Origin: Isoetes taiwanensis
Lineage: Eukaryota > Streptophyta > Lycopodiopsida > Isoetales > Isoetaceae
DNA length: 64,000 nt
Direction: 5' to 3'
NCBI GenBank assembly: GCA_021234155.1
Contig: JAJEKV010000072.1
Span: 248,001 to 312,000, forward strand
Shown: piece after piece, positions 1-64,000 of the stretch
Layout: the number at the start of each line of letters is the position of its first letter
Position numbering within the stretch: position 1 is the stretch's first letter
Position numbers and translations under genes: made by a program
Notes under the pieces: model-generated
Told to the model about the DNA's origin: nothing
Database searches by the model: none
Seen by the model: only the letters and a program-made list of their open reading frames with translations

Positions 1-1459
1 GAAGCAAAAATCCCTAGGGCCTCTTTGGGTTGCCTTTTTTTTTGGGCTCACGGAAAAAGAGATGACATAGTTTCGCGGAAACCATTTTACCGAAGGATAA
101 GCCGAAATGTTTAAACAGACAAAATGGACGAAAGCCTCTCCTTGCGCCATCATCACAAAAAAATGTTTATAGTAATGGAAAAGGAGCAGGCCTTGCGACT
201 CACGAGAAAGAAAGAAAACTTAGGAGGAGATGGATGGATGCATCTTAGGCGAGAACCATCTAACAAAGTGCAATCCGGATCCATACATAGATCCTTAGTG
301 GAGCCGTACAACAGACCATTAGCAAGAAATGCGGTATAGTGATGTTGAAGAGTGCAACATGGATTTGGCGTGGTTTTGTTAATTATGTCGGGGACTCTAC
401 GCACCGCAGGCCGTATCAATTTTTTTCTCAAGCATGGCGCACACCCCATTATTATTCTGTTATGTTCCTATTGTCATTTGTCAGGCCAATGCATAATGAA
501 TTGAGCACAAATGGTATTCCCCTGCCAAAACCACAAAAATGGCAAGACATTAATCAAAATAATGCCTATTTCCTGTTTAAATTTGTATTTTAAGACTACA
601 AATTCGGATGCATTTGCAAGGGGGCTTTCCAAAGACATGAATTGATTTCAAGAAAGACAAACTTCAAACATAAGCTGCTTGGAGTTATTCTAAATTTTAC
701 AAACGAGATAAGCATCTATTCTATATTTTTTAAAATACGACCGTGGAGTAGACCCCCGATTACGAAATATGTTTTTTGCTAAATCCTTCTTTGTTATTGT
801 ACCAATCGATTCATGAGGCAATTTGGGTTTAGGATCGAATCATACCCTCCGGTATGTAGTAATCTATAAGACAAATTATTAAGAATTAGCCGGAATAATC
901 GTCAAATGAATCTGAAGGCAAAAGCATGAAACAACTCACTGCTATAATAATACTATTCCTAGTAGCTACACACAAGTTTTTGTTCCCAAGTTACTTGCGA
1001 ATAACCTCCATAATGTCGATGGTCCGCGGAAGGAACAAAATCAAGATGTTTATATGCATAGGTTGAATAGAGTTCTTGATGCAAGCGAGGAACATAAGCA
1101 TGCAAGCTCCTTTGCATAAAAAATCGACATGCAATAATAGTGGAATCCCAAGCAACAAACTAACACACGCAAAAGATCTTGATGGTCTAGAAGCTCTTTG
1201 CACAAACACAGTAAGAAAAAATGAAGCTCGGATCTCTAGACAAAGAAAAAAATGAAGTAAGATATATTCTTTTCCACGGATATGGATTATCAAACCAAAG
1301 AGCAGCCGGGTTCTCAAACTTTCGGACTTTTTTTTTGAGAAACATCTTCCCTTTCCATCGAAATGCAAGATGCTATTTTGTCTAGGATTTTCCCCAATCA
1401 TCTCATTTGAGCGGCGACGTGTCAATAGAGGCGGTTATGACGGTGATGATTTAGGGTTC
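1..1459. other. Unassigned sequence left of the first LINE
   Basis: No gene, RNA gene or transposon domain could be recognised here on either strand. Open frames up to 144 codons exist (for example 991-1425 on minus) but show no family motif and have phenylalanine- and lysine-rich composition typical of chance frames in AT-rich DNA. The right part may include decayed 5' sequence of the LINE that becomes recognisable near 1470. Confidence 0.5.
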
Positions 1460-3762
1460 GATGGTCTTTGAACCTGAAAAGAGCCAAATGCCCAGGTTTG
1501 GATGGTTTGCCAATTGAGTTTTTCAGGAATATTGGGAATGGTGGAGCCACATGTGTGTGATTCTTTTTGTGACTTTCGGCAAATTTTGCTTTGGATAGAA
1601 TTCTAAACACCGATGCTATCTCACTCTTCCTCAAGGTCAAGGACCCTCGGACTATTTTAGGCTGGCTGGCCCATCACTTTATTGTCATCGTATATAAGTT
1701 CTTCGCCAAGGCTTTTGCAGAGCGGGTGAAGGACATCTTGGCAGAGTCCATCTCAATAACCCAATCGGGTTTTCTTCCAAAACGATGCATTCTAACAATA
1801 TTGTTGCTGCTACGAAGGAATCTATTAGGCACGTAAGCAAAACCTTTCAGTTGTATATTAAGCTTGATTTTGCAAAGGCTTATGACAGTATTAGCTGGGA
1901 ATTCATGCGTCGATGTATGCTAAGATTGGGATTTGGGGAACAATTCACATCAGATATTATGAAGCTGCATGTCTCTGCTCGGGCGACTATTATGTTCCAT
2001 GGTGAGCCGTCAGATGCTTCTCACTCGGTCGTAATATTCGCCAGGGATGCCCTTTAGCACCATTGCTTTTCACAATTGTTGCAGTTGTTCACCGTTGCAA
2101 CCACAGAGGGACTTCTCCATGGTCTTGCAATGGAGGATGGCACACAAGGGGTTTGCAATTAATATGCAGATGACACGTTCCTCTTCCTAGTCGCTATTGT
2201 TGAGAATCTTGCAGCTGCCAAATTGCTCTTAAACACTTTTTCACTGGCTTTTGGTGTCTTTGTGGGGTGGCAGAAATGTACAGATTTATGGACATCGGAT
2301 ACTTCGGCTCCGGCATGCGTTCATGATTATCCACAAAAATTACGTGCCATGGATATGCCATCAAGTTGTTATTCCAATTGGCATCCATGTTATTATGGAG
2401 CTGCATGGGAGGAGATCATTAAGAGTTTAAAGAAGCACTTGTTTTGGTGGTCCACTGCAAAGTTGTCTCTTGTGGGTCGCAGTGGCCAAGTCAGTACCCA
2501 TGTTTATATGGCATCCTTACTACTAGCCCCACAGATCAAAGTATGTGAGCTCATTGCAATAGTTCGGAACTTTATATGTGCGGGTACTGAGGAAGGTGTT
2601 GTGATTAAGGTGGCTTGGTCGAAGTGCATCCTTCCAAAATGGGCAGGTGGTCTTGGTTTTCGCCTTCTTAGACAAGCTCTTGGTCATTATATCCCTCTAG
2701 GCAAGAAGGTTGTCAAAACCAGTCCTACCTTGGGCATTATTTCAGATTCTACAGCCTTTTCCAAGTGCTTTTCCATTTTTCGTGGCTTGTTGATAATGGA
2801 AGGCAGTGAAACATCTTTTCTGGCCATGCCCCTCTATCCACACCCTATTGGAGACTCCACGGTGGTGGACACCCCTGCCTCCAGATCCCTCAGCACCACC
2901 ATTGGCAGCACCAGTTCATCTCCTTACATGAGAGGCGATGGGTTCTTGCAGTGTTGTCTCTATGCAAAGATGGTATGAAGCGGGGCGCCCTCTTTTGTCT
3001 CGGCTTGAATTTCGTGCAAAGTCCTCTCTCGTTGGGATGTGTCTCTATGGGAGAAGATCAGGAAAATTTGCCTCTTATAGTGCAAATTGGTGTTCTTTGA
3101 AAGGATGTCATGGATTTGTCATGAAAATATTCACAAAGGCAAGCACTTTGTTAGTGGGATAGGTTGCTCCATTCTAAAGTCTCTGCACTATGGGGGGTAG
3201 GTTATCCACAGGTGCCCACGTGTTAATGCCTTCCGACATCGCTATGATCCTGCCTTTCAGACGTTGAGACTGTTGAGCATTGTCTCTTTGATTGTCTAGA
3301 GGTTCAACCAGCGTGGTCCTGGCTACAAGGTTTGTTTAACAGTATATTGGACTACCGATGCATCCTCTTAGCATCCGATCCCAACGCATGGCCTCCAGCT
3401 AAACAGAGGGCATTCCATCTTGGTTCCAGTTGGCTCCTGTGATCGATATGGGAGCATCGCAGACACCACATCTTTCAGGGCATTTATACATGGTGTTTAT
3501 GGCGGTAGCCCAGAGAAAGATACTGACAGCCCTATGAGTGTTCCTCCCTTGAAGATGAAATGATGGACGCATCTAGATTCAGTATCTTCGAATTGATTCT
3601 TATCATTAGTCTCCTATTCTGGAGTAAGTACATTGTGCTCCAGGCTCTGCTCTTATGGCATCTTTTTGTGCTTACACCGTTAGATGAGACATGTAAAATT
3701 TGTACTTTTTATCTGATTAATAAACATTTTGGCTTTCATCCTTCAAAAAAAAAAAAAAAAAA
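1460..3762 (+). mobile_element. 5'-truncated, decayed L1-type LINE
   Basis: This is the 3' two fifths of a non-LTR retrotransposon ORF2, broken by many frameshifts. Reverse transcriptase landmarks appear in order: PGLDGLPIEFF near 1490-1535, FFAKAFAERVKDIL and SGFLPKR near 1700-1785, KLDFAKAYDSISW near 1860-1900, GCPL near 2045, and YADDTFLFL near 2163-2190. A zinc-knuckle-like stretch (ETVEHCLFDC) follows near 3265-3295, and the copy ends in a poly(A) run at 3745-3762. It is homologous to the LINE nested at 49567-51542: the RT motif strings and the C-terminal WLLW-type block match. No target-site duplication was found. The element is dead. The 5' boundary is only where similarity becomes visible. 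Confidence 0.85.
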
Positions 3763-4099
3763 ACAATCCAGCACTTTGATTTGTAAAGAGGAATTAGGGC
3801 TTTGACCAGAAATAACTTATGCTCCTTGTTTAAGGAAAGAGCAAAACCATTAATTATATTGTCATTAAGGCACAAGCTCGGGGGTGTGGCTCAGAGGACT
3901 TGCAGAAGGAATATAGATGCAATCGTAGATACATAGTCATAGACGATCCAAATTAGCTAAAGGTCGTTCCTTTTCCAAAAGGTTTTACTATATATAATTC
4001 ATTAGCCAATTCAAAGAGGGCATTGTGTTGATTCCTAATCCAGAAATCCCGAATATATCCTAGAGAGGTTATCCAGTTGGACGAACAAACTGGAAAGAA
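3763..4099. other. Unassigned interval
   Basis: I see no gene. The string GTGTGGCTCAGAGG near 3895 resembles a Pol III A box, but no matching B box lies downstream, so it is not called. Confidence 0.4.
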
Positions 4100-4899
4100 T
4101 CAGAGTCTGAGCCCGGTTGAGTGGTGAATGTGCCAGAAGCTTATGTTTTGTGCCAAGGATTGGCTGTAAGATATTTTTTGGAGATGTTTGTGTTTTTGCT
4201 TTGCTGAACTTTGCAGGAGGACAGATGATTCATAAAAACTGCCTAGAATTTCCAGCAGCTCAGGTATATGCTTATGCTTCTCAGTTTCAAAGATGAAATG
4301 ATAAAAGATATTATTGATAGCTTTGGATAAAACCCCTGCAATATCTAGATCAGCAACAAGATTATCAAACTTATTAAAAAAGTCTGATGCTTCCCCATCT
4401 TCATTATATTTTAAATTTCTCAATTCCTTCTTCAAAACATCTATTCGTGAAGAGCTTTTGGTTTCATAATGCTTAAGCATATAGCTCCACATTAGGGGAC
4501 ATACCTCTAAGTTTCAGTAGTATAGTAGGTCCAACTTTGCTTGTGATGATGCCCCTTGCTTCCTTAATTTTTGTAGACAACAAACTCGAAAATGCTACAA
4601 TTCCACGTGCACCTGATGTTGCTGCAATAGACCTGCTGTCAGAGGCTTCTGAGTTTGCATCTCCACCTTCTCCAACAACTAAACTTATAATTTTGCATTT
4701 GCATTGGCTGCACCTGCACTAGTAGCAGATTGTTAGGATCAACAAGTTCCCACAAATCTTCAACATCCAGAATATATTTAATTTGGTTTTTCCAGACTTG
4801 GAATCCAGTTTCTCCATTACATACTTTAACTGCACTCAACAATCCTGCACCAAACCTTGTTGCCTTCTTTCTGGCTCTGATACCAAATAATAGCAACAA
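4100..4899 (-). mobile_element. Ty1/copia-like gag remnant
   Basis: Two minus-strand reading segments (4639-4899 and 4100-4492) together resemble the N-terminal and central parts of a Copia Gag polyprotein. The first carries a W-x-x-Q-x-x-x-x-L core followed by DLWELVD. The second carries an [24 protein letters not shown]-type block of the kind found in the UBN2/gag family, quoted here only to show the pattern. A minus-strand primer binding site at 4874-4885 lies directly upstream, as expected. No protease, integrase or reverse transcriptase follows, so the copy is 3' truncated and frameshifted. The family call is moderately sure. The corresponding LTR should lie to the right of 4886 but its ends are not clear. 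Confidence 0.55.
4874..4885 (-). other. Primer binding site of the Copia remnant
   Basis: Read on the minus strand this is TGGTATCAGAGC, the complement of the 3' end of initiator methionine tRNA that primes most plant Copia and many Gypsy elements. It sits immediately 5' of the gag-like frame. Confidence 0.65.
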
Positions 4900-5356
4900 G
4901 ATTAACTAGACAATCATTACATTCCTTAGAATAAACTTGATTCTTGTTTATTCTACACAACAATTGAGTGCAATTTTCACAACTTAGACCATTATTGCAA
5001 GATACAATACATGTCACTATTCTCACAATTTCGACAGCTCGAGCCTGCTTTTATTCTAAAAACAGCTTCATCAAAATCATACTTAACTTCATTTTTCATC
5101 CTACTTATATTTCTAGAATCGAATCGGCTGCTTCGGCTCAGTTCCGACCTCTAAAGACTTTGTATCCATTGCCTCCATGCTCTAAGAAGCTTTTTATAAA
5201 TTCAAACATTATTTGCCTCTTCTTTTATTGCGCCACGACATATTTTCAATTTAATACTTATGCCTTTTTACCGTATCACACAATTAACCTATTTGAAATA
5301 TTCAAGAAAACCATTAAACATTTAACCTTAGATTTAGTTTTTCAATTGCATTCTCG
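4900..5356. other. Probable Copia 5' LTR remnant and flank
   Basis: By position this AT-rich stretch should include the 5' LTR of the minus-strand Copia remnant, because it lies upstream of its primer binding site. I could not find a TG...CA boundary pair or a second copy in the window, so the limits are unknown. It ends at the left edge of the old chromovirus LTR. Confidence 0.35.
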
Positions 5357-5906
5357 TGGCTCCCATAATCTATACGATGCTCCCATCGTATAAATACGGG
5401 AATTCCCCTCCGTGGCGACTACATCACCATGGAAGGCCCTGTCTAACTCAGACCACTTCGGCCCACCTCCTCCTCTACGAAATCCTATACAACAGAAGCG
5501 TACATACATGTTGACGGTCAAGGCCTCAAGATAACAGCAGACATAGATATAACATGGCGTTGGCTGGTATAGAACAATGGCTAGAGTAGTCCACTCCATC
5601 TGACCCTCATGTGCACACTTTGCAGATAGGCTGAAACATGCTATGCACGGTTGTAGCCTTACGGAGACGCAATCTCATGGAATCACCCTATGAGACTACT
5701 CCGGGTTACATCTCCCCAGGTCCGATGAGGCAGGAAATGGATAATCCCCCTCCAGGATCACAACGGTTCCATGGGTGTGCTAGAGGATACGTGCCACTAG
5801 GTGCACACGCGTCCGTACCCGACTTTAACCCCCCAAAATCTATGGACCGCCTCGGCGCACCCATCGAGCCCAGGAGTGTCTGTTATTTGGTGTTGAACCA
5901 CATTAT
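5357..5906 (-). repeat. 3' LTR of the old chromovirus, left part
   Basis: This part aligns with 23704 to about 24470 of the other LTR, including the shared starts (CTATACGATGCTCCCATCGT) and TGTCTGTTATTTGGTGTTGA near the break. Compared with the other LTR it lacks a block of roughly 145 bp just before the break and a shorter block near 5455. It ends in ATTAT, the target site of the nested chromovirus. Confidence 0.85.
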
Positions 5907-7480
5907 TGTGACGTTCAGCCGCGATTATACGCTCGGGGCGTACATTGTATGCGCCACGTCAGCGTACCGCCACCCCGATTGGCGTGTACGCGTAGCGGAT
6001 AACGGTAAAAAGTAGCCCTAGGGGGCAACTTGCTAGGAGTGTTCATATATTATTAATGTGCACATGTGCACATTAATGAGGGCACACCTTTCCATGTTGG
6101 CATATTTTGCCACCTAGCCACTAAAGGCAAGTGGGGCCTTTCCAATTATCCCACATGCCAAATTGGGTAATTGGAAACCCTAGCCTAAACCCCATGTCTA
6201 TTTAGGGTAGGAAAACCTAGCTTGCTAGTTTTTTCGTCCTTAGGGTTTTAGAGCTGGGTTTTGGCTGCCCCAGGGAGCCAAAAACCGCCTCCCGTGAGAC
6301 GCAAGCCGTGCGCCATCGGTTTCCACGAGATTGATCAGCTCAGCCGGGGATGGTTGAACTTCGGGTCGGGGAGGAGCCACTCAAGGATCAGGTATTTGGT
6401 CAATTTAATAGCTTAAACCGTCTTCTAGTCATAGAATCAGTAGGTTTAGACTATTAAATTGCCCATAGTAGTTATCTAGATCTTAGATCTCGGACACTAA
6501 CTAAAGAACCTAACTCTATGATTGGATCTAGTTCTTTAGTTCTTCTGTGATATATTTGGATGATGTATTTCTGTGAACTCCTTGTATTGGGAAGGGGGGT
6601 AGAGGCCCTAAAGCTTGTAGTTGATGCTCCTAGAGTAGCCTCTCTAGCACACTGTAGATTCGGCCTGTGTACAAGAGCCACACCTGGTTGTGGGTGAAGG
6701 GGCCAGACTGGCTAAGAAGGAGATTCATGTCCTGATTCTTGAACGATCCCCCTGGTGTGTAAAGCCTACCGGGGATCATTGTGACTAGGTCTGATGGCTT
6801 ACCACTGAGTGCGGGTAAGGCATGGGCTCGACACCCGTGAAGTGGTGTACACTTTCCAGTGGGTCAATCCGAATACAGGCAGTGGCCCCTCTAGTCACCT
6901 TGAGTTAGCATGTAGATCTCTGGAGGGAGTGATCCCTACCTGCCCCATCGCCAGGCGGGAGGATGAGACCGGTGAATAGCCCCTTCGGCTATGCATCCGA
7001 ATTTCTGATCCAGGTCCCGACACTTTTCAACCTACTCGCAAAGTGTGCACGGGGAGGGGCGGATGGAGGGTGGACAACCCTATGCCATGTTCTTATGCCG
7101 GCCAAATCCATTGCCATGAATTCTCGGTCCCAGAACGAACTCGGAGACCCAAGCCGCCCGGTTATCCTTTGAGTCCGAGCCTTGGGTAGAATCCCCTATG
7201 TGATGTGCTGATCTTTGTCTATGCAGAGATATGAGGAGGACCATCCGCCGAGATGGTCCTGAGGATGTTGATGTATGTGCTACCGACATGTATGTTTACG
7301 CCCGCAGCCTAGGTAGGCCCCGAGGAGGCGGGGGTAGAATGACACCTTCACTCTTCCCACTGAGACTCGTTACGGGTGCAGTGATATGTGGAGGGCCCTG
7401 TATCAGCATGGAGCTGGTGTGGGGGAAGAACTCCTGTTTGTATACGGTGAGTGCACCGTATACGAGTAGGGGACGTCACA
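5907..7480 (+). repeat. 5' LTR of the nested chromovirus
   Basis: A 1,574-bp LTR that starts TGTGACGTTC and ends GACGTCACA, so the tips form a short inverted repeat. It matches 17515-19083 over its full length. Differences between the two copies are mostly clusters of 1-4 base indels and substitutions at GC-rich spots, for example near 6290, 6705, 6985, 7310 and 7455. Confidence 0.93.
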
Positions 7481-7481
7481 G

Positions 7482-7493
7482 TGGTATCAGAGC
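7482..7493 (+). other. Primer binding site (initiator Met tRNA)
   Basis: TGGTATCAGAGC begins two bases after the 5' LTR and is complementary to the 3' end of initiator methionine tRNA. This sets the boundary of minus-strand strong-stop synthesis. Confidence 0.9.
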
Positions 7494-7682
7494 AATGTTC
7501 TTGGAGACCAAGAGCAAAGCACTGACCATGTTCCCAGTAGTACTAACTTGATAGGATCCTCAAGCCTCGAAAAGTGGGAAAAATTTTTTCTCACCTTTGT
7601 AGTTATGCTAAGCTAGTAACAATTAAGTGAATTGAATTTAACAAGATTAAAAAGAATGAGCCAAAATTTTTTCCAGTGAGGT

Positions 7683-7748
7683 GGTCTCATTTCCGCTGGT
7701 GCATAAAACTAACTTTTTGTTTTGAAGCGAGGCGCAAGCTATGAGACA
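7683..7748 (+). repeat. Inverted-repeat module 1 (leader 1)
   Basis: A unit of about 66 nt bounded by TCTCA and TGAGA, with the inner string CATAAAACTAA and then TTGAAGCGAGG. Three relatives lie at 7870, 9494 and 9691. The inverted ends would allow a stem in RNA. Confidence 0.7.
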
Positions 7749-7869
7749 TCGAGCCAAGAACACCAAAACATGATGAATTTGAGATAAATAATGTGGTAAG
7801 GCTAATTCTAAGGTAGGAATTAGTTAGAATAGCATGTTTTAATTACCTAAAAACCCTAGAAATGTATGA

Positions 7870-7935
7870 GATCTCACACCGCTACCGTCGCAAAAACTAA
7901 ACATTAGTATTGGAACGAGGCTAAGGCGTGAGACC
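7870..7935 (+). repeat. Inverted-repeat module 2 (leader 1)
   Basis: Second copy of the module, bounded by ATCTCAC and GTGAGACC with GGAACGAGG before the right arm. It is the most diverged inside but keeps arm sequence and length. Confidence 0.6.
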
Positions 7936-8035
7936 AATGGGTAGAAAAAGTCTGAAATAAGTATAAGTTTTAGATAAATTGGTGCCTTAGCATGTTAAAC
8001 AGAGCAACTTGAGTTTTGACCTAAAATTCCCCAAG

Positions 8036-8045
8036 CTATAAATAG
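8036..8045 (+). promoter_or_regulatory. TATA box upstream of the H3-like ORF
   Basis: CTATAAATAG, a canonical plant TATA box, lies about 110 nt before the ATG at 8148. The identical 10-mer occurs at 9945-9954, about 120 nt before the next ORF's ATG. Both lie inside the retrotransposon, outside its LTRs. Confidence 0.6.
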
Positions 8046-8147
8046 ATATAGAACCCCCTCATTTTTTTTCGTCCAAGCCCTAGAAATCCGCTCTCCCCAA
8101 TTTAGGCGATCTTTCGGCGCTTTTATCCGATTGACGATCCGTAAAAC

Positions 8148-9334
8148 ATGGCCCGAACCAAACAGACCGCAAGGAAGCGTCGCCCAGGCGAAACCACCAG
8201 CGCCACTGAGGCAGAGATCATTCGGAAGATGCCGTGAGAGGCTCGCAAGAGGGGGTCGCTCGCCGGACGAAGAGCAAGACACCTCCTTCATTTGATCGAT
8301 GTCTTCAACCGCCAGTGGAGGAGGGGCGAGGCCACATCTCCAAACTCCATGGACGGCGAGACGAGGGAGGTGTATGAAGAAATAGAGCGGGGAGATCCGA
8401 CAAAGAGGAACAAGCGCTGATGAGCAAGTGACGGGTTTGGAGCCAGGTGGAGGTAGCGGTGACCTTAGAAGATTCATCAGAAGTACGAGCTGCAAGTAAG
8501 AGAAGGGAGGACAAAAAGAGGAAAAAGGAAGGAGGAGGAACAAAAGACAGCAGAAGAAAAGAAGGAAGCAAAGGGAAGTTCGTGGCTGGCATAAGGAGAA
8601 CAAAGGACCGCCCGCCAAGGAAGAGGCGAACCCCAACATTATCATCAAGGAGCTGCAACTTTGACGAACCCCCAAACCCTTAGGCGACTCTTCCGATGAA
8701 GACTTCAACCCTAACAGCTGCAGGTGGAAGCTCTTCCAAGCACCCAGCGGCCGACGAAGTACACGAGCAGCCGGCACTGAAGCAACCCCACCAAGACCAA
8801 GTGCGTAAGCCCCCGAATACCGGCATGGGATAGAAAGAAGCAACCACACCCGCCGGGAAGCCTACGCCACCAAGCGTGGTGAAGATTTATGAGAGGAAGA
8901 TGAGAGAGCACCAGGCCTACATGAAGAAATGGGAGGCCTATAACAAATATTATGAGGAAAAGCGAGGGGTTAAGTTCGCCGAGGGGGGCGACCAGCGGCG
9001 GCAAACCTAAGGCCGCCACCACCGAAGCCCAAAGGTTCCCCAAGCCGCCACCCGTGAAAAAGCGGATAGGAAGGAGGTGGAGAAGAGCGTTAAAGGGAGA
9101 TTAGACACTTCCAGCCAAGAAGCCGGTCTCCTAATCCCCGTGCCCCCTTTCGGTTGGTGCGTGAAGTTATGCGTGAGCCTATAGAAACGGACTTTAGAGT
9201 CACGAGGCAGGCGCTTGGCAATGCAAGAGGCGGCTGAGGCAAAGATAGTGCAACATTTTGAAGATTCAACACTGCACTATCCCGCCAAGCGGGTAACCTT
9301 AATGCGACAAGACATGAGTCTTGCGACCGCGTAA
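8148..9334 (+). CDS. Histone H3-like protein with expanded tail (frameshifted copy)
   Basis: The ATG at 8148 sits in a good initiation context (AAAACATGGCC). The first ten residues, MARTKQTARK, are identical to the start of histone H3, including the positions equivalent to K4 and K9. Similarity then stops and a long basic tail follows: a lysine-rich block near 8500-8640 and a probable coiled coil (IYERKMREHQAYMKKWEAY) near 8880-8945. From about 9055 the H3 fold appears. EIRHFQ at 9097-9114 corresponds to the alphaN helix, PFRLVREV near 9148-9170 to the H3 signature with one residue missing, and ETDFR to KTDLR. After a one-base frameshift come QEAAEA at 9224, FEDSTL and AKRVTLM, then a stop at 9332. 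A further shift would give an R-V-R-E end near 9357. At least three indels break this copy. Function is inferred: a retrotransposon-borne H3 variant that could enter chromatin or mimic the H3 tail. Confidence 0.85.
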
Positions 9335-9490
9335 GGGAGAATATAGAAACTTTGTTGTAAATAATTAAAAATTTTGTAATATAGAGCAATTTTGTGTACC
9401 TTGATGACATAAACTTGAGTAATTAGAGCAAATTAATAAGTTTTAGCTTTTATTTTCAGTGAAATAGGACATTTGGGAGCCGAGAGACAT
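9335..9490 (+). other. AT-rich spacer after the H3-like ORF
   Basis: An abrupt change from GC-rich coding-like sequence to AT-rich sequence with runs such as TAAATAATTAAAAATTTTG suggests a 3' untranslated or spacer segment between the H3-like ORF and the second leader. Confidence 0.45.
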
Positions 9491-9493
9491 GAT

Positions 9494-9561
9494 GTCTCAC
9501 GGCTCAGCGCCTCGTCATAAAACAAAAGTTAGGATTGAAGCGAGGTAAAGGCTGTGAGACC
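9494..9561 (+). repeat. Inverted-repeat module 3 (leader 2)
   Basis: Bounded by GTCTCACGGC and GGCTGTGAGAC, whose arms can pair over about ten bases. The loop contains CATAAAACAAAAGTTAGGAT and then TTGAAGCGAGG. It is the clearest copy. Confidence 0.75.
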
Positions 9562-9690
9562 TAATAAACTTGACCAAAACAGCTCCAAATTGACCAAATA
9601 AGGGGTGGATTACGCCTAATTTGGTGAGCCCATCACCCTTACACCATTAGTTTACCCAAATTGGACACCTTTAATCGAAATGGGACTGAT

Positions 9691-9757
9691 GTCTCCTTGG
9701 CTTCGCGCCTCGTCGCATAAAACAAAAGTTAGGATTGAAGGCGGCAAGTGTGAGACC
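9691..9757 (+). repeat. Inverted-repeat module 4 (leader 2)
   Basis: Nearly the same inner sequence as module 3 (CATAAAACAAAAGTTAGGAT), bounded by GTCTCC and GTGAGACC. Modules 3 and 4 share about 30 contiguous inner bases, so they are the most recent duplicates. Confidence 0.75.
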
Positions 9758-9944
9758 TCTTACCAATTCTTCACGGGACTTGTCAAAGTCACCTTCAACC
9801 CTCTTGCATAGCATCTTTTAGGTAACCTAGCCTTGTTCAAGCATCTCCTATAGTCCTCAAACTCCTATTTTGACCTCGGATAAGTTAGAATTACCCAATC
9901 CTAGGAAATTTCCAAGTCATCCAAAAATTAGGGTTTCCCCTTTT

Positions 9945-9954
9945 CTATAAATAG
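9945..9954 (+). promoter_or_regulatory. Second TATA box (before ORF-B)
   Basis: CTATAAATAG, identical to the box at 8036-8045, again downstream of two inverted-repeat modules and again about 120 nt before an ATG (10069). Confidence 0.55.
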
Positions 9955-10068
9955 ACCCGTCACTTCTCACATAGCACCCACCGCAAATCTGCTCCTGCCC
10001 TTCTAGCCCGATTTCCTAACTCCCCGAGGCTCTTGCAACCATTTGTTACCTTCTTACGCAATTAATCA

Positions 10069-11634
10069 ATGGCAACTTCGATTTCGAGAGATGGTGCAGG
10101 CGCCCGGTAGCTCATCTTCTTGGCGAGTAGGCGTCGACCAAATCTTCAGATTTTTCGGGAAGGAGGTAGGCGTCAAGCAACCTTGCACGCGACCCCAGCT
10201 TATAGTAGAGTCTTGGCGAAGTTCCAAGCTAGGGTAGAACCCAGCGCTAGTGCAACTCCCTCCTTGTATAGGATATTTTGTTCCTAGGCGGGTCCCTGCT
10301 TGGCGGCATTAGGCGATGTCAGAACATCGCCAAATACCTCACAAACAAAGCGCGACCGCCTTTTGAGCCAATGGTCCTAGCTGTCAGCGCGGGACCAAGT
10401 ACTTCTCTTTCAACACCGCCACGGCAATCTTTCTCACCCTGCCGTCGAGAACATTGTGGGGAAACCTCTATTCCCCATGGGCGTGGATCCATTAGCCGTA
10501 GCGGCGGAGAACAACGGCTCCTCACCGCGGTATGAGCGGGGGGGCGGGGGAAGGGAAGGGAAGAAGACTCGGATGAACAGGGAACTGGGAGGAGGAGAAA
10601 CGATGTTGAGCTCGACCCGCCGAGAGGGGCGGCGACAAGCAGGCTGGGAGTGGCAAGACTCGAAAGAAGCCGCGCAGACTCACCAGTCGCCACCCCCCTC
10701 GGGTTAGGCATCACAAGCCCGGCTCCCATTATCGTCCGAAGGTGAGGAGTTTCTACCCCTGGCGACATTCAAAACCTCCGAAAGTGCGGGAAAGGGAGTG
10801 CAGGCCTGAAGAGTTGCTGCACCAACTCCGGAAGAACGGACTTGGGCGACTTCATCGTCCAGGAGAGTCGACTTTCCCCTCCAAGTAAGGGAAGCCGACA
10901 CTTACGGGAGAGTTTACCTCAGACATCCAAGCCTACAAACAACATCAGGAGATCATGGAAGCGGACAAAGGTGAGAACAAGCTACCGGCCGGAGGAAGAG
11001 TTCCTTGCTCTCGGGGAGCAGATGGGGATCCGCTATCGACCTCAAACATCCTAAGCGGCAAGCTGGGTCCAAGCGGGGAACCTCCCGGGATAGGGGGGGC
11101 GAATTCGACCTCGGGGAGGGCTTCGGCCTTGATCCAAGGACTCTGGGGGAGCTCACCACGGTGGAGGTTGATGATTTGGAAGGCGGAACCGCAGAGCTGG
11201 ATACCGAGTGGCGAGGACCCATCTCGCAACGACATTGTGGTCATTACGCTATTACACGCCATTCGATGGATGGAAGAATAGCGGTTATCCACCGCAAGTT
11301 CACCCCCAGGCGAGGAAGGAGTATCGTTGGCGATTGCACTCTCGGGATTGGCCGGCATGCACGGCTACCCCTTAACACCGAGTATGCAATCCCGGTGAAA
11401 AGAGCGGTAGCACTCGGCGTCTTCGACTTAGCCATACCTTCTGGCGGCGGGCAAGGCCATGTCGTGTGTGACGGCCTACACCTCCCACCATGAGAATAGA
11501 AGATTTAGCAAGAGCATTCTGGGGTGGATCTCCGGCCAATGTCCTTAGGAACTTGGGCCATTCGATTGGGAACAGCCCAAGTGAAAAAGTTCTTGGAGGA
11601 TAATCCATCTTACAAGGCATCCTTGGCGAAGTGA
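10069..11634 (+). CDS. Unidentified ORF-B upstream of gag (broken)
   Basis: Coding-like, GC-rich sequence starts at ATG 10069 (MATSISRDGAGA) and runs, through many frameshifts, to a stop at about 11634 after a hydrophilic end (QVKKFLEDNPSYKASLAK). The span lacks long AT-rich stretches and contains charged, Gly/Arg/Ser-rich segments near 10500-10700 and a segment EEEFLALGEQMGIRYRP near 10995-11045. I do not recognise a family. It could be an N-terminal part of Gag, an accessory protein, or two decayed genes. Its leader resembles that of the H3-like ORF, which argues for a separate transcription unit. AT-rich spacer sequence (11640-11780) separates it from gag-pol. Confidence 0.4.
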
Positions 11635-11784
11635 TTAGCGGTAGTTGCAAGTTCTTGTATTAGTGTAATATAAAATATAAATATAACATTCTCTTGCACT
11701 ATAAATGTTTTGTTGATACATTTTGTGTCCCCTCAACCATGCCAACAAACATAAATAATGCAAGAAAGCAAGGAAAACTAACCA

Positions 11785-13192
11785 TGTAGATATGAACCAC
11801 TTGTGTATGCAGCTAGAGGCCTGGCCTTGAGAGAGAGCGACAAGCTACTTCGGGAACTTCTGAGGGAACAGAGCCCGCCCGAGGCCACGCCCGGCAAGGA
11901 ACACGCTTGAAGAGTTTGGACAAATGACTCTTAAGAAGAAATATCGCTTAAATGAGGACAGACCTCTCGAGCGGATAAAGGCCTTGCTAGCCGCATGGCG
12001 AGGAGCAGGTTCGGTGGGTAGCTCTCAACTGCCGCCAAGCATCATTTCGAGGAACGGTAGAGACAGGGAAGAGGAGCAAGAGAGGAAGGTCCCCGGCTTG
12101 GACTCCTCAGGCTCAAGCTCGGTCGGACTCAGGTTCCGAGGAAGAAGAAGAGAGAACCAAGTCCGAAAGCGGCGAAAGGCGGAGGAACCACCCGGAGGGA
12201 CGACAAAGGACACAAGAACCTCGACTACCGTAAGAAAGTAGACTCTGCATTGGGAAATGTTTGGAAGGCCGGGAAGCTCGAGGCAATTCTCAAGGCAGAA
12301 CAGGTGGTCGCATGGAAGCGAGGAGGCTTGGCTTGACGAGATGAGCGAATCACGGCAATGCCTATGGTATGAAGGATAAGGATAAAGGCGGGGTGGCAAC
12401 AAATAACTCAAGGGAGCAACGCATTTGGTGGAAGGGCTATGCCAAGGCTCATGGCTTAAGCGAGGGGATGCTTGCGTGTTCAAGAAGTTTGCTAAAGCCT
12501 TCAAGCGCCATTACGTTCCAAGAGAGCACAAGTCCAGCATGATGCAGTAGTTCTACAGGTTGCAGCAAGGCAACAAGTCAATCTTAAATACAATGGAGGA
12601 ATTTATGAGGCTAAGGTTTTGTATGTGCCAAAGTTAGGTGAGAAGCATGCGTGGAAAGCTACATTGAAGGTCCGAATGAGGGAGATCCGCGTAAGCTTGT
12701 AAGGGCAATAAACCCTAGAAGCGGTATCGGGAAGGCGGAGTCCAAGGCAATAAGCTTGCAAGGGACAGGACCTCGGGGAATGAAGGGCGAGGCAACAGAT
12801 ATTACCAAGATAAAGGCAAAGGCAAAGCGGCGTTTTAGCAGGAGAACGGCCGGCCCGGGACCAGCTAGAGCCCCATATAGTGGCAATCAAGGGAAACAGC
12901 GGGGAAGAAGCGAGGTGTCCTTCAAAGACAAGCGGGAAGGGTCAAACTACTCCAAAGCGGTCGCGATCCTTTCGCAGGAGCCATGCCCAAGAAAAAAGAG
13001 AGCGAGTGCATAGAAAGCGGCTTTGCTTCAGGTGTTTCCAGCCGAGGCCATAGGGCGGCAAACTGCCCATATGTCATGAGTGCAATAGCGCGCGAGTTGG
13101 GAGATTGGGACACTAGGACCCGACGCGGCGGCGGCGGCGAGGAGGCCCGCGACTACATTCAGGGGGTGAGTGTCATATCTTTGCCGCAATAG
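11785..13192 (+). CDS. gag: Gag region with capsid-like block and zinc knuckle (frameshifted)
   Basis: Gag forms the virus-like particle in the cytoplasm and binds the element RNA. The retrotransposon gag block is visible near 12420-12640: W-W-K-G, FKKFAKAFKRHYVPREHKSS, then FYRLQQGNKSI and EEFMRL, matching the family pattern W..F...F...Y.P followed by F..L.QG. A CCHC zinc knuckle (CFRCFQ...GHRAANCP) lies near 13023-13066, across a one-base shift. Upstream, 11924-12241 gives a charged Arg/Glu-rich segment. Several stops and indels interrupt the frame. The true start is uncertain. Confidence 0.7.
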
Positions 13193-13740
13193 ATCACAGA
13201 GCAAGCGAGAGCCCGGTATAAAGTAATTTCCACCGATGGGAAAGGCCAAGGCCAAGTCATTTATAGTCCTAATAGATTCGGGGAAGTAGCCATAACTTTG
13301 CATCTCGGAATGGTTCAAATGTTGAAGTTGAAACCATTAAAGTCAAAGCCAAGGCCCGTTGTCTTAGCAAGTGGAGCGATAAGGCGCGGGCGGCGGTAAA
13401 AGAATCAACTTTGACATCGACTTGCTTAGGGGATTAAGATCCGGATGGGGGCGGAGGTAATGAGCATCGGCAAATATGACTTGATAATAGGTATGGGTAC
13501 CTTGGACCAGCGAGGGGCCATTATTGATTGTGGAAGCGGAAGGTGACCTTCCCAACACCCGACGGCAAGATCATTGAGATAACAGGTAAAGAAGTTGTCC
13601 CCATCATGCGGTGTATGTCTTCTAAGCGGTGTTCAAGTGCATCAAGAGTGGCGGTAGCATACATCTTCAAGCTTGAGATTAGTGAGCGAATTGGAAGGAA
13701 GCAAAGAAGACAAGATGCTCGGCAAGTTGCCGAGGCAAAT
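13193..13740 (+). CDS. pol: Aspartic protease region of Pol (frameshifted)
   Basis: The retropepsin active site reads L-I-D-S-G with the DSG codons at 13275-13283, preceded by a hydrophobic strand (FIVL). A frameshift follows at once, after which S-H-N-F-A-S can be read, as in other plant chromoviruses. The protease cuts the Gag-Pol polyprotein. The rest of the interval, including 13528-13746, is consistent with the protease-RT linker but holds no clear motif. Confidence 0.65.
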
Positions 13741-13879
13741 AGCTAAGTTGATCACGGAGTTCCGATCGATCTCTTTCGGATGAGATCAAGCAGCTCCCTC
13801 CTTATAGGGAGTCGAGTGCGAGATAGCACTTTCGAGCAGGGAACAAAACCGACAAGCAAGGCTCCATATAGAATGACAA

Positions 13880-14560
13880 GCGAGGAGTTGCCGGACTAAA
13901 AAGCGATTCGGGGAGCTGCTTTCGACCTAGGTTTCATTAGACCTAGTGTCTCGCCGTTTGGGCGCCCATTCTTTTTGTCAAGAAGAAGGATGGATCTTTG
14001 AGAATGTGCATAGACTATAGGCGGTTGAATAAGCACACCATTAAGAACAAGTATCGCTTCCAAGATCGAGGCGACTTGATGGATCAGCTTCAAGGAGCAA
14101 AAGATCTTCTCAAAATCGACTTAAGGTCGGGGTTATCATCGAGATACGGATAAAGGAGGAGGATATCCACAAGACCGCCGGGGGCCGTGGTATGGGCATT
14201 ATGAGTTCCACGGTGATGCCTTTCGGCTTATCAAATGCCCCATAGCGTTCATGAGGCTCATGAGCGATATCTTGAGGAGTTCCCGGACACCTTTGTGATT
14301 GTTTTCTTTGATGACATTTTGGTGTATAGCAGATCCTTGAAGAGCACGTGCAACACTTGAGAAGGGTGCTAGAAGTTGAGGAGGCACGGTTATGCGCCAA
14401 GTTGCCGAAGTGCCACCGCCTTGAGAGAAGGTGGAATACCTTGGTCATGTGATCTCGGAGGAAGGCATCTCGGCGGACCCGCCAAGATTGAAGCGGTGAT
14501 TCGGTGGGGCGGGCGCCGAAGAATGTGCGCGAGGTCAAGTTTTCTCGGTCTAGGGTACTA
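13880..14560 (+). CDS. pol: Reverse transcriptase region of Pol (frameshifted)
   Basis: The RT core is seen in pieces: [11 protein letters not shown] near 13997-14030, a K-I-D-L-R-S-G block near 14113-14133, M-P-F-G-L-S-N-A-P near 14215-14240 and the catalytic F-F-D-D-I-L-V-Y motif with the FFDD codons at 14304-14315. Connection sequence resembling [10 protein letters not shown] follows near 14545. It copies element RNA into DNA inside the particle. Frames switch several times, so this copy cannot make the enzyme. Confidence 0.8.
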
Positions 14561-14699
14561 CAGGAAGTTCGTGAAGAACTTTGCTAAGATAAGCAGCCAG
14601 ATTAACGGAACGACGAGGGCGAGAGAAGGTGAAAGATTGGGTAGAGCATTGGCACAAGAAAGCCCAAAAGGATTTGAATTGTTGAAGGAAGCTTTAACA

Positions 14700-15100
14700 A
14701 CAGCCCGATCTCTTAACCCTAGGACCCGGAGAAAGATAAGCTTGTAGCAAGCGGATGCGAGTAAGATAGCTACAGTGCGGTGCTTATGCAAGAAGCGTGT
14801 GGTAGCGTATGATTCGGGGGAAGATGAGCGGCGCCCGGGGCGCTACCCAACGCGCCGCGATCGAGGGAATTGCTTGCGGTTGTCGGGCGTTAAGAATATG
14901 GAGGCACTACCTCTTGGGAAGGAAGTTCCAATTGGATACCGACCATCGAGCCTCAATATGTATTCACATAACCACACCTCAATCTGAGGCGTGGAGATGG
15001 ATGGAGTTCCTCGAGGAATACGACTTTGATATAGTCTACAAGCCGGGGAAACTCAATGTGGTAGCAGATCGCGCTTTCAAGGCATCCCCCGACAACTAGA
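14700..15100 (+). CDS. pol: RNase H region of Pol
   Basis: The C-terminal half of the Gypsy RNase H is in a single frame (14809-15099): F-Q-L-D-T-D-H-R-A, then W-R-W-M-E-F-L-E-E-Y-D-F-D-I-V-Y and K-P-G-K-L-N-V-V-A-D, the standard end of this domain. The first catalytic aspartate region lies near 14750 in another frame. RNase H removes the RNA template during reverse transcription. Confidence 0.75.
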
Positions 15101-15289
15101 GTGCATTGCAGCGCAATTTCGGCGCTCTCCGGCGACTTTGGTAAGAGGATTGAAGAGTCCTTGCCAAGCGGATGTGGATTCGAGGGAAGTATGGGCAAGC
15201 CTCTCTAAGGAGGCTAGAACGGATAAAGAGCGGGAGGCCTTCAAGCATTATAAGAAGGAAGGCAACCTGTTATACCATAAGAACAAGTT

Positions 15290-16265
15290 GTGCGTGCAGA
15301 ATCATCAGGTGTAAGGAAGTTGATCCTCCATGACGCACAACAGCCCAATAGCTGGCCATGCGGGATTCATGAAAACATATTTCAAAGCGCTTGGCGGCTA
15401 TTATTGGCCAGAATGAAGAAGCAAATAGCTCGCTACATCAAGGAATGTCAGCTATGCCGCCAGACGAAGGCCGAGCAGCTTCGAATTCGGGGGCATTAGA
15501 GCCATTAGCGGTGCCAAATGCTAAGTGGGAGGTAATCAGCATGGATTTCATCACGGGACTCCCAAGAACGGCCGAGAGGCAAGGATGCCTTGATGGTAGT
15601 GGTCGACAAGTTGTCAAAGATGGCACATTTTGTGCCTTGCGGGACCACCAGTCTGGCTATGGATACTGACAAAGCTCTTCACCAAAGAGATCTTAGGGCT
15701 TCATGGCATGCCAAGGAGATTATCTCAAAGCGAGGAGATCCGAAGTTCATGAGTGCCTTTTGGCAAGACCTCTTTGCGACAATTCAGACCAAGCTATCCA
15801 TGAGCACGGCGTATCATCCTCGGGCCGGATGGCGGACGGAGCGGACCAACAGGATCTTAGAAGACATGCTCTGAAACTATGTGCGGAATAAGCAAAGTAT
15901 GTGGGAAGAATTTATTCACTTGGTGGAGTTTGCATACAATAGCACCAAGCGGGGAATCGTCCCAAATGTCGCCATTTATGATCAATTATGGCTATCGGTG
16001 CCTAACTCCGGACACTTGGCACAACCCGTGTCAAAAGTAGAAGTTTCGCAGCCGGATGTTGGCCGATATGCGGCGGCTTCGTGGAAGAGGTTGAGGGTAT
16101 CCGCTAGCAGCAAGAAGTCGACAAAAGAGCATCACGATAAGCATCGAGCAGTAAGAGAGTTCAAAGTTGGAGATGATGTATGGCTCAAGATAAAAGGTGA
16201 AGCGGTGGCTTCGGGATTGGCAATTGCAAGAAGCTTGCTCCAAGGTGGGCTGGACCCTTCGGAAT
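15290..16265 (+). CDS. pol: Integrase region of Pol (frameshifted)
   Basis: The HHCC zinc domain is at 15318-15470 (H-D-A...H-E-N...C-Q-L-C). The DDE core follows: M-D-F-I-T-G-L-P with its aspartate codon at 15544, V-V-V-D-K-L-S-K-M-A-H-F near 15598-15630, G-D-P-K-F-M-S near 15735 for the second aspartate, and T-E-R-T-N-R-I-L-E-D near 15838 for the glutamate. A GPY-like region (KVGDDVWLKIKGEA) is read near 16165-16205. Integrase inserts the cDNA into the host genome. Confidence 0.82.
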
Positions 16266-16431
16266 AATCAAGAGAGTAGGTAATCAATCCTACAAGTTAG
16301 AATTGCCAAACACACCTAAAGATTCATAAGGTCTTCCACGTGAGTTTGTTGAAGAAGCATACTCCAAATCAGACGAAGTTTTGGACACTCCAACGTTGTT
16401 GGAAATGACGGAGGAGCAGCTGGAAATAGTT

Positions 16432-16634
16432 CCAGAAATGATTCTTGATAGAGCTTTTAAGAAGACAAGGAGGTCCGAATTCCTCATTTATTTGGTCAAG
16501 TGGAAACACTTACCGATGGAAGACGCCACGTGGGTACTTAAGAAGGATTTGGTAAAAGCGGTACCCACGGTTTATGGAGCAATGGGGCCGGCAAGGTCAT
16601 CTCGAAGAAATCGCTCGGGCATGTCGACGGCGTA
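16432..16634 (+). CDS. Integrase C-terminal chromodomain
   Basis: The segment P-E-M-I-L-D-R-A-F followed by E-F-L-I-Y-L-V-K-W-K-H-L-P and E-D-A-T-W-V (16432-16560) is a clear chromodomain: beta strands with Y, W and W at aromatic-cage-like positions. In chromoviruses this module is fused to integrase and directs insertion to chromatin carrying methylated histone H3. The frame is open from 16381 to the stop at 16633-16635. The same element encodes an H3-like tail, the usual ligand class of chromodomains. Confidence 0.85.
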
Positions 16635-16635
16635 G

Positions 16636-17501
16636 GTTAATTCTTGTATAGATTAATCTACGCATGCAACCTATGCTTGGTATGGGTGCATCTATTTGCC
16701 GTTGGAGATGATGAGACCACTACGGTGATCTCTAGGGCGTGGTGTAATGTCAATGTAGGCATGACCGCGTTTCCGCTTGGGCGAGTGGAAGGTAGATTAG
16801 AAAGTCTACTTCTGTCCCCACGGAAGGAGACGGCCTCGAGAGAAAAGAGGTCATTAAGGAATGCATTGATAGGAAAGCACCTTTAGCCCCATATATGCTT
16901 TGATAGGAGGAATCCATCCTTCACGCCCCCTTGAGAGAAGGATATCCTCCATGCCCAGGCAACTAGAGGTGTAGGCATGAGCGGCATATGGGCATATAGG
17001 CGCTGTCTCCCGGCCATTATGGAAGATTCATCCTCTTCCCTCGCCCGGGGAGATTAGCCATGCATTCATGTAGATAGGTGGGGTGGTCACCATATAACCA
17101 AAATTTATTAAACAATTAAAGCGGTACTAGCGTAGTGTCGGCCTGCCGAGGCGGTAGAGAGCTCTGGGGAGGGCAAGGAGGTCGAAGTTATCTAAGACTT
17201 ACAACACAAGTTTTGTTGGAATGTGTTGCAAGGAATGAAGAGTACCTCGGACGATAATTATAGATATGAAATGCTGAAATTTTGTCTAACTTAACATAGT
17301 GAATAACTTGTTAATGGTGTTATGAATTGATAAGTATTCCATAATATAATAACGTAATAATGTTCTAAAAGTAATTACCTTAGAGTAATCGCGATAAATG
17401 TATAAAGATTATATTGTAGGTATCACGTTGATTGCGAGGTTGCGGGTTAGGAAGATCCCAAGGTGGGGAGACCCCGATCTTTGCCGAGACGACATCATTT
17501 C
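16636..17501 (+). other. 3' untranslated region of the nested chromovirus
   Basis: No domain is visible between the pol stop and the polypurine tract. Short frames exist but have no recognisable motif. Confidence 0.6.
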
Positions 17502-17514
17502 AAGGTGGGGAGAA
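17502..17514 (+). other. Polypurine tract
   Basis: AAGGTGGGGAGAA directly abuts the 3' LTR and would prime plus-strand DNA synthesis. The same 13-mer, on the opposite strand, occurs at 19751-19763 in the older element. Confidence 0.88.
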
Positions 17515-19083
17515 TGTGGCGTTCCGGCCGATATCGCTCCGGGGCGTACATTTATCTTGCCCGCCACGCGTACCGCCACCCCGATTGGCGGTATGCGCCA
17601 GCGGATAGCCAGGTAAGTAGCCCTAGGGGGCAACTTGCTAGGAGTGTTCATATATTATTAATGTGCACATGTGCACATTAATGAGAACACACCTTTCCAT
17701 GTTGGCATATTTTGCCACCCTAGCCACTAAAAAGGCAAGTGGGGCCTTTCCAATTATCCCACATGCCAAATTGGGTGGTGGAAACCCTAGCCTAAACCCC
17801 ATGTCTATTTAGGGTAGGAAAACCCTAGCTTGCTAGTTTTTTCGTCCTTAGGGTTTTAGAGCTCAGTTTTGGCTGCCCCGGGCCAAAACCGCCTCGAGCA
17901 GCGCCCAAGCGAATTCGCCATCGGTTTCCCTGAATTCGATCAGCTCGGCGGGATGGTTGAACTTCGGTCGGGGAGGGAGCCACTCAAGGATCAGGTATTT
18001 GGTCAATTTAATAGCTTAAACCGTCTTCTAGTCATAGAATCGTGTAGGTTTAGACTATTAAATTGCCCATAGTAGTTATCTAGATCTTAGATCTGGGACA
18101 CTAACTAAAGAACCTAACTCTATGATTGGATCTAGTTCTTTAGTTCTTACGTGATATATTTGGATGATGTATTTACGTGAACTCCTTGTATTGGGAAGGG
18201 GGTAGAGGCCCTAAAGCTTGTAGTTGATGCTCCTAGAGTAGCCTCTCTAGCACACTTTGTAGGTCGGCTGTGTACAAGAGCCACACCCGGTTGTGGGTGT
18301 GAGGGGCGGACCGGCTAAGAAGGAGATTCATGTCACGATTCTTGAGCAGTCCCCTGGTGTGTAAAGCCTACAGGGGATCATTGTGACTAGGTGCGATGGC
18401 TTACCACCGAGTGCGGGTAAGGCATGGGCTCGACACCCGTGAAGTGGTGTACACTTTCCGGTGGGTTGGTCCGAATCACGAGGCGGTGGCCCTCTAGTCA
18501 CCTTGAGTTAGCATGTAGATCTCTGGAGGAGTGATCCCTACCGCCCCATCTGAGGCGGGAGGATGAGACCTGGGAATAGCCCCTCGGCTATGCATCCGTG
18601 GGAACTCTGATCGAGTCCCGACACTTTTCAACCTACTGCAGCAAAGTGTGCAGGAGGGGCGGATGGAGTGGACAACCCTATGCCATGTTCTTATGCCGCC
18701 CAAATCCATTGCCATGAATTCTGTCCAAGAACGAACTCACGGAGACCCAAGCCGTCGGGTCATCCTTTGAGTCCGAGCCTTGGGTAGAATCCCCTATGTG
18801 ATGTGCTGATCTTTGTCTATGCAGAGATATGAGGAGGACCATCCGCCGAGATGGTCACGCGGGATGTTGATGTATGTGCTCTTGACATGTATGTTTACGC
18901 TTCCGCAGCTAGGTAGGCCCTGAGGGAGACGGGGTAGAATGACACCTTCACTCTTCCCACTGAGACTCGTTACGGGTGCAGTGATATGTGGAGGGCCTTG
19001 TATCAGCATGGAGCTGGTGTGGGGGAAGAACTCCTGTTTGTATACGGTGAGTGCATCGTGATATCAAAGTAGGGGACGTCACA
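17515..19083 (+). repeat. 3' LTR of the nested chromovirus
   Basis: A 1,569-bp LTR starting TGTGGCG and ending GACGTCACA, matching 5907-7480. It is followed by ATTAT, the right copy of the target duplication. Confidence 0.93.
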
Positions 19084-19088
19084 ATTAT

Positions 19089-19748
19089 GGCATCCACAGC
19101 CCGGTGCTCTTGTGCACAGGCTTACATCTAATGGGATTTGAGGGGTTCTAAGTAGAAGCATATCTAATCCTAGATGGCCTTTAGGTCTCTATCCCCTTTT
19201 ACCCATACAACACAGGAGGAACAGAAAGAGAGCATTCATATCCGATGCATCCATCATAATCTCATCTACAACATAAAATAGAGAGACTAATCATCCGTCT
19301 AACAAGCAAGGATTAGTTCCTAACTAGAATCTCAAGCTAATGAAGCCTATTAATTGGTATCTGAGCTAGATCTTCCATCTCTCAGGTTCTTCATGCCATG
19401 CTGGTTGAATAAGATCCTCCTCCTTCTCCAACCTCCCCAAATCGAATTGGGGCAAATTGGGGGTGGAAGCCCCAATTTGGGTGTCCCAAGTTAGCAACTC
19501 TCCCTTGTCCAATCGATTTGGGCCAAGTGTCAATGCTAAATTACTTATTAAGTAATTTAGTATTTTAGCCCTTTTAATACTAGGTTAAGCCCTAAATTTG
19601 AATTAGGGTTTAGGGTTAGGTTTCCACCTTAATAATTAATGATTGACATAGCTAACCTTAGCTTATGAATAATTAATGCACCATTAATTATTCATGGTGA
19701 CATGTCATGTATTTATACCCAAAAGGTATATAAATACGTGGAACATCA
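19089..19748 (-). repeat. 3' LTR of the old chromovirus, right part
   Basis: It continues the LTR broken at 5906 and matches 24470-25141, starting GGCATCCACAGCCCG and ending GGAACATCA. A palindrome CTAAATTACTTATTAAGTAA (continuing to 19560) sits at 19536; the other LTR has an expanded version. Confidence 0.88.
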
Positions 19749-19750
19749 TA

Positions 19751-19763
19751 TTCTCCCCACCTT
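19751..19763 (-). other. Polypurine tract of the old chromovirus
   Basis: Read on minus this is AAGGTGGGGAGAA followed by TA and then the LTR tip TGATGTTCC. It fixes the orientation of the older element. Confidence 0.8.
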
Positions 19764-20480
19764 AAAAAGATGTTGTCCTCAAAGATCAAGACTACGATTG
19801 CTTTGGGCCAACACATGACATATTGGAAGTAAGTGTTGCCACCTTATAGAGGTAACACGAGATTATAAGTCATAGAGAAGTTGTCATGTTCAAAGTGATC
19901 AAGTTTGAAATGATGCGTAATGTGCAATTCATAACTGTGCGAGAGTTGAACGGTAATTAGTTTGAGCAACGTTATGTGGAAAGGAACACAACGAATTATG
20001 TTGTCCTCAGCATTGGTGTTAGGTGGTTAAGTACAAGGAGAGTTAAAGGAAGATTGAACGGACTTAGATAGGTGATATAAAAGATACATATATAGATCGT
20101 GCATATGACCATCATTTAGGACCATAGTCGGTCAAAAATCGACACTGTAGATATAATATATAAGGAGGCACAACATTGGTTCTAGGTAGACCTAGCCTCT
20201 AGGGCCTAGCAATGCAACTAGAAAACACATATCAACAAGAACATGGGCCTGTAATGGCCTTAAAAGCTGCGCAGTACCAAGGTAAGCTTTCGGTCCCTTG
20301 AGAATCATAAGACATCAGTATTTACAAAATAATTTATATGTTGTGGTTGAAGAGACCACCCCTTTTGAAGAAGAAAAATGAAGAAGGGAAAACCTATCAT
20401 GCCTAAGGTTTGTCATCTGTCTCGGCGTAAGGAATGGCAATCTTCCCATTATAGCCATAGATGAAGGTGGCCTATCATGC
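19764..20480 (-). other. 3' untranslated region of the old chromovirus
   Basis: No domain is visible. By position it lies between the chromodomain remnant and the polypurine tract. Confidence 0.45.
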
Positions 20481-20735
20481 CTATATGCCCATCCCCATTC
20501 CTAGGCTTGCATGATGCCTGCCGGATCTAACATTCTTCGAGATATCGGCTGGTGGCTGTGGCGCACCCCGTTTCTTTGAAGCCAGTGGTGAAGATGCCGT
20601 TGTTGGCGCATGCCTGACGTTGCCATAGGACGTAGTCCCATCAAAATCCCTCTCGAGGACTGATGTTGTATGCTCCTTTGGTAAGTGGGTCCACTTAACC
20701 AAGTAGGACAGATGATGAGTATTGCTTGTACGCAT
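20481..20735 (-). pseudogene. Chromodomain remnant of the old chromovirus
   Basis: Residues 9-30 of this minus-strand frame read L-S-Y-L-V-K-W-T-H-L-P-K-E-H followed by S-V-L-E-R-D-F, a decayed counterpart of the chromodomain at 16432-16560. It sits at the expected 3' end of pol relative to the minus-strand polypurine tract. The stretch after it is a basic, Ser/Pro-rich tail. No integrase core is readable upstream, so most of pol has been deleted or has decayed. Confidence 0.6.
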
Positions 20736-23688
20736 GATGGAGAAGAGCGTGTGGAACTAGTTCCACTTGCTTGTCCGTCATATCTAAGAGCATTTAGAAT
20801 CTATATAGTATCTTAGAATCAAATGTATACTTCTCCAAAAGGCTTACGTGAAGGATGTTATGGGCCTTCAGAGACCTGAATCCTCCACAGAAGTTTGCAT
20901 GTCGATGAACACGTGTTGGGGTCAACTATAACCATTAGACATCAAATACCTGACGGTTTGTGGAAGTCTCACTGTTACATTCGTGGTGATGAGTTCCGCA
21001 GTGGTTGGAACTCTTTTGGAATCCATGACTACTCCCTTCTTTATTTCATTATATCACATTATATCTAATTTAGAAATCATTCTTTATTCACAGACTCATT
21101 CTAATCATATTAACTTCTTTTTTATAGGTCGATTATACTCTCCCTTCACTTTACAATTTCTTTTATTACAGTCTGCCCTAATTTAATTTTGTATCAAATT
21201 TTTTTCTTATTTTGTTGCAGTTTTAACAACTCATATATTGCTATCCTCTCTTTTATATGTCCATCACATTTATACTTATCCTTTAATACACTTATATATA
21301 TTGCATTATATCTCACGTTTTTACATATATATTTTAACATTAATTACGCACACACGTTCTTCATCATTTATTATTCATAACCTTTTTATAATTATAATTC
21401 AAGTCTCGTTACTCCTTCAATAGTTTGTATAACACATACATAATTATATTTTCCATTCTTTTATATTTAACACTGCATTCACTCTACACTTTATTATATC
21501 AAGATTTATTTTCCACCATATTTTGAAATACTTTTCTTCTTTTGGCTATCTCCCATCTTTCCACACTCACGCTGTCTACCTTAACCATACTTTACATCCA
21601 CACGTATACACATATTAATCCATTAGTTATATCCATACATTTGTCATACATGCGGACATTCTTATATTTACATCGCACAGATACATCTCACAGAGACATT
21701 CTATGGGGTACCGTTAAGTTGACGCCACCTAGGTCGTTGTCCACCTGTGCTATGGCCATACGATCTTCCTATGTTATGAATAGGGTGTCCATGGCGGAAG
21801 CATCGAAAGCATGCCTGGTCCTTCTTGAGCCTCTTATATAAGTTTGTTATCCCATTGAATCACTAAATGTTAAGCGACCCAGAAAGGTGTGCTTACTAAT
21901 AATGCTTAAATATCCAGCTTATGAAAGGGATATCACTTTAGAAGTGTAGGTTTCGACAATGGTGGCCAAGATATAGAATGTTTATGCTATAAGCTAGAGG
22001 ATGAATGGCGTATAACGACACAGATCCATAAACTACAGATTATAAAATTACGCATGCATTGCGTTTCGTAAGGAGGTTGACGTTCCTGAGGCGTGCATCA
22101 ATGCAAAGTGTCTTCTGTAGGTGCAAAGGGCACCGAATAGAAGACTAGACAATAGTGGGAACCGTAGTAATATACCCACACGACAAGTGTGATACAAGGG
22201 GAGGTTGAAAGTTGTTGTAAACAACATTTCAAATACAGGGAAGTTGAATGGACACTTTGAGTAGCCCAAAGTGTGGAATATGGACAAGGTAGGTGCCCAA
22301 TGAACGTCTCACCAAGGAGAATGTGCTCCGGACTTAGTACTCTGTGTGTATCTCGAGGAGTAGCTCCGCGTTGGTATATGCGTACTAGGACCATTTAATG
22401 GTATAACAACAAAAGGAAAGGGTGTGTAAGAGAACTTTTAGTTCACAGTCCGTATGAATACGAAAATAATGAAGATAAGAGTTCTTATAGTAGACTTTAA
22501 ACATGTCCATTAGGAACTTAGGGTGGCATCTCTCACTTTGGAATTTGTGACTACAGCTTGAGGATCAAGTCGAACTAGGGTTAGAGAGTCTAAAAAGTGT
22601 GGTGCCAAAACCACAACATGTATATGGTACAAGATAAATAAGTCGAGAAAATATGTTTGCGACAACAAGAAGTTGAATTTTCGGTGGATAATATCATCCA
22701 CTATATTGTTATACAGGAGTGGATTATAACACATGTTATATATCACATAATAACAAGGTAGTAATCGTGGATGTTGGAAGGATTTAGTAGTATCAAATAC
22801 TACATTAGTGAGGATGTCAAGGATGTCGACTATGACATTCAGATGTATGTTATATTGGAAGATAGTAGAATATTCATACAAGTCAAGTGAGTCTGATTAC
22901 TAGACATAAGTCTTACTATAAAAAACAGAGATACTGTTGGTTAAGTAGAACAAGAGACTATTGTATTCATTAAAAGGAAGTTTACTATGTTGGTAAAGGG
23001 TTTGGCTTGATGGTGGGAGGTCAACGGTTCAAGTGTCTATAATATAACTTTGTTAAAGAGTTGTTGTGCAAAGAAAAAAGAATACTAGATGTGTATAACA
23101 TATATGAAATATATTACATTTAAGGAAGCTTGGCGTGGTGGTAATTGCCTAAGGTTGGAGTTGGAAGGTTGTGAGTTCAAATTTCGGTTGAGGGGACAAA
23201 AGAAAAGATATTTATATGGTGAAAATATAATGGAATTTTTAAATGACAGAAATTTTTATATGCGAAAAAAATATTGGGGCGTGATGGGGAATTTTGGAGC
23301 TTCTTTTTGAATTCTAAGACGCTGTTTTGCCGATCACACCCCTTTTGCTCCTGAGCCCGTTTGTTTTTGTTTTGGCGCATCCCACCCATGCTCCTTGGTC
23401 CATTGGATTGTCCCGGACGCGTTGGTGCAAGAATCGCCTCCATCCGAGTTACCTAGAAAAAAGTTATAGCCCGTGGAATCAAGAGACCTCGTTCTCCCAA
23501 CTTAGCATAACTCTATTCTAATAACTCACACGTTAATCCCTAGCTAGCTTATTTCTCCCATAACTAGGCCAACACTCATGCTACCTTGGAAGTTGAAGTA
23601 GTTTATCTTAGATTAAAGTCCCCTACTAACTATTGATCTAACGAGTTAGAATATGGCCAGTGCTATGATTTGGTCCACCAAAATCATG
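20736..23688 (-). other. Decayed internal region of the old chromovirus
   Basis: About 3 kb with no readable Gag or Pol motif on either strand. Part (21050-21540) is strongly T/C/A-biased with near absence of G on the plus strand, and several minus-strand stretches resemble chance frames only. It may be a deletion derivative or contain unidentified insertions. Confidence 0.45.
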
Positions 23689-23700
23689 GCTTTGATACCA
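23689..23700 (-). other. Primer binding site of the old chromovirus
   Basis: On minus this reads TGGTATCAAAGC, the initiator-Met-tRNA type site with one change. It lies three bases from the 5' LTR. Confidence 0.75.
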
Positions 23701-23703
23701 CTA

Positions 23704-25141
23704 TGATGCTCCCAGAATCTATACGATGCTCCCATCGTACAAATATGGGGAATTCCCCTCCCGTGACGACTACATCACCATGGAAAGGCCCTTCGTCTAA
23801 CTCAGACCACTTGCGATGAACAAGTGCCCGGGTGAGGAACACGGAGGTGTCATTCGGCCCAAGTCCGCTATGGGAATCCTATACAGCGGAAGCGTACATA
23901 CATGTTAGCACCTAGCAATCATACATAAAATAATATACCATCACGAAGGGTGGTCCATCCATCATCATCATATACATGGCAATACAAAGTACACCGGCTA
24001 GAGTAGTCCACTCCATCGCCCCTCCCCGTGCACACACTTTGAGATAAAACATGCTATGGCGCGGTTGTAGCCTTCCGGAGATGCAACCTCATGGAATTAC
24101 CCTATGAGGCTACTTCGGGTTACATCTCCCCGGTCCAATGAGGCAAGAAGGGGATAATCCCCCTCCAGGATCACAATGGTTCCATGGGTGCGCTAGAGGA
24201 TACGTGCCACTAGGCGCACACGCATCCGTACCCGACTTTAACCCCCTAGAATCCATGGACCTCTTTGGCGCACCCATCGAGCCCAGGACATCCATATAGG
24301 CACATTTCCATGCGGCCCAGGAGGTGTCAGACCTATACCTGGCCCCAACGCGAGGACCGACTATAAGCCTAGCACACTGTAGGAGCCCCAGTAGCCACGC
24401 TCAGCAAGGCTCCGCCCCCACTTCACCAATTGTGTCTGTTATTTGGTGTTGAACTACATCGTGGCATCCACAGCCCGATGGGCTCTTATGCACAGGCCGC
24501 ATCTAATGGGATTTAAGGGGTTCTAGCTAGGAGCATATCTAATCCTAGATGGCCTTTAGGTCTCTACCCCCTTTTACCCATACAACACAGGAGGGACAGA
24601 AAGAGAGCATTCATATGTGATACATCCATCATAATCTCAGCTAGACATAAAATAAAGAGAATAATCATCCATCTAACAAGCAAGGGTTAGTTCCTAACTA
24701 GAATCTCAAGCTAACGAAGCCTACTAACCGGTATCTGAGCTAGATCTCCCATCTCTCAGGTTCTCCATGCCCTGCTGCTTGAATAAGCTCCTCCTCTTCT
24801 CCAACTGCCCCCAAATCGAATTGGGGCAAATTGGCCCTAATTTGGATGTCCCAAGTTAGTAACTCTCCCATGCCCAATCGATTTGGGCCAAGTGTCAATG
24901 CTAAATTACTTATTACTAAGTAATAAGTTATTACTTATTACTTAGTAATTTAGTATTTTAGCCTTTTTAATATTAGGTTAAGCCCTAAATTCAAATTAGA
25001 GTTTAGGGTTAGGTTTCCACCTTAATAATTAATGATTGACATAGCTAACCTTAGCTTATGAATAATTAATGCACCATTAATTATTCATAGTGACGTGTCA
25101 TATATTTATACCCAAAAGGCATATAAATATATGGAACGTCA
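23704..25141 (-). repeat. 5' LTR of the old chromovirus
   Basis: A 1,438-bp LTR, TGATGCTCCC to GGAACGTCA on the plus strand. It is the complete reference for the split copy. It contains nested palindromes at 24901-24953 (CTAAATTACT...AGTAATTTAG outside, CTAAGTAATAAG...CTTATTACTTAG inside). Confidence 0.88.
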
Positions 25142-26044
25142 CATGCATACCCTTTATGGATAACTCCAACTTGCAAACCGTCATTCAACTTATACGTTGT
25201 GTGATGAACATCAACACAATAAATTCTACATTGCCTTTGTGATATCTCCAAGTCGTTACTCAAGAATAGCTCAGACCTAAAAATTGATATAGCTCTCAGA
25301 AAAATATACATCTTCTGCAAAAGCCTATTGCCAAATCAAGGAAGGCGGAACTAAAAAATGCAATTGCCTACTTGACATCCATCTTTAAAGAGTTTCTATG
25401 GACCTTGGAACATTTCTGCTTGATGAGGCTTTTGCCAGGAGCCATATAGGTACTTTATTCTTCTGCGCCAGTCTGCAGTGCACTACATCCAAACATCTGA
25501 GCAGTAAAGGTGATGGTTACATAGTTCAATTTAAAGTTTTCAGATAATGTATGATGTATCACGAAATCAAAGCCAGGCAGACAAAATGTTTACTTGATAT
25601 AAATAATAGAATGGAATAGACGAAACATGTCTTTGAGCCAAAAAAGCCCCAAATAGGCATATATTCATCATAAAAAAAATGAAGTCAAAGAGTCAAGTGG
25701 AGGGCCAAAAAGACCCGCGTTTAGAGAAATACTTTAGACTGCCCTCACCCAAGAAAGGAGTGAGGCTTACAAAATGGAGGCTAAGAAATGGTGTGGATTC
25801 GTCGATAGGCAAAATCGTTCAGGATCGTTTCTGGCATGCATTGATCTAGTGAGGGCAGAATAATAACTAATTATTTAACAGCCTAAAATGAAAGTATTAA
25901 CACACAACAAAAGCAATGGTCAAGATTGCACACAAACTTTATTTATGTATAGAAGATATATTGACATGGATATGTGAAAACCTTAGGCCAAATGCCCAAA
26001 ACACACCATGGTCCTTTCTAGATTAATACACACATAGAAGTTTG
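25142..26044. other. Unassigned interval
   Basis: A minus-strand frame reaches from inside the LTR to 25320 and has a hydrophilic sequence in its unique part, but no family is recognised. The rest is AT-rich without motif. Confidence 0.35.
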
Positions 26045-26401
26045 ACTCTATATGTGAAAAATAGCAAGCAACATTAAATTGAAAGGTTCCTTGCTAGTCA
26101 TATACCTGTATCCACATGCGATGGTTGTGTCTATCTCCCTTATGCAAAGATACAGAAGATGCCAAATATGTCCTATAGTAGCATGGCACCCCACCATAAT
26201 GTCGTTTACTTGTGCATTCATTAAACACAAATTAGAGTTGATACCTTGAAAGGCCAAAATCCTATAACTAGTATGCTCCTGTATTTTCATAAGGAAAATA
26301 AAATTCATGTTTTTTGCCATAGAGTTTAAATTATCTCCCTTATGCCAAGATACAATTCCTATTTGAAGTAGGACCATCGTGGGTACTGTTACAGACCACA
26401 C
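26045..26401 (-). pseudogene. LINE endonuclease fragment
   Basis: The minus-strand frame carries a decayed APE-type endonuclease N-terminus (W-H-K-G-D-N-L-N-S-M, F-I-F-L-M-K-I-Q-E-H, and an LLAIFHI end) that lines up with the LINE endonuclease at 42998-43372 (W-Q-K-G-D-S-L-N-S-V, L-I-F-L-M-E-T-W-E-H, LLVACYFSH). The catalytic glutamate position is changed to Q or K around I-Q-E. Only about 115 codons remain. Confidence 0.6.
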
Positions 26402-27344
26402 CTATGATTTGAACCTTTTCATTCTCAGAAGCCTTATTACAGGTCTTCTTCAGATATAACAAGGTTTACAATTCTAAAACCATTTGAAACTACTACAATT
26501 CCCACAAACCAAACTATTAGCAGTGACAAATAATTTCAATTTACAATAAGAAAGACAAATGGACACAACTTACTCAAATAGCCTGAGATGTTACCTAGTC
26601 CACCAAAACCAACTTAAAAATCCTTTGTCAGAAGTTACACCAATAACTTCTGTAATCAAAGTTGAGTTCACAAAAACTAGAAAAAGATCCATTCAAACGA
26701 ATTCACGGTAGTTCACTATCCAACCGAGTCAATTGATGCTAAATTCTGGCAAATTATGCAAGCAGTGGACAATTGGCAGATTCTCAATCAATGATTCATA
26801 AATCTGGGCTAGATCATAAGCTTGGTTATCTAAGGAGCCATAAATTGATTGAGGCTATTAAGGCTTAAGAACCGAATAGAGGAAAGGGCTGATTCTTGAT
26901 TCTAGGTTGCAGGGCAATCCGGTACAGATTCGATCAGCCATGTTTGCAATCGCTGAGTTTGTTAGTCCATGTGTTATTGTAGCAATCTAAGAATAGTTGC
27001 CCTTGTCCTAAAGTACTATAATGCCCCATGTTCCCTTTTAACTTAAATTGATTTATAGCTCTATTGTTTATGTTAACTATAACCTTTAATGTAGTAATAA
27101 TATCTTGCCTTACAAGATATTATTTGAACCATCAAAACATATATAATGCAGTTTGTGATTTTCCCTATCTTAATATTTTGTTGCCACGTTTTTCTTAAAG
27201 ACCTCCGATGTTGGCTGTAAGCTGTCGCGACCTCCTATGCCAGATCAAAGTACATCCACCACTAACAACAAGCGTGGTTGGATGCGTGGAATTAAATGCG
27301 CCGGCAAGCATGACGATCGCGGGGGTAGGGAGGGGGGGAGGGGG
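26402..27344. other. Unassigned AT-rich interval
   Basis: No gene or repeat recognised on either strand. Confidence 0.4.
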
Positions 27345-27635
27345 GCTTGATGGTTTTGCTTGACTACGTGTTGCGGTGTCTGGGCGGATTTGGGAAGACC
27401 TATCATTTTACGGAGGTTGCGAGGCAGCACGAATCTTTACATGAAAATAATTTTTCTTGATGTTTTGCTTGACTCTATGTCGCGGCGTGCGAAGGGGATT
27501 TGGGGCAAAAATAATTCTTGATGTTTTTGCTTGACTCTACGTGTTGCTTGGCGTCTTGTGAATTTGGGGCGAGAAGACCTATCATTTCTGGAGGTTGCAA
27601 GTAGCACAGATCTTTACATGAAAATAATTTTGATT
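27345..27635. repeat. Imperfect direct repeats
   Basis: The phrase CTTGATG(G)TTTTGCTTGACT occurs at about 27346, 27457 and 27516. The first and third copies continue with GAAGACCTATCATTT, a GGAGGTTGC string and TTTACATGAAAATAATTT. Units are about 60-115 bp and unequal. A purine-rich run (GGGAGGGGGGGAGGGGGG) lies just upstream at about 27328. Confidence 0.65.
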
Positions 27636-29302
27636 AGAGCACAAGCTATATTCAACAACATCTTTTTTGTGCAGGGGGCAATCAATGGCGGATTGTTGAA
27701 GAGCTTGGTATTTCTTTTGTTAAAAAAGAAGAAAGGTATTTTTTCAATGAATCACAAAGCAAAACAAAAAGTGGATCATCCAAAGGCACGATAGCCTAGA
27801 AATCGGCTCGATTGGAACAAGAAACTTCGGACGAGGCATTTGTTTGGTTGCGGAGCAAAGAGAACTGCAAATTGGCTGATCAATTTCGGCAACACACTAC
27901 AAATACGTACATGCAAACTGCCTTGGATCCCTCATTTTGATTAAAGCCTCTCCTCTCTGGTTTAGCGACTTTCTTTCGTTTACACTCTGCGAATTGGGAT
28001 GGCAAAATCGCATTTATCAAAACCGCCCTTCAATCTTCTCGAAAGGGCCTGTCTTGCCCCGCTACCTTTCGGCATCTGCTCAAAAGGACCCTTGCCATGC
28101 CTTGCTCACGCTAGATGGAGAAAGGGAAGCGGGTACCACGCGACCAAGATGCACAAAGAGGTGGCTTCTTGCTCGTAAGCGAGAGATGGGGGAACATAGG
28201 CTGCGAGCGCAGGCGGAGCAATTTGTGAGATTATTATCGTAATCCTCAGTTATTTTTTTTTGGAACCAAGAAGGCGGGAGAATCTTGGACATTACCCATG
28301 AATGAGACCGGACTTTTTGTCTTTAATAAGTTTGATAATTTAGGGCTTCAAAATGTTGTATTGAAGAGCATCGTTAATGTCCACAATGTAGTAATGAATG
28401 ATTGCTATTCATAGTGACACGTGTTCCTTTGTAATCTCAAGAAGCTTTTCGAGAAAGTGGGCACGATACCAATGGCTTAGACTTTCTTAAATGGTCAAGT
28501 TTAAATTTTGGAAAGAGAAAAATAGTTATAGAAATAGCTAGACATTGGGAGCGAGTAGTTTTATGTAGGAAAATCTTAAGAATTTAGAAGACATATTTAA
28601 TGCCAACCCATGTTAAAACCTCTAAATGTTGCTCCATTTCTTGTAGGTTGAAAGAACTTGCGGAATCTCAAGCAAAGATAGTTTGTGTTAATTCTTCTTT
28701 TGCGCCAAGTAGCTTAGACAAGTGGTTTCATTTACACAACGTCGAACCAAAGAAATGTTCACGGCCCCCCATTTTAGCTGATAAATTTCTTGTAGGTATT
28801 ATAGGTTTTCCTTTGCCCTTTTTAGACTAGTCCAACTCGTGCATGCAAGGTACCAATCTCCTAGAATTAAATCCTATAGAGCTAACTTGGCGGCTCCTAA
28901 GCATGTTCTATGGAATTGATATAATTGGCAAAGTGAACAAGAGAAGCATGCCTATGCTGGAAAGTTTGGTCTGCATAGGATTGATTGATGGTCTGCCGTG
29001 ATGCATATATTCAAGCGCATCAAGGAGTAAACCATGATATGCTGTTTGACTTCCATATCATGCTCATCATTTTACGATCACATAATATTTGATGGATTCT
29101 CAACAAGCTTTTAGAACTGAAAGAGCCTTTAAACCACTGATTTTTTCTTTGCTTGTGGTTGTAGTTTACGATTTACAGTAAGTTAACAAATCCTGATAAT
29201 GATAGCGTAATGTGGGACAACCACAACATCAATGGGAAGTGCCTATATTGAATGCACAGGTGGCTGAGTGCTGCATTTGTCTTACTTTGATGGGAAAAAA
29301 TA
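27636..29302. other. Unassigned interval
   Basis: Short frames only (for example 27937-28242 plus), without recognisable motif. It may contain the 3' flank of the PPR pseudogene. Confidence 0.35.
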
Positions 29303-31520
29303 TCAACAGACAATTTGATCAAAGCAGCGGCTGCCTACTTCCCTATTATCATGTGTTCTACAAGCAGAAAGCAAACTTGTCCAACCTGTAATATTAGTTT
29401 GTACAGAGGACTGAAGTAAAGCTTCAGCCTCCCAAAGAAAACCTGCACGACTCAGCAAGTCCACAATACAATTCAAATGAGAATTAACTGGCATAATACC
29501 ATAACAATTTGTCATTAAATTAAAGAACCAGCGACCTTCATCTACCAGGCCTGCTCGGCTGCATGAAATGAGGATGCTAGCAAATGAGGCCTCATCTGGA
29601 TTTAGACCCTCCCTTTCCATTTTTTCAAAATATTGTAGACATGAAGGGCCATCCCCATGCTGGGCAAATCCAGCAACCATTGTATTCCATGATACCATGT
29701 TCCGACTCGACATTTTGTCGAAAACTTTGTAAGCTTCCTCCAGGCAACCACATTTGGCATACATATCAAGAAGAATGTTTCCCCACAATAGTATCTAACT
29801 GTGCTCTGCACTTTGTGATTTGTTAGGCGGAATTAATCTGCCTTGCTCAGTTGCACCCATCACAGCGCATGCTTTGAGGACACTTAAATATGTGGCTTCA
29901 CTTGGCTTGATGCTTTCTTGCATTTTATCAAAACAATGCAAAGCAAGCATCCCTTCTCCATGCTGGGAATATCCTGCAATAATGGCATTCCATGAGGAAA
30001 CATTTGGCATTATACCTTCTTGCTGCATTAAAACAAGATATTTCTCAGCCACTGGACCTTGCCCATTGTGACTGTATCCTGCAATTATGGCATTCCAGGT
30101 GATTATATTTCGATACTGCGTACACTGAAAGATGGTGTATGCGTCATCTGAACTTCCACATTTTGCATACATATCTACCAATGCACTCCCCATAACAACA
30201 TCCAGTTGGATCATAGATTTCATGATCTGCGCATGAACAAGCTTTTCCTTTCTCCTTTAATCCAACAACTGAGCATGCTTTCATGATGTTTACAAATGTT
30301 ATATTGTTTGGCATTATTTCAGCCTCTTGCATAGTTTCAAAGCATTCTAGAGCTAGATGAGCTGTGTCACCATGCTGAGAATATCCTCCAATTAGTGCGT
30401 TCCATGATTCTATGTTTGCTTTTATGCCTTCATGTTGCATTTTCTCAAAGCATGTTTTGGCCTGAAGGGTACCTTCATTCAAGGAATATGCTGTGATCAT
30501 TGCATTGAAAGATATAACATCTCTATCAAACAACCTAGTAAAGACTATGCATGCTTCATTCAAATACCCACAAGTGGCATACATATGGATCAATGTACTT
30601 CCAATAGAGACATCCAAATGATGTCTGCTTTTTATAACAGCCCGTGAACGATCCTGCCCACCTCAACTGCTCTCATATTGGCACATGCTTTTAAAATGCT
30701 ATAAAATGTCACTTTATCTGGATCTATGCCTTCCTGTTGCATCCGATCGAAACATTGTAACGCTAATTGATCATCCCCATGCTCAACATATCCACTCAAA
30801 ACTGCATTCCAGGATACCACATTTGGCTTTAAGCCTTCCGTTTGCATTTGTTCAAAATATTTTTAGTGCCAAATGGCTATTTCCACACAAGGCATATCCG
30901 AAATAATTGCATTCCAAATTACCACATTTTGAATAGTCAATCTGTCAAAAACTTGGCATGCATCTCCTAAGGCTTCGCACATAGCATACATATGGACGAG
31001 GGTGCTTCCCATCACATCATCCAATTGGAGTTTGTTAACAATGCCCTCAGCGTGTATAATCCTTCCATGAAACAGCAATTTTTCATCATGCAAGACTTGA
31101 GGACAGCAACGTATGTATATGCATCAGTTCTTATTTCCAATATGTGCATTCTGTGGTACAAGTCAAGAGCTGTACAACATTGCCCCAGCTTAGCATTTGT
31201 TAAAATGATTGCAGCCCATGTGTATGAAGTTGGTTTCTCTATTGCATCAAATGCCCAATTAGCTTCATATAAACTCTTATGGCAAGAAAAAATCCGTATG
31301 AGATGATCGCCTAGAACAGAAATTCTATCCAACCTGTGAAGAATAAGAGACCGAGTCTTCTACCGCATTCTAAAGATTTCCGCTTCTCAGCTTCCGTAGA
31401 AGGGAGTATGCGCTGTTTCTTGTCATAACAATTCCTTGCTGTTGCATAATCTCTGCGGCTTCTAATGCATCATCCAAGAATCCCATCTCACAAAGTTTGT
31501 TAAACTCCTCAAAGAAACCT
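29303..31520 (-). pseudogene. PLS-class pentatricopeptide repeat (PPR) pseudogene
   Basis: PPR proteins bind organelle RNA through 31-36 residue helical repeats. At least fifteen repeats can be followed on the minus strand, with hallmark strings such as GSTLIHMYATCG, VDMYAKCGSSDDA, ITWNAIIAGYSHNGQG and WNTMVAGFAQHGDG, and the leader FNKLCEMGFLDDALEA near 31500. The 3' end reads into an E1-type motif (W-T-S-L-L-S-A-C-R-T-H) and stops at 29303, without E2 or DYW domain. The coding path moves between all three minus frames (segments 31012-31332, 30863-31093, 30632-30847, 30144-30617, 29795-30223, 29303-29788), with in-frame stops near 29795 and 31345. At least five breaks make it a pseudogene, unless the assembly is faulty here. 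The neighbouring TDP2 exons are intact. Confidence 0.85.
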
Positions 31521-31532
31521 ATGTATTCTCAT

Positions 31533-32387
31533 CATATCAGGCAACGCCATATTTCAAAAATGAAAACGCAAGGGACTACAGAAAACCATACCATTTTACC
31601 CCATTTCCATGCGATATGAGGAAAGAATCGTCTGATAACAGGCGACAGTGATGGCGGAAGCTTGTTATCATAATGCAAAAGGAACTCAAAGCAGATTGAT
31701 TGGTTTGGTATCGGCTGGCCATGAGAGACCTGCCGATGAAGAGTAAATCTATTCGTCTCTCTGATAGATGCACACTTTCGACTGACATGGAAGAGACCAT
31801 AAACCGTAAACCTCTTAAGTGCAATTACGTTGTCGAGTTTTAAATCTCTGGTTGAACCTTTTTTAGATGTCAAGTTTTTCAAAGCACGCTACATCTGATT
31901 GTTGTTGTCATTTTTGGGGTATATGGACAAAATGACAGAACCCAAAAGAAAGAAAAATGGGAGAAAAAACAACGGGACATCTTCGTTTTACAGCCCTCGC
32001 ACCCACCTGATGTGGCACAGATCCAGACCACACAATCTGGACATCAAGGGCTAGAATAATGCCACGTCAGTGGGGGCTGCAAAACGAAGACTATCCAAAA
32101 CAACGTTGATGAAATGGGCTTGTGACTCATCAGTTGACTTAACAAATTAGTTCATCCATTAAAAGCAGAAGTTCTACTTCAAAAAGCCACTAAAAAGTAC
32201 ATATTTACATTCTCTAAATTTCATTTCTACAGCTGACCAGAAAAAACTTCTAATCTGTAAAAGCCGCCAAGTTCACTCAGAAGATTGGTCAGCCCAAAAC
32301 AAAGAAGGGTCCACATCAGTGTTGTTCCTTCTCAAACATGATCACATCAACAAAACTCTGATGGTGAGCATCCCCTCTCTTCTTCAT
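31533..32387. other. Intergenic DNA between PPR pseudogene and TDP2
   Basis: The frame 31532-31882 on minus shows no domain. The segment includes the probable 3' untranslated region of TDP2 just below 32388. Nothing else is recognised. Confidence 0.45.
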
Positions 32388-34228
32388 TCATGGAACAGGG
32401 ATCTTTTTTGCTAATTTCAACAGTAGACCATAGTGATCACTTGGTAAGACTGGTAGAGTAATGAGCTGTTTTTGCTTTCTGATTGACTTCTCTTTCTGAT
32501 AAGTTAAACCTGCAATTGGACTGGTCCCAACCATATCAATGCTCTCAACATCAAAATCATTTAAGTGACAAAATATCCTATCCAAGCGCTTCTGCAAAGT
32601 CCGGTTTCCAGTCAGCATCTGGTTTGTACGAGTATCATATGTCAATCCTGGCTGTAATTAAAAGGAGAAACATAAGTCAAACAATTTCAATGATAAAGAA
32701 AGAAGCTAAAAATTCCAAAATTGTACCTGGTCAGGCCGAAGCTTAAGCCATGAGTCAAACCAGTCCTTTTCAAGTGGGGAGGGGCCATCTAACTTGTCAT
32801 CCCAATTCATGTCGCCTCCGTAGATGACATTTGGAAAATCTTTAAGTTTAATGGCTTCATTTGCTTGGAAAACACGCTCTGAACTATACATCTGATTCCA
32901 TGTAGGAGGTGCAGGGCATGGACTTTCCAAATGTGTTGTTGCCACAACTAACTGTACATTATTTCCCACATTCAAATCAGCCAGACAAAGCTCTCTTCCC
33001 ATTACTGAGTTTCGGAAGGGATTGCGATAAAATGCAGCTACCGGAAGCTTGCTTAACTGAGGAGCACACAGGCAAGGGTACAAATGTTAAAACGTGCAAT
33101 ATAATTTCTTGCACAATAAAGAATGTCCTCAAACCTGGATACAGAAGTAAGCGCGCTTCAAAGCAAACTCTGGTGTAACAGAACACTTGTAATTACGCCA
33201 CCAGGTCGATTCTTGAAAAATATTGTATATATTAGGAGTAACTTCCTGCGACGAACAGTCTGATGGAATCAGATAGACACTTCAAATCAAAGAAAGTGAG
33301 AGAGAGTTTGCTCATTATTAAGAGAAATAATAGTTCAATCATTATTGGATGCCTTTATTTTCATATTCCAAAAGAATTTATCCATGGAACTTCAGAATGG
33401 GGTTTATGGTATAGTAGACAACACAAAATATGAATATCAAGGGTTTCCTTGATCACTAATATCATTTACTCAAGAATATGAAAATGCAACTATATGCCCC
33501 GTCGATTACTTTCAACTCCCCCATTCTTATCTGCCATAGAAAGAGGGGGAAAGGAGGTCGACTAAAAGTAACCTGGAAGCAGATCACATGTGGTTGATGT
33601 TGCAAAATGAGATCCCCAATAGCACTCATTCTTGCACGCATCTCAAGATCCTCACGAAACCATACATTGTATGTTAAGAAAACTATTTGAGGTACAGATG
33701 CCACTGCTTCCTTTGATTCAACTAGAGCTAAAACAATAAGCAGTAAATTTTCAACCTCGAGGGATTTGAACTGATTAAAAAAAATCAAACTTTTTAAAAA
33801 GCCTTAAAACTATACTTACCTGGGCGAGAATCAGACTCCATTTGTCTAGAGATTCTCTCCGTATGTAATTGTTTGAGCAAGGAGTTAGGCTGCTGCTTCT
33901 CTGGCTTGCTTTCTTCTGAAGCCACATTTTCCTTCGAATCCGAAGCTGCATCAGGAACTTTCCGTTTCATACTTGTGGACCTCAAGGGTTTGAAGGTAGA
34001 ATCTAACCGAGGTGCCTCTTCATCCGCAGCTCTTTCTGCCCCACACATTTGGCAATTGCCAAGCTTTTCGTTGGCAAATGTACACACAGAACAATTCCAG
34101 CGAAGAGCTACGATTTCTCGAGGTGGATTATGAGAGTGAGAATGCCTTGCTTCAAGACATATTTGACAAGCAGCGGATATTGGAGGATTGAGAAATGTGC
34201 ATGAGCTACATGCCCATTCCGAATCCAT
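32388..34228 (-). CDS. TDP2: Tyrosyl-DNA phosphodiesterase 2, five exons
   Basis: TDP2 removes topoisomerase II peptide adducts from 5' DNA ends in the nucleus. Exons on minus: 34228-33820, 33727-33573, 33245-33135, 33056-32727, 32651-32388, total 422 codons plus TGA. All introns are GT-AG and phases agree. Residues 1-66 hold two RanBP2-type zinc fingers (W5, C7, C10, C21, C24; W44, C46, C49, C59, C62). The endonuclease/exonuclease/phosphatase domain follows, with T-Y-N-V-W (N157), F-Q-E (E189), T-H-L-E-S (H267), G-D-M-N (D307, N309) and S-D-H-Y-G-L-L (D407, H408), all catalytic positions present. I chose the ATG at 34228 because it starts directly before the first finger; an in-frame ATG 75 nt upstream (34303) would add 25 residues without a domain. 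Length and layout fit plant TDP2. No disabling change is visible. Confidence 0.93.
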
Positions 34229-34344
34229 TCTTCTTTGAAAACTGAGAATCCTCGGAGTAGGGCAGAGTGTTGCCGCTAACATGTGGGAAAACAGATTCAT
34301 CATATAAATCTATAATAATATATTGGTTAAAATTTTGCATATCA

Positions 34345-34418
34345 GGTTTCGTGGTGTAGTTGGTTATCACGTCAGTCTAACACACTGAAGGTCTCCGGTT
34401 CAAACCCGGGCGAAGCCA
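34345..34418 (+). tRNA. tRNA-Val (AAC)
   Basis: A 74-nt cloverleaf: acceptor stem GGTTTCG with CGAAGCC, anticodon stem TCAGT/ACTGA around loop CTAACAC (anticodon AAC), T arm TCCGG-TTCAAAC-CCGGG, discriminator A, no encoded CCA, no intron. A-box and B-box promoters are intact. The first T-run suitable for Pol III termination is about 20 nt downstream. It lies 116 bp from the TDP2 start codon in the opposite direction. Confidence 0.93.
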
Positions 34419-34419
34419 T

Positions 34420-34773
34420 TTCTTATTTCATGAGGTCTTCTTTTGTTGTGATTTTTGTTTCGCCTTTATAATGGTTTATTTTGGTGATTTTTCTTTTATT
34501 TCCATTGAAAGTCTTGTCTTTGATGAGATGTTTTATTTCCATCGATCTTTTGGAGTCTTTATCTTTGTGTAATATAGTTTTTGATTCATGTAATATATTA
34601 TTTTGGTGATTTTTGTTTTGTTTCCATTGAAAGTCTTGTCTTTGTTTTGTTTGTTTTGTTTCCATTGAAAGTCTTGTCTTTGTTTCCATTGAAAGTCTTG
34701 TCTTTGATGAGATGTTTTATTTCCATCGATCTGGAGTCTTTATCTTTCTGTAATATAGTTTTTTATTCTTTTT
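34420..34773. repeat. Tandem repeats downstream of tRNA-Val
   Basis: T-rich sequence repeating TTCCATTGAAAGTCTTGTCT at least four times (near 34500, 34622, 34660 and 34685) and TGATGAGATGTTTTATTTCC twice (near 34521 and 34707). The same T-rich phrases follow the second tRNA copy, so the tRNA and its flank were duplicated as a unit of about 430 bp. Confidence 0.7.
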
Positions 34774-34847
34774 GATTTTGTGGTGTAGTAGGTTATCATG
34801 TTAGTCTAACACACTGAAAGTCTCCAGTTCAAACCCAAGCAAAGCCA
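34774..34847 (+). pseudogene. Decayed tRNA-Val copy 2
   Basis: Same length as the intact gene, with ten substitutions. Nine are C-to-T or G-to-A, including breaks in the acceptor stem (GATTTTG) and the T stem. The anticodon AAC is kept. The pattern is that expected from deamination of methylated cytosine. Confidence 0.85.
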
Positions 34848-35520
34848 TTCCTTATTTTTTTGAAGTCTACTTTTGGTGTGATTTTTGTTTTGCTTTTATT
34901 TGTTTATTCTGGTGATTTTTGTTTCTATTTTATTGAAAGTTTTGTCCTTGGTGTGATTTTTGTTTTGTTTTCCTCGGAAATCTTGTTTTGGTGTAAATTT
35001 TGTTTTGGTTTTACAAGTATACAAGCCGCTCTATCTTTCTGTCGGGTTTGATAATACATGGGGGTTTGCAGGGCCTTTTTTGTCAGAAATCTTGAGTGTG
35101 GTTTCCCATGGGTCAAGAACTTCAAGGTTTTCTCAATGTCAGAGCTACAGATCTTTTGGTTTGAGAATCTTTTTCAAAGCTACAAATCTATTAATTCATG
35201 AAACCTTTTTTTTCTTTTTGGCACGAGGGGAGAGGGTGTGAAGATTTCCTAAACTTACCCACTAATCTAACTCCTATATGAACGAAGAGAAACCTTACTT
35301 TAGAACATGAATATTTTTTATTAATTCCAAACAGGTATTTCTCGGAGGATCTTGTATTCACATGAGCTCCCCATCTAGATAAACTCGAGTTACAAACCTT
35401 GAAAGTAATGCAAAGCTATTTCTTGAAAATCAGGTTTTGGATCTGGAGCGTGCTAAAAAAAGAAGAACTGGGGTTAGTTTTTTATGTGTAAGGGTAAATC
35501 TGATTTTTTAAAACATATTT
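34848..35520. other. T-rich flank of tRNA copies
   Basis: The first 120 bp repeat the flank of the intact gene. Beyond about 35050 no similarity or gene is recognised. Confidence 0.5.
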
Positions 35521-35596
35521 GATTTCACGATGGCATAGATGTTATCCTTTTAGTCTAACACATTGAAGGTCTCTAATTCAAACTCGAGTGAAGCCA
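35521..35596 (+). pseudogene. Decayed tRNA-Val copy 3
   Basis: A more eroded copy: TAGTCTAACACATTGAAGGT (anticodon arm) and GAAGCCA are kept, while D and acceptor arms are disrupted by substitutions and small indels. Confidence 0.7.
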
Positions 35597-35623
35597 TTCT
35601 TCCTTTTTGTTGGATATTTTTTT

Positions 35624-35818
35624 ATTTTTAGCAGGCTTGCCTTATCTAAGGTACAAGGATTGCTAGTTGCAATTCTAGCCTATCCATGTGGTGTGACACA
35701 TTAGCCAAATTTGAGCTATGATTTTTAGCAAGCTTGCCTTATCTGAGTTATAAGGATTGCTAGATGCAATTCTAACCTATCTACGTGGTGTGACACATCA
35801 ACCAAATTTGAGTTATGT
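35624..35818. repeat. Tandem 97-bp repeat
   Basis: Two adjacent copies beginning ATTTTTAGCA(G/A)GCTTGCC at about 35624 and 35721, both containing GGTGTGACACAT. A third partial copy (ACGTGGTGTGACACATC) is at about 35937. Confidence 0.75.
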
Positions 35819-35959
35819 CGTAATAATTTTTCCATATAAAGCCAGGGAAATTAGACATTTCCTTGGAATTTTCCTCGACCCGTTGTTATGTCTATCTTTG
35901 ATTTTTTTTTCTTTTTTTTCTTTCGGAATTAAGTACACGTGGTGTGACACATCTTTGAA

Positions 35960-36300
35960 CTATGTCATTAGATCTTACAATTCTCCCATCTAAGGCCAGG
36001 GTAATTAGATATCGTCTATGGCCTTGCCATTTGGAAGATGTTGCAAGCCTTTAGCGACATTATAACTAATACTGGGTATGTTTGTACTGGTACCTCATTC
36101 GAACTCTGATAGCATCATTAAGCTGCAACAAGTGCTGCACCCATTGTTCCAAAGAGATGTTCCTCAAAGGTTGTATAGATTTTTGTAGTACTCTTCTATA
36201 AACATCATGGAGGTAGAATATTTCTTATTGATGCTCCGCAGTGTACCGTGCCTTACTGCCTTTGAGGAAAGTTTGTATTGATTACCTGTGACCTGAAAGT
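35960..36300 (-). pseudogene. Possible LINE remnant (linker to RT N-terminus)
   Basis: On minus, F-I-E-E-Y-Y-K-N-L-Y followed about 70 codons later by G-L-Q-H-L-P-N-G-K-A resembles the region just before the RT fingers of plant LINEs. Stops are frequent. The resemblance is weak and no other LINE motif was found beside it. Confidence 0.3.
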
Positions 36301-39272
36301 GGGATCAACTACCTACTTGAGCCAGCGTTTAAGTTTCTTACATTCAGCATCGAATCATTTGTTGCGAAGAAAGCTGGCTGAACGTGAAGACCTTCTTATG
36401 CATCTTTTCTCAAAACATCACTTTGCAACATTCAGAAGGACGGTGGCCAAATTGTCAGTCTGTTGCTCAAAAGCTGCAAAATTTTCAATAGCTCTTTTGT
36501 TAGCAGCTGGACATCAGATTCTGCTCGATCGTAATCAAAGTGAAACTGAGGCATATGGAAGGTACTTGGCATTGGGGTTGATGATCTGAATCCTCCAATT
36601 CATCTTTGTTGTCTATTCCCACCTGCAGATGCGTGAGAAGGCCTAAATCTTGCTCGACCATGAGCAATAATCTACAACTTTGGATCCGCCCCGATTTTGG
36701 TATCGACAAGTGTTGGAGGGGAAAGATGGCCATTGTGCGAGATCATTGAGATAAGCAAGTCAAATATGTTGTACATCTGAAGCAATTACCTTCTTAACCG
36801 CATGACTAGTCAATGAATGGCTCCTGCCTTTCAACATGTGTGGCCAAAAATCTTCGGCTCATGATGCAATCACTACTGCTGGTAGTACTATTGCAACCCC
36901 TCGAGGCATTGTTGCTACTGCAACCCCTTGAGGTGTTGCTGGAATTGTTGCTCATGCAAACCCCTAGGGGTGCTACCACTATGCTGCTCATACAACCCAT
37001 CGGAGTGATGCTACCACTACTGTTTGTTGTTGTAACCTCTTGGGGTGCTATTAGTGCAGCATCTTGATTTTTGTGGTGGTTGTTTTAATAGTGCATTAGG
37101 CCATGGCGATCATCTCCATAACTTCAGCTGTGACATAATCCTTAATCTCCCGCTCAATTCCCTCCCTGTCCTAGAAAATGATGTCCATTTTGGTTGACAT
37201 CATGGCTAGATGAGCACGGAGGTGTTGGAATCGACCATCTAGTTATTGTGTGTGGGTTTTCATGCCAATAACGCATTGCTTTTCTACAACCAATTGCTTT
37301 TTCAGCAATGCAAATATCGAAAACTATATCTACTCTGCCAAACCTACAAGATTAAGTGTATTTTCCTCAACAGTTGCCTGGATTTTTTTCCAGATTCCTT
37401 CTGATGCTCGATGCATTTGTTGCTTTAAATTCGGTGTCATCTTTGCTAGATTTGAGTACTGACCATAAGTCTTCCTAACCAAGTGTGTTGCACGTACCTT
37501 TTCCACTGAATTGATTTTCAAAGGTAGACTTGTTAGCCTCGCTTATGTCATCCGTCTTGTAAATTGGTATGGAGTCTATGAGATCCTCCAATATAAGCTT
37601 CGTTGTTATCTTTGGTCACGGCTTATCTTTGGTTTGTAAGTATGTGGGCTTCCTCATTTATGCACATGCCCATGAAATTTGGAGAGGAAACTGGGGTCGA
37701 CATGTTGATACTTGAGGGGTTCGGGGAAGGAAATGGAAGGAGAGGGAAACTAATGTTTATGGCCCTTAGAACCTCTACAATTTATGGATTGAAATTTAAG
37801 TGTAAAAGGTGCTCATCCTCAGTGGTTGGCATGTGGGATTTGGGGGTTTCCATCTTGTGGGTGGGGACCACGGCCTCTTGGTCTCCCTAGGCGTTAAAAA
37901 TATATTCTATTCTATTCATCAAAAGTTATTTTGGGCGTTAGAGTGCCTTCTTTCTAGCTATTATTATTCAAAAGGATGGGTTTAGCATTATTCAAAGGAT
38001 GGATTTTAGCATCAATGACATGTTTTGTCATAGCCGAATAGCATCATGTGCAAATGCAAACCACTACATTCTTAAATGATCCTATATTATAATGTTATTT
38101 TGTAAATCTGGATTTGGATCAGCCCTACATCCTAGAGCCACAAATGACGACTACATCGAAGGGTTCAAATTTAGGTTTGCTTTTCGTTAAGCAAGCCAAT
38201 AATGAATGGAACAAAGGAGGGGCGTCGCCTTATTATGCAAGTTCTAAAAAGGGGGCAGATCTAGGGCATATTTAGCCCGCGATATGGCATGGCAATGGGT
38301 ACACACATGTTAGCCCAATGCTTTTTTTTTTTTGCGATGGCACCGATCTATATGTAAAATTAAAGCGAGGTGTCGGACCTTTAGTAGGTGCATAAAAAGG
38401 ATTCCAAAACCTTCCTTAGCTCACTTGGTTGCTTCTCTTGAGGGACAAGCTTATTTTATGGCAACTCTTGCTGATCACGAGTTATATATTTTAATTTTAC
38501 GTATCTTTTTGTAGGATTGTTTTTCGTATCTTACGTACCTTTTAATTACGATATCCCAAGTGTTTTCACTGCAAGCTTCCTGATGGTGCGTGCCATTTAG
38601 CCTATGCATGTTGAGCTCTAGGACCCCTCGAAGGAGGTAGTAGATTCTTTATGTTGCAACGGGATGGCAGACAATTTAAATCAAAGCCTACATCTGCAAA
38701 ATTCAGATACAAATACTACAAATAAAATGAATTTATAGAAAAGGATATGAAGCGGAGATATATTTTCAAATTACGGCATGTTGAATCTAGCTCAAGCACG
38801 TTAGCATATGCTTAAGATCCCAGCCCATGCTATAAATTTCAAAGGAGGTGCTTATTATTTGAGGGGGATTGATTTTAGGGTAGCTTTTCGGGGTCTCCTT
38901 CATTGTCATCTTTCAGCAGATCTGAAACTGCAGTCTTTTGCAATAATAGAGTCACAATATCTCCTTCTCATATTTTGCAGCAATGTATAATGGCCTGCAG
39001 ATTCTGTCTCCAGTCAAAGCATGAATATTGGAAGAAATTCATTTGAAGGATCAATAGCCGTTGGTGTAGATCGGAAGCGTAGCTTGACCATGGAGAAGAT
39101 TCAAACAACCATTTTGGTTCATGGGCGGACTAAGGCATTCTTCCTTGGTTTTACTTCACCATTTTCTTGCAAGGCTAAATCCGGGAAGAGCATTTAGGAT
39201 AAACTATCGTTTGGCGTAAGCTCGTTCTTGATTTTGCATGTAACAAATCATTTTCTTTTGAAAGATGGCATA
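36301..39272. other. Unassigned interval with a low-complexity stretch
   Basis: No gene recognised. At 36870-37050 a degenerate TTGCTACTGCAACCCCTNGAGG-type repeat gives Ser/Asn-rich or Leu-rich frames that are low-complexity artefacts. A poly(T) run is at 38324-38333. Frames at 37330-37521 (minus) and 37603-37890 (plus) have no motif. Confidence 0.4.
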
Positions 39273-39336
39273 GGAAGGAAGGAAGGAAGGAGGGAGGGAG
39301 GGAGGGAGGGGGAGGGAGGGAGGGAGGGAGGGAAGG
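39273..39336. repeat. GGAA/GGGA microsatellite at the 3' end of the minus-strand LINE
   Basis: Five GGAA units followed by about ten GGGA units. On minus it is a pyrimidine tract directly after the last unique LINE sequence, so it is either the LINE's 3' tail or an expansion seeded there. Confidence 0.75.
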
Positions 39337-39416
39337 TTGGTTCTTTTATCGTCCAGCGGAGGCCAATCGGCCTTTGGGACCCAAATTACCACGGGTGCGA
39401 CAAGCGTTGCTACGGA

Positions 39417-42400
39417 TTAAAACCCCCTTAGGGAGGAAAAAGCGTCGCGGCAACAAGCCTGGCGGCAGGTGGTACAAATATACATATACACATGAATTCC
39501 GGGCACCTCGGGTGGGGGGGGGGGGTAGAGAGTGAGATCCAAAACCTCACGGAGGTAGGAGCCAAGGGATCGGCCCGCCGGCGTCTGCAAGAGTAGCTTC
39601 GTGCGGTGAGCGGAACCGGGTCGCACCAAGAGAAGAATAGCGAGCCCGAATCGACTATAGGCTGGACAGCTCTGGAAGGCATGGCTTTCATCCTCAACAA
39701 CCCCCAGGGGGCAACACTGACAAAGCCTGTCCTGGCGCGGCTCTCCAACCCACCGACCTGTCTCAAGCCGAAGATGGTGGGCCCCCGTTTGAATGGACGC
39801 AATGATCCTGCGCTTCTTCATGGGCAACTGAGAATGCAAGTAGAGTTGTGGGCCTCGAACCAGAGTGGGGTTTATGTGCTGTTTGTAGTGTGCCATCTTT
39901 ACCTGTTCCAGAGCATGGTGGTCCCAGAGCTTCCCCAGGAAACAAGAGTCCAGGTACCAGGGAATAAATTACTAATCGTATATTTCTTATTAGCCAGAAT
40001 GACTTTAGCTAAACTTGCTCGATATTAATCCCAAAACTTTCTGTGATTTAGCTAAACTGTACACATTTTTCCTCTCATACTTTCTAGCATTTAGCTAAAC
40101 TAACCCAAACATCATCCCAAAAATTTCTATGGTGTGCCCAACAAAAAATATTACGGCAAATTACTATACATTTTTTCAATATATTCCACTCATTTTAGTC
40201 ATTTTCTTTGTGAAAACATTCTAAAACAATGCTAATTAGCAAAGTCTAGGACTCAAACTAATCCATAATGCTATAAATTAAACTACTAATCATATATTTC
40301 ATATAAACTAGAATGATGTTAGCTAAACTAGCCCAAAATTCATTCTGAAAGTTTCTATAGTTTAGCTAAACAATACAAATTTTTACTCTCACTTTCTAGC
40401 GTTTGGCTAAAGAGCTCCAGGGTTGGCGCAGTCCCGAAAAAAGTTAAGCTAAAATTATAATTTTTTTCTCAATTTTTTCCATTTACTTTAGCCAAATTTT
40501 TTTGAAAATGCACTAAAAAATCGCCAAATAGCTAAGTTTAGCCCTTAAATTATTCCATGCCAGGTACCCCCTCAGCCTATCCCGTGGCGTGCGTATTGCA
40601 CTGGATGCACCTATGTCTACGTTCAGTAGCGCCCGACCCAGCGAGCTCTCTTGTCCTTCCAACAAGCCCTGAGTCGTTGCGGGCTCATCGCCATAGTGTA
40701 AGCCAAGTGCGGGAGCCGAGTGTCACCCATGCTGGCCACCGTGTCTATCGAGGGCCGCATGCTGCAGGGGCATGAATCCTGCAACAAGATCTGATATGGA
40801 ACTGAGGGCTTGACCCTAAGTGCCCGCGTCAAAAATGCCTTCTGGACCTGCTCTAAGTCGTTTCCAAGTTGCCAAAAGACACCTTTGGGCCCCACACCTC
40901 GACCCCATCTGAAGAAGCTGGCTCCACCCGATTGTTCGGAACAAATGTATTTGGTGGCCCTGATCATCTGACTCGCTTGTGACTATTGTTTTGCATTGCT
41001 ACGGTGGCTTTCCAACCTGCGATCAGAAGGCGAATGGATGCATCCCAATACATTGAGGAGGGGTAGGTACTTGTAATTTGGATGTGACCTCTACCATCAC
41101 CCAGCGATAAGTGAGCAGGAGGTGCTTTGGATGGCGATGAGGAGGATATGAGGACCACCTTAGTCTTGGCCAGGTTGACACGCATGTCCGTCGCTGGCGG
41201 GGAATGTGTCGGGGGCATCTAGGTGCCTGCATGCCCTCACGGTGTATGGGCCAAGAGGTCCACATCATCCGCATAGATGGCTGTCCGGATGACCTGGTGC
41301 AAGAGTTGTATACCGTCCCCCCATTGGCGACAAGCCCGGGCTTCCAACTGGTCAATGTAAAGTCCAAAGAGTGTGGGTGAGAGAGGACAACCTTCGCGTA
41401 ACTCCAATCTTCTACTTGGAAAATGGCGTCCTTAGGTTGCATGCGGCTACATGCAGCTCTCGTATAGTCCGTACCTGCTGCGTTCTGCAGATCCATAGGA
41501 GCCCCGAAGATGGTGCAACCTCGCCTACAAGCGGGGTACTATGTCGAAAGCTTTTTGCAAAGTCCACAAAGCAGCCGATCTGAGGTCCTCCCGATGGTTC
41601 CGGTGTTGTCCTCGACGAGGGCTCGAGTGTGAAGATGTGATCAATGGTCGAATGTCGGGTCGGAAGCCTGCACAGGTAAAGTGCCGACTTCCGGCGCCGC
41701 CCCCATCAGTTTACCTTTGTTCGAGAATGCCGCCGCGGCTTGGCAGGCTCTTGAGAGGTGACCATGATAGTTGGTGGTGGGCTGGGCGATTGTGGGTCCC
41801 ACGCCTTGTAGATCGGACAACCCTGCTTGTGGTCCATGGCCGGGAAAAACCCTCTTGCGGGCCTGTTGAGCGGTCACGGCAAGGGCCGGGCACCATGGCA
41901 CATCACGCCCCTTGATCAACTCGGGGCCGTCCAAGTCTGTTGCCTTCCCATTAGCCGGTAGCTGCAGCCCTCGCCGACATCTTCTTACGTGATCACCCGG
42001 CGGTGAGCCCGTATTCGCGAGGGCATATCTGTAAAGGTGTTACGGGGGATCATAAAGGCATTTGCGTCTTGCTCCTATTACCTGCCATTGATGTTCCGTG
42101 AAACGTGGCGGCTGCGCGAGTATCTGCGCCCGAAAGTTCGGTGGGCGTCGATGGTGAACATTTCTCCTTGGTGCCTTGCGGGGTACCTTGCCTTTGTTTC
42201 CTTGAGGAAAGCACGGTAATGGCTGGTGGCTCGAGCTTCGTGTGTCGATCCACGATGAGGGCGGAATCTTGGCGTTTCGCGTTCCTTACGCTTCGGCATC
42301 AAACCATCATTCTGGCGGGAAGGTTTGCGGCCTGCGAGCTCGGCATGGGGAGGTCTCCCAAAGCATCCATCCCGCCTGCTTACGAGGAGCTCAACCGGCT

Positions 42401-43372
42401 GGTCGGTTTCTTTGCTCCGGTGTGTGGGCCAGAAGCTGTCGGGAGGGCTTTGCGAGCATGTCGGCGTAACCCTCCGCCTACTCATAATCCAAAGCGCAAG
42501 CCGAGGGTTGGCAAAGATCGGGCATCGGGGGCTTGAGCGAGCTGGCCGGCCCACTTCACATAGAGTGGGAGGTGATGTCAGTCCGGCCTCCCTCGTCCCA
42601 TTTGTCGTCTTAGGCGTGAAAATGGCTGACAAGGTATACATCCCCGCCGCGACCACTATGACATAATCCACGACACTGGATTCAGCCCGCGATTGTCCCT
42701 GTCGCAAGTGTACCCATGGGAAGAGGGCCATTGTGGTAGGCCATTGCATATGGCGGTCAAAGATACCGCGACATCCGGGAGCAATTATGCGCGGCGGTGG
42801 TGGGAGATCACATCATCGAGTCGCCGTGTGCAAAAGCCGCCTTTACGGGGCGTAAGCTAACGCAGCCGTCATCCGAGGGGGTCCGGCCGCATGGCTGTTC
42901 CACCCTGTCCCGTGCATTGAAGTCTCCAAGGAGCATGACTACGCCCATCCACTTGTCTTTGCTATATGTCATCATATAGATCGACATCTCGGGTCCATTA
43001 CATCCACCTCGGTGGGCGTGATAGAAGGGACTCTGCATGGGAAAAGTAGCAAGCAACTAGGAGAGAGGATCTCCGCCCGGTGGTGCACTCGGATCCACAA
43101 GTAGCGGTTATATGCATGTCCGGTCTTGGAGGGAAACCAAATGTGCCAAGGCTACGTGTGTAGCGAGCAACCCCACCATGCCCACGTCTCCCTGTACAAC
43201 CATTGAACACTGAAAAATGCTGGTACCCTGGCAGATCGGGCAGCCTGTGGCCTGGGTGTTCCCATGTCTCCATGAGGAAGATGAGGTCCATGTCCACAGC
43301 TACTGAATTGAGGCTATCGCCCTTCTGCCACGGGAAACCCCGACAGTTCCAGACCACCACCCGGAGGCACAA
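39417..43372 (-). pseudogene. LINE ORF2 (endonuclease, RT, Cys/His end)
   Basis: Endonuclease: V-V-V-W-N-C-R-G and L-I-F-L-M-E-T-W-E-H near 43360-43260, L-G-D-F-N-A-R near 42920, S-S-V-V-D-Y-V near 42670. RT: V-D-F-A-K near 41570 with F-D-I-V-P-R after a one-base shift, G-C-P-L-S-P-T-L-F-G-L-Y-I-D near 41385-41345, Y-A-D-D-V-D-L-L-A near 41268-41245. C-terminus: R-L-C-Q-C-C...E-D-E-S-H-A-F-Q-S-C-P near 39725-39660. The order is that of a full LINE ORF2. Frameshifts and stops are numerous. ORF1 ends four bases upstream, so ORF2 has no spaced ATG of its own. Confidence 0.8.
39959..40559. mobile_element. 601-bp non-autonomous DNA transposon in the LINE
   Basis: The insert is flanked by the exact 9-bp duplication CCAGGTACC (39950-39958 and 40560-40568). 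Removing it together with one duplicate restores a continuous LINE reading frame across the site. It is AT-rich, has related ends (GGAATAAATTA at left; GGAATAATTTA when the right end is read on minus), and contains internal repeats of TTAGCTAAAC. It encodes nothing. A 9-bp duplication fits Mutator-like elements best, but the ends are not diagnostic. Confidence 0.8.
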
Positions 43373-43375
43373 TTC

Positions 43376-45030
43376 CTATTGAGCGGTCGGAGATGCTTGT
43401 GTAGTGTGTGTCACGGATGGACCAGCAGCGGGAGCAGACTGAGTTGCGGGGGCAGACTTCGGACAAGCAGAAGCGGAGGCAGCAGGGATGGATTTGGGTG
43501 GCGGGGGGAGGCCAGAGTTGTAGGGCAGATTGCGGAGGATCGGGGAGGCGGAGGGCGGCCGGGGGGTAGCATTTGGTCGGCAGTGCAGCTGCGGCATTTG
43601 GTCGATCCAGCGGCGTCCCGACCTGGCGAACTCCCTCCTGCGTGCCTCCTGTTGCACTGGAGTAAGATCCCGGCTCACATACAAAAGATGTGCCCTTGAT
43701 GGCCCTGGCCTGTCGCTGTTATGGCCTCTCGAACTTCGTGCATCACTTAGCGAAGTGAACACCTACGACTCATTTGTGGCCTAGTATTTGGACCCCTGCC
43801 GGGCTGGTCGCATAACACGAAGCCGAGTCTGGACCAGAAGCGTCATGCGTCCAAGGATACGTATTGTGTATCTTCGGGTGAGATTCTCTCCAGCTCTTCG
43901 GCAAGCCCCAAACTACCAGTTGTTGTGGCTCGTGCGCTGCGCTCCGGAGCTCAGCGTCCGGTGAGGACGCCGCCCCTACGGCCTAGTGGTGACGCAGCGT
44001 GATGATGGGCGCGGCGGGCGGGGCTGCGAGACGTTCGAGTTGACCCGGGTGACCCGTTGGCGTCTTGCGGGTTGTTGGGCTTGCGATATTTGGTGTGTCA
44101 TGTGCTGCGGCTTACGTTTTTACGAAGTGCGGGCTTCGGCTTTTGCAAGGCTTGGTCTGTCTTGCCATCTCGGCGTGTGCGGTGCGCGTAGTTGTTCATG
44201 CGCCCTGCCTAGAGGCCCTTGCCTTCTTTGGGCAGCGACAGTCGGAGACTCTGCATTTCCGGTCCGTCCCAAATCCTTCTCGAGCTTCAGCTCGGTGCTA
44301 TCGGTTAACTTCCAAGGCGACTGCAGCGTTTGTCTTCGCGGCGGTAGCCTCCTCAACTTCAAGCGGGGTGTGGCTTTGTGCGGCGTCGTGCCATGGCATT
44401 GGCCTCATCAACCTCGATCACGGGGGAGGCGTGATTGCAAGTGTCAGCGCTCTTCGGTCCCTGTCTGTCTCGTAGCATCCGGGTACCCATGCGAGCTGCA
44501 TATCCCGCGAGCACTTTTGCCGGTCTTCTTTGTCTCTTAAGTGCACCAAGCGGATCTTTGTCGTCCGGTGATGTGCTTGGGTCTCCAACTTCGGTGATCA
44601 TTTGTTTCACTATCACCAGCATGCGCAACCCATTGGGATGTTGCGGACTCCATCTCCGTCTCGGGCCCAATGCGGGCACTATTAACCTCAACCCGGCTTG
44701 GATGGCGGCCCAAGGTTACGCCAATGGAGGGGGGCCCTGTGGGGGCTTTGGCGATAACCGGCTGCCGAGCGGCTGGCTGTTCGGGCCTTGGCCCGGGCCT
44801 CCTTCTTCATGGAGGATGTCTCTCCCTTGTCCACTGCGTCTGCACGGGGCCGCTTCCTTGGTGGCCCTTCTTGGTTTTCCCAGGCGGGGCTCGGCTGCGG
44901 GGAGGTCGGCTCGGTATCTTTGGGGTTTGCCGAGGTGGGGTCTTTGTAGTCTGTGGAAGCTCACTGCTAGGGGGTGAGTCTGCGGACAACTTGGTACATA
45001 TCCAGCCATGGTGGGGGCATAGTACGTCAA
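43376..45030 (-). pseudogene. Putative LINE ORF1
   Basis: The C-terminal part (43762-43376) is a single frame with V-S-R-D-L-T-P-V-Q-Q-E-A-R-R-R, a charged helix, then a Pro/Ala-rich tail ending in TAG. Upstream segments on minus (44359-44691, 44716-45030) are rich in Pro, Arg and Gly and lie in different frames. Identity as ORF1 rests on position and on composition, not on a diagnostic zinc knuckle or RRM. Confidence 0.5.
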
Positions 45031-46705
<1,675 letters not shown>

Positions 46706-46902
46706 GTCAGGTTAGGCGGAGAAGGCGGGAGGCGCTCTCCATGTAAGGTTACGTTTCTTGCAGATCAACTGCCTGTCACTTCTCGAATCCATCCCATCCC
46801 CCCAGATCAGTCCAGCCTCGAACCTCTCAAAGGTCACATCCCTAATTCGTCTGTCTCTCTTCCCCAAAAGACTGCACCTGCAGTCCCCCATAAATCTGTC
46901 CC

Positions 46903-49127
46903 ATGGCCGTACCAAAGGTATCCTTCACCCCAAAGGTTTTCCCGAATGCAACAAGAGCGCTCATCCCTGATCCAAAGGACTTCATACAATTCGGGAGTCT
47001 AGATATGGCGGCATTCACCGCATGGATGCTTCAGAATCAAGGAATTCCAGAATGGGATAACATTACTCGTGAAGAAGAGCCGGAACTGCCGAGACCTGCT
47101 GCACCTATCTTCACGAACCCGGAGTGGATGAACATTCTCCGACAGCAGAAGTTTATTCATGCTCCAGACGAAGATTTCACCAAAGGTATTAAGCTGGATT
47201 TTCAATCCACCCGAAACAAACTTCATCTTCTACATAAAAATGCAGTTATTGGTTGGACGGAAAAGGAAGGATTCAACCTAAACGAAATAGCCAAACAAAT
47301 ATACTCCCTAAATAAGAATATGCAGATTGCATCTATATATTGGTTGCAATTTCCTTTCTTCATGGTTGAGTTGACATCCCAGGAAGCTGCTCTTGATCTG
47401 CTGAAGAAAAACCGAATCATACACAAAGGATATCAAATCAAGTTCCAGAAATGGGAATATCATTTTGATCCTACCTTCCCCAAGTCCCTCCCGGTCACAG
47501 TCTTCATGCAACCCCACGGTCTCAACCCCATCTACTGGAACAAGGACTGCTTCAAAGCAATCTTCAATACCATTGGCCATTTCATCTCTGCAACTTTCCG
47601 ACCAGACAGACCACCATTGTTTACGTCCAAATTGATTTGCTCAAACCCATTCCCCGAGAAGTGACCTATGTTGATCTGTTTGGAACTAACCGGGTGCTGC
47701 AGCTGAATTGGAGTGGCCTCCCACCGGACTGTGGCATCTGTGGGAAAATGTTCCATGGAGGTGGCAGGTGCATCCCGAGGAGTAACAGTGGAGATTCAGA
47801 GGATACACAAAGGAACGGAAAGTATCAACCTGACAGAAGAGTGCGACAGGCACAAGAAAACGGACATAACTGTGACTATGGCCCCCAAAAGGATAAAATG
47901 GCCATGGATTCTGACAAACCAGGGAGACACACGGAGCATAAAGAAAACTATAGAAAATTACAGAGGAAAAGACAAGATAGGGAACGTATCAGGCAAGCTA
48001 ATTGGGACCTCTCGCAAAGGATACTGTAGGCTTTTGAAGAGAAGAAGGAGGGGAAAAAATCAGCACAGCGGACCTTCAACACATACAGCAAGGGAGTTTC
48101 ATTTGCGGAAAAGGACCAGTTTGCTAAATTCAACAAAGATAGCCCACCAAACAGGATATATATTGAGAGAACCCGAGAGTTAGAGACACTGGTAACAGAG
48201 TTACACCCAAGAGGAAACACAACAGAAGGGTCTCACACTAACATGAACCCGAATCAGGAAGGACCTCAGACCCAAGATTTAAGCACTGCTAGTGAAAAGG
48301 ACAGGACAGAGGCTGAAACAACTCAAACAGAAGATGTATTCAATTGGGAAGACTATGATACAGGCAATAGGTACAGTCTGCTTAATACACAGGAAGCCCA
48401 AGAAGACTCAGAGATACTGAATACTTCTGATACGCCACAGGGAAGGACACTAACCTCCCCGAATAAACACAGGAAAGGAAGTGAACTCAAGGAAGATCTG
48501 GGAAGAAAATCACAGTCTGAGTCAGGACACTCTTTGGAAATTGTATCTCGGTCTGAAGCCACTAATTCCATTGCACCATGTCAAACCAGCTCCCCAAACA
48601 ACTCCCCAAACACCTCACCCCATAGCCAAATACCCTCCACACAGCAGAATCAAGAGCATGCTGAGGATAATGTCTCATTTTTACAGGCTTTCATTCATTG
48701 TAAAGATGATGGTAGGTATGCTGCTTGTGTTGAACGTTTTGTTGCAGAGGCTTTGGAGGAATATTTAGGAGAGCAAAATCAAGGAGCCTCAATGGATGAT
48801 AAAGATGCTTCTGTCCAGGTAAGTATCCAATCCCTCAAGGATTTGAATATTACAGACCCTGGATCCTGTGTTTCCAAAGATAGAAGAGTGAGTTGCACAC
48901 CAATACTCTCTAAATTCTGGGCCACAGTAGAAGATGAGATAGGAATGACAGAAAATGAGGACCTAGACAGCATACCTAAGGATTTGGACAAGCTTAGTGA
49001 CTATCTATGTGGAAACATGACAGACTTTACCCCCAATAGAAAATCTAGGAAGCAGAGAAAGATCTATCAAAAAGATCCCAATTACAATGGGCCTGCTTCC
49101 AATACAAGGAGGACCAAATCCTGTTAA
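46903..49127 (+). pseudogene. LINE ORF1, DUF4283-like with zinc knuckle
   Basis: The first 250 codons resemble the plant LINE/retroelement DUF4283 nucleic-acid-binding domain (W-L-Q-F-P-F-F and the Y-W-N-K-D-C-F end). After a one-base frameshift near 47610-47630 the frame continues with V-D-L-F-G, L-P-P-D-C-G-I-C-G-K-M-F-H and G-G-G-R-C, a C-x2-C-x4-H-x4-C knuckle at about 47729-47770. One in-frame stop is at 48027-48029. The rest (to TAA at 49127) is a hydrophilic Ser/Thr/Glu-rich tail. ORF1 proteins coat the LINE RNA. Two lesions only, about 740 codons in all. Confidence 0.8.
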
Positions 49128-49164
49128 AAGGTCTGCCCAATAGCTGCTTGCCCATTCACTCAAA

Positions 49165-52100
49165 ATGAAGATCATTTCTTGGAATGTCAGGGGAATCAAA
49201 GGCCCCATAAAGAGGAGATTCATTGCTTTGGCCAGAAATTACAAAACAGACCTCCTTATGATTCAAGAGCATCACTTACCTCAATTTGAAGCCTCCAATT
49301 TAGGGGGGTGGATACACAAAGGAGCTGGATCAGCTTATACTATTGCTGATGGCACCAAAGGTGGTCTAGCTATGTTCTGGACCACCCTAAATGTTGTCTC
49401 ATCCTATTGTAGTCCTTCAAACAGATGGCACAGCATATCTATTGATATGCATGGTCAATTGCTGGGAATAATAAATGTTTATGCTCCCATAGAACCCAAT
49501 GAGAGAGCCCCAATCTGGGAGGAAATCAAACATTGGATGGCTATCCAGAACAATACAAAAGACTGGGCGACAGTCTTTTGTGTCTGCTAGGGCGACAGTG
49601 AAGTGTCAGGGTGAGACCTCTTCAATCTTCTCGGTGGGCCGAGGCATTAGGCAGGGATGTCCGTTGGCCCCCTTCTTGTTCACTATAGTGGCAGAAGCTC
49701 TCTCGCAGCTTTTTCAGGTGGCAATTGCTGACAATGTGGTGCAAGGTCTCCGCATGGATGATGGGTCGCAGCAGGTTTGCAGTCAATTTGCGGATGATAC
49801 ATTCCTCTTTCTTCATGCAGACGAGTCCAATCTCCAAGCAGCCAAGAATATTTTGGATGCCTTTTCTTTAACCGGGATGCTTGCTTAAGCGGTGAAGTGC
49901 TCGGCCATGTGGGTGCTGGAGGAACCTCCTCTGCGTGGTTGAGTCGGTTTTCACGGGCTCTAAACACCGCCACACCGTACCGCCAAGGCTGTTAGGGCAT
50001 ACCATTTGGCTTGGACATTAATGCTAGGGCAATTTGGCGGGAGACATTCTGAGAATCTTAAGCGACATTTGAATTGGTGGAGGGGAAGTAAACTCACCAT
50101 GGCTGGTAGGATTACGGTAGCTAAGTCGATTGCTCAGTAGCACTCATGTTTCTGCTTGACCTCGTGCATACTTGCGCGAGAAAAGTGTGGTTAAGGAGTT
50201 GGATGACACCATTCGCAATTTTGTTTGGGGAGGGAATGAGGGGGGCTACGGTGAAGGTCGCATGGTGGAAGTGTGTGCGTCCCCGCAGGACGGCAGGGGT
50301 TTGGGTATGCTTGATGTGTCGTTGCACACGCGAAGGTTACAGTGTCAAAATTCATCGGGCGGTTGTTGCGGAGAACCAAATCCCGAGTTTAGCTCTGTTG
50401 GCACGATCACCGTCACTCTATTGTGTTTAGGAAGCCAGCTATTCCGGCTCAGTTGCCGTGGGCTCTGTTTGAGGATTTGCGGCCATTCCCTCATGCCGCC
50501 TTTTCTTAAGGGTCTCCCGAAGGCACGGAAGGTGGTCAAGGTTCTCTTTCATTGGACCCTAGCAGATGTATGGTAGCCTCATCGCCCTTTCTCGGGTACC
50601 CTTGGACTCTGCATCTCCCTTGGCCTCTTCCTTACACCCCAGTATTTTCGGCGCCCGATGGATTTGCGGGGGCTAACATCCATCCGTGACTGGTATTGGG
50701 AGGGTCATCTGGCGCCATGGGAGTTTTTTAAGGAGAGATTTGGCCTGCGGCGGTGGGACATACGGACTTGGGCCAGAATTGCCAATGCTATTCCATTGCA
50801 GTTGTCTTCTCAAGTCAATCGGCGTTTGGAAGTCGAGCATAGTGGACTTGATGCATCTCGGTTTGTAGCATCGGCTTATGGGCTCCTAGCGCTTCAGGAC
50901 ACGTTGCCGCCTTCGGATAAGTGGTCACTTAAGCTTCCAGGGAGTAAGTGGCCCGCCATGTGGAGGTGGGCATGGAATACATTGCCTCCTCCTAAAATCC
51001 GTACCCTTTTGTGGCAGATCTTGCACCGTAGCCTCGGGGTGAATGTCAGGAGTCCACGAGGTTCAAGCCTCGTAGCGTAAACATGCCCTTTATGTGGGAG
51101 GCGGCGTGAGACCATTGAGCACCGCTTTGTCCTATGCACGGAGGTAGGGGCAGCTTGGTCTGGGTGAGAGCCCTCTTTGGGGCTTCATTATGCGATCGAA
51201 GATTCTCTTGGGAGTCCTTCCTAGCAGTGGGGGCGTACAAGCCAAGCGGCGTTTCATTTATCTGAGAGCTTGGCTTTTGTGGCTGATTTGGAAAAGGCGG
51301 AGAGCGAAGGTCTTTCAGAATGCAGTGCTTAGCCCTTTTCGGTTGGTTCCAATCTTGAGGCATAAGTTGTGGCAGGCGTACCAAGTCTCAAGCTTGTCTG
51401 GCACAGTTAAGCGGGAAATTTGGTCGACATTCCTACAGATTGTGGATCATGATGGGCGCTTCATTTCTTAGCACCACACTTATCATTGTACTTGATCGCA
51501 TTCTAGTGGTTTAATATATTCTTATATTCTTCAAAAAAAAAAAATACAAAAGACTGGATCTTGGGTGGTGACTTAAACAATACCCCCCATTGGGACCTCA
51601 AATTAGGAAAGAAAATCAATATGTCTAGAGTAGAGAGAACAGAATGGGATAATCTCTTGCATGATACAAACCTGCTGTACATTCCTTCAGCCAATGCCAA
51701 ATACACTTGGTCCAATAAAAGAGAGGGAGCAGGGAGAACCTACTGTACTTTAGATAGGTTTTATGTTACAAACCTAAATATTCCCAGTCTGGATAACTGC
51801 ATAGTCACAGGTGATGAAGGAAATATTCTGTCAGACCATTTCCCTCAAATTATGGATTTTCCAGACACTCATAGAACCTCCAAACCTACCAATTCCCCCT
51901 TCAAATTCAACTGCTCCCTCCTAGGGAACTCCAGTTTTACCTCAGAGTTCAGAAGTTTTTATCTTACCCAGCATGCTGTGGGGAGTCATCAATCTATGAG
52001 AGAATTTAGCAATAAACTTAAGCCTGCAAAAACTGGATCAAGGAATGGGGAAAGGCTAGACAGAGAAAATGTATTGAAGAGAAGAATAACCTCCTAAAGG

Positions 52101-54985
52101 AAATGAAAGAAATCAGGCAAAAACTCGAGATCACTCCTCTATGTGCTAACCTGCACAAGCAGGAAGTCCATCTGGAAAATAGTATCAAAGGCATTGAAGA
52201 AAAAGAAGCAAAGGGTATGGCCTTAAGGGCCAAAATCTGTCATTACAATAAAATGGATATAGGCAGCTCCAAATATTTCTTCAGAGTGGCTAAAAACAAA
52301 TTAATTAATAATGCTATTACAGTTCTGGAAAAAGAAAATGGAGAGAAAATAGAAGATGAGAGAAACATTAAAACAGAGTTTCTGGAACAGTACAAAAATA
52401 TGTTCAAGGACACCCAACACAATGCTCAAGAAGAGGAGAATATGAGCAGGTTCTTCAATAACATTCCAGAAACCATTCCTATGGAGGAAGATATGGATGG
52501 CTACCCTGATGAAAAAGAGGTGCTGCAAGTCTTGAAAGACATGGAGAAGGGGAAAAGCCCAGGGCCAGATGGCTTTCCCCCTGAATTCTTTTTGGCTTTC
52601 TGGGTGATCATGAAAGAAGACTTTATGGAGTTCATTAAAGGAGCTTGGGATGCAGCCTCTCTTTACCCGGCATTCAATTCCAGTTTTATCACCTTAATCC
52701 CAAAAGTAAAAAACCCCAGCAAAATAAATGACTGGAGACCAATATCTTTGACAAATACTACCTACAAAATCATTGCAAAGTTGTTAGCCTGCAGGATTCT
52801 CATGCACCTCCACAAATCAGTCAGCAGCTGCCAGTCAGGTTTTCTATCTGGTAGATTTATTCTTGACAATTACATTGCTGCCAGTGAAGCAATACACTGG
52901 AATAGACTGTCCAGGCAAAATTGTATGCTGCTCAAATTAGACTTTAGAAGAGCCTATGATACTATAACCTGACCCTTCTTAAAGAAAGCAATGGCACATA
53001 TAGGTATCCATCACACTCTTATAGACAAAATCATGGCTCTTAACAGTCTTGCTTCCTCTAGTCTGGTTATAAATGGTTCCCCTAGCAATTTTTTCCCTAT
53101 CAGAAAAGGGGTCAGACAAGGATGCCCTTTGGCTCCATATCTGTTTCTCTGTGTAGCAGAAATGCTCACTAGAGTAGTCCAAGGTTTGCAAATGCAAGGG
53201 TTGATTCAAGGAATTCAAATGCCAGGGTCGGACAAACAGCTTACTATAATGCAATATGCCGATGACACCTTTATTCTTCTAAAAGCCAATCAGAACAGCT
53301 TCAATGCTCTCCTGGATAGTATACAATTTTTTGCCTCTGTCTCAGGAGTCCACCTTAATCTGAACAAATGCAGTATTTTGTGGGAGTGCCCTTCAGATAA
53401 TATAGACACTAAGGGAATCAAGGTCAATCCTGCCAATCAAGCCATCACTCTTCTTGGTCTCCCTCTAGCTATCAATCTTCCAAACAAAGAGGTCTAGAGA
53501 CCTATAGTAAATAGAATCAGGAAAAAACTTCTATCTCTCTCCCCCACCCTATCCTTTGCTGGCAGAGTTCTGGTTGCCAATGTTGTGCTGGCCAGCACCC
53601 ATGTCTACTTCTCTTCTGCCCTCATTGCAAACAAAGAAACCTACAATGACATCGAAAAATGTCTAAGAAAGTACATTTGGAAAGGTATGCATTTTGTTAG
53701 ATGGGAAGAAATCACACATAGTAAAAAGGAAGGAGGTCTGGGCCTGAAAATTCTCCAAAAACACAGTCAAGCCTTAGGGGCCAAGTATGTATGGAAAGCA
53801 ATAAATGGCTGGAATTCCCCAGCCATGGAGTTTATCAGATACTGGCTGCAGATTAGCAGACCCTTTGGGATGAAAAAATATGCTCACCACATCCCTGATT
53901 CTATTTATTATCAATTTAAGTGTGCCCCCAATACTTCCCCACTTATGAGGAAAATATTTGAAGCATGGAACTTAGTTGCAGAAGGAATCGACCACAAGGA
54001 GATCAGCTTTGACAGTGCTAATTTCTCCCTTTTTTGGTCACCTATTTTTGCTAGAGAGAATGAAGTCTGATGGGCTCTCAAACACCCCCAAATATGGAAG
54101 AAATGGAAAGAAGCAGGGATAACTCAACTTCAACATCTGTGGGATGGGGACAAGTGGCATAACTGGGAATATATAAAGCAGGTAATAAATGGCAAGAAAA
54201 TAGACAAAATGATCTTTGATACCATTATGAATGTTGCTAGCAGTCAAAGTGAATGCACGGCCCCCAAGAATCCAGACTGGCATATAATGAACTCTGATCA
54301 TTATAAAGTGGCTTTAGGATATAAGGTGCTGGCCTTAAACAAATCCTTCATTCAGGCTACCAAATGGCATGTACCAAACAAACACCTCATAAACATATTG
54401 AGAAATAATTGGAAATCCTATTCTCAACCTAAAGTGCAAGTGTTTATCTGGAGAACCATCCATAATGCTTTGCCCTCAAACTGTAATATGTTTGAAAGAT
54501 GCAAGGATCTGCAGGACAACCCCAAATGTAAGCTCTGTGGAGACAGATCTGAAACCATAAATCATATGTTTGACTGCCCCAAAATCAGGGAATTTTGGAG
54601 GTGGCTTGATACTTATCTGAGATCAAAAGGCCACAGTCTAGGCAACTGGGCCAATATTATGGACCTCCTCAAGGGATCAAATAGATTTTTAAACACTATC
54701 AGGCAGACTGCACTATGGATCATATGGAAACACAGGAATAGGGTCAATTATTCAAATCAAAGGGTGGATGTTGCATGGATGAAAGTAGCTTTCCAAATTG
54801 AGATTTCCAAGATTGCCATGGCTCATAAGAACAGTAAACAAGATAAATATGATAGTACTTGGTTGTCAATAGGGAAATTTGTTGGTTTGCACAATATCTT
54901 TGTTTGTGATGATATGCTCATCCCTAATGATCATTTTGTGATATTCAGAGCTGCTGATTGCCTTGACAACGAGGATGAACTGTAA
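49165..54985 (+). pseudogene. LINE ORF2 (endonuclease, RT), split by nested LINE
   Basis: Starts M-K-I-I-S-W-N-V-R-G-I-K-G, the APE-endonuclease opening, with I-Q-E-H-H for the catalytic glutamate. It breaks at 49566 inside K-D-W and resumes at 51558 as I-L-G-G-D-L-N-N. S-D-H-F-P ends the endonuclease near 51835. RT motifs: K-S-P-G-P-D-G-F-P-P-E-F-F (52550-52590), L-I-P-K-V-K-N-P, S-G-F-L-S-G-R, K-L-D-F-R-R-A-Y-D-T, G-C-P-L-A-P-Y-L-F (53120), Y-A-D-D-T-F-I-L-L (53255). A zinc-knuckle C-L-C-G...H-M-F-D-C-P is near 54530-54580. Lesions: one frameshift near 52020 and stops at 52970, 53495 and 54068, each explicable as one G:C to A:T change. Confidence 0.88.
49567..51542 (+). mobile_element. Nested, 5'-truncated LINE
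   Basis: An insertion of 1,976 bp flanked by the 15-bp duplication AATACAAAAGACTGG (49552-49566 and 51543-51557), with poly(A) at its right end. It starts inside the RT (R-Q-G-C-P-L-A-P-F-L-F-T at about 49650, F-A-D-D-T-F-L-F-L at about 49790), then the C-terminal region with C-P-L-C-G-R-R-R-E-T-I-E-H near 51085-51125. Frames are broken. It belongs to the same family as the LINE at 1460-3762, not to its host LINE. Confidence 0.92.
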
Positions 54986-55403
54986 GCCAAACTTCCCTGA
55001 CTTGTCAAATTTTGCAGCAGCTACAGAGATTTTCAATAACCAGCAACTCTGGTCTCTATCACCAACTATTGACCAAGATCTGGCAAAACTGAAACCCTTC
55101 ATGCTAAACGGCTACCAAGCTCATATCCTTGACAGATTTCTTTTCTGCTATGAGAGGCTGCTTACTGATGATCAATTCTCCCAATTCAGAGACATGTTCT
55201 ATCACCATAAAGCCTTGCAAGATGCTCACGGAGAGGCTTTGATCCTTTTCTCTGAAACAGCCCCTCTTTGGTTTTTTGCTTTCCCACCCGAATGGAATGA
55301 CATTGGTTGGCAGGTGGATCCAGTGGCTTCGGATTTGGTGATCATTGATGAGGAGGAGACTGATTCAGACTTTGATTTTATAGTTCCAGATCCTCCACTC
55401 TGA
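54975..55403 (+). CDS. LINE ORF3, unidentified acidic protein
   Basis: An intact 142-codon frame whose ATG overlaps the ORF2 stop in the string ATGAACTGTAA. It contains hydrophobic-aromatic segments (I-L-D-R-F-L-F-C-Y-E-R-L-L, A-P-L-W-F-F-A-F-P-P-E-W) and a strongly acidic end (I-I-D-E-E-E-T-D-S-D-F-D-F). No RNase H or other family is recognised. The overlap would allow stop-restart translation. It is the only undamaged frame in the element. It may be a real third protein, a detached C-terminal domain of ORF2, or a chance frame; its length and composition favour a real one. Confidence 0.6.
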   Translation: MNCKPNFPDLSNFAAATEIFNNQQLWSLSPTIDQDLAKLKPFMLNGYQAHILDRFLFCYERLLTDDQFSQFRDMFYHHKALQDAHGEALILFSETAPLWFFAFPPEWNDIGWQVDPVASDLVIIDEEETDSDFDFIVPDPPL

Positions 55404-55406
55404 AAT

Positions 55407-55594
55407 CGACCGAATTACTGCTGCAGCTGGGTTTCTCTATGTACAAAGGTTTCTGATCCAAATTTTGATGTTATACATATGCGTGCTAAAGGCACAATCA
55501 TGAGAGCCTATATGGTTCCCATATTTTCTGATGTAACTACTTGATGAGTAATATAAATCTTCCTTTTCTCCAAAAAAAAAAAAAAAAAAAAAAG
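55407..55594 (+). other. LINE 3' untranslated region and poly(A) tail
   Basis: About 165 bases of AT-rich sequence followed by an uninterrupted A run at 55572-55593. Confidence 0.85.
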
Positions 55595-55652
55595 GTCAGG
55601 TTAGGCAAGATAAAGATAACTGGCTGGTTAAAGATTGCAGATCTGACTTATT

Positions 55653-55690
55653 ACTACAAGAAACTTATCACGGCGGCCTTGGCCGCCGCG
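55653..55690 (+). other. CACTA-like terminal sequence
   Basis: TACTACAAGAAACTTATCAC followed by the perfect palindrome CGGCGGCCTTGGCCGCCG (55672-55689). Plant CACTA (EnSpm) ends begin CACTACAAGAAA and often run into GCGGC-rich sequence. The first base is changed. No opposite end was found, so this is a tip at most. Confidence 0.4.
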
Positions 55691-55726
55691 AACGTTTCTC
55701 TTCACCAACTTATCTATACGTGCTAG

Positions 55727-56390
55727 AACATGCAGGATTTGAACCTGCACTTTTTTTTTGGCCCTGTGTCCAGTGCCCGCACGATAGAAGGATGCTGACC
55801 ATAACGACTATAGGATGCCCTTTTTTTTTTGACAATCATGTCATGCAACAATAGCCAATGGGTTTTGAACCTGGACAAGGGGACACCCATATCCAATGGT
55901 CTAACCACCAGGCTATGATCACCATGGCATAGATCATCCATGCCACCCAATAATGGTCAGTGGGATTTGAGCTTGGACAGGGGACACCCATATCCAACAG
56001 CCTAACCACTAGACCACTACTGCGATAAGCACTTCTCATAGATCAATCATGCCACCCATCGATAGCAAGTGGGGTTTGAGCCCGCCACTTGAGCCTGGGC
56101 GGGGAATACCCGTAACCAGTAGCCTAACCACTATACTGCCAATGCGATAAGCATTTCTGCTATGTAAGTAAAGGGAATCCCATAGTAACTATGTAGCACG
56201 TCGTCTATTGAACAGGCTATATATGTATAGGTATGCACATGTGCTTTATTGTTTTGAGATGGATATCTCATTTCCTTCCTTTTTTTTCTTTTTTTTTAAC
56301 CACCCAATGATAGTCAGTGGGTTTTGATCCTGGCTAGGGGCCACCTATAACCAAAGGATTTACCACTAGGCCATCACCGCGATGGATGGT
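55727..56390 (-). repeat. Cluster of five tRNA-like modules
   Basis: On minus, each module has an A-box-like string (GTGGTTAG type: CCTGGTGGTTAGACC, TCTAGTGGTTAGGC, TATAGTGGTTAGGC, GCCTAGTGGTAAAT) followed about 40 nt later by a B-box-like string (GGTTCAAAACCC, GCTCAAATCCC, GCTCAAACCCC, GATCAAAACCC). Modules start at about 55727, 55855, 55950, 56060 and 56305. The first has a good T arm (GCAGGTTCAAATCCTGC). Spacing of the middle ones is about 100-110 bp. They look like tRNA-derived SINE or tRNA-like units in tandem. Confidence 0.6.
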
Positions 56391-56423
56391 TTTTATTTGT
56401 TCACTTTGATCAAACATGGTCGA

Positions 56424-56690
56424 GGGAAATCCCGTTATAATCAAACAGCACATCATGTATCACACGGGCAGGTAATAATACCTGTTAAAGTATAGGAAAA
56501 GTATCTTATTTGAAGTCCAGTTGACTTATGACGTACTTGCTTAACCTGTAACTGAAAAGGAAAATCTTGTTATAATCAAACAACACGTCATCTATCACAC
56601 GGGCAGGCAATAGTACCTGTTAAAGTATAGGGGAAGTACCTTATATGAAGTCCAGTTGACTTATGACGTACTTGCTTAATTTGTAACTAA
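56424..56690. repeat. 135-bp tandem duplication
   Basis: Two adjacent units share GTTATAATCAAACA, CACACGGGCAGG, TACCTGTTAAAGTATAGG and GAAGTCCAGTTGACTTATGA with a period of 135 bases. It lies just beyond the 3' end of the Helitron helicase. Confidence 0.85.
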
Positions 56691-56968
56691 AATGCAAGGA
56701 AACATGTTTGTGATACCGCCTTACTTGAACTCCAGTTCTCTATCATTTTCCTGTGGAAGGGTAATGAGGGAGTTATATGCAACCGCCACTTACTGCAGTG
56801 GTGGAAATTCCTTCAAATTTGTTAGCAAGGTAACACACATACAATGATATTTGTATGATATGCTAGAGGAAATGTACCTTTTTGTTAGAGTAGCTCCTTG
56901 TAGATGACGTTCAAAGTACTTGTGGTCGTGTTCTCTGGGGAGAGGAGTATTAGCAGGTCTTGTCTGTT

Positions 56969-59655
56969 TCATACACGGGTAAAGGCCGTATATAACTGGC
57001 CATGTGCAAAGACATTCATGAGCAGATCAATGACCACTCGATCCAATGTTAAACCCTGACAGCTATTAAACGTGGTACGATAGTCGGAGTGGTAATTGTC
57101 GTCGATGAATAGTCCATGGGTGGTTTTCTGGTTGATAGAAGAAATCTGTTTTGGAAATCGGGTACATGTTCCCTTCTGGATCACCTAAAACCCTCACCAT
57201 TACAAACTTCTCATGCATCGATTCAATCACAACTCTAGCATTCTTCACAAGTCCCTTCTCCATGTCTAATCGTTTCATCACATGACATATCGCCCCCACC
57301 TTAAGTGTGAGTTCATGATTGGGAATCCCAGAGTGTGTGAAATTATTCAAGAAATCCGATGTTGCGTAGGGATGGTCATGAATAAGTTGGTCTTGTTCGG
57401 TTATATGATCATGGTTGTAATACAACTTATCCTGGTTAGGAACCCTGTTTAAGACCCGACCATTGAAATCGTCAACGTGCCTGTTGATTGGAGCGAGGGA
57501 AATTCGTTTGTTACATTCGATTGGATCGTGGAGGATATTTGTTGGATAGAGGAATTCAACTGTATCTGCAATGTTTGTAGTTATGTTGAATAAATCCAGT
57601 TCTCCCCAATATTGTCAACAAAATGCATGAGCTCTGGATCTCCTGCATTTCGTATTGGTTGATGCAACCTCAACACGCGAAAGACTTTCCATAACGACGA
57701 TGATTTTATAGATGCACTGAATGCTGCAATCCCCTCCCCCCCACCCTTTACTACAGGTGCGACTTGCCTAAAATCACCAGCAGCTATGAAATGTTTTCCA
57801 CCAAAAGGAAGACTGTTTCCACACAGTCGTTGCAACACATGATTTACGCTTTCTATTACGGCCTTATTGGCCATTGGAAACTCATCCCAGATAATGACCT
57901 TAGCCGCAGCGATGAGTTGTGTTGCTCCTGAATCGGGGTCTAACATCGAATGTAGCCCAGCATTATTTTCAATTACAGGGATCTGAAATAGGGAATGTGT
58001 CGTTCGCCTGCCTGCATATAGTCGGGCTGCCAGTGCTGTTGTACCACATGGAAGGACTATGCCTCTGTTGCTGCGTATGAGAAAGCATATGCATTTCAAA
58101 ACAAATGTTTTCCCTGTGCCAGCTTTTCCATCTACAAATATAGGGCCATTGCTTAGAGGAGATTCCAACAATTGTTTTATGAAATGAAATATTTCTAGTT
58201 GGTTATCATTCATCATACTTGACATTTGAAGCATAGATTCTAGGTACGATACGTGGTCAGAAAAGTTTGCTAGCTCGTGCATCACATCTCTGCCAATACG
58301 ATGTTGCAATTGCAACCCAAACGCCATGATGTTAGTCCCATGTTGAACGAGAATATTATTGACTAAGTGCAGAGATTCATTGAAAGCAATTACATCATCA
58401 TTTGGATATTCGTCTAATAAGTCAAGGCTCATAGGCACCTGAAACTTGGTCCATAAATTGACTGCTGGTCCCTGATCAAGTATTAACATGGCAAAAAGAA
58501 AACGTAGCTGCGTTGGACTCAATGATAGAGAAGTTGCCTCTTCCATAACTAACATTGCTTCATTGTGTGCCGCAAGCAAACCCCCCGTTTCTGCAGCCTG
58601 TTGATATATCTCATAAGTTTGATCATTAACCCTCTTTAATTCATCTCACGTCCTGGCCGGACGGTGCAACAAAATTTGTCTTAAGTAGAACGCCTCGCCG
58701 ACCTTAGGTAATAGTAAACGTATTCTACATACTAATGGTTGTCTAATCCTTTTCCTCACGATGCTTTGTGTAATTCCTTCTTGCTCTTGTTCTACATATG
58801 ATCCAGATTCAGATGCTAACGATGGGTTAAAGGGTGTTAACGTATACTGTTCGTAGTATTGAATATAAGTCAGCGTATCGAATACATGATCAGGCGGTCG
58901 TAAGAAGTATCGGTCCAACAATGATCTTGTATTTGGTCGCAATAGATGCAAAGGTAGACATTTAACAGCAAGGGACTTGTTCGTTATGTCGTATGACATT
59001 ATTATCCAAGATGCCTCCATGGCCGAAAGGTATCGTGCCCTTAAGTACTCACATATCTCATCTCTAGGAACCGATGCAGTAGTATGCGTCTGCGGAATGT
59101 TTTCAGAGCAATGACTTGTATTGAGATTTGTATGCTCACCACTCGCTTGTGTATCTCGTGTGATTGGAACTCTCTGTTGATCAAGGCCCGATGACATCTC
59201 CGTGTTTGTATGCCTCTCTTGAGTAATTTGGAATCTTGCAGTATCAAAGCCCTTATATATGTAACCATAGAGATAAGAGAAGACATGCACGGTGGATGCG
59301 ATGTCAACCATAATATGCCAATCGAGTTCATGAAGCAAGAATGCATTATATGGAACTATCCACGCGTCATCTACACTCCTCCTCCTATATTGCACGTACC
59401 CTTTTGAGTCAAGGTGTGTCGTTGGATTAACTAGTTTTGGATAGTTATAGCAGCAAGAAGCACCACGTGGGGAGCATCTATTAGAATGTCTATGAATCAT
59501 AAATTTTTGGACATGCGCTCGAATAATTGGATCACTTGGTAGTTCTGCAGATATAATTTCATCACACATTCTATTGGTATATCTGGTTCGGTACGTAACA
59601 CAAGATGCGAATCCGGTAATCCTCGCTTCTGAAACTCTACTACTGTTATTATATA
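56969..59655 (-). pseudogene. Helitron RepHel protein, helicase and central part (broken)
   Basis: Helitrons move by rolling-circle replication using a Rep-helicase. On minus, 59655 to 58646 carries the region after the Rep motifs (C-D-E-I-I-S-A-E-L-P, F-M-I-H-R-H, C-C-Y-N-Y-P-K, Y-V-Q-Y-R-R-R, V-P-Y-N-A-F-L-L, Y-L-Y-G-Y-I-Y-K-G). The PIF1-type helicase runs from 58579 to 57581 with Walker A G-K-A-G-T-G-K-T, I-I-W-D-E-F-P-M and A-A-G-D-F-R-Q-V-A-P. The C-terminus (57425-56969) has G-L-T-L-D-R-V-V-I-D and Q-L-Y-T-A-F-T-R-V. Stops near 58640, 57579 and 57066 and frameshifts break it. The Rep catalytic HUH and YY motifs are missing because another Helitron end interrupts the gene at 59656. Confidence 0.85.
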
Positions 59656-59685
59656 CTAGAAACGTGTGCCCGGCGATGCCGGGCA
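59656..59685 (-). mobile_element. 3' terminus of a second Helitron
   Basis: On minus, a hairpin GCCCGGC-ATC-GCCGGGC (59684-59668) is followed by ACACGTTT and CTAG (59659-59656), then host T. Hairpin plus CTRR inserted before T is the standard Helitron 3' end. The element body must lie to the right of 59685. Its 5' end was not found in the window. Confidence 0.75.
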
Positions 59686-60260
59686 TTTTCATGGACGCAT
59701 GACTAAGTAGACCTAATAGAGTTTGTAGGTGGAATAAATAGTTGTAAATATAATTGTTAATGTAATGGAGTGCCAAGTGTAAAGCATTATAGCAGATCCA
59801 ATGCATAGTGGAGTGTAGCGGGAAATTGGATATTAGCATTGTAAGCACATGAATTGTAATTGATGTGTGCGCATGTGCATGCGTGTGTGTTTGTAGTATC
59901 TAGTCTATATACTGATTGATGGTGAAAAACGTTCTTGTAAAAATCATATTGTCGCAACATATAAATAATAGAGTCAAAGTTGTAGAACAATAGATAGGGT
60001 TTGTGGCTGTTGTTCAAGATCATGAAAGATGTTTAGCAATACTAAACATGTTTAGCAATACTAAACATATGTGCAACATACATTCTAATGTGTCTATATG
60101 ATTATATGTGGAGTCTATAATAAATGTGTGGAAGTTGTGGAAGTGTCAATTGACCAATCATTCTTTCGAGTTGTGATTAATTTAATGAAAAACCTTATAT
60201 TGGCATTGGTTAAAAACCTTAAAATGGCACTAAAATTTGTGTAAAAAAGGCTACTATATA

Positions 60261-60342
60261 TGCAAAATCAAGTAATAAAAATATTGATGCAAAACCAAGT
60301 AATAAAAAACATTGATGCAAAACCAAGTAATAAAAAACATTG
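60261..60342. repeat. Three copies of a 27-28 bp repeat
   Basis: TGCAAAACCAAGTAATAAAA followed by an ACATTGA-type end occurs three times in tandem with small changes, starting at about 60261, 60288 and 60316. Confidence 0.8.
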
Positions 60343-61440
60343 ACTTGGAGAGTTTTAACAAACAACTATTAATATAGAATGGAATGGAATAATATTTTAT
60401 CTTGAGAGCTAATAGTGCCAATATAGAATGGAATAGTACTTTTATCTGATCACTAATTCAGGTTTCAAAATCAGTGAGTGCAAGAAGCAACTTGTAAGAA
60501 ACGTTCTCTCTATTATAGACGTGTTTAAGATAATGTGCTCCACACATTTCAAAGGAATCAAATGTCATGGTATTGAGGGCAAGATGACATGCAACAGCTG
60601 ATATATACTCGAATTCCATAAGGCTCGAAGTTGGCATCCATTTTCAAAATTGCTTGCTATTTATGGGTGGGTTTGAAGATGCTTTTTTTAATTTGTCTGA
60701 ACATGCGATCAATGAGTGCAACCTCTATTACGAACCCTAAATAATAGAATTCAACGATGATTGAAGACAATTAAAATAATGAAGCCTCTATTGAAATTAG
60801 CATTTGAGTATTTTGAGCAAGAAGGATTCAGACCTCTGCAATAATGTTGAACCAACTTTAAAATGGATATGAGCCTTCGCTCCACTGCAAAGGCTCTCAA
60901 AAAGGCTCTCCTGCAAACAAAATTATAGCTTAGTCTAATTGAGGATGCTAGATGTCACAAATAAAGAGCAAAACGCAAGTAAAAAACACTTCATGCACAC
61001 TTAGATGATCCACATCATAAAGGTAACATAGTCAACCCTAGCTTTTCTACGCCAAGCTCCATTGGAATTAAGGACATGAAAGAAGCTAATAAAGCCCCTC
61101 AGTCAGAATCATGAGCTAATTTTTGAACCATGACAAAAGAAGCCAACCAAGAGCTCCCCAGATTCCATGAATGCGCTTAGGCTTTCAAAGTTTTTGCGGT
61201 GTAAGCGAATAGGAGACAACACAAATCCATGCATGAGTTTCCCCATATCAAGAAGCTTTTACAGCCTAATGCAGAGGCTGCCTAAACATATATAGCTCTA
61301 TCATATCTCACTGTCTCTCAATTTCTCCACAATATCCTGCAAAATAAACCATAGCATCTTATGAAGGTCTTGAGCTTAATATATCTATCACCAAGCATAT
61401 GAGATTTAGACACAGGCTTAACAATGTTGAACAACACTTG

Positions 61441-61570
61441 TCATGATAAATATTGTAAAGCCTCGTCACCATATACATCAATACATAGATATACAACATT
61501 TGTCATCATGATAAATAAGTTTTTAAAGCTTCATCACCATATACATTAATACGTAGATATACATCAACGA
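61441..61570. repeat. 65-bp tandem duplication
   Basis: TCATGATAAAT...TCACCATATACAT...GATATACA occurs at 61441 and 61506 with about ten differences. Confidence 0.8.
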
Positions 61571-64000
61571 AATACTCCAATACATGGTTTATGCATACTT
61601 TCATTCCGTTCCATTATTTTTAGAGTTATAGAAGAATTAACTTACGAAGGCAGGAACCAAGGTAAGATCATTTGTCAGCAAAACATATCGCATACTCTCT
61701 ACCAACTGCAAATATGTTTCTCATATATTTAACTCTCTCTACAACTTGTTAGTGAATAGATCTCTTGACAACTTGTGTGCTTCTACTTTTAGGCTAGAAA
61801 GGTGTCGTATACTCATTAGTCTGCTACAAAGAATACATGTATGCTATCTTATGAGCCCTTACAATGCTTTCTCAAATGTCCATTCGGAATGTAAATTAAA
61901 TCATAACAATGAAAAGCAAAGCACCATACAAATCGTGCAGTTATATCCAAATGGGACAATGTGAATAGAAAAGGTTCTTGATTAATACCTAAGAACTTGG
62001 AAATACGACTTTTGATTACACAGTGATTCAATCTTAAATGTTATCATAATTTCACAGTGGCATGAGATAGCCAATTACAGTCACCTCAATTCAACTCCCT
62101 AACTCTATAATGAAACTGACATTCTAATAGATGTTTATTAAATCCACTAAATGTTAATGGCATTCACCATGCCAATGCATAGCAGGAGGTCTTTTAGATT
62201 GGGTTCAAAAGGCTCCAACGTATTCTCCAAACAGTGATTCCAAGGGGCAATAAGATACTTTTGTTCAAGAAACTCTTTTGATCTATTTTATGTTGATATG
62301 CAGATGTGAAAGCCTTGAAATGAAGAACGAACTAACTTTATAGAGAGAGATAATTACCTGGTTCTTGGATTGCATATCAGATCATTGTAAAGTATCAACA
62401 ACTTCAAAAGCATTGCTTCATAAACCTTGCAGATATGTCAAAGCACTTGCAGATTCCCTTCTTGTGGTAGGCAATGCCTGTGTTTACATAATAAAGCACC
62501 AGTATTTATGAGATGAATATGGAACACTGGGTTAACTGGATTAAAACAATCGTTTGAGACTAACTGTAAGAAAACTTGATCTACACGAAATACCCACAAC
62601 AAAAAATGGAACAATCCGTTAACCAGCTGCAGAAAATAAAATGACAGCAAATCTGACCACGAACAGAAACACAGACAATAAATACAAATTTGGAGTTCCA
62701 AAGAACCTGAAGGCTGGAAGTGAACCGAAAAATTAGGACCAATATTTTAAATGATGAATAGTGCCGAGGAAGTTGGAAATGCCAGTTATGAAGCTGGAAT
62801 AGCATGGGCTGCAGAGCATATACCTTTTGGGCAATGTAGAGAAAATACACTATGATTACATACTCTAACAAATATTGTACTTACAAAGTTGTCGACCACC
62901 GGATCATTGCAGCCACATTACAAATGATCTTGCAAAAGGGACATTGATCCAGCTCTTGCGTCTTGTGCCAATATGGGCTCTAGCATTCTCACAATAAATG
63001 GTGATGTCAAATTGACATGGAGCCTAAAAAGTAATGGATGAAGTAATGAGTCACGAGAATTGAGGCCCAAATTCGGACCTTATCAAGCGGCTCAAGTACT
63101 CACAAAGAGCAAAGAGGATAAGGAGGGGAAGATTATACATAACAAATAGACATCCCTTGAATCAAAGAGGCTCCGACGAAAAGATCTGCCCTGGATCTTA
63201 TTGGTCTCTTGATTGGCATGGCTTCATCTTTTGATGCACGGCATGCTAGCTACAAAAGTATGTTATTTATTGACGTAAACAAATCCATTAGATGGTTATA
63301 GACTTCATTACCGATTGCAACCATAAGACCTCATGATTGACGGCTCTCATACTCTAATGATACCAAGGATTGATATCAGGGATTGAAAAGAACAGCAAGG
63401 TATATGTCTATCCTGTAATTGATGTTAAGCCCGCATAAGAAAAGGATCTTAAACCTGTAGCTCCAAATGGCAAACTCCAGTTGCTGCTTCTCAAACCAGG
63501 ATATGAAGCCTTCTTACAAAAATAGTATGCATACCTCGAGAAACAAATTAGATGATCAGGAAGCTACAACATAAATGGACAAAGACCAGCATAACCCAAC
63601 CATCTATAATCAGAAGCTACTGAGTGCTGCACTTGGTTTACAGCTGCATACTGGCTTTGAGAATGTCTCAAGACAGGGAGCAAAAATAGCTAGCCAGAAA
63701 AAATAACATCCTTTAATAGCCAGCACAACAACTCAACCTTAGAATGATAAACAGAATTAGAAGCTGGATCTCATAAATAAACCTTGCTAATAAGAAACAA
63801 TAATTACCAAGTTCCTTGTGTCCAAGTCCTAGACATTATTGCAAGCTTGCAAATAGAGTACAGGAGGAAAAAATCCACTCACCAGATACTGTTGTTACTA
63901 ATCCCGGTCTGGAATCTCTAAGCAAGAACAACAGTATGCCTTTCTATATATCTACTCTCATGCATTGTACCCTTTATTAGTCCAACTAATAAATCAGTTA

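Follow-up and report, generated by a model that had tools for sequence, protein, structure and literature searches.

Histones encoded by DNA viruses are already known, and the bracovirus H4 (CvBV-H4 or CpBV-H4) joins host nucleosomes and acts through its added tail (PMC9145170). In plants, retrotransposons are silenced via H3 marks, namely H3K9me2 along with DNA methylation (PMC9033089). Additional ORFs with an epigenetic flavour have been described as well; orchid Ty3/gypsy elements carry an AlkB demethylase ORF and resemble the elements reported here in that the extra ORF acts on an epigenetic-type mark, yet that ORF is an RNA demethylase and no histone (PMC12786077). Among the matches listed for the open-access literature, no title or abstract opening reports a histone encoded by a retroelement. 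Likewise, "histone" appears nowhere in the main text of a review that covers the additional ORFs of plant LTR elements (PMC7264820), nor in that of the genome papers of Isoetes taiwanensis (PMC8566536) and I. sinensis (PMC10541799), and the main text of the viral histone review does not contain the word "retrotransposon" (PMC9145170).

Plant Ty3/gypsy chromoviruses are characterised by TG...CA LTRs, a primer binding site of the initiator-tRNA type, gag, reverse transcriptase (RT), RNase H and integrase, a C-terminal chromodomain, a polypurine tract and a 5-bp target duplication. The Isoetes elements share this organisation and depart from it by adding, between the 5' LTR and gag, an H3-like gene and usually one more ORF. 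Here, I report that a group of chromoviruses carries in this place a selected accessory gene of the H3 superfamily with a long N-terminal extension, a reading to which I assign a probability of about 95%.

The window, i.e. the whole 64-kb stretch of I. taiwanensis DNA that was analysed, contains an H3-like gene that sits in a complete Ty3/gypsy chromovirus (Table 1). The LTRs, the primer binding site, the polypurine tract, the ATTAT duplication, the gag-to-integrase order and a PF00385 chromodomain are all present, in agreement with the first-pass annotation, which had called the element a chromovirus from its letters alone; the domains follow one another as gag, RT, RNase H, integrase and chromodomain, in fragments, several of which score under the Pfam cut-offs.

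Table 1. The H3-bearing chromovirus of the window and its features (window positions).
Feature	Position	Strand	Evidence or remark
Target-site duplication, left copy ATTAT	5902-5906	+	identical five bases recur at 19084-19088
5' LTR, TGTGACG...GTCACA	5907-7480	+	90.8% identity to 17515-19083
Primer binding site TGGTATCAGAGC	7482-7493	+	motif read in window sequence
H3-like gene, broken in the window copy	8148-9334	+	MARTKQTARK start, tail of about 290 codons, terminal histone fold
Histone fold, frame changing	9094-9331	+	PF00125 pieces
Putative second accessory ORF, between H3 gene and gag	10069-11660	+	limits set by eye; open piece 10975-11493
gag fragment	12476-12616	+	PF03732, E 1.4e-4, under Pfam cut-off
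Reverse transcriptase fragment	13977-14132	+	PF00078, E 8e-4, under Pfam cut-off; pol similar to L015
RNase H fragment	14881-15021	+	PF17917, E 5.5e-6
Integrase zinc-binding fragments, two frames	15330-15472	+	PF17921, under Pfam cut-off
Integrase C-terminal SH3-like domain	16219-16320	+	PF24626, E 1.6e-8
Chromodomain	16429-16560	+	PF00385, E 2.8e-6
Polypurine tract, adjoining the 3' LTR	17502-17514	+	read in window sequence
3' LTR	17515-19083	+	LTR comparison
Target-site duplication, right copy ATTAT	19084-19088	+	read in window sequence

The primer binding site, which I take to be of the initiator-tRNA type, recurs as the exact motif TGGTATCAGAGC in 13 of 20 loci of a second set of elements (type 1, see below) and in 6 of the 19 sampled copies of the window subfamily (type 2). 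The motif TATAAATAG, found at 8037 and at 9946, lies upstream of both the H3 gene and the putative second ORF and marks candidate internal promoters. The open piece of this second ORF has no Pfam match, and the ORF gives no tblastn match to the ORF2 of type 1. Four hairpin-like stretches are also seen, two before the H3 gene (7685-7765 and 7865-7940) and two before the putative second ORF (9485-9565 and 9685-9768), the latter two having 25 identical bases in common; none of the four has a match in the 20 type 1 loci.

The H3 element is itself nested in a repeat (5359-5875 and 19088-19748), of which a second copy lies at 23708-25141. Most type 1 loci have an LTR region similar to the reverse strand of one part of the repeat (5512-5842), and at 20640-20871 the minus strand contains a pol/chromodomain remnant; the repeat looks like an older, truncated minus-strand chromovirus. 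Elsewhere in the window are remnants of a PPR repeat gene in several frames (29303-30662, minus strand; Pfam PPR E 5e-25 for 29303-29794, the rest by eye), a LINE-like element (46894-55403, plus strand) with DUF4283 at 46894-47664 and a reverse transcriptase at 52022-52972, and a PIF1-like helicase (57581-58645, minus strand, E 1.3e-41), possibly part of a Helitron.

The first-pass annotation had described the gene as an ORF between the 5' LTR and gag, starting with ten residues identical to H3 and ending in the landmarks of the H3 fold. Its place between the LTR end at 7480 and the gag match at 12476 stands, but the frame is not open, the three frames of 8148-9334 containing 22, 14 and 8 stops, with 22 in the first, which is that of the start. 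MARTKQTARK is indeed encoded at 8148, and the fold landmarks are found in order at 9094-9331, along which the fold switches between several frames. The PF00125 scan that had been proposed returns two frame pieces that are consecutive on the profile, namely 9094-9234 (profile 40-80, E 0.0012, 19.6 bits, less than the cut-off of 26.4 bits) and 9185-9331 (profile 81-118, E 8.1e-6, 26.5 bits). In an X-joined reading, the last 113 residues of the gene match PDB H3 chains (best E 1.4e-11).

The genome searched comprises 1,658,258,908 bases in 1110 contigs. Forty of the 1290 candidates of a DNA search with the whole window gene were scored, the window copy included, and all 40 matches begin at base 1 of the 1187 and extend to base 1175 or further, which excludes a chance resemblance; identity to the window gene is 82-89% in the remaining 39 copies (100% for the window itself). 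Sixteen of these 39 were fetched, and one of them (L030) is fully open, with 403 codons from MARTKQTARK to the stop, the other 15 being broken at least partly and one of these (L035) being open in frame without a start. The histone domain of L030 scores 99.5 bits (PF00125, E 2.1e-28), its residues 279-402 align to residues 12-134 of PDB H3 chains, and both of its LTRs could be read, with ends as in the window and a target duplication TTGTT.

A 301-base piece, 600-900 bases upstream, was compared in 19 of the 39 copies, and in all 19 it aligns with the window element across its LTR end and leader, at 84-96% identity; the H3 gene is therefore a fixed part of the element in the copies found. With 39 more near-full-length copies, this upstream context and selection on the protein (see below), the proposal that the element captured an H3 gene is supported, and the gene is not a private host H3 pseudogene lodged in a single copy, which had been named as one way for the proposal to fail. 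The other way, full-length copies lacking the ORF, is answered in part: all copies found have it, but they were collected through the ORF itself.

As to the broken frame of the window copy, the I. taiwanensis assembly (1658.30 Mb, 204 scaffolds and 909 contigs) was built from nanopore reads and polished with racon and pilon (PMC8566536). The 5' and 3' LTRs of the window differ at 160 columns falling into 56 clusters, where independent changes would give about 114, and 41 of the 56 clusters lie near CpG, where 500 random placements put 19 on average and never more than 29. Such bursty differences fit base-calling error at methylated sites of a nanopore assembly. Assembly noise is likely behind the broken frame, and genuine decay may account for some of the damage, for the comparison of the window ORF with L030 shows no CpG bias (32 of 72 near CpG, 27.8 at random).

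A second set of H3-bearing chromoviruses in the same genome, type 1, strengthens the case for capture. The Pfam Histone search of the genome yielded 8705 first-look candidates, the best 150 of which were scored. Fifteen of these match the profile from position 2, and the eight of them that were read are canonical H3; 36 of the best 150 lie in open frames of at least 400 codons and 22 in frames of at least 450, and 20 of these 22 loci form the type 1 sample. All 20 encode one protein type, in which 319-367 residues precede an H3 fold that is terminal or nearly so, and N-terminal similarity divides them into families A (n=12), B (n=7) and C (n=1). An LTR end and leader are found upstream in 18 of 20 loci, a match to ORF2 (about 460-500 codons where open) in 19, and gag-pol downstream in 18. 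Three type 1 ORFs were scanned, and their histone domains score 141-149 bits (E 2.6e-41 to 1.2e-43; cut-off 26.4).

The element of one type 1 locus, L015, encodes a capsid, protease, RT, RNase H, integrase and a chromodomain (PF00385, E 6.3e-8); its Gag has a capsid match of its own together with weak zinc-knuckle matches under the cut-off, and its H3 gene lies directly 5' of gag, without an ORF2 match. The L015 chromodomain matches CHD1 and HP1 chains, the alignments viewed being those to CHD1 only, and, going by HP1 positions, presumably keeps one of the three aromatic residues of the canonical (Group I) cage. LTR ends could be read in another type 1 locus, L019, with a target duplication GTGGC; among the five copies printed, target duplications are clear in the window, L030 and L019, and the outer ends of L015 and L021 are not clear. 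A TATA-like site occurs 75-129 bases past the H3 stop in 9 of 12 members of family A, in none of 7 of family B and in the single member of family C not at all. A scan of IMG/VR with the type 1 N-terminal domain gave seven pattern matches, none of which was confirmed.

The two types differ in how far the fold has moved from that of the host. Across the 91 fold positions compared, identity to host H3 is 86-89% for three type 1 representatives and 57% for type 2, represented by L030, which is 57-58% identical to plant CENH3. The same three type 1 proteins match host H3 at positions 49, 63, 69, 72, 83, 110, 113, 116, 118, 123, 126 and 129, with K/R swaps at 42 and 64; in one type 1 copy out of 20 (L016) position 63 is C, and type 2 deviates from H3 with E at 42, R at 45 and P at 63. 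I take the positions listed to be DNA-contact or dimer-interface sites of H3. Type 1 lacks the H3 tail with K4, K9 and K27, and type 2 retains only residues 1-9, with ARTKQTARK kept exactly, so that K4 and K9 could still be marked in type 2. Type 2 has a long tail of high charge; among the first 300 residues of L030, 66 are K/R and 61 are D/E. In the sole family C protein, L018, the linker contains ARKS, an H3 motif, possibly by chance.

Both types are under purifying selection, with dN/dS of about 0.02-0.2. For the window subfamily, the dN/dS test suggested at the outset gives pooled values of 0.03-0.14, that is 0.14 for the fold and 0.03 for the mid tail (six copies each), 0.13 for the outer tail (four) and 0.09 for the N-terminus (two), from open stretches only and with some of the nonsynonymous differences falling at frame-damaged ends. 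In family A, ratios of means are 0.03 for the fold, 0.09 for the N-domain and 0.18 for the linker (66, 43 and 57 usable pairs of 66, the others being saturated or near zero), and in family B (21 pairs) they are 0.02, 0.13 and 0.13, respectively; because copies were picked by histone score and a long open frame, the type 1 fold values are biased low, the N-domain being less affected.

A tree built from 37 fold sequences unites type 1 as a single group within canonical H3 (support 89/96, not starred) and places type 2, with its long branch, next to plant CENH3 (62/44); this tree lacks the host's own CENH3, and a position of type 2 within canonical H3 is not rejected (p 0.434). Profile comparison finds no similarity between the N-terminal parts of the two types (hhalign probability 0.1%). 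Two separate H3 acquisitions are likelier than one, which is a preference and not a result of the tree, since a common clade of types 1 and 2 is not rejected either (p 0.371).

Between type 1 families, compared with one copy each, the N-terminal part is 31-32% identical and the fold part 83-89%, and the pol proteins of four type 1 copies are 87-93% identical. L015 carries an H3 gene of family A, yet its pol is nearer to that of L021, of family B (dS 0.34), than to those of L019 (0.92) and L026 (0.81), both of family A, and between the H3 genes of L015 and L021 synonymous changes are saturated. Judging from this one clear case, recombination therefore seems to transfer the 5' accessory region from one element lineage to another.

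Relatives were also sought in the protein database. With the broken window reading as query, 1330 of 4156 candidates matched, and most of the best 120 show repeated H3 copies when scanned for two H3 motifs; nine of these 120, read fully, are tandem or fused H3 genes. With only the window tail as query, none of 2018 candidates matched at E up to 10. A fold-only query matched 6766 of 7027 candidates, 12 of which were read, and its best 120 are headed by duplicated H3s, below which come plant CENH3s annotated as such and many proteins without a name. Near-canonical type 1 proteins may rank below the best 120, and the protein-database result does not show absence from other species.

What the protein does can be approached from these features. 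I lean, at slightly under even odds, to an accessory H3 that would pair with host H4 via its fold, enter nucleosomes and let the chromatin of the element resist or redirect silencing. The protein would be translated from the ORF that comes first in the element RNA, enter the nucleus and be built into nucleosomes, either on the element's own new DNA or at sites of host H3 turnover. The normal tail would there be replaced, in type 1 by a region of 320-370 residues and in type 2 by a tail keeping residues 1-9 only, and such nucleosomes, with the normal H3 tail largely or wholly missing, would be unable to take the usual silencing marks. The presence of the gene family-wide, the high-scoring histone domains of L030 and the three type 1 ORFs scanned, purifying selection, the interface positions kept in type 1, the missing type 1 tail and the precedent of bracovirus H4 count for this model; the departures of type 2 at 42, 45 and 63, the C at 63 of L016, the ARTKQTARK of type 2 and the ARKS of L018 count against it. 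Tail loss alone does not demonstrate escape from silencing. On a broader and doubtful view, H3 would twice have been made into a self-supplied, mark-refusing nucleosome component that gives the element an epigenetic state of its own, with a fold as essential as the polymerase and an H3 module (with ORF2 in elements that have it) swapped between lineages.

A passenger without function, i.e. an H3 pseudogene carried along, or a mis-assembly, is scarcely credible: the window copy is full of stops and frame changes and 15 of 16 fetched copies are partly broken, yet the many separate insertion sites of the copies, the open frames, the low dN/dS of both types and the target-site duplications strongly contradict it. 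An unlikely but more serious alternative is a protein of the particle or integration complex that compacts the element cDNA or tethers the complex to host chromatin, acting before integration. It would suit a gene that belongs to the element and is located before gag, as well as the charged tail of type 2; nucleic-acid binding, however, may already be covered by the L015 Gag, with its capsid and weak zinc-knuckle matches, and the H3 interface positions kept exceed the needs of DNA binding. The protein might also act as a decoy, absorbing H3 chaperones, H4 or H3-tail enzymes and so cutting host H3 supply or silencing without entering nucleosomes, and the exact H3 residues 1-9 on the diverged fold of type 2 would agree with this; type 1, however, lacks the H3 tail and has its fold as the most constrained part, and I regard the decoy as decidedly unlikely. 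That type 2 is a CENH3-like histone, which brings the element to centromeric chromatin or imitates it, is more improbable again. Type 2 shares EIRHFQ, LIP..PF, T85, E87 (with P0162 and P0175) and VTLM (in three of four plant CENH3s) with the centromeric variants and groups weakly with them in the tree (62/44), whereas its identity to CENH3 (57-58%) equals that to host H3 (57%), its loop 1 is of H3 length without the CENH3 insertion, and its placement inside canonical H3 is not rejected (p 0.434).

To sum up, the H3-carrying families suggest a genomic parasite that supplies its own piece of the chromatin that packages and silences it. An element-encoded H3 with a replaced tail would be a direct attack by a parasite on the substrate of silencing, and at the same time a natural experiment on the function of the H3 tail; it makes testable the idea that mobile elements carry their own epigenetic state. 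CENH3/CENP-A is alike in its divergent tails, and several residues are common to type 2 and plant CENH3; unlike the Isoetes proteins, it is encoded by a host gene, type 1 is canonical-H3-like, and type 2 is without the extra residue that all four aligned plant CENH3s have in loop 1. The nucleosome model proposed here would, by analogy, resemble bracovirus H4 acting via its extended tail in host nucleosomes. As described, that protein is likewise a core histone encoded by a mobile element, with a fold about 87% identical to insect H4 and an added N-terminal tail (PMC9145170); it differs in being an H4, in having 38 added residues against roughly 300 or more in the Isoetes proteins, and in belonging to a DNA-packaging insect system and not to a retroelement.
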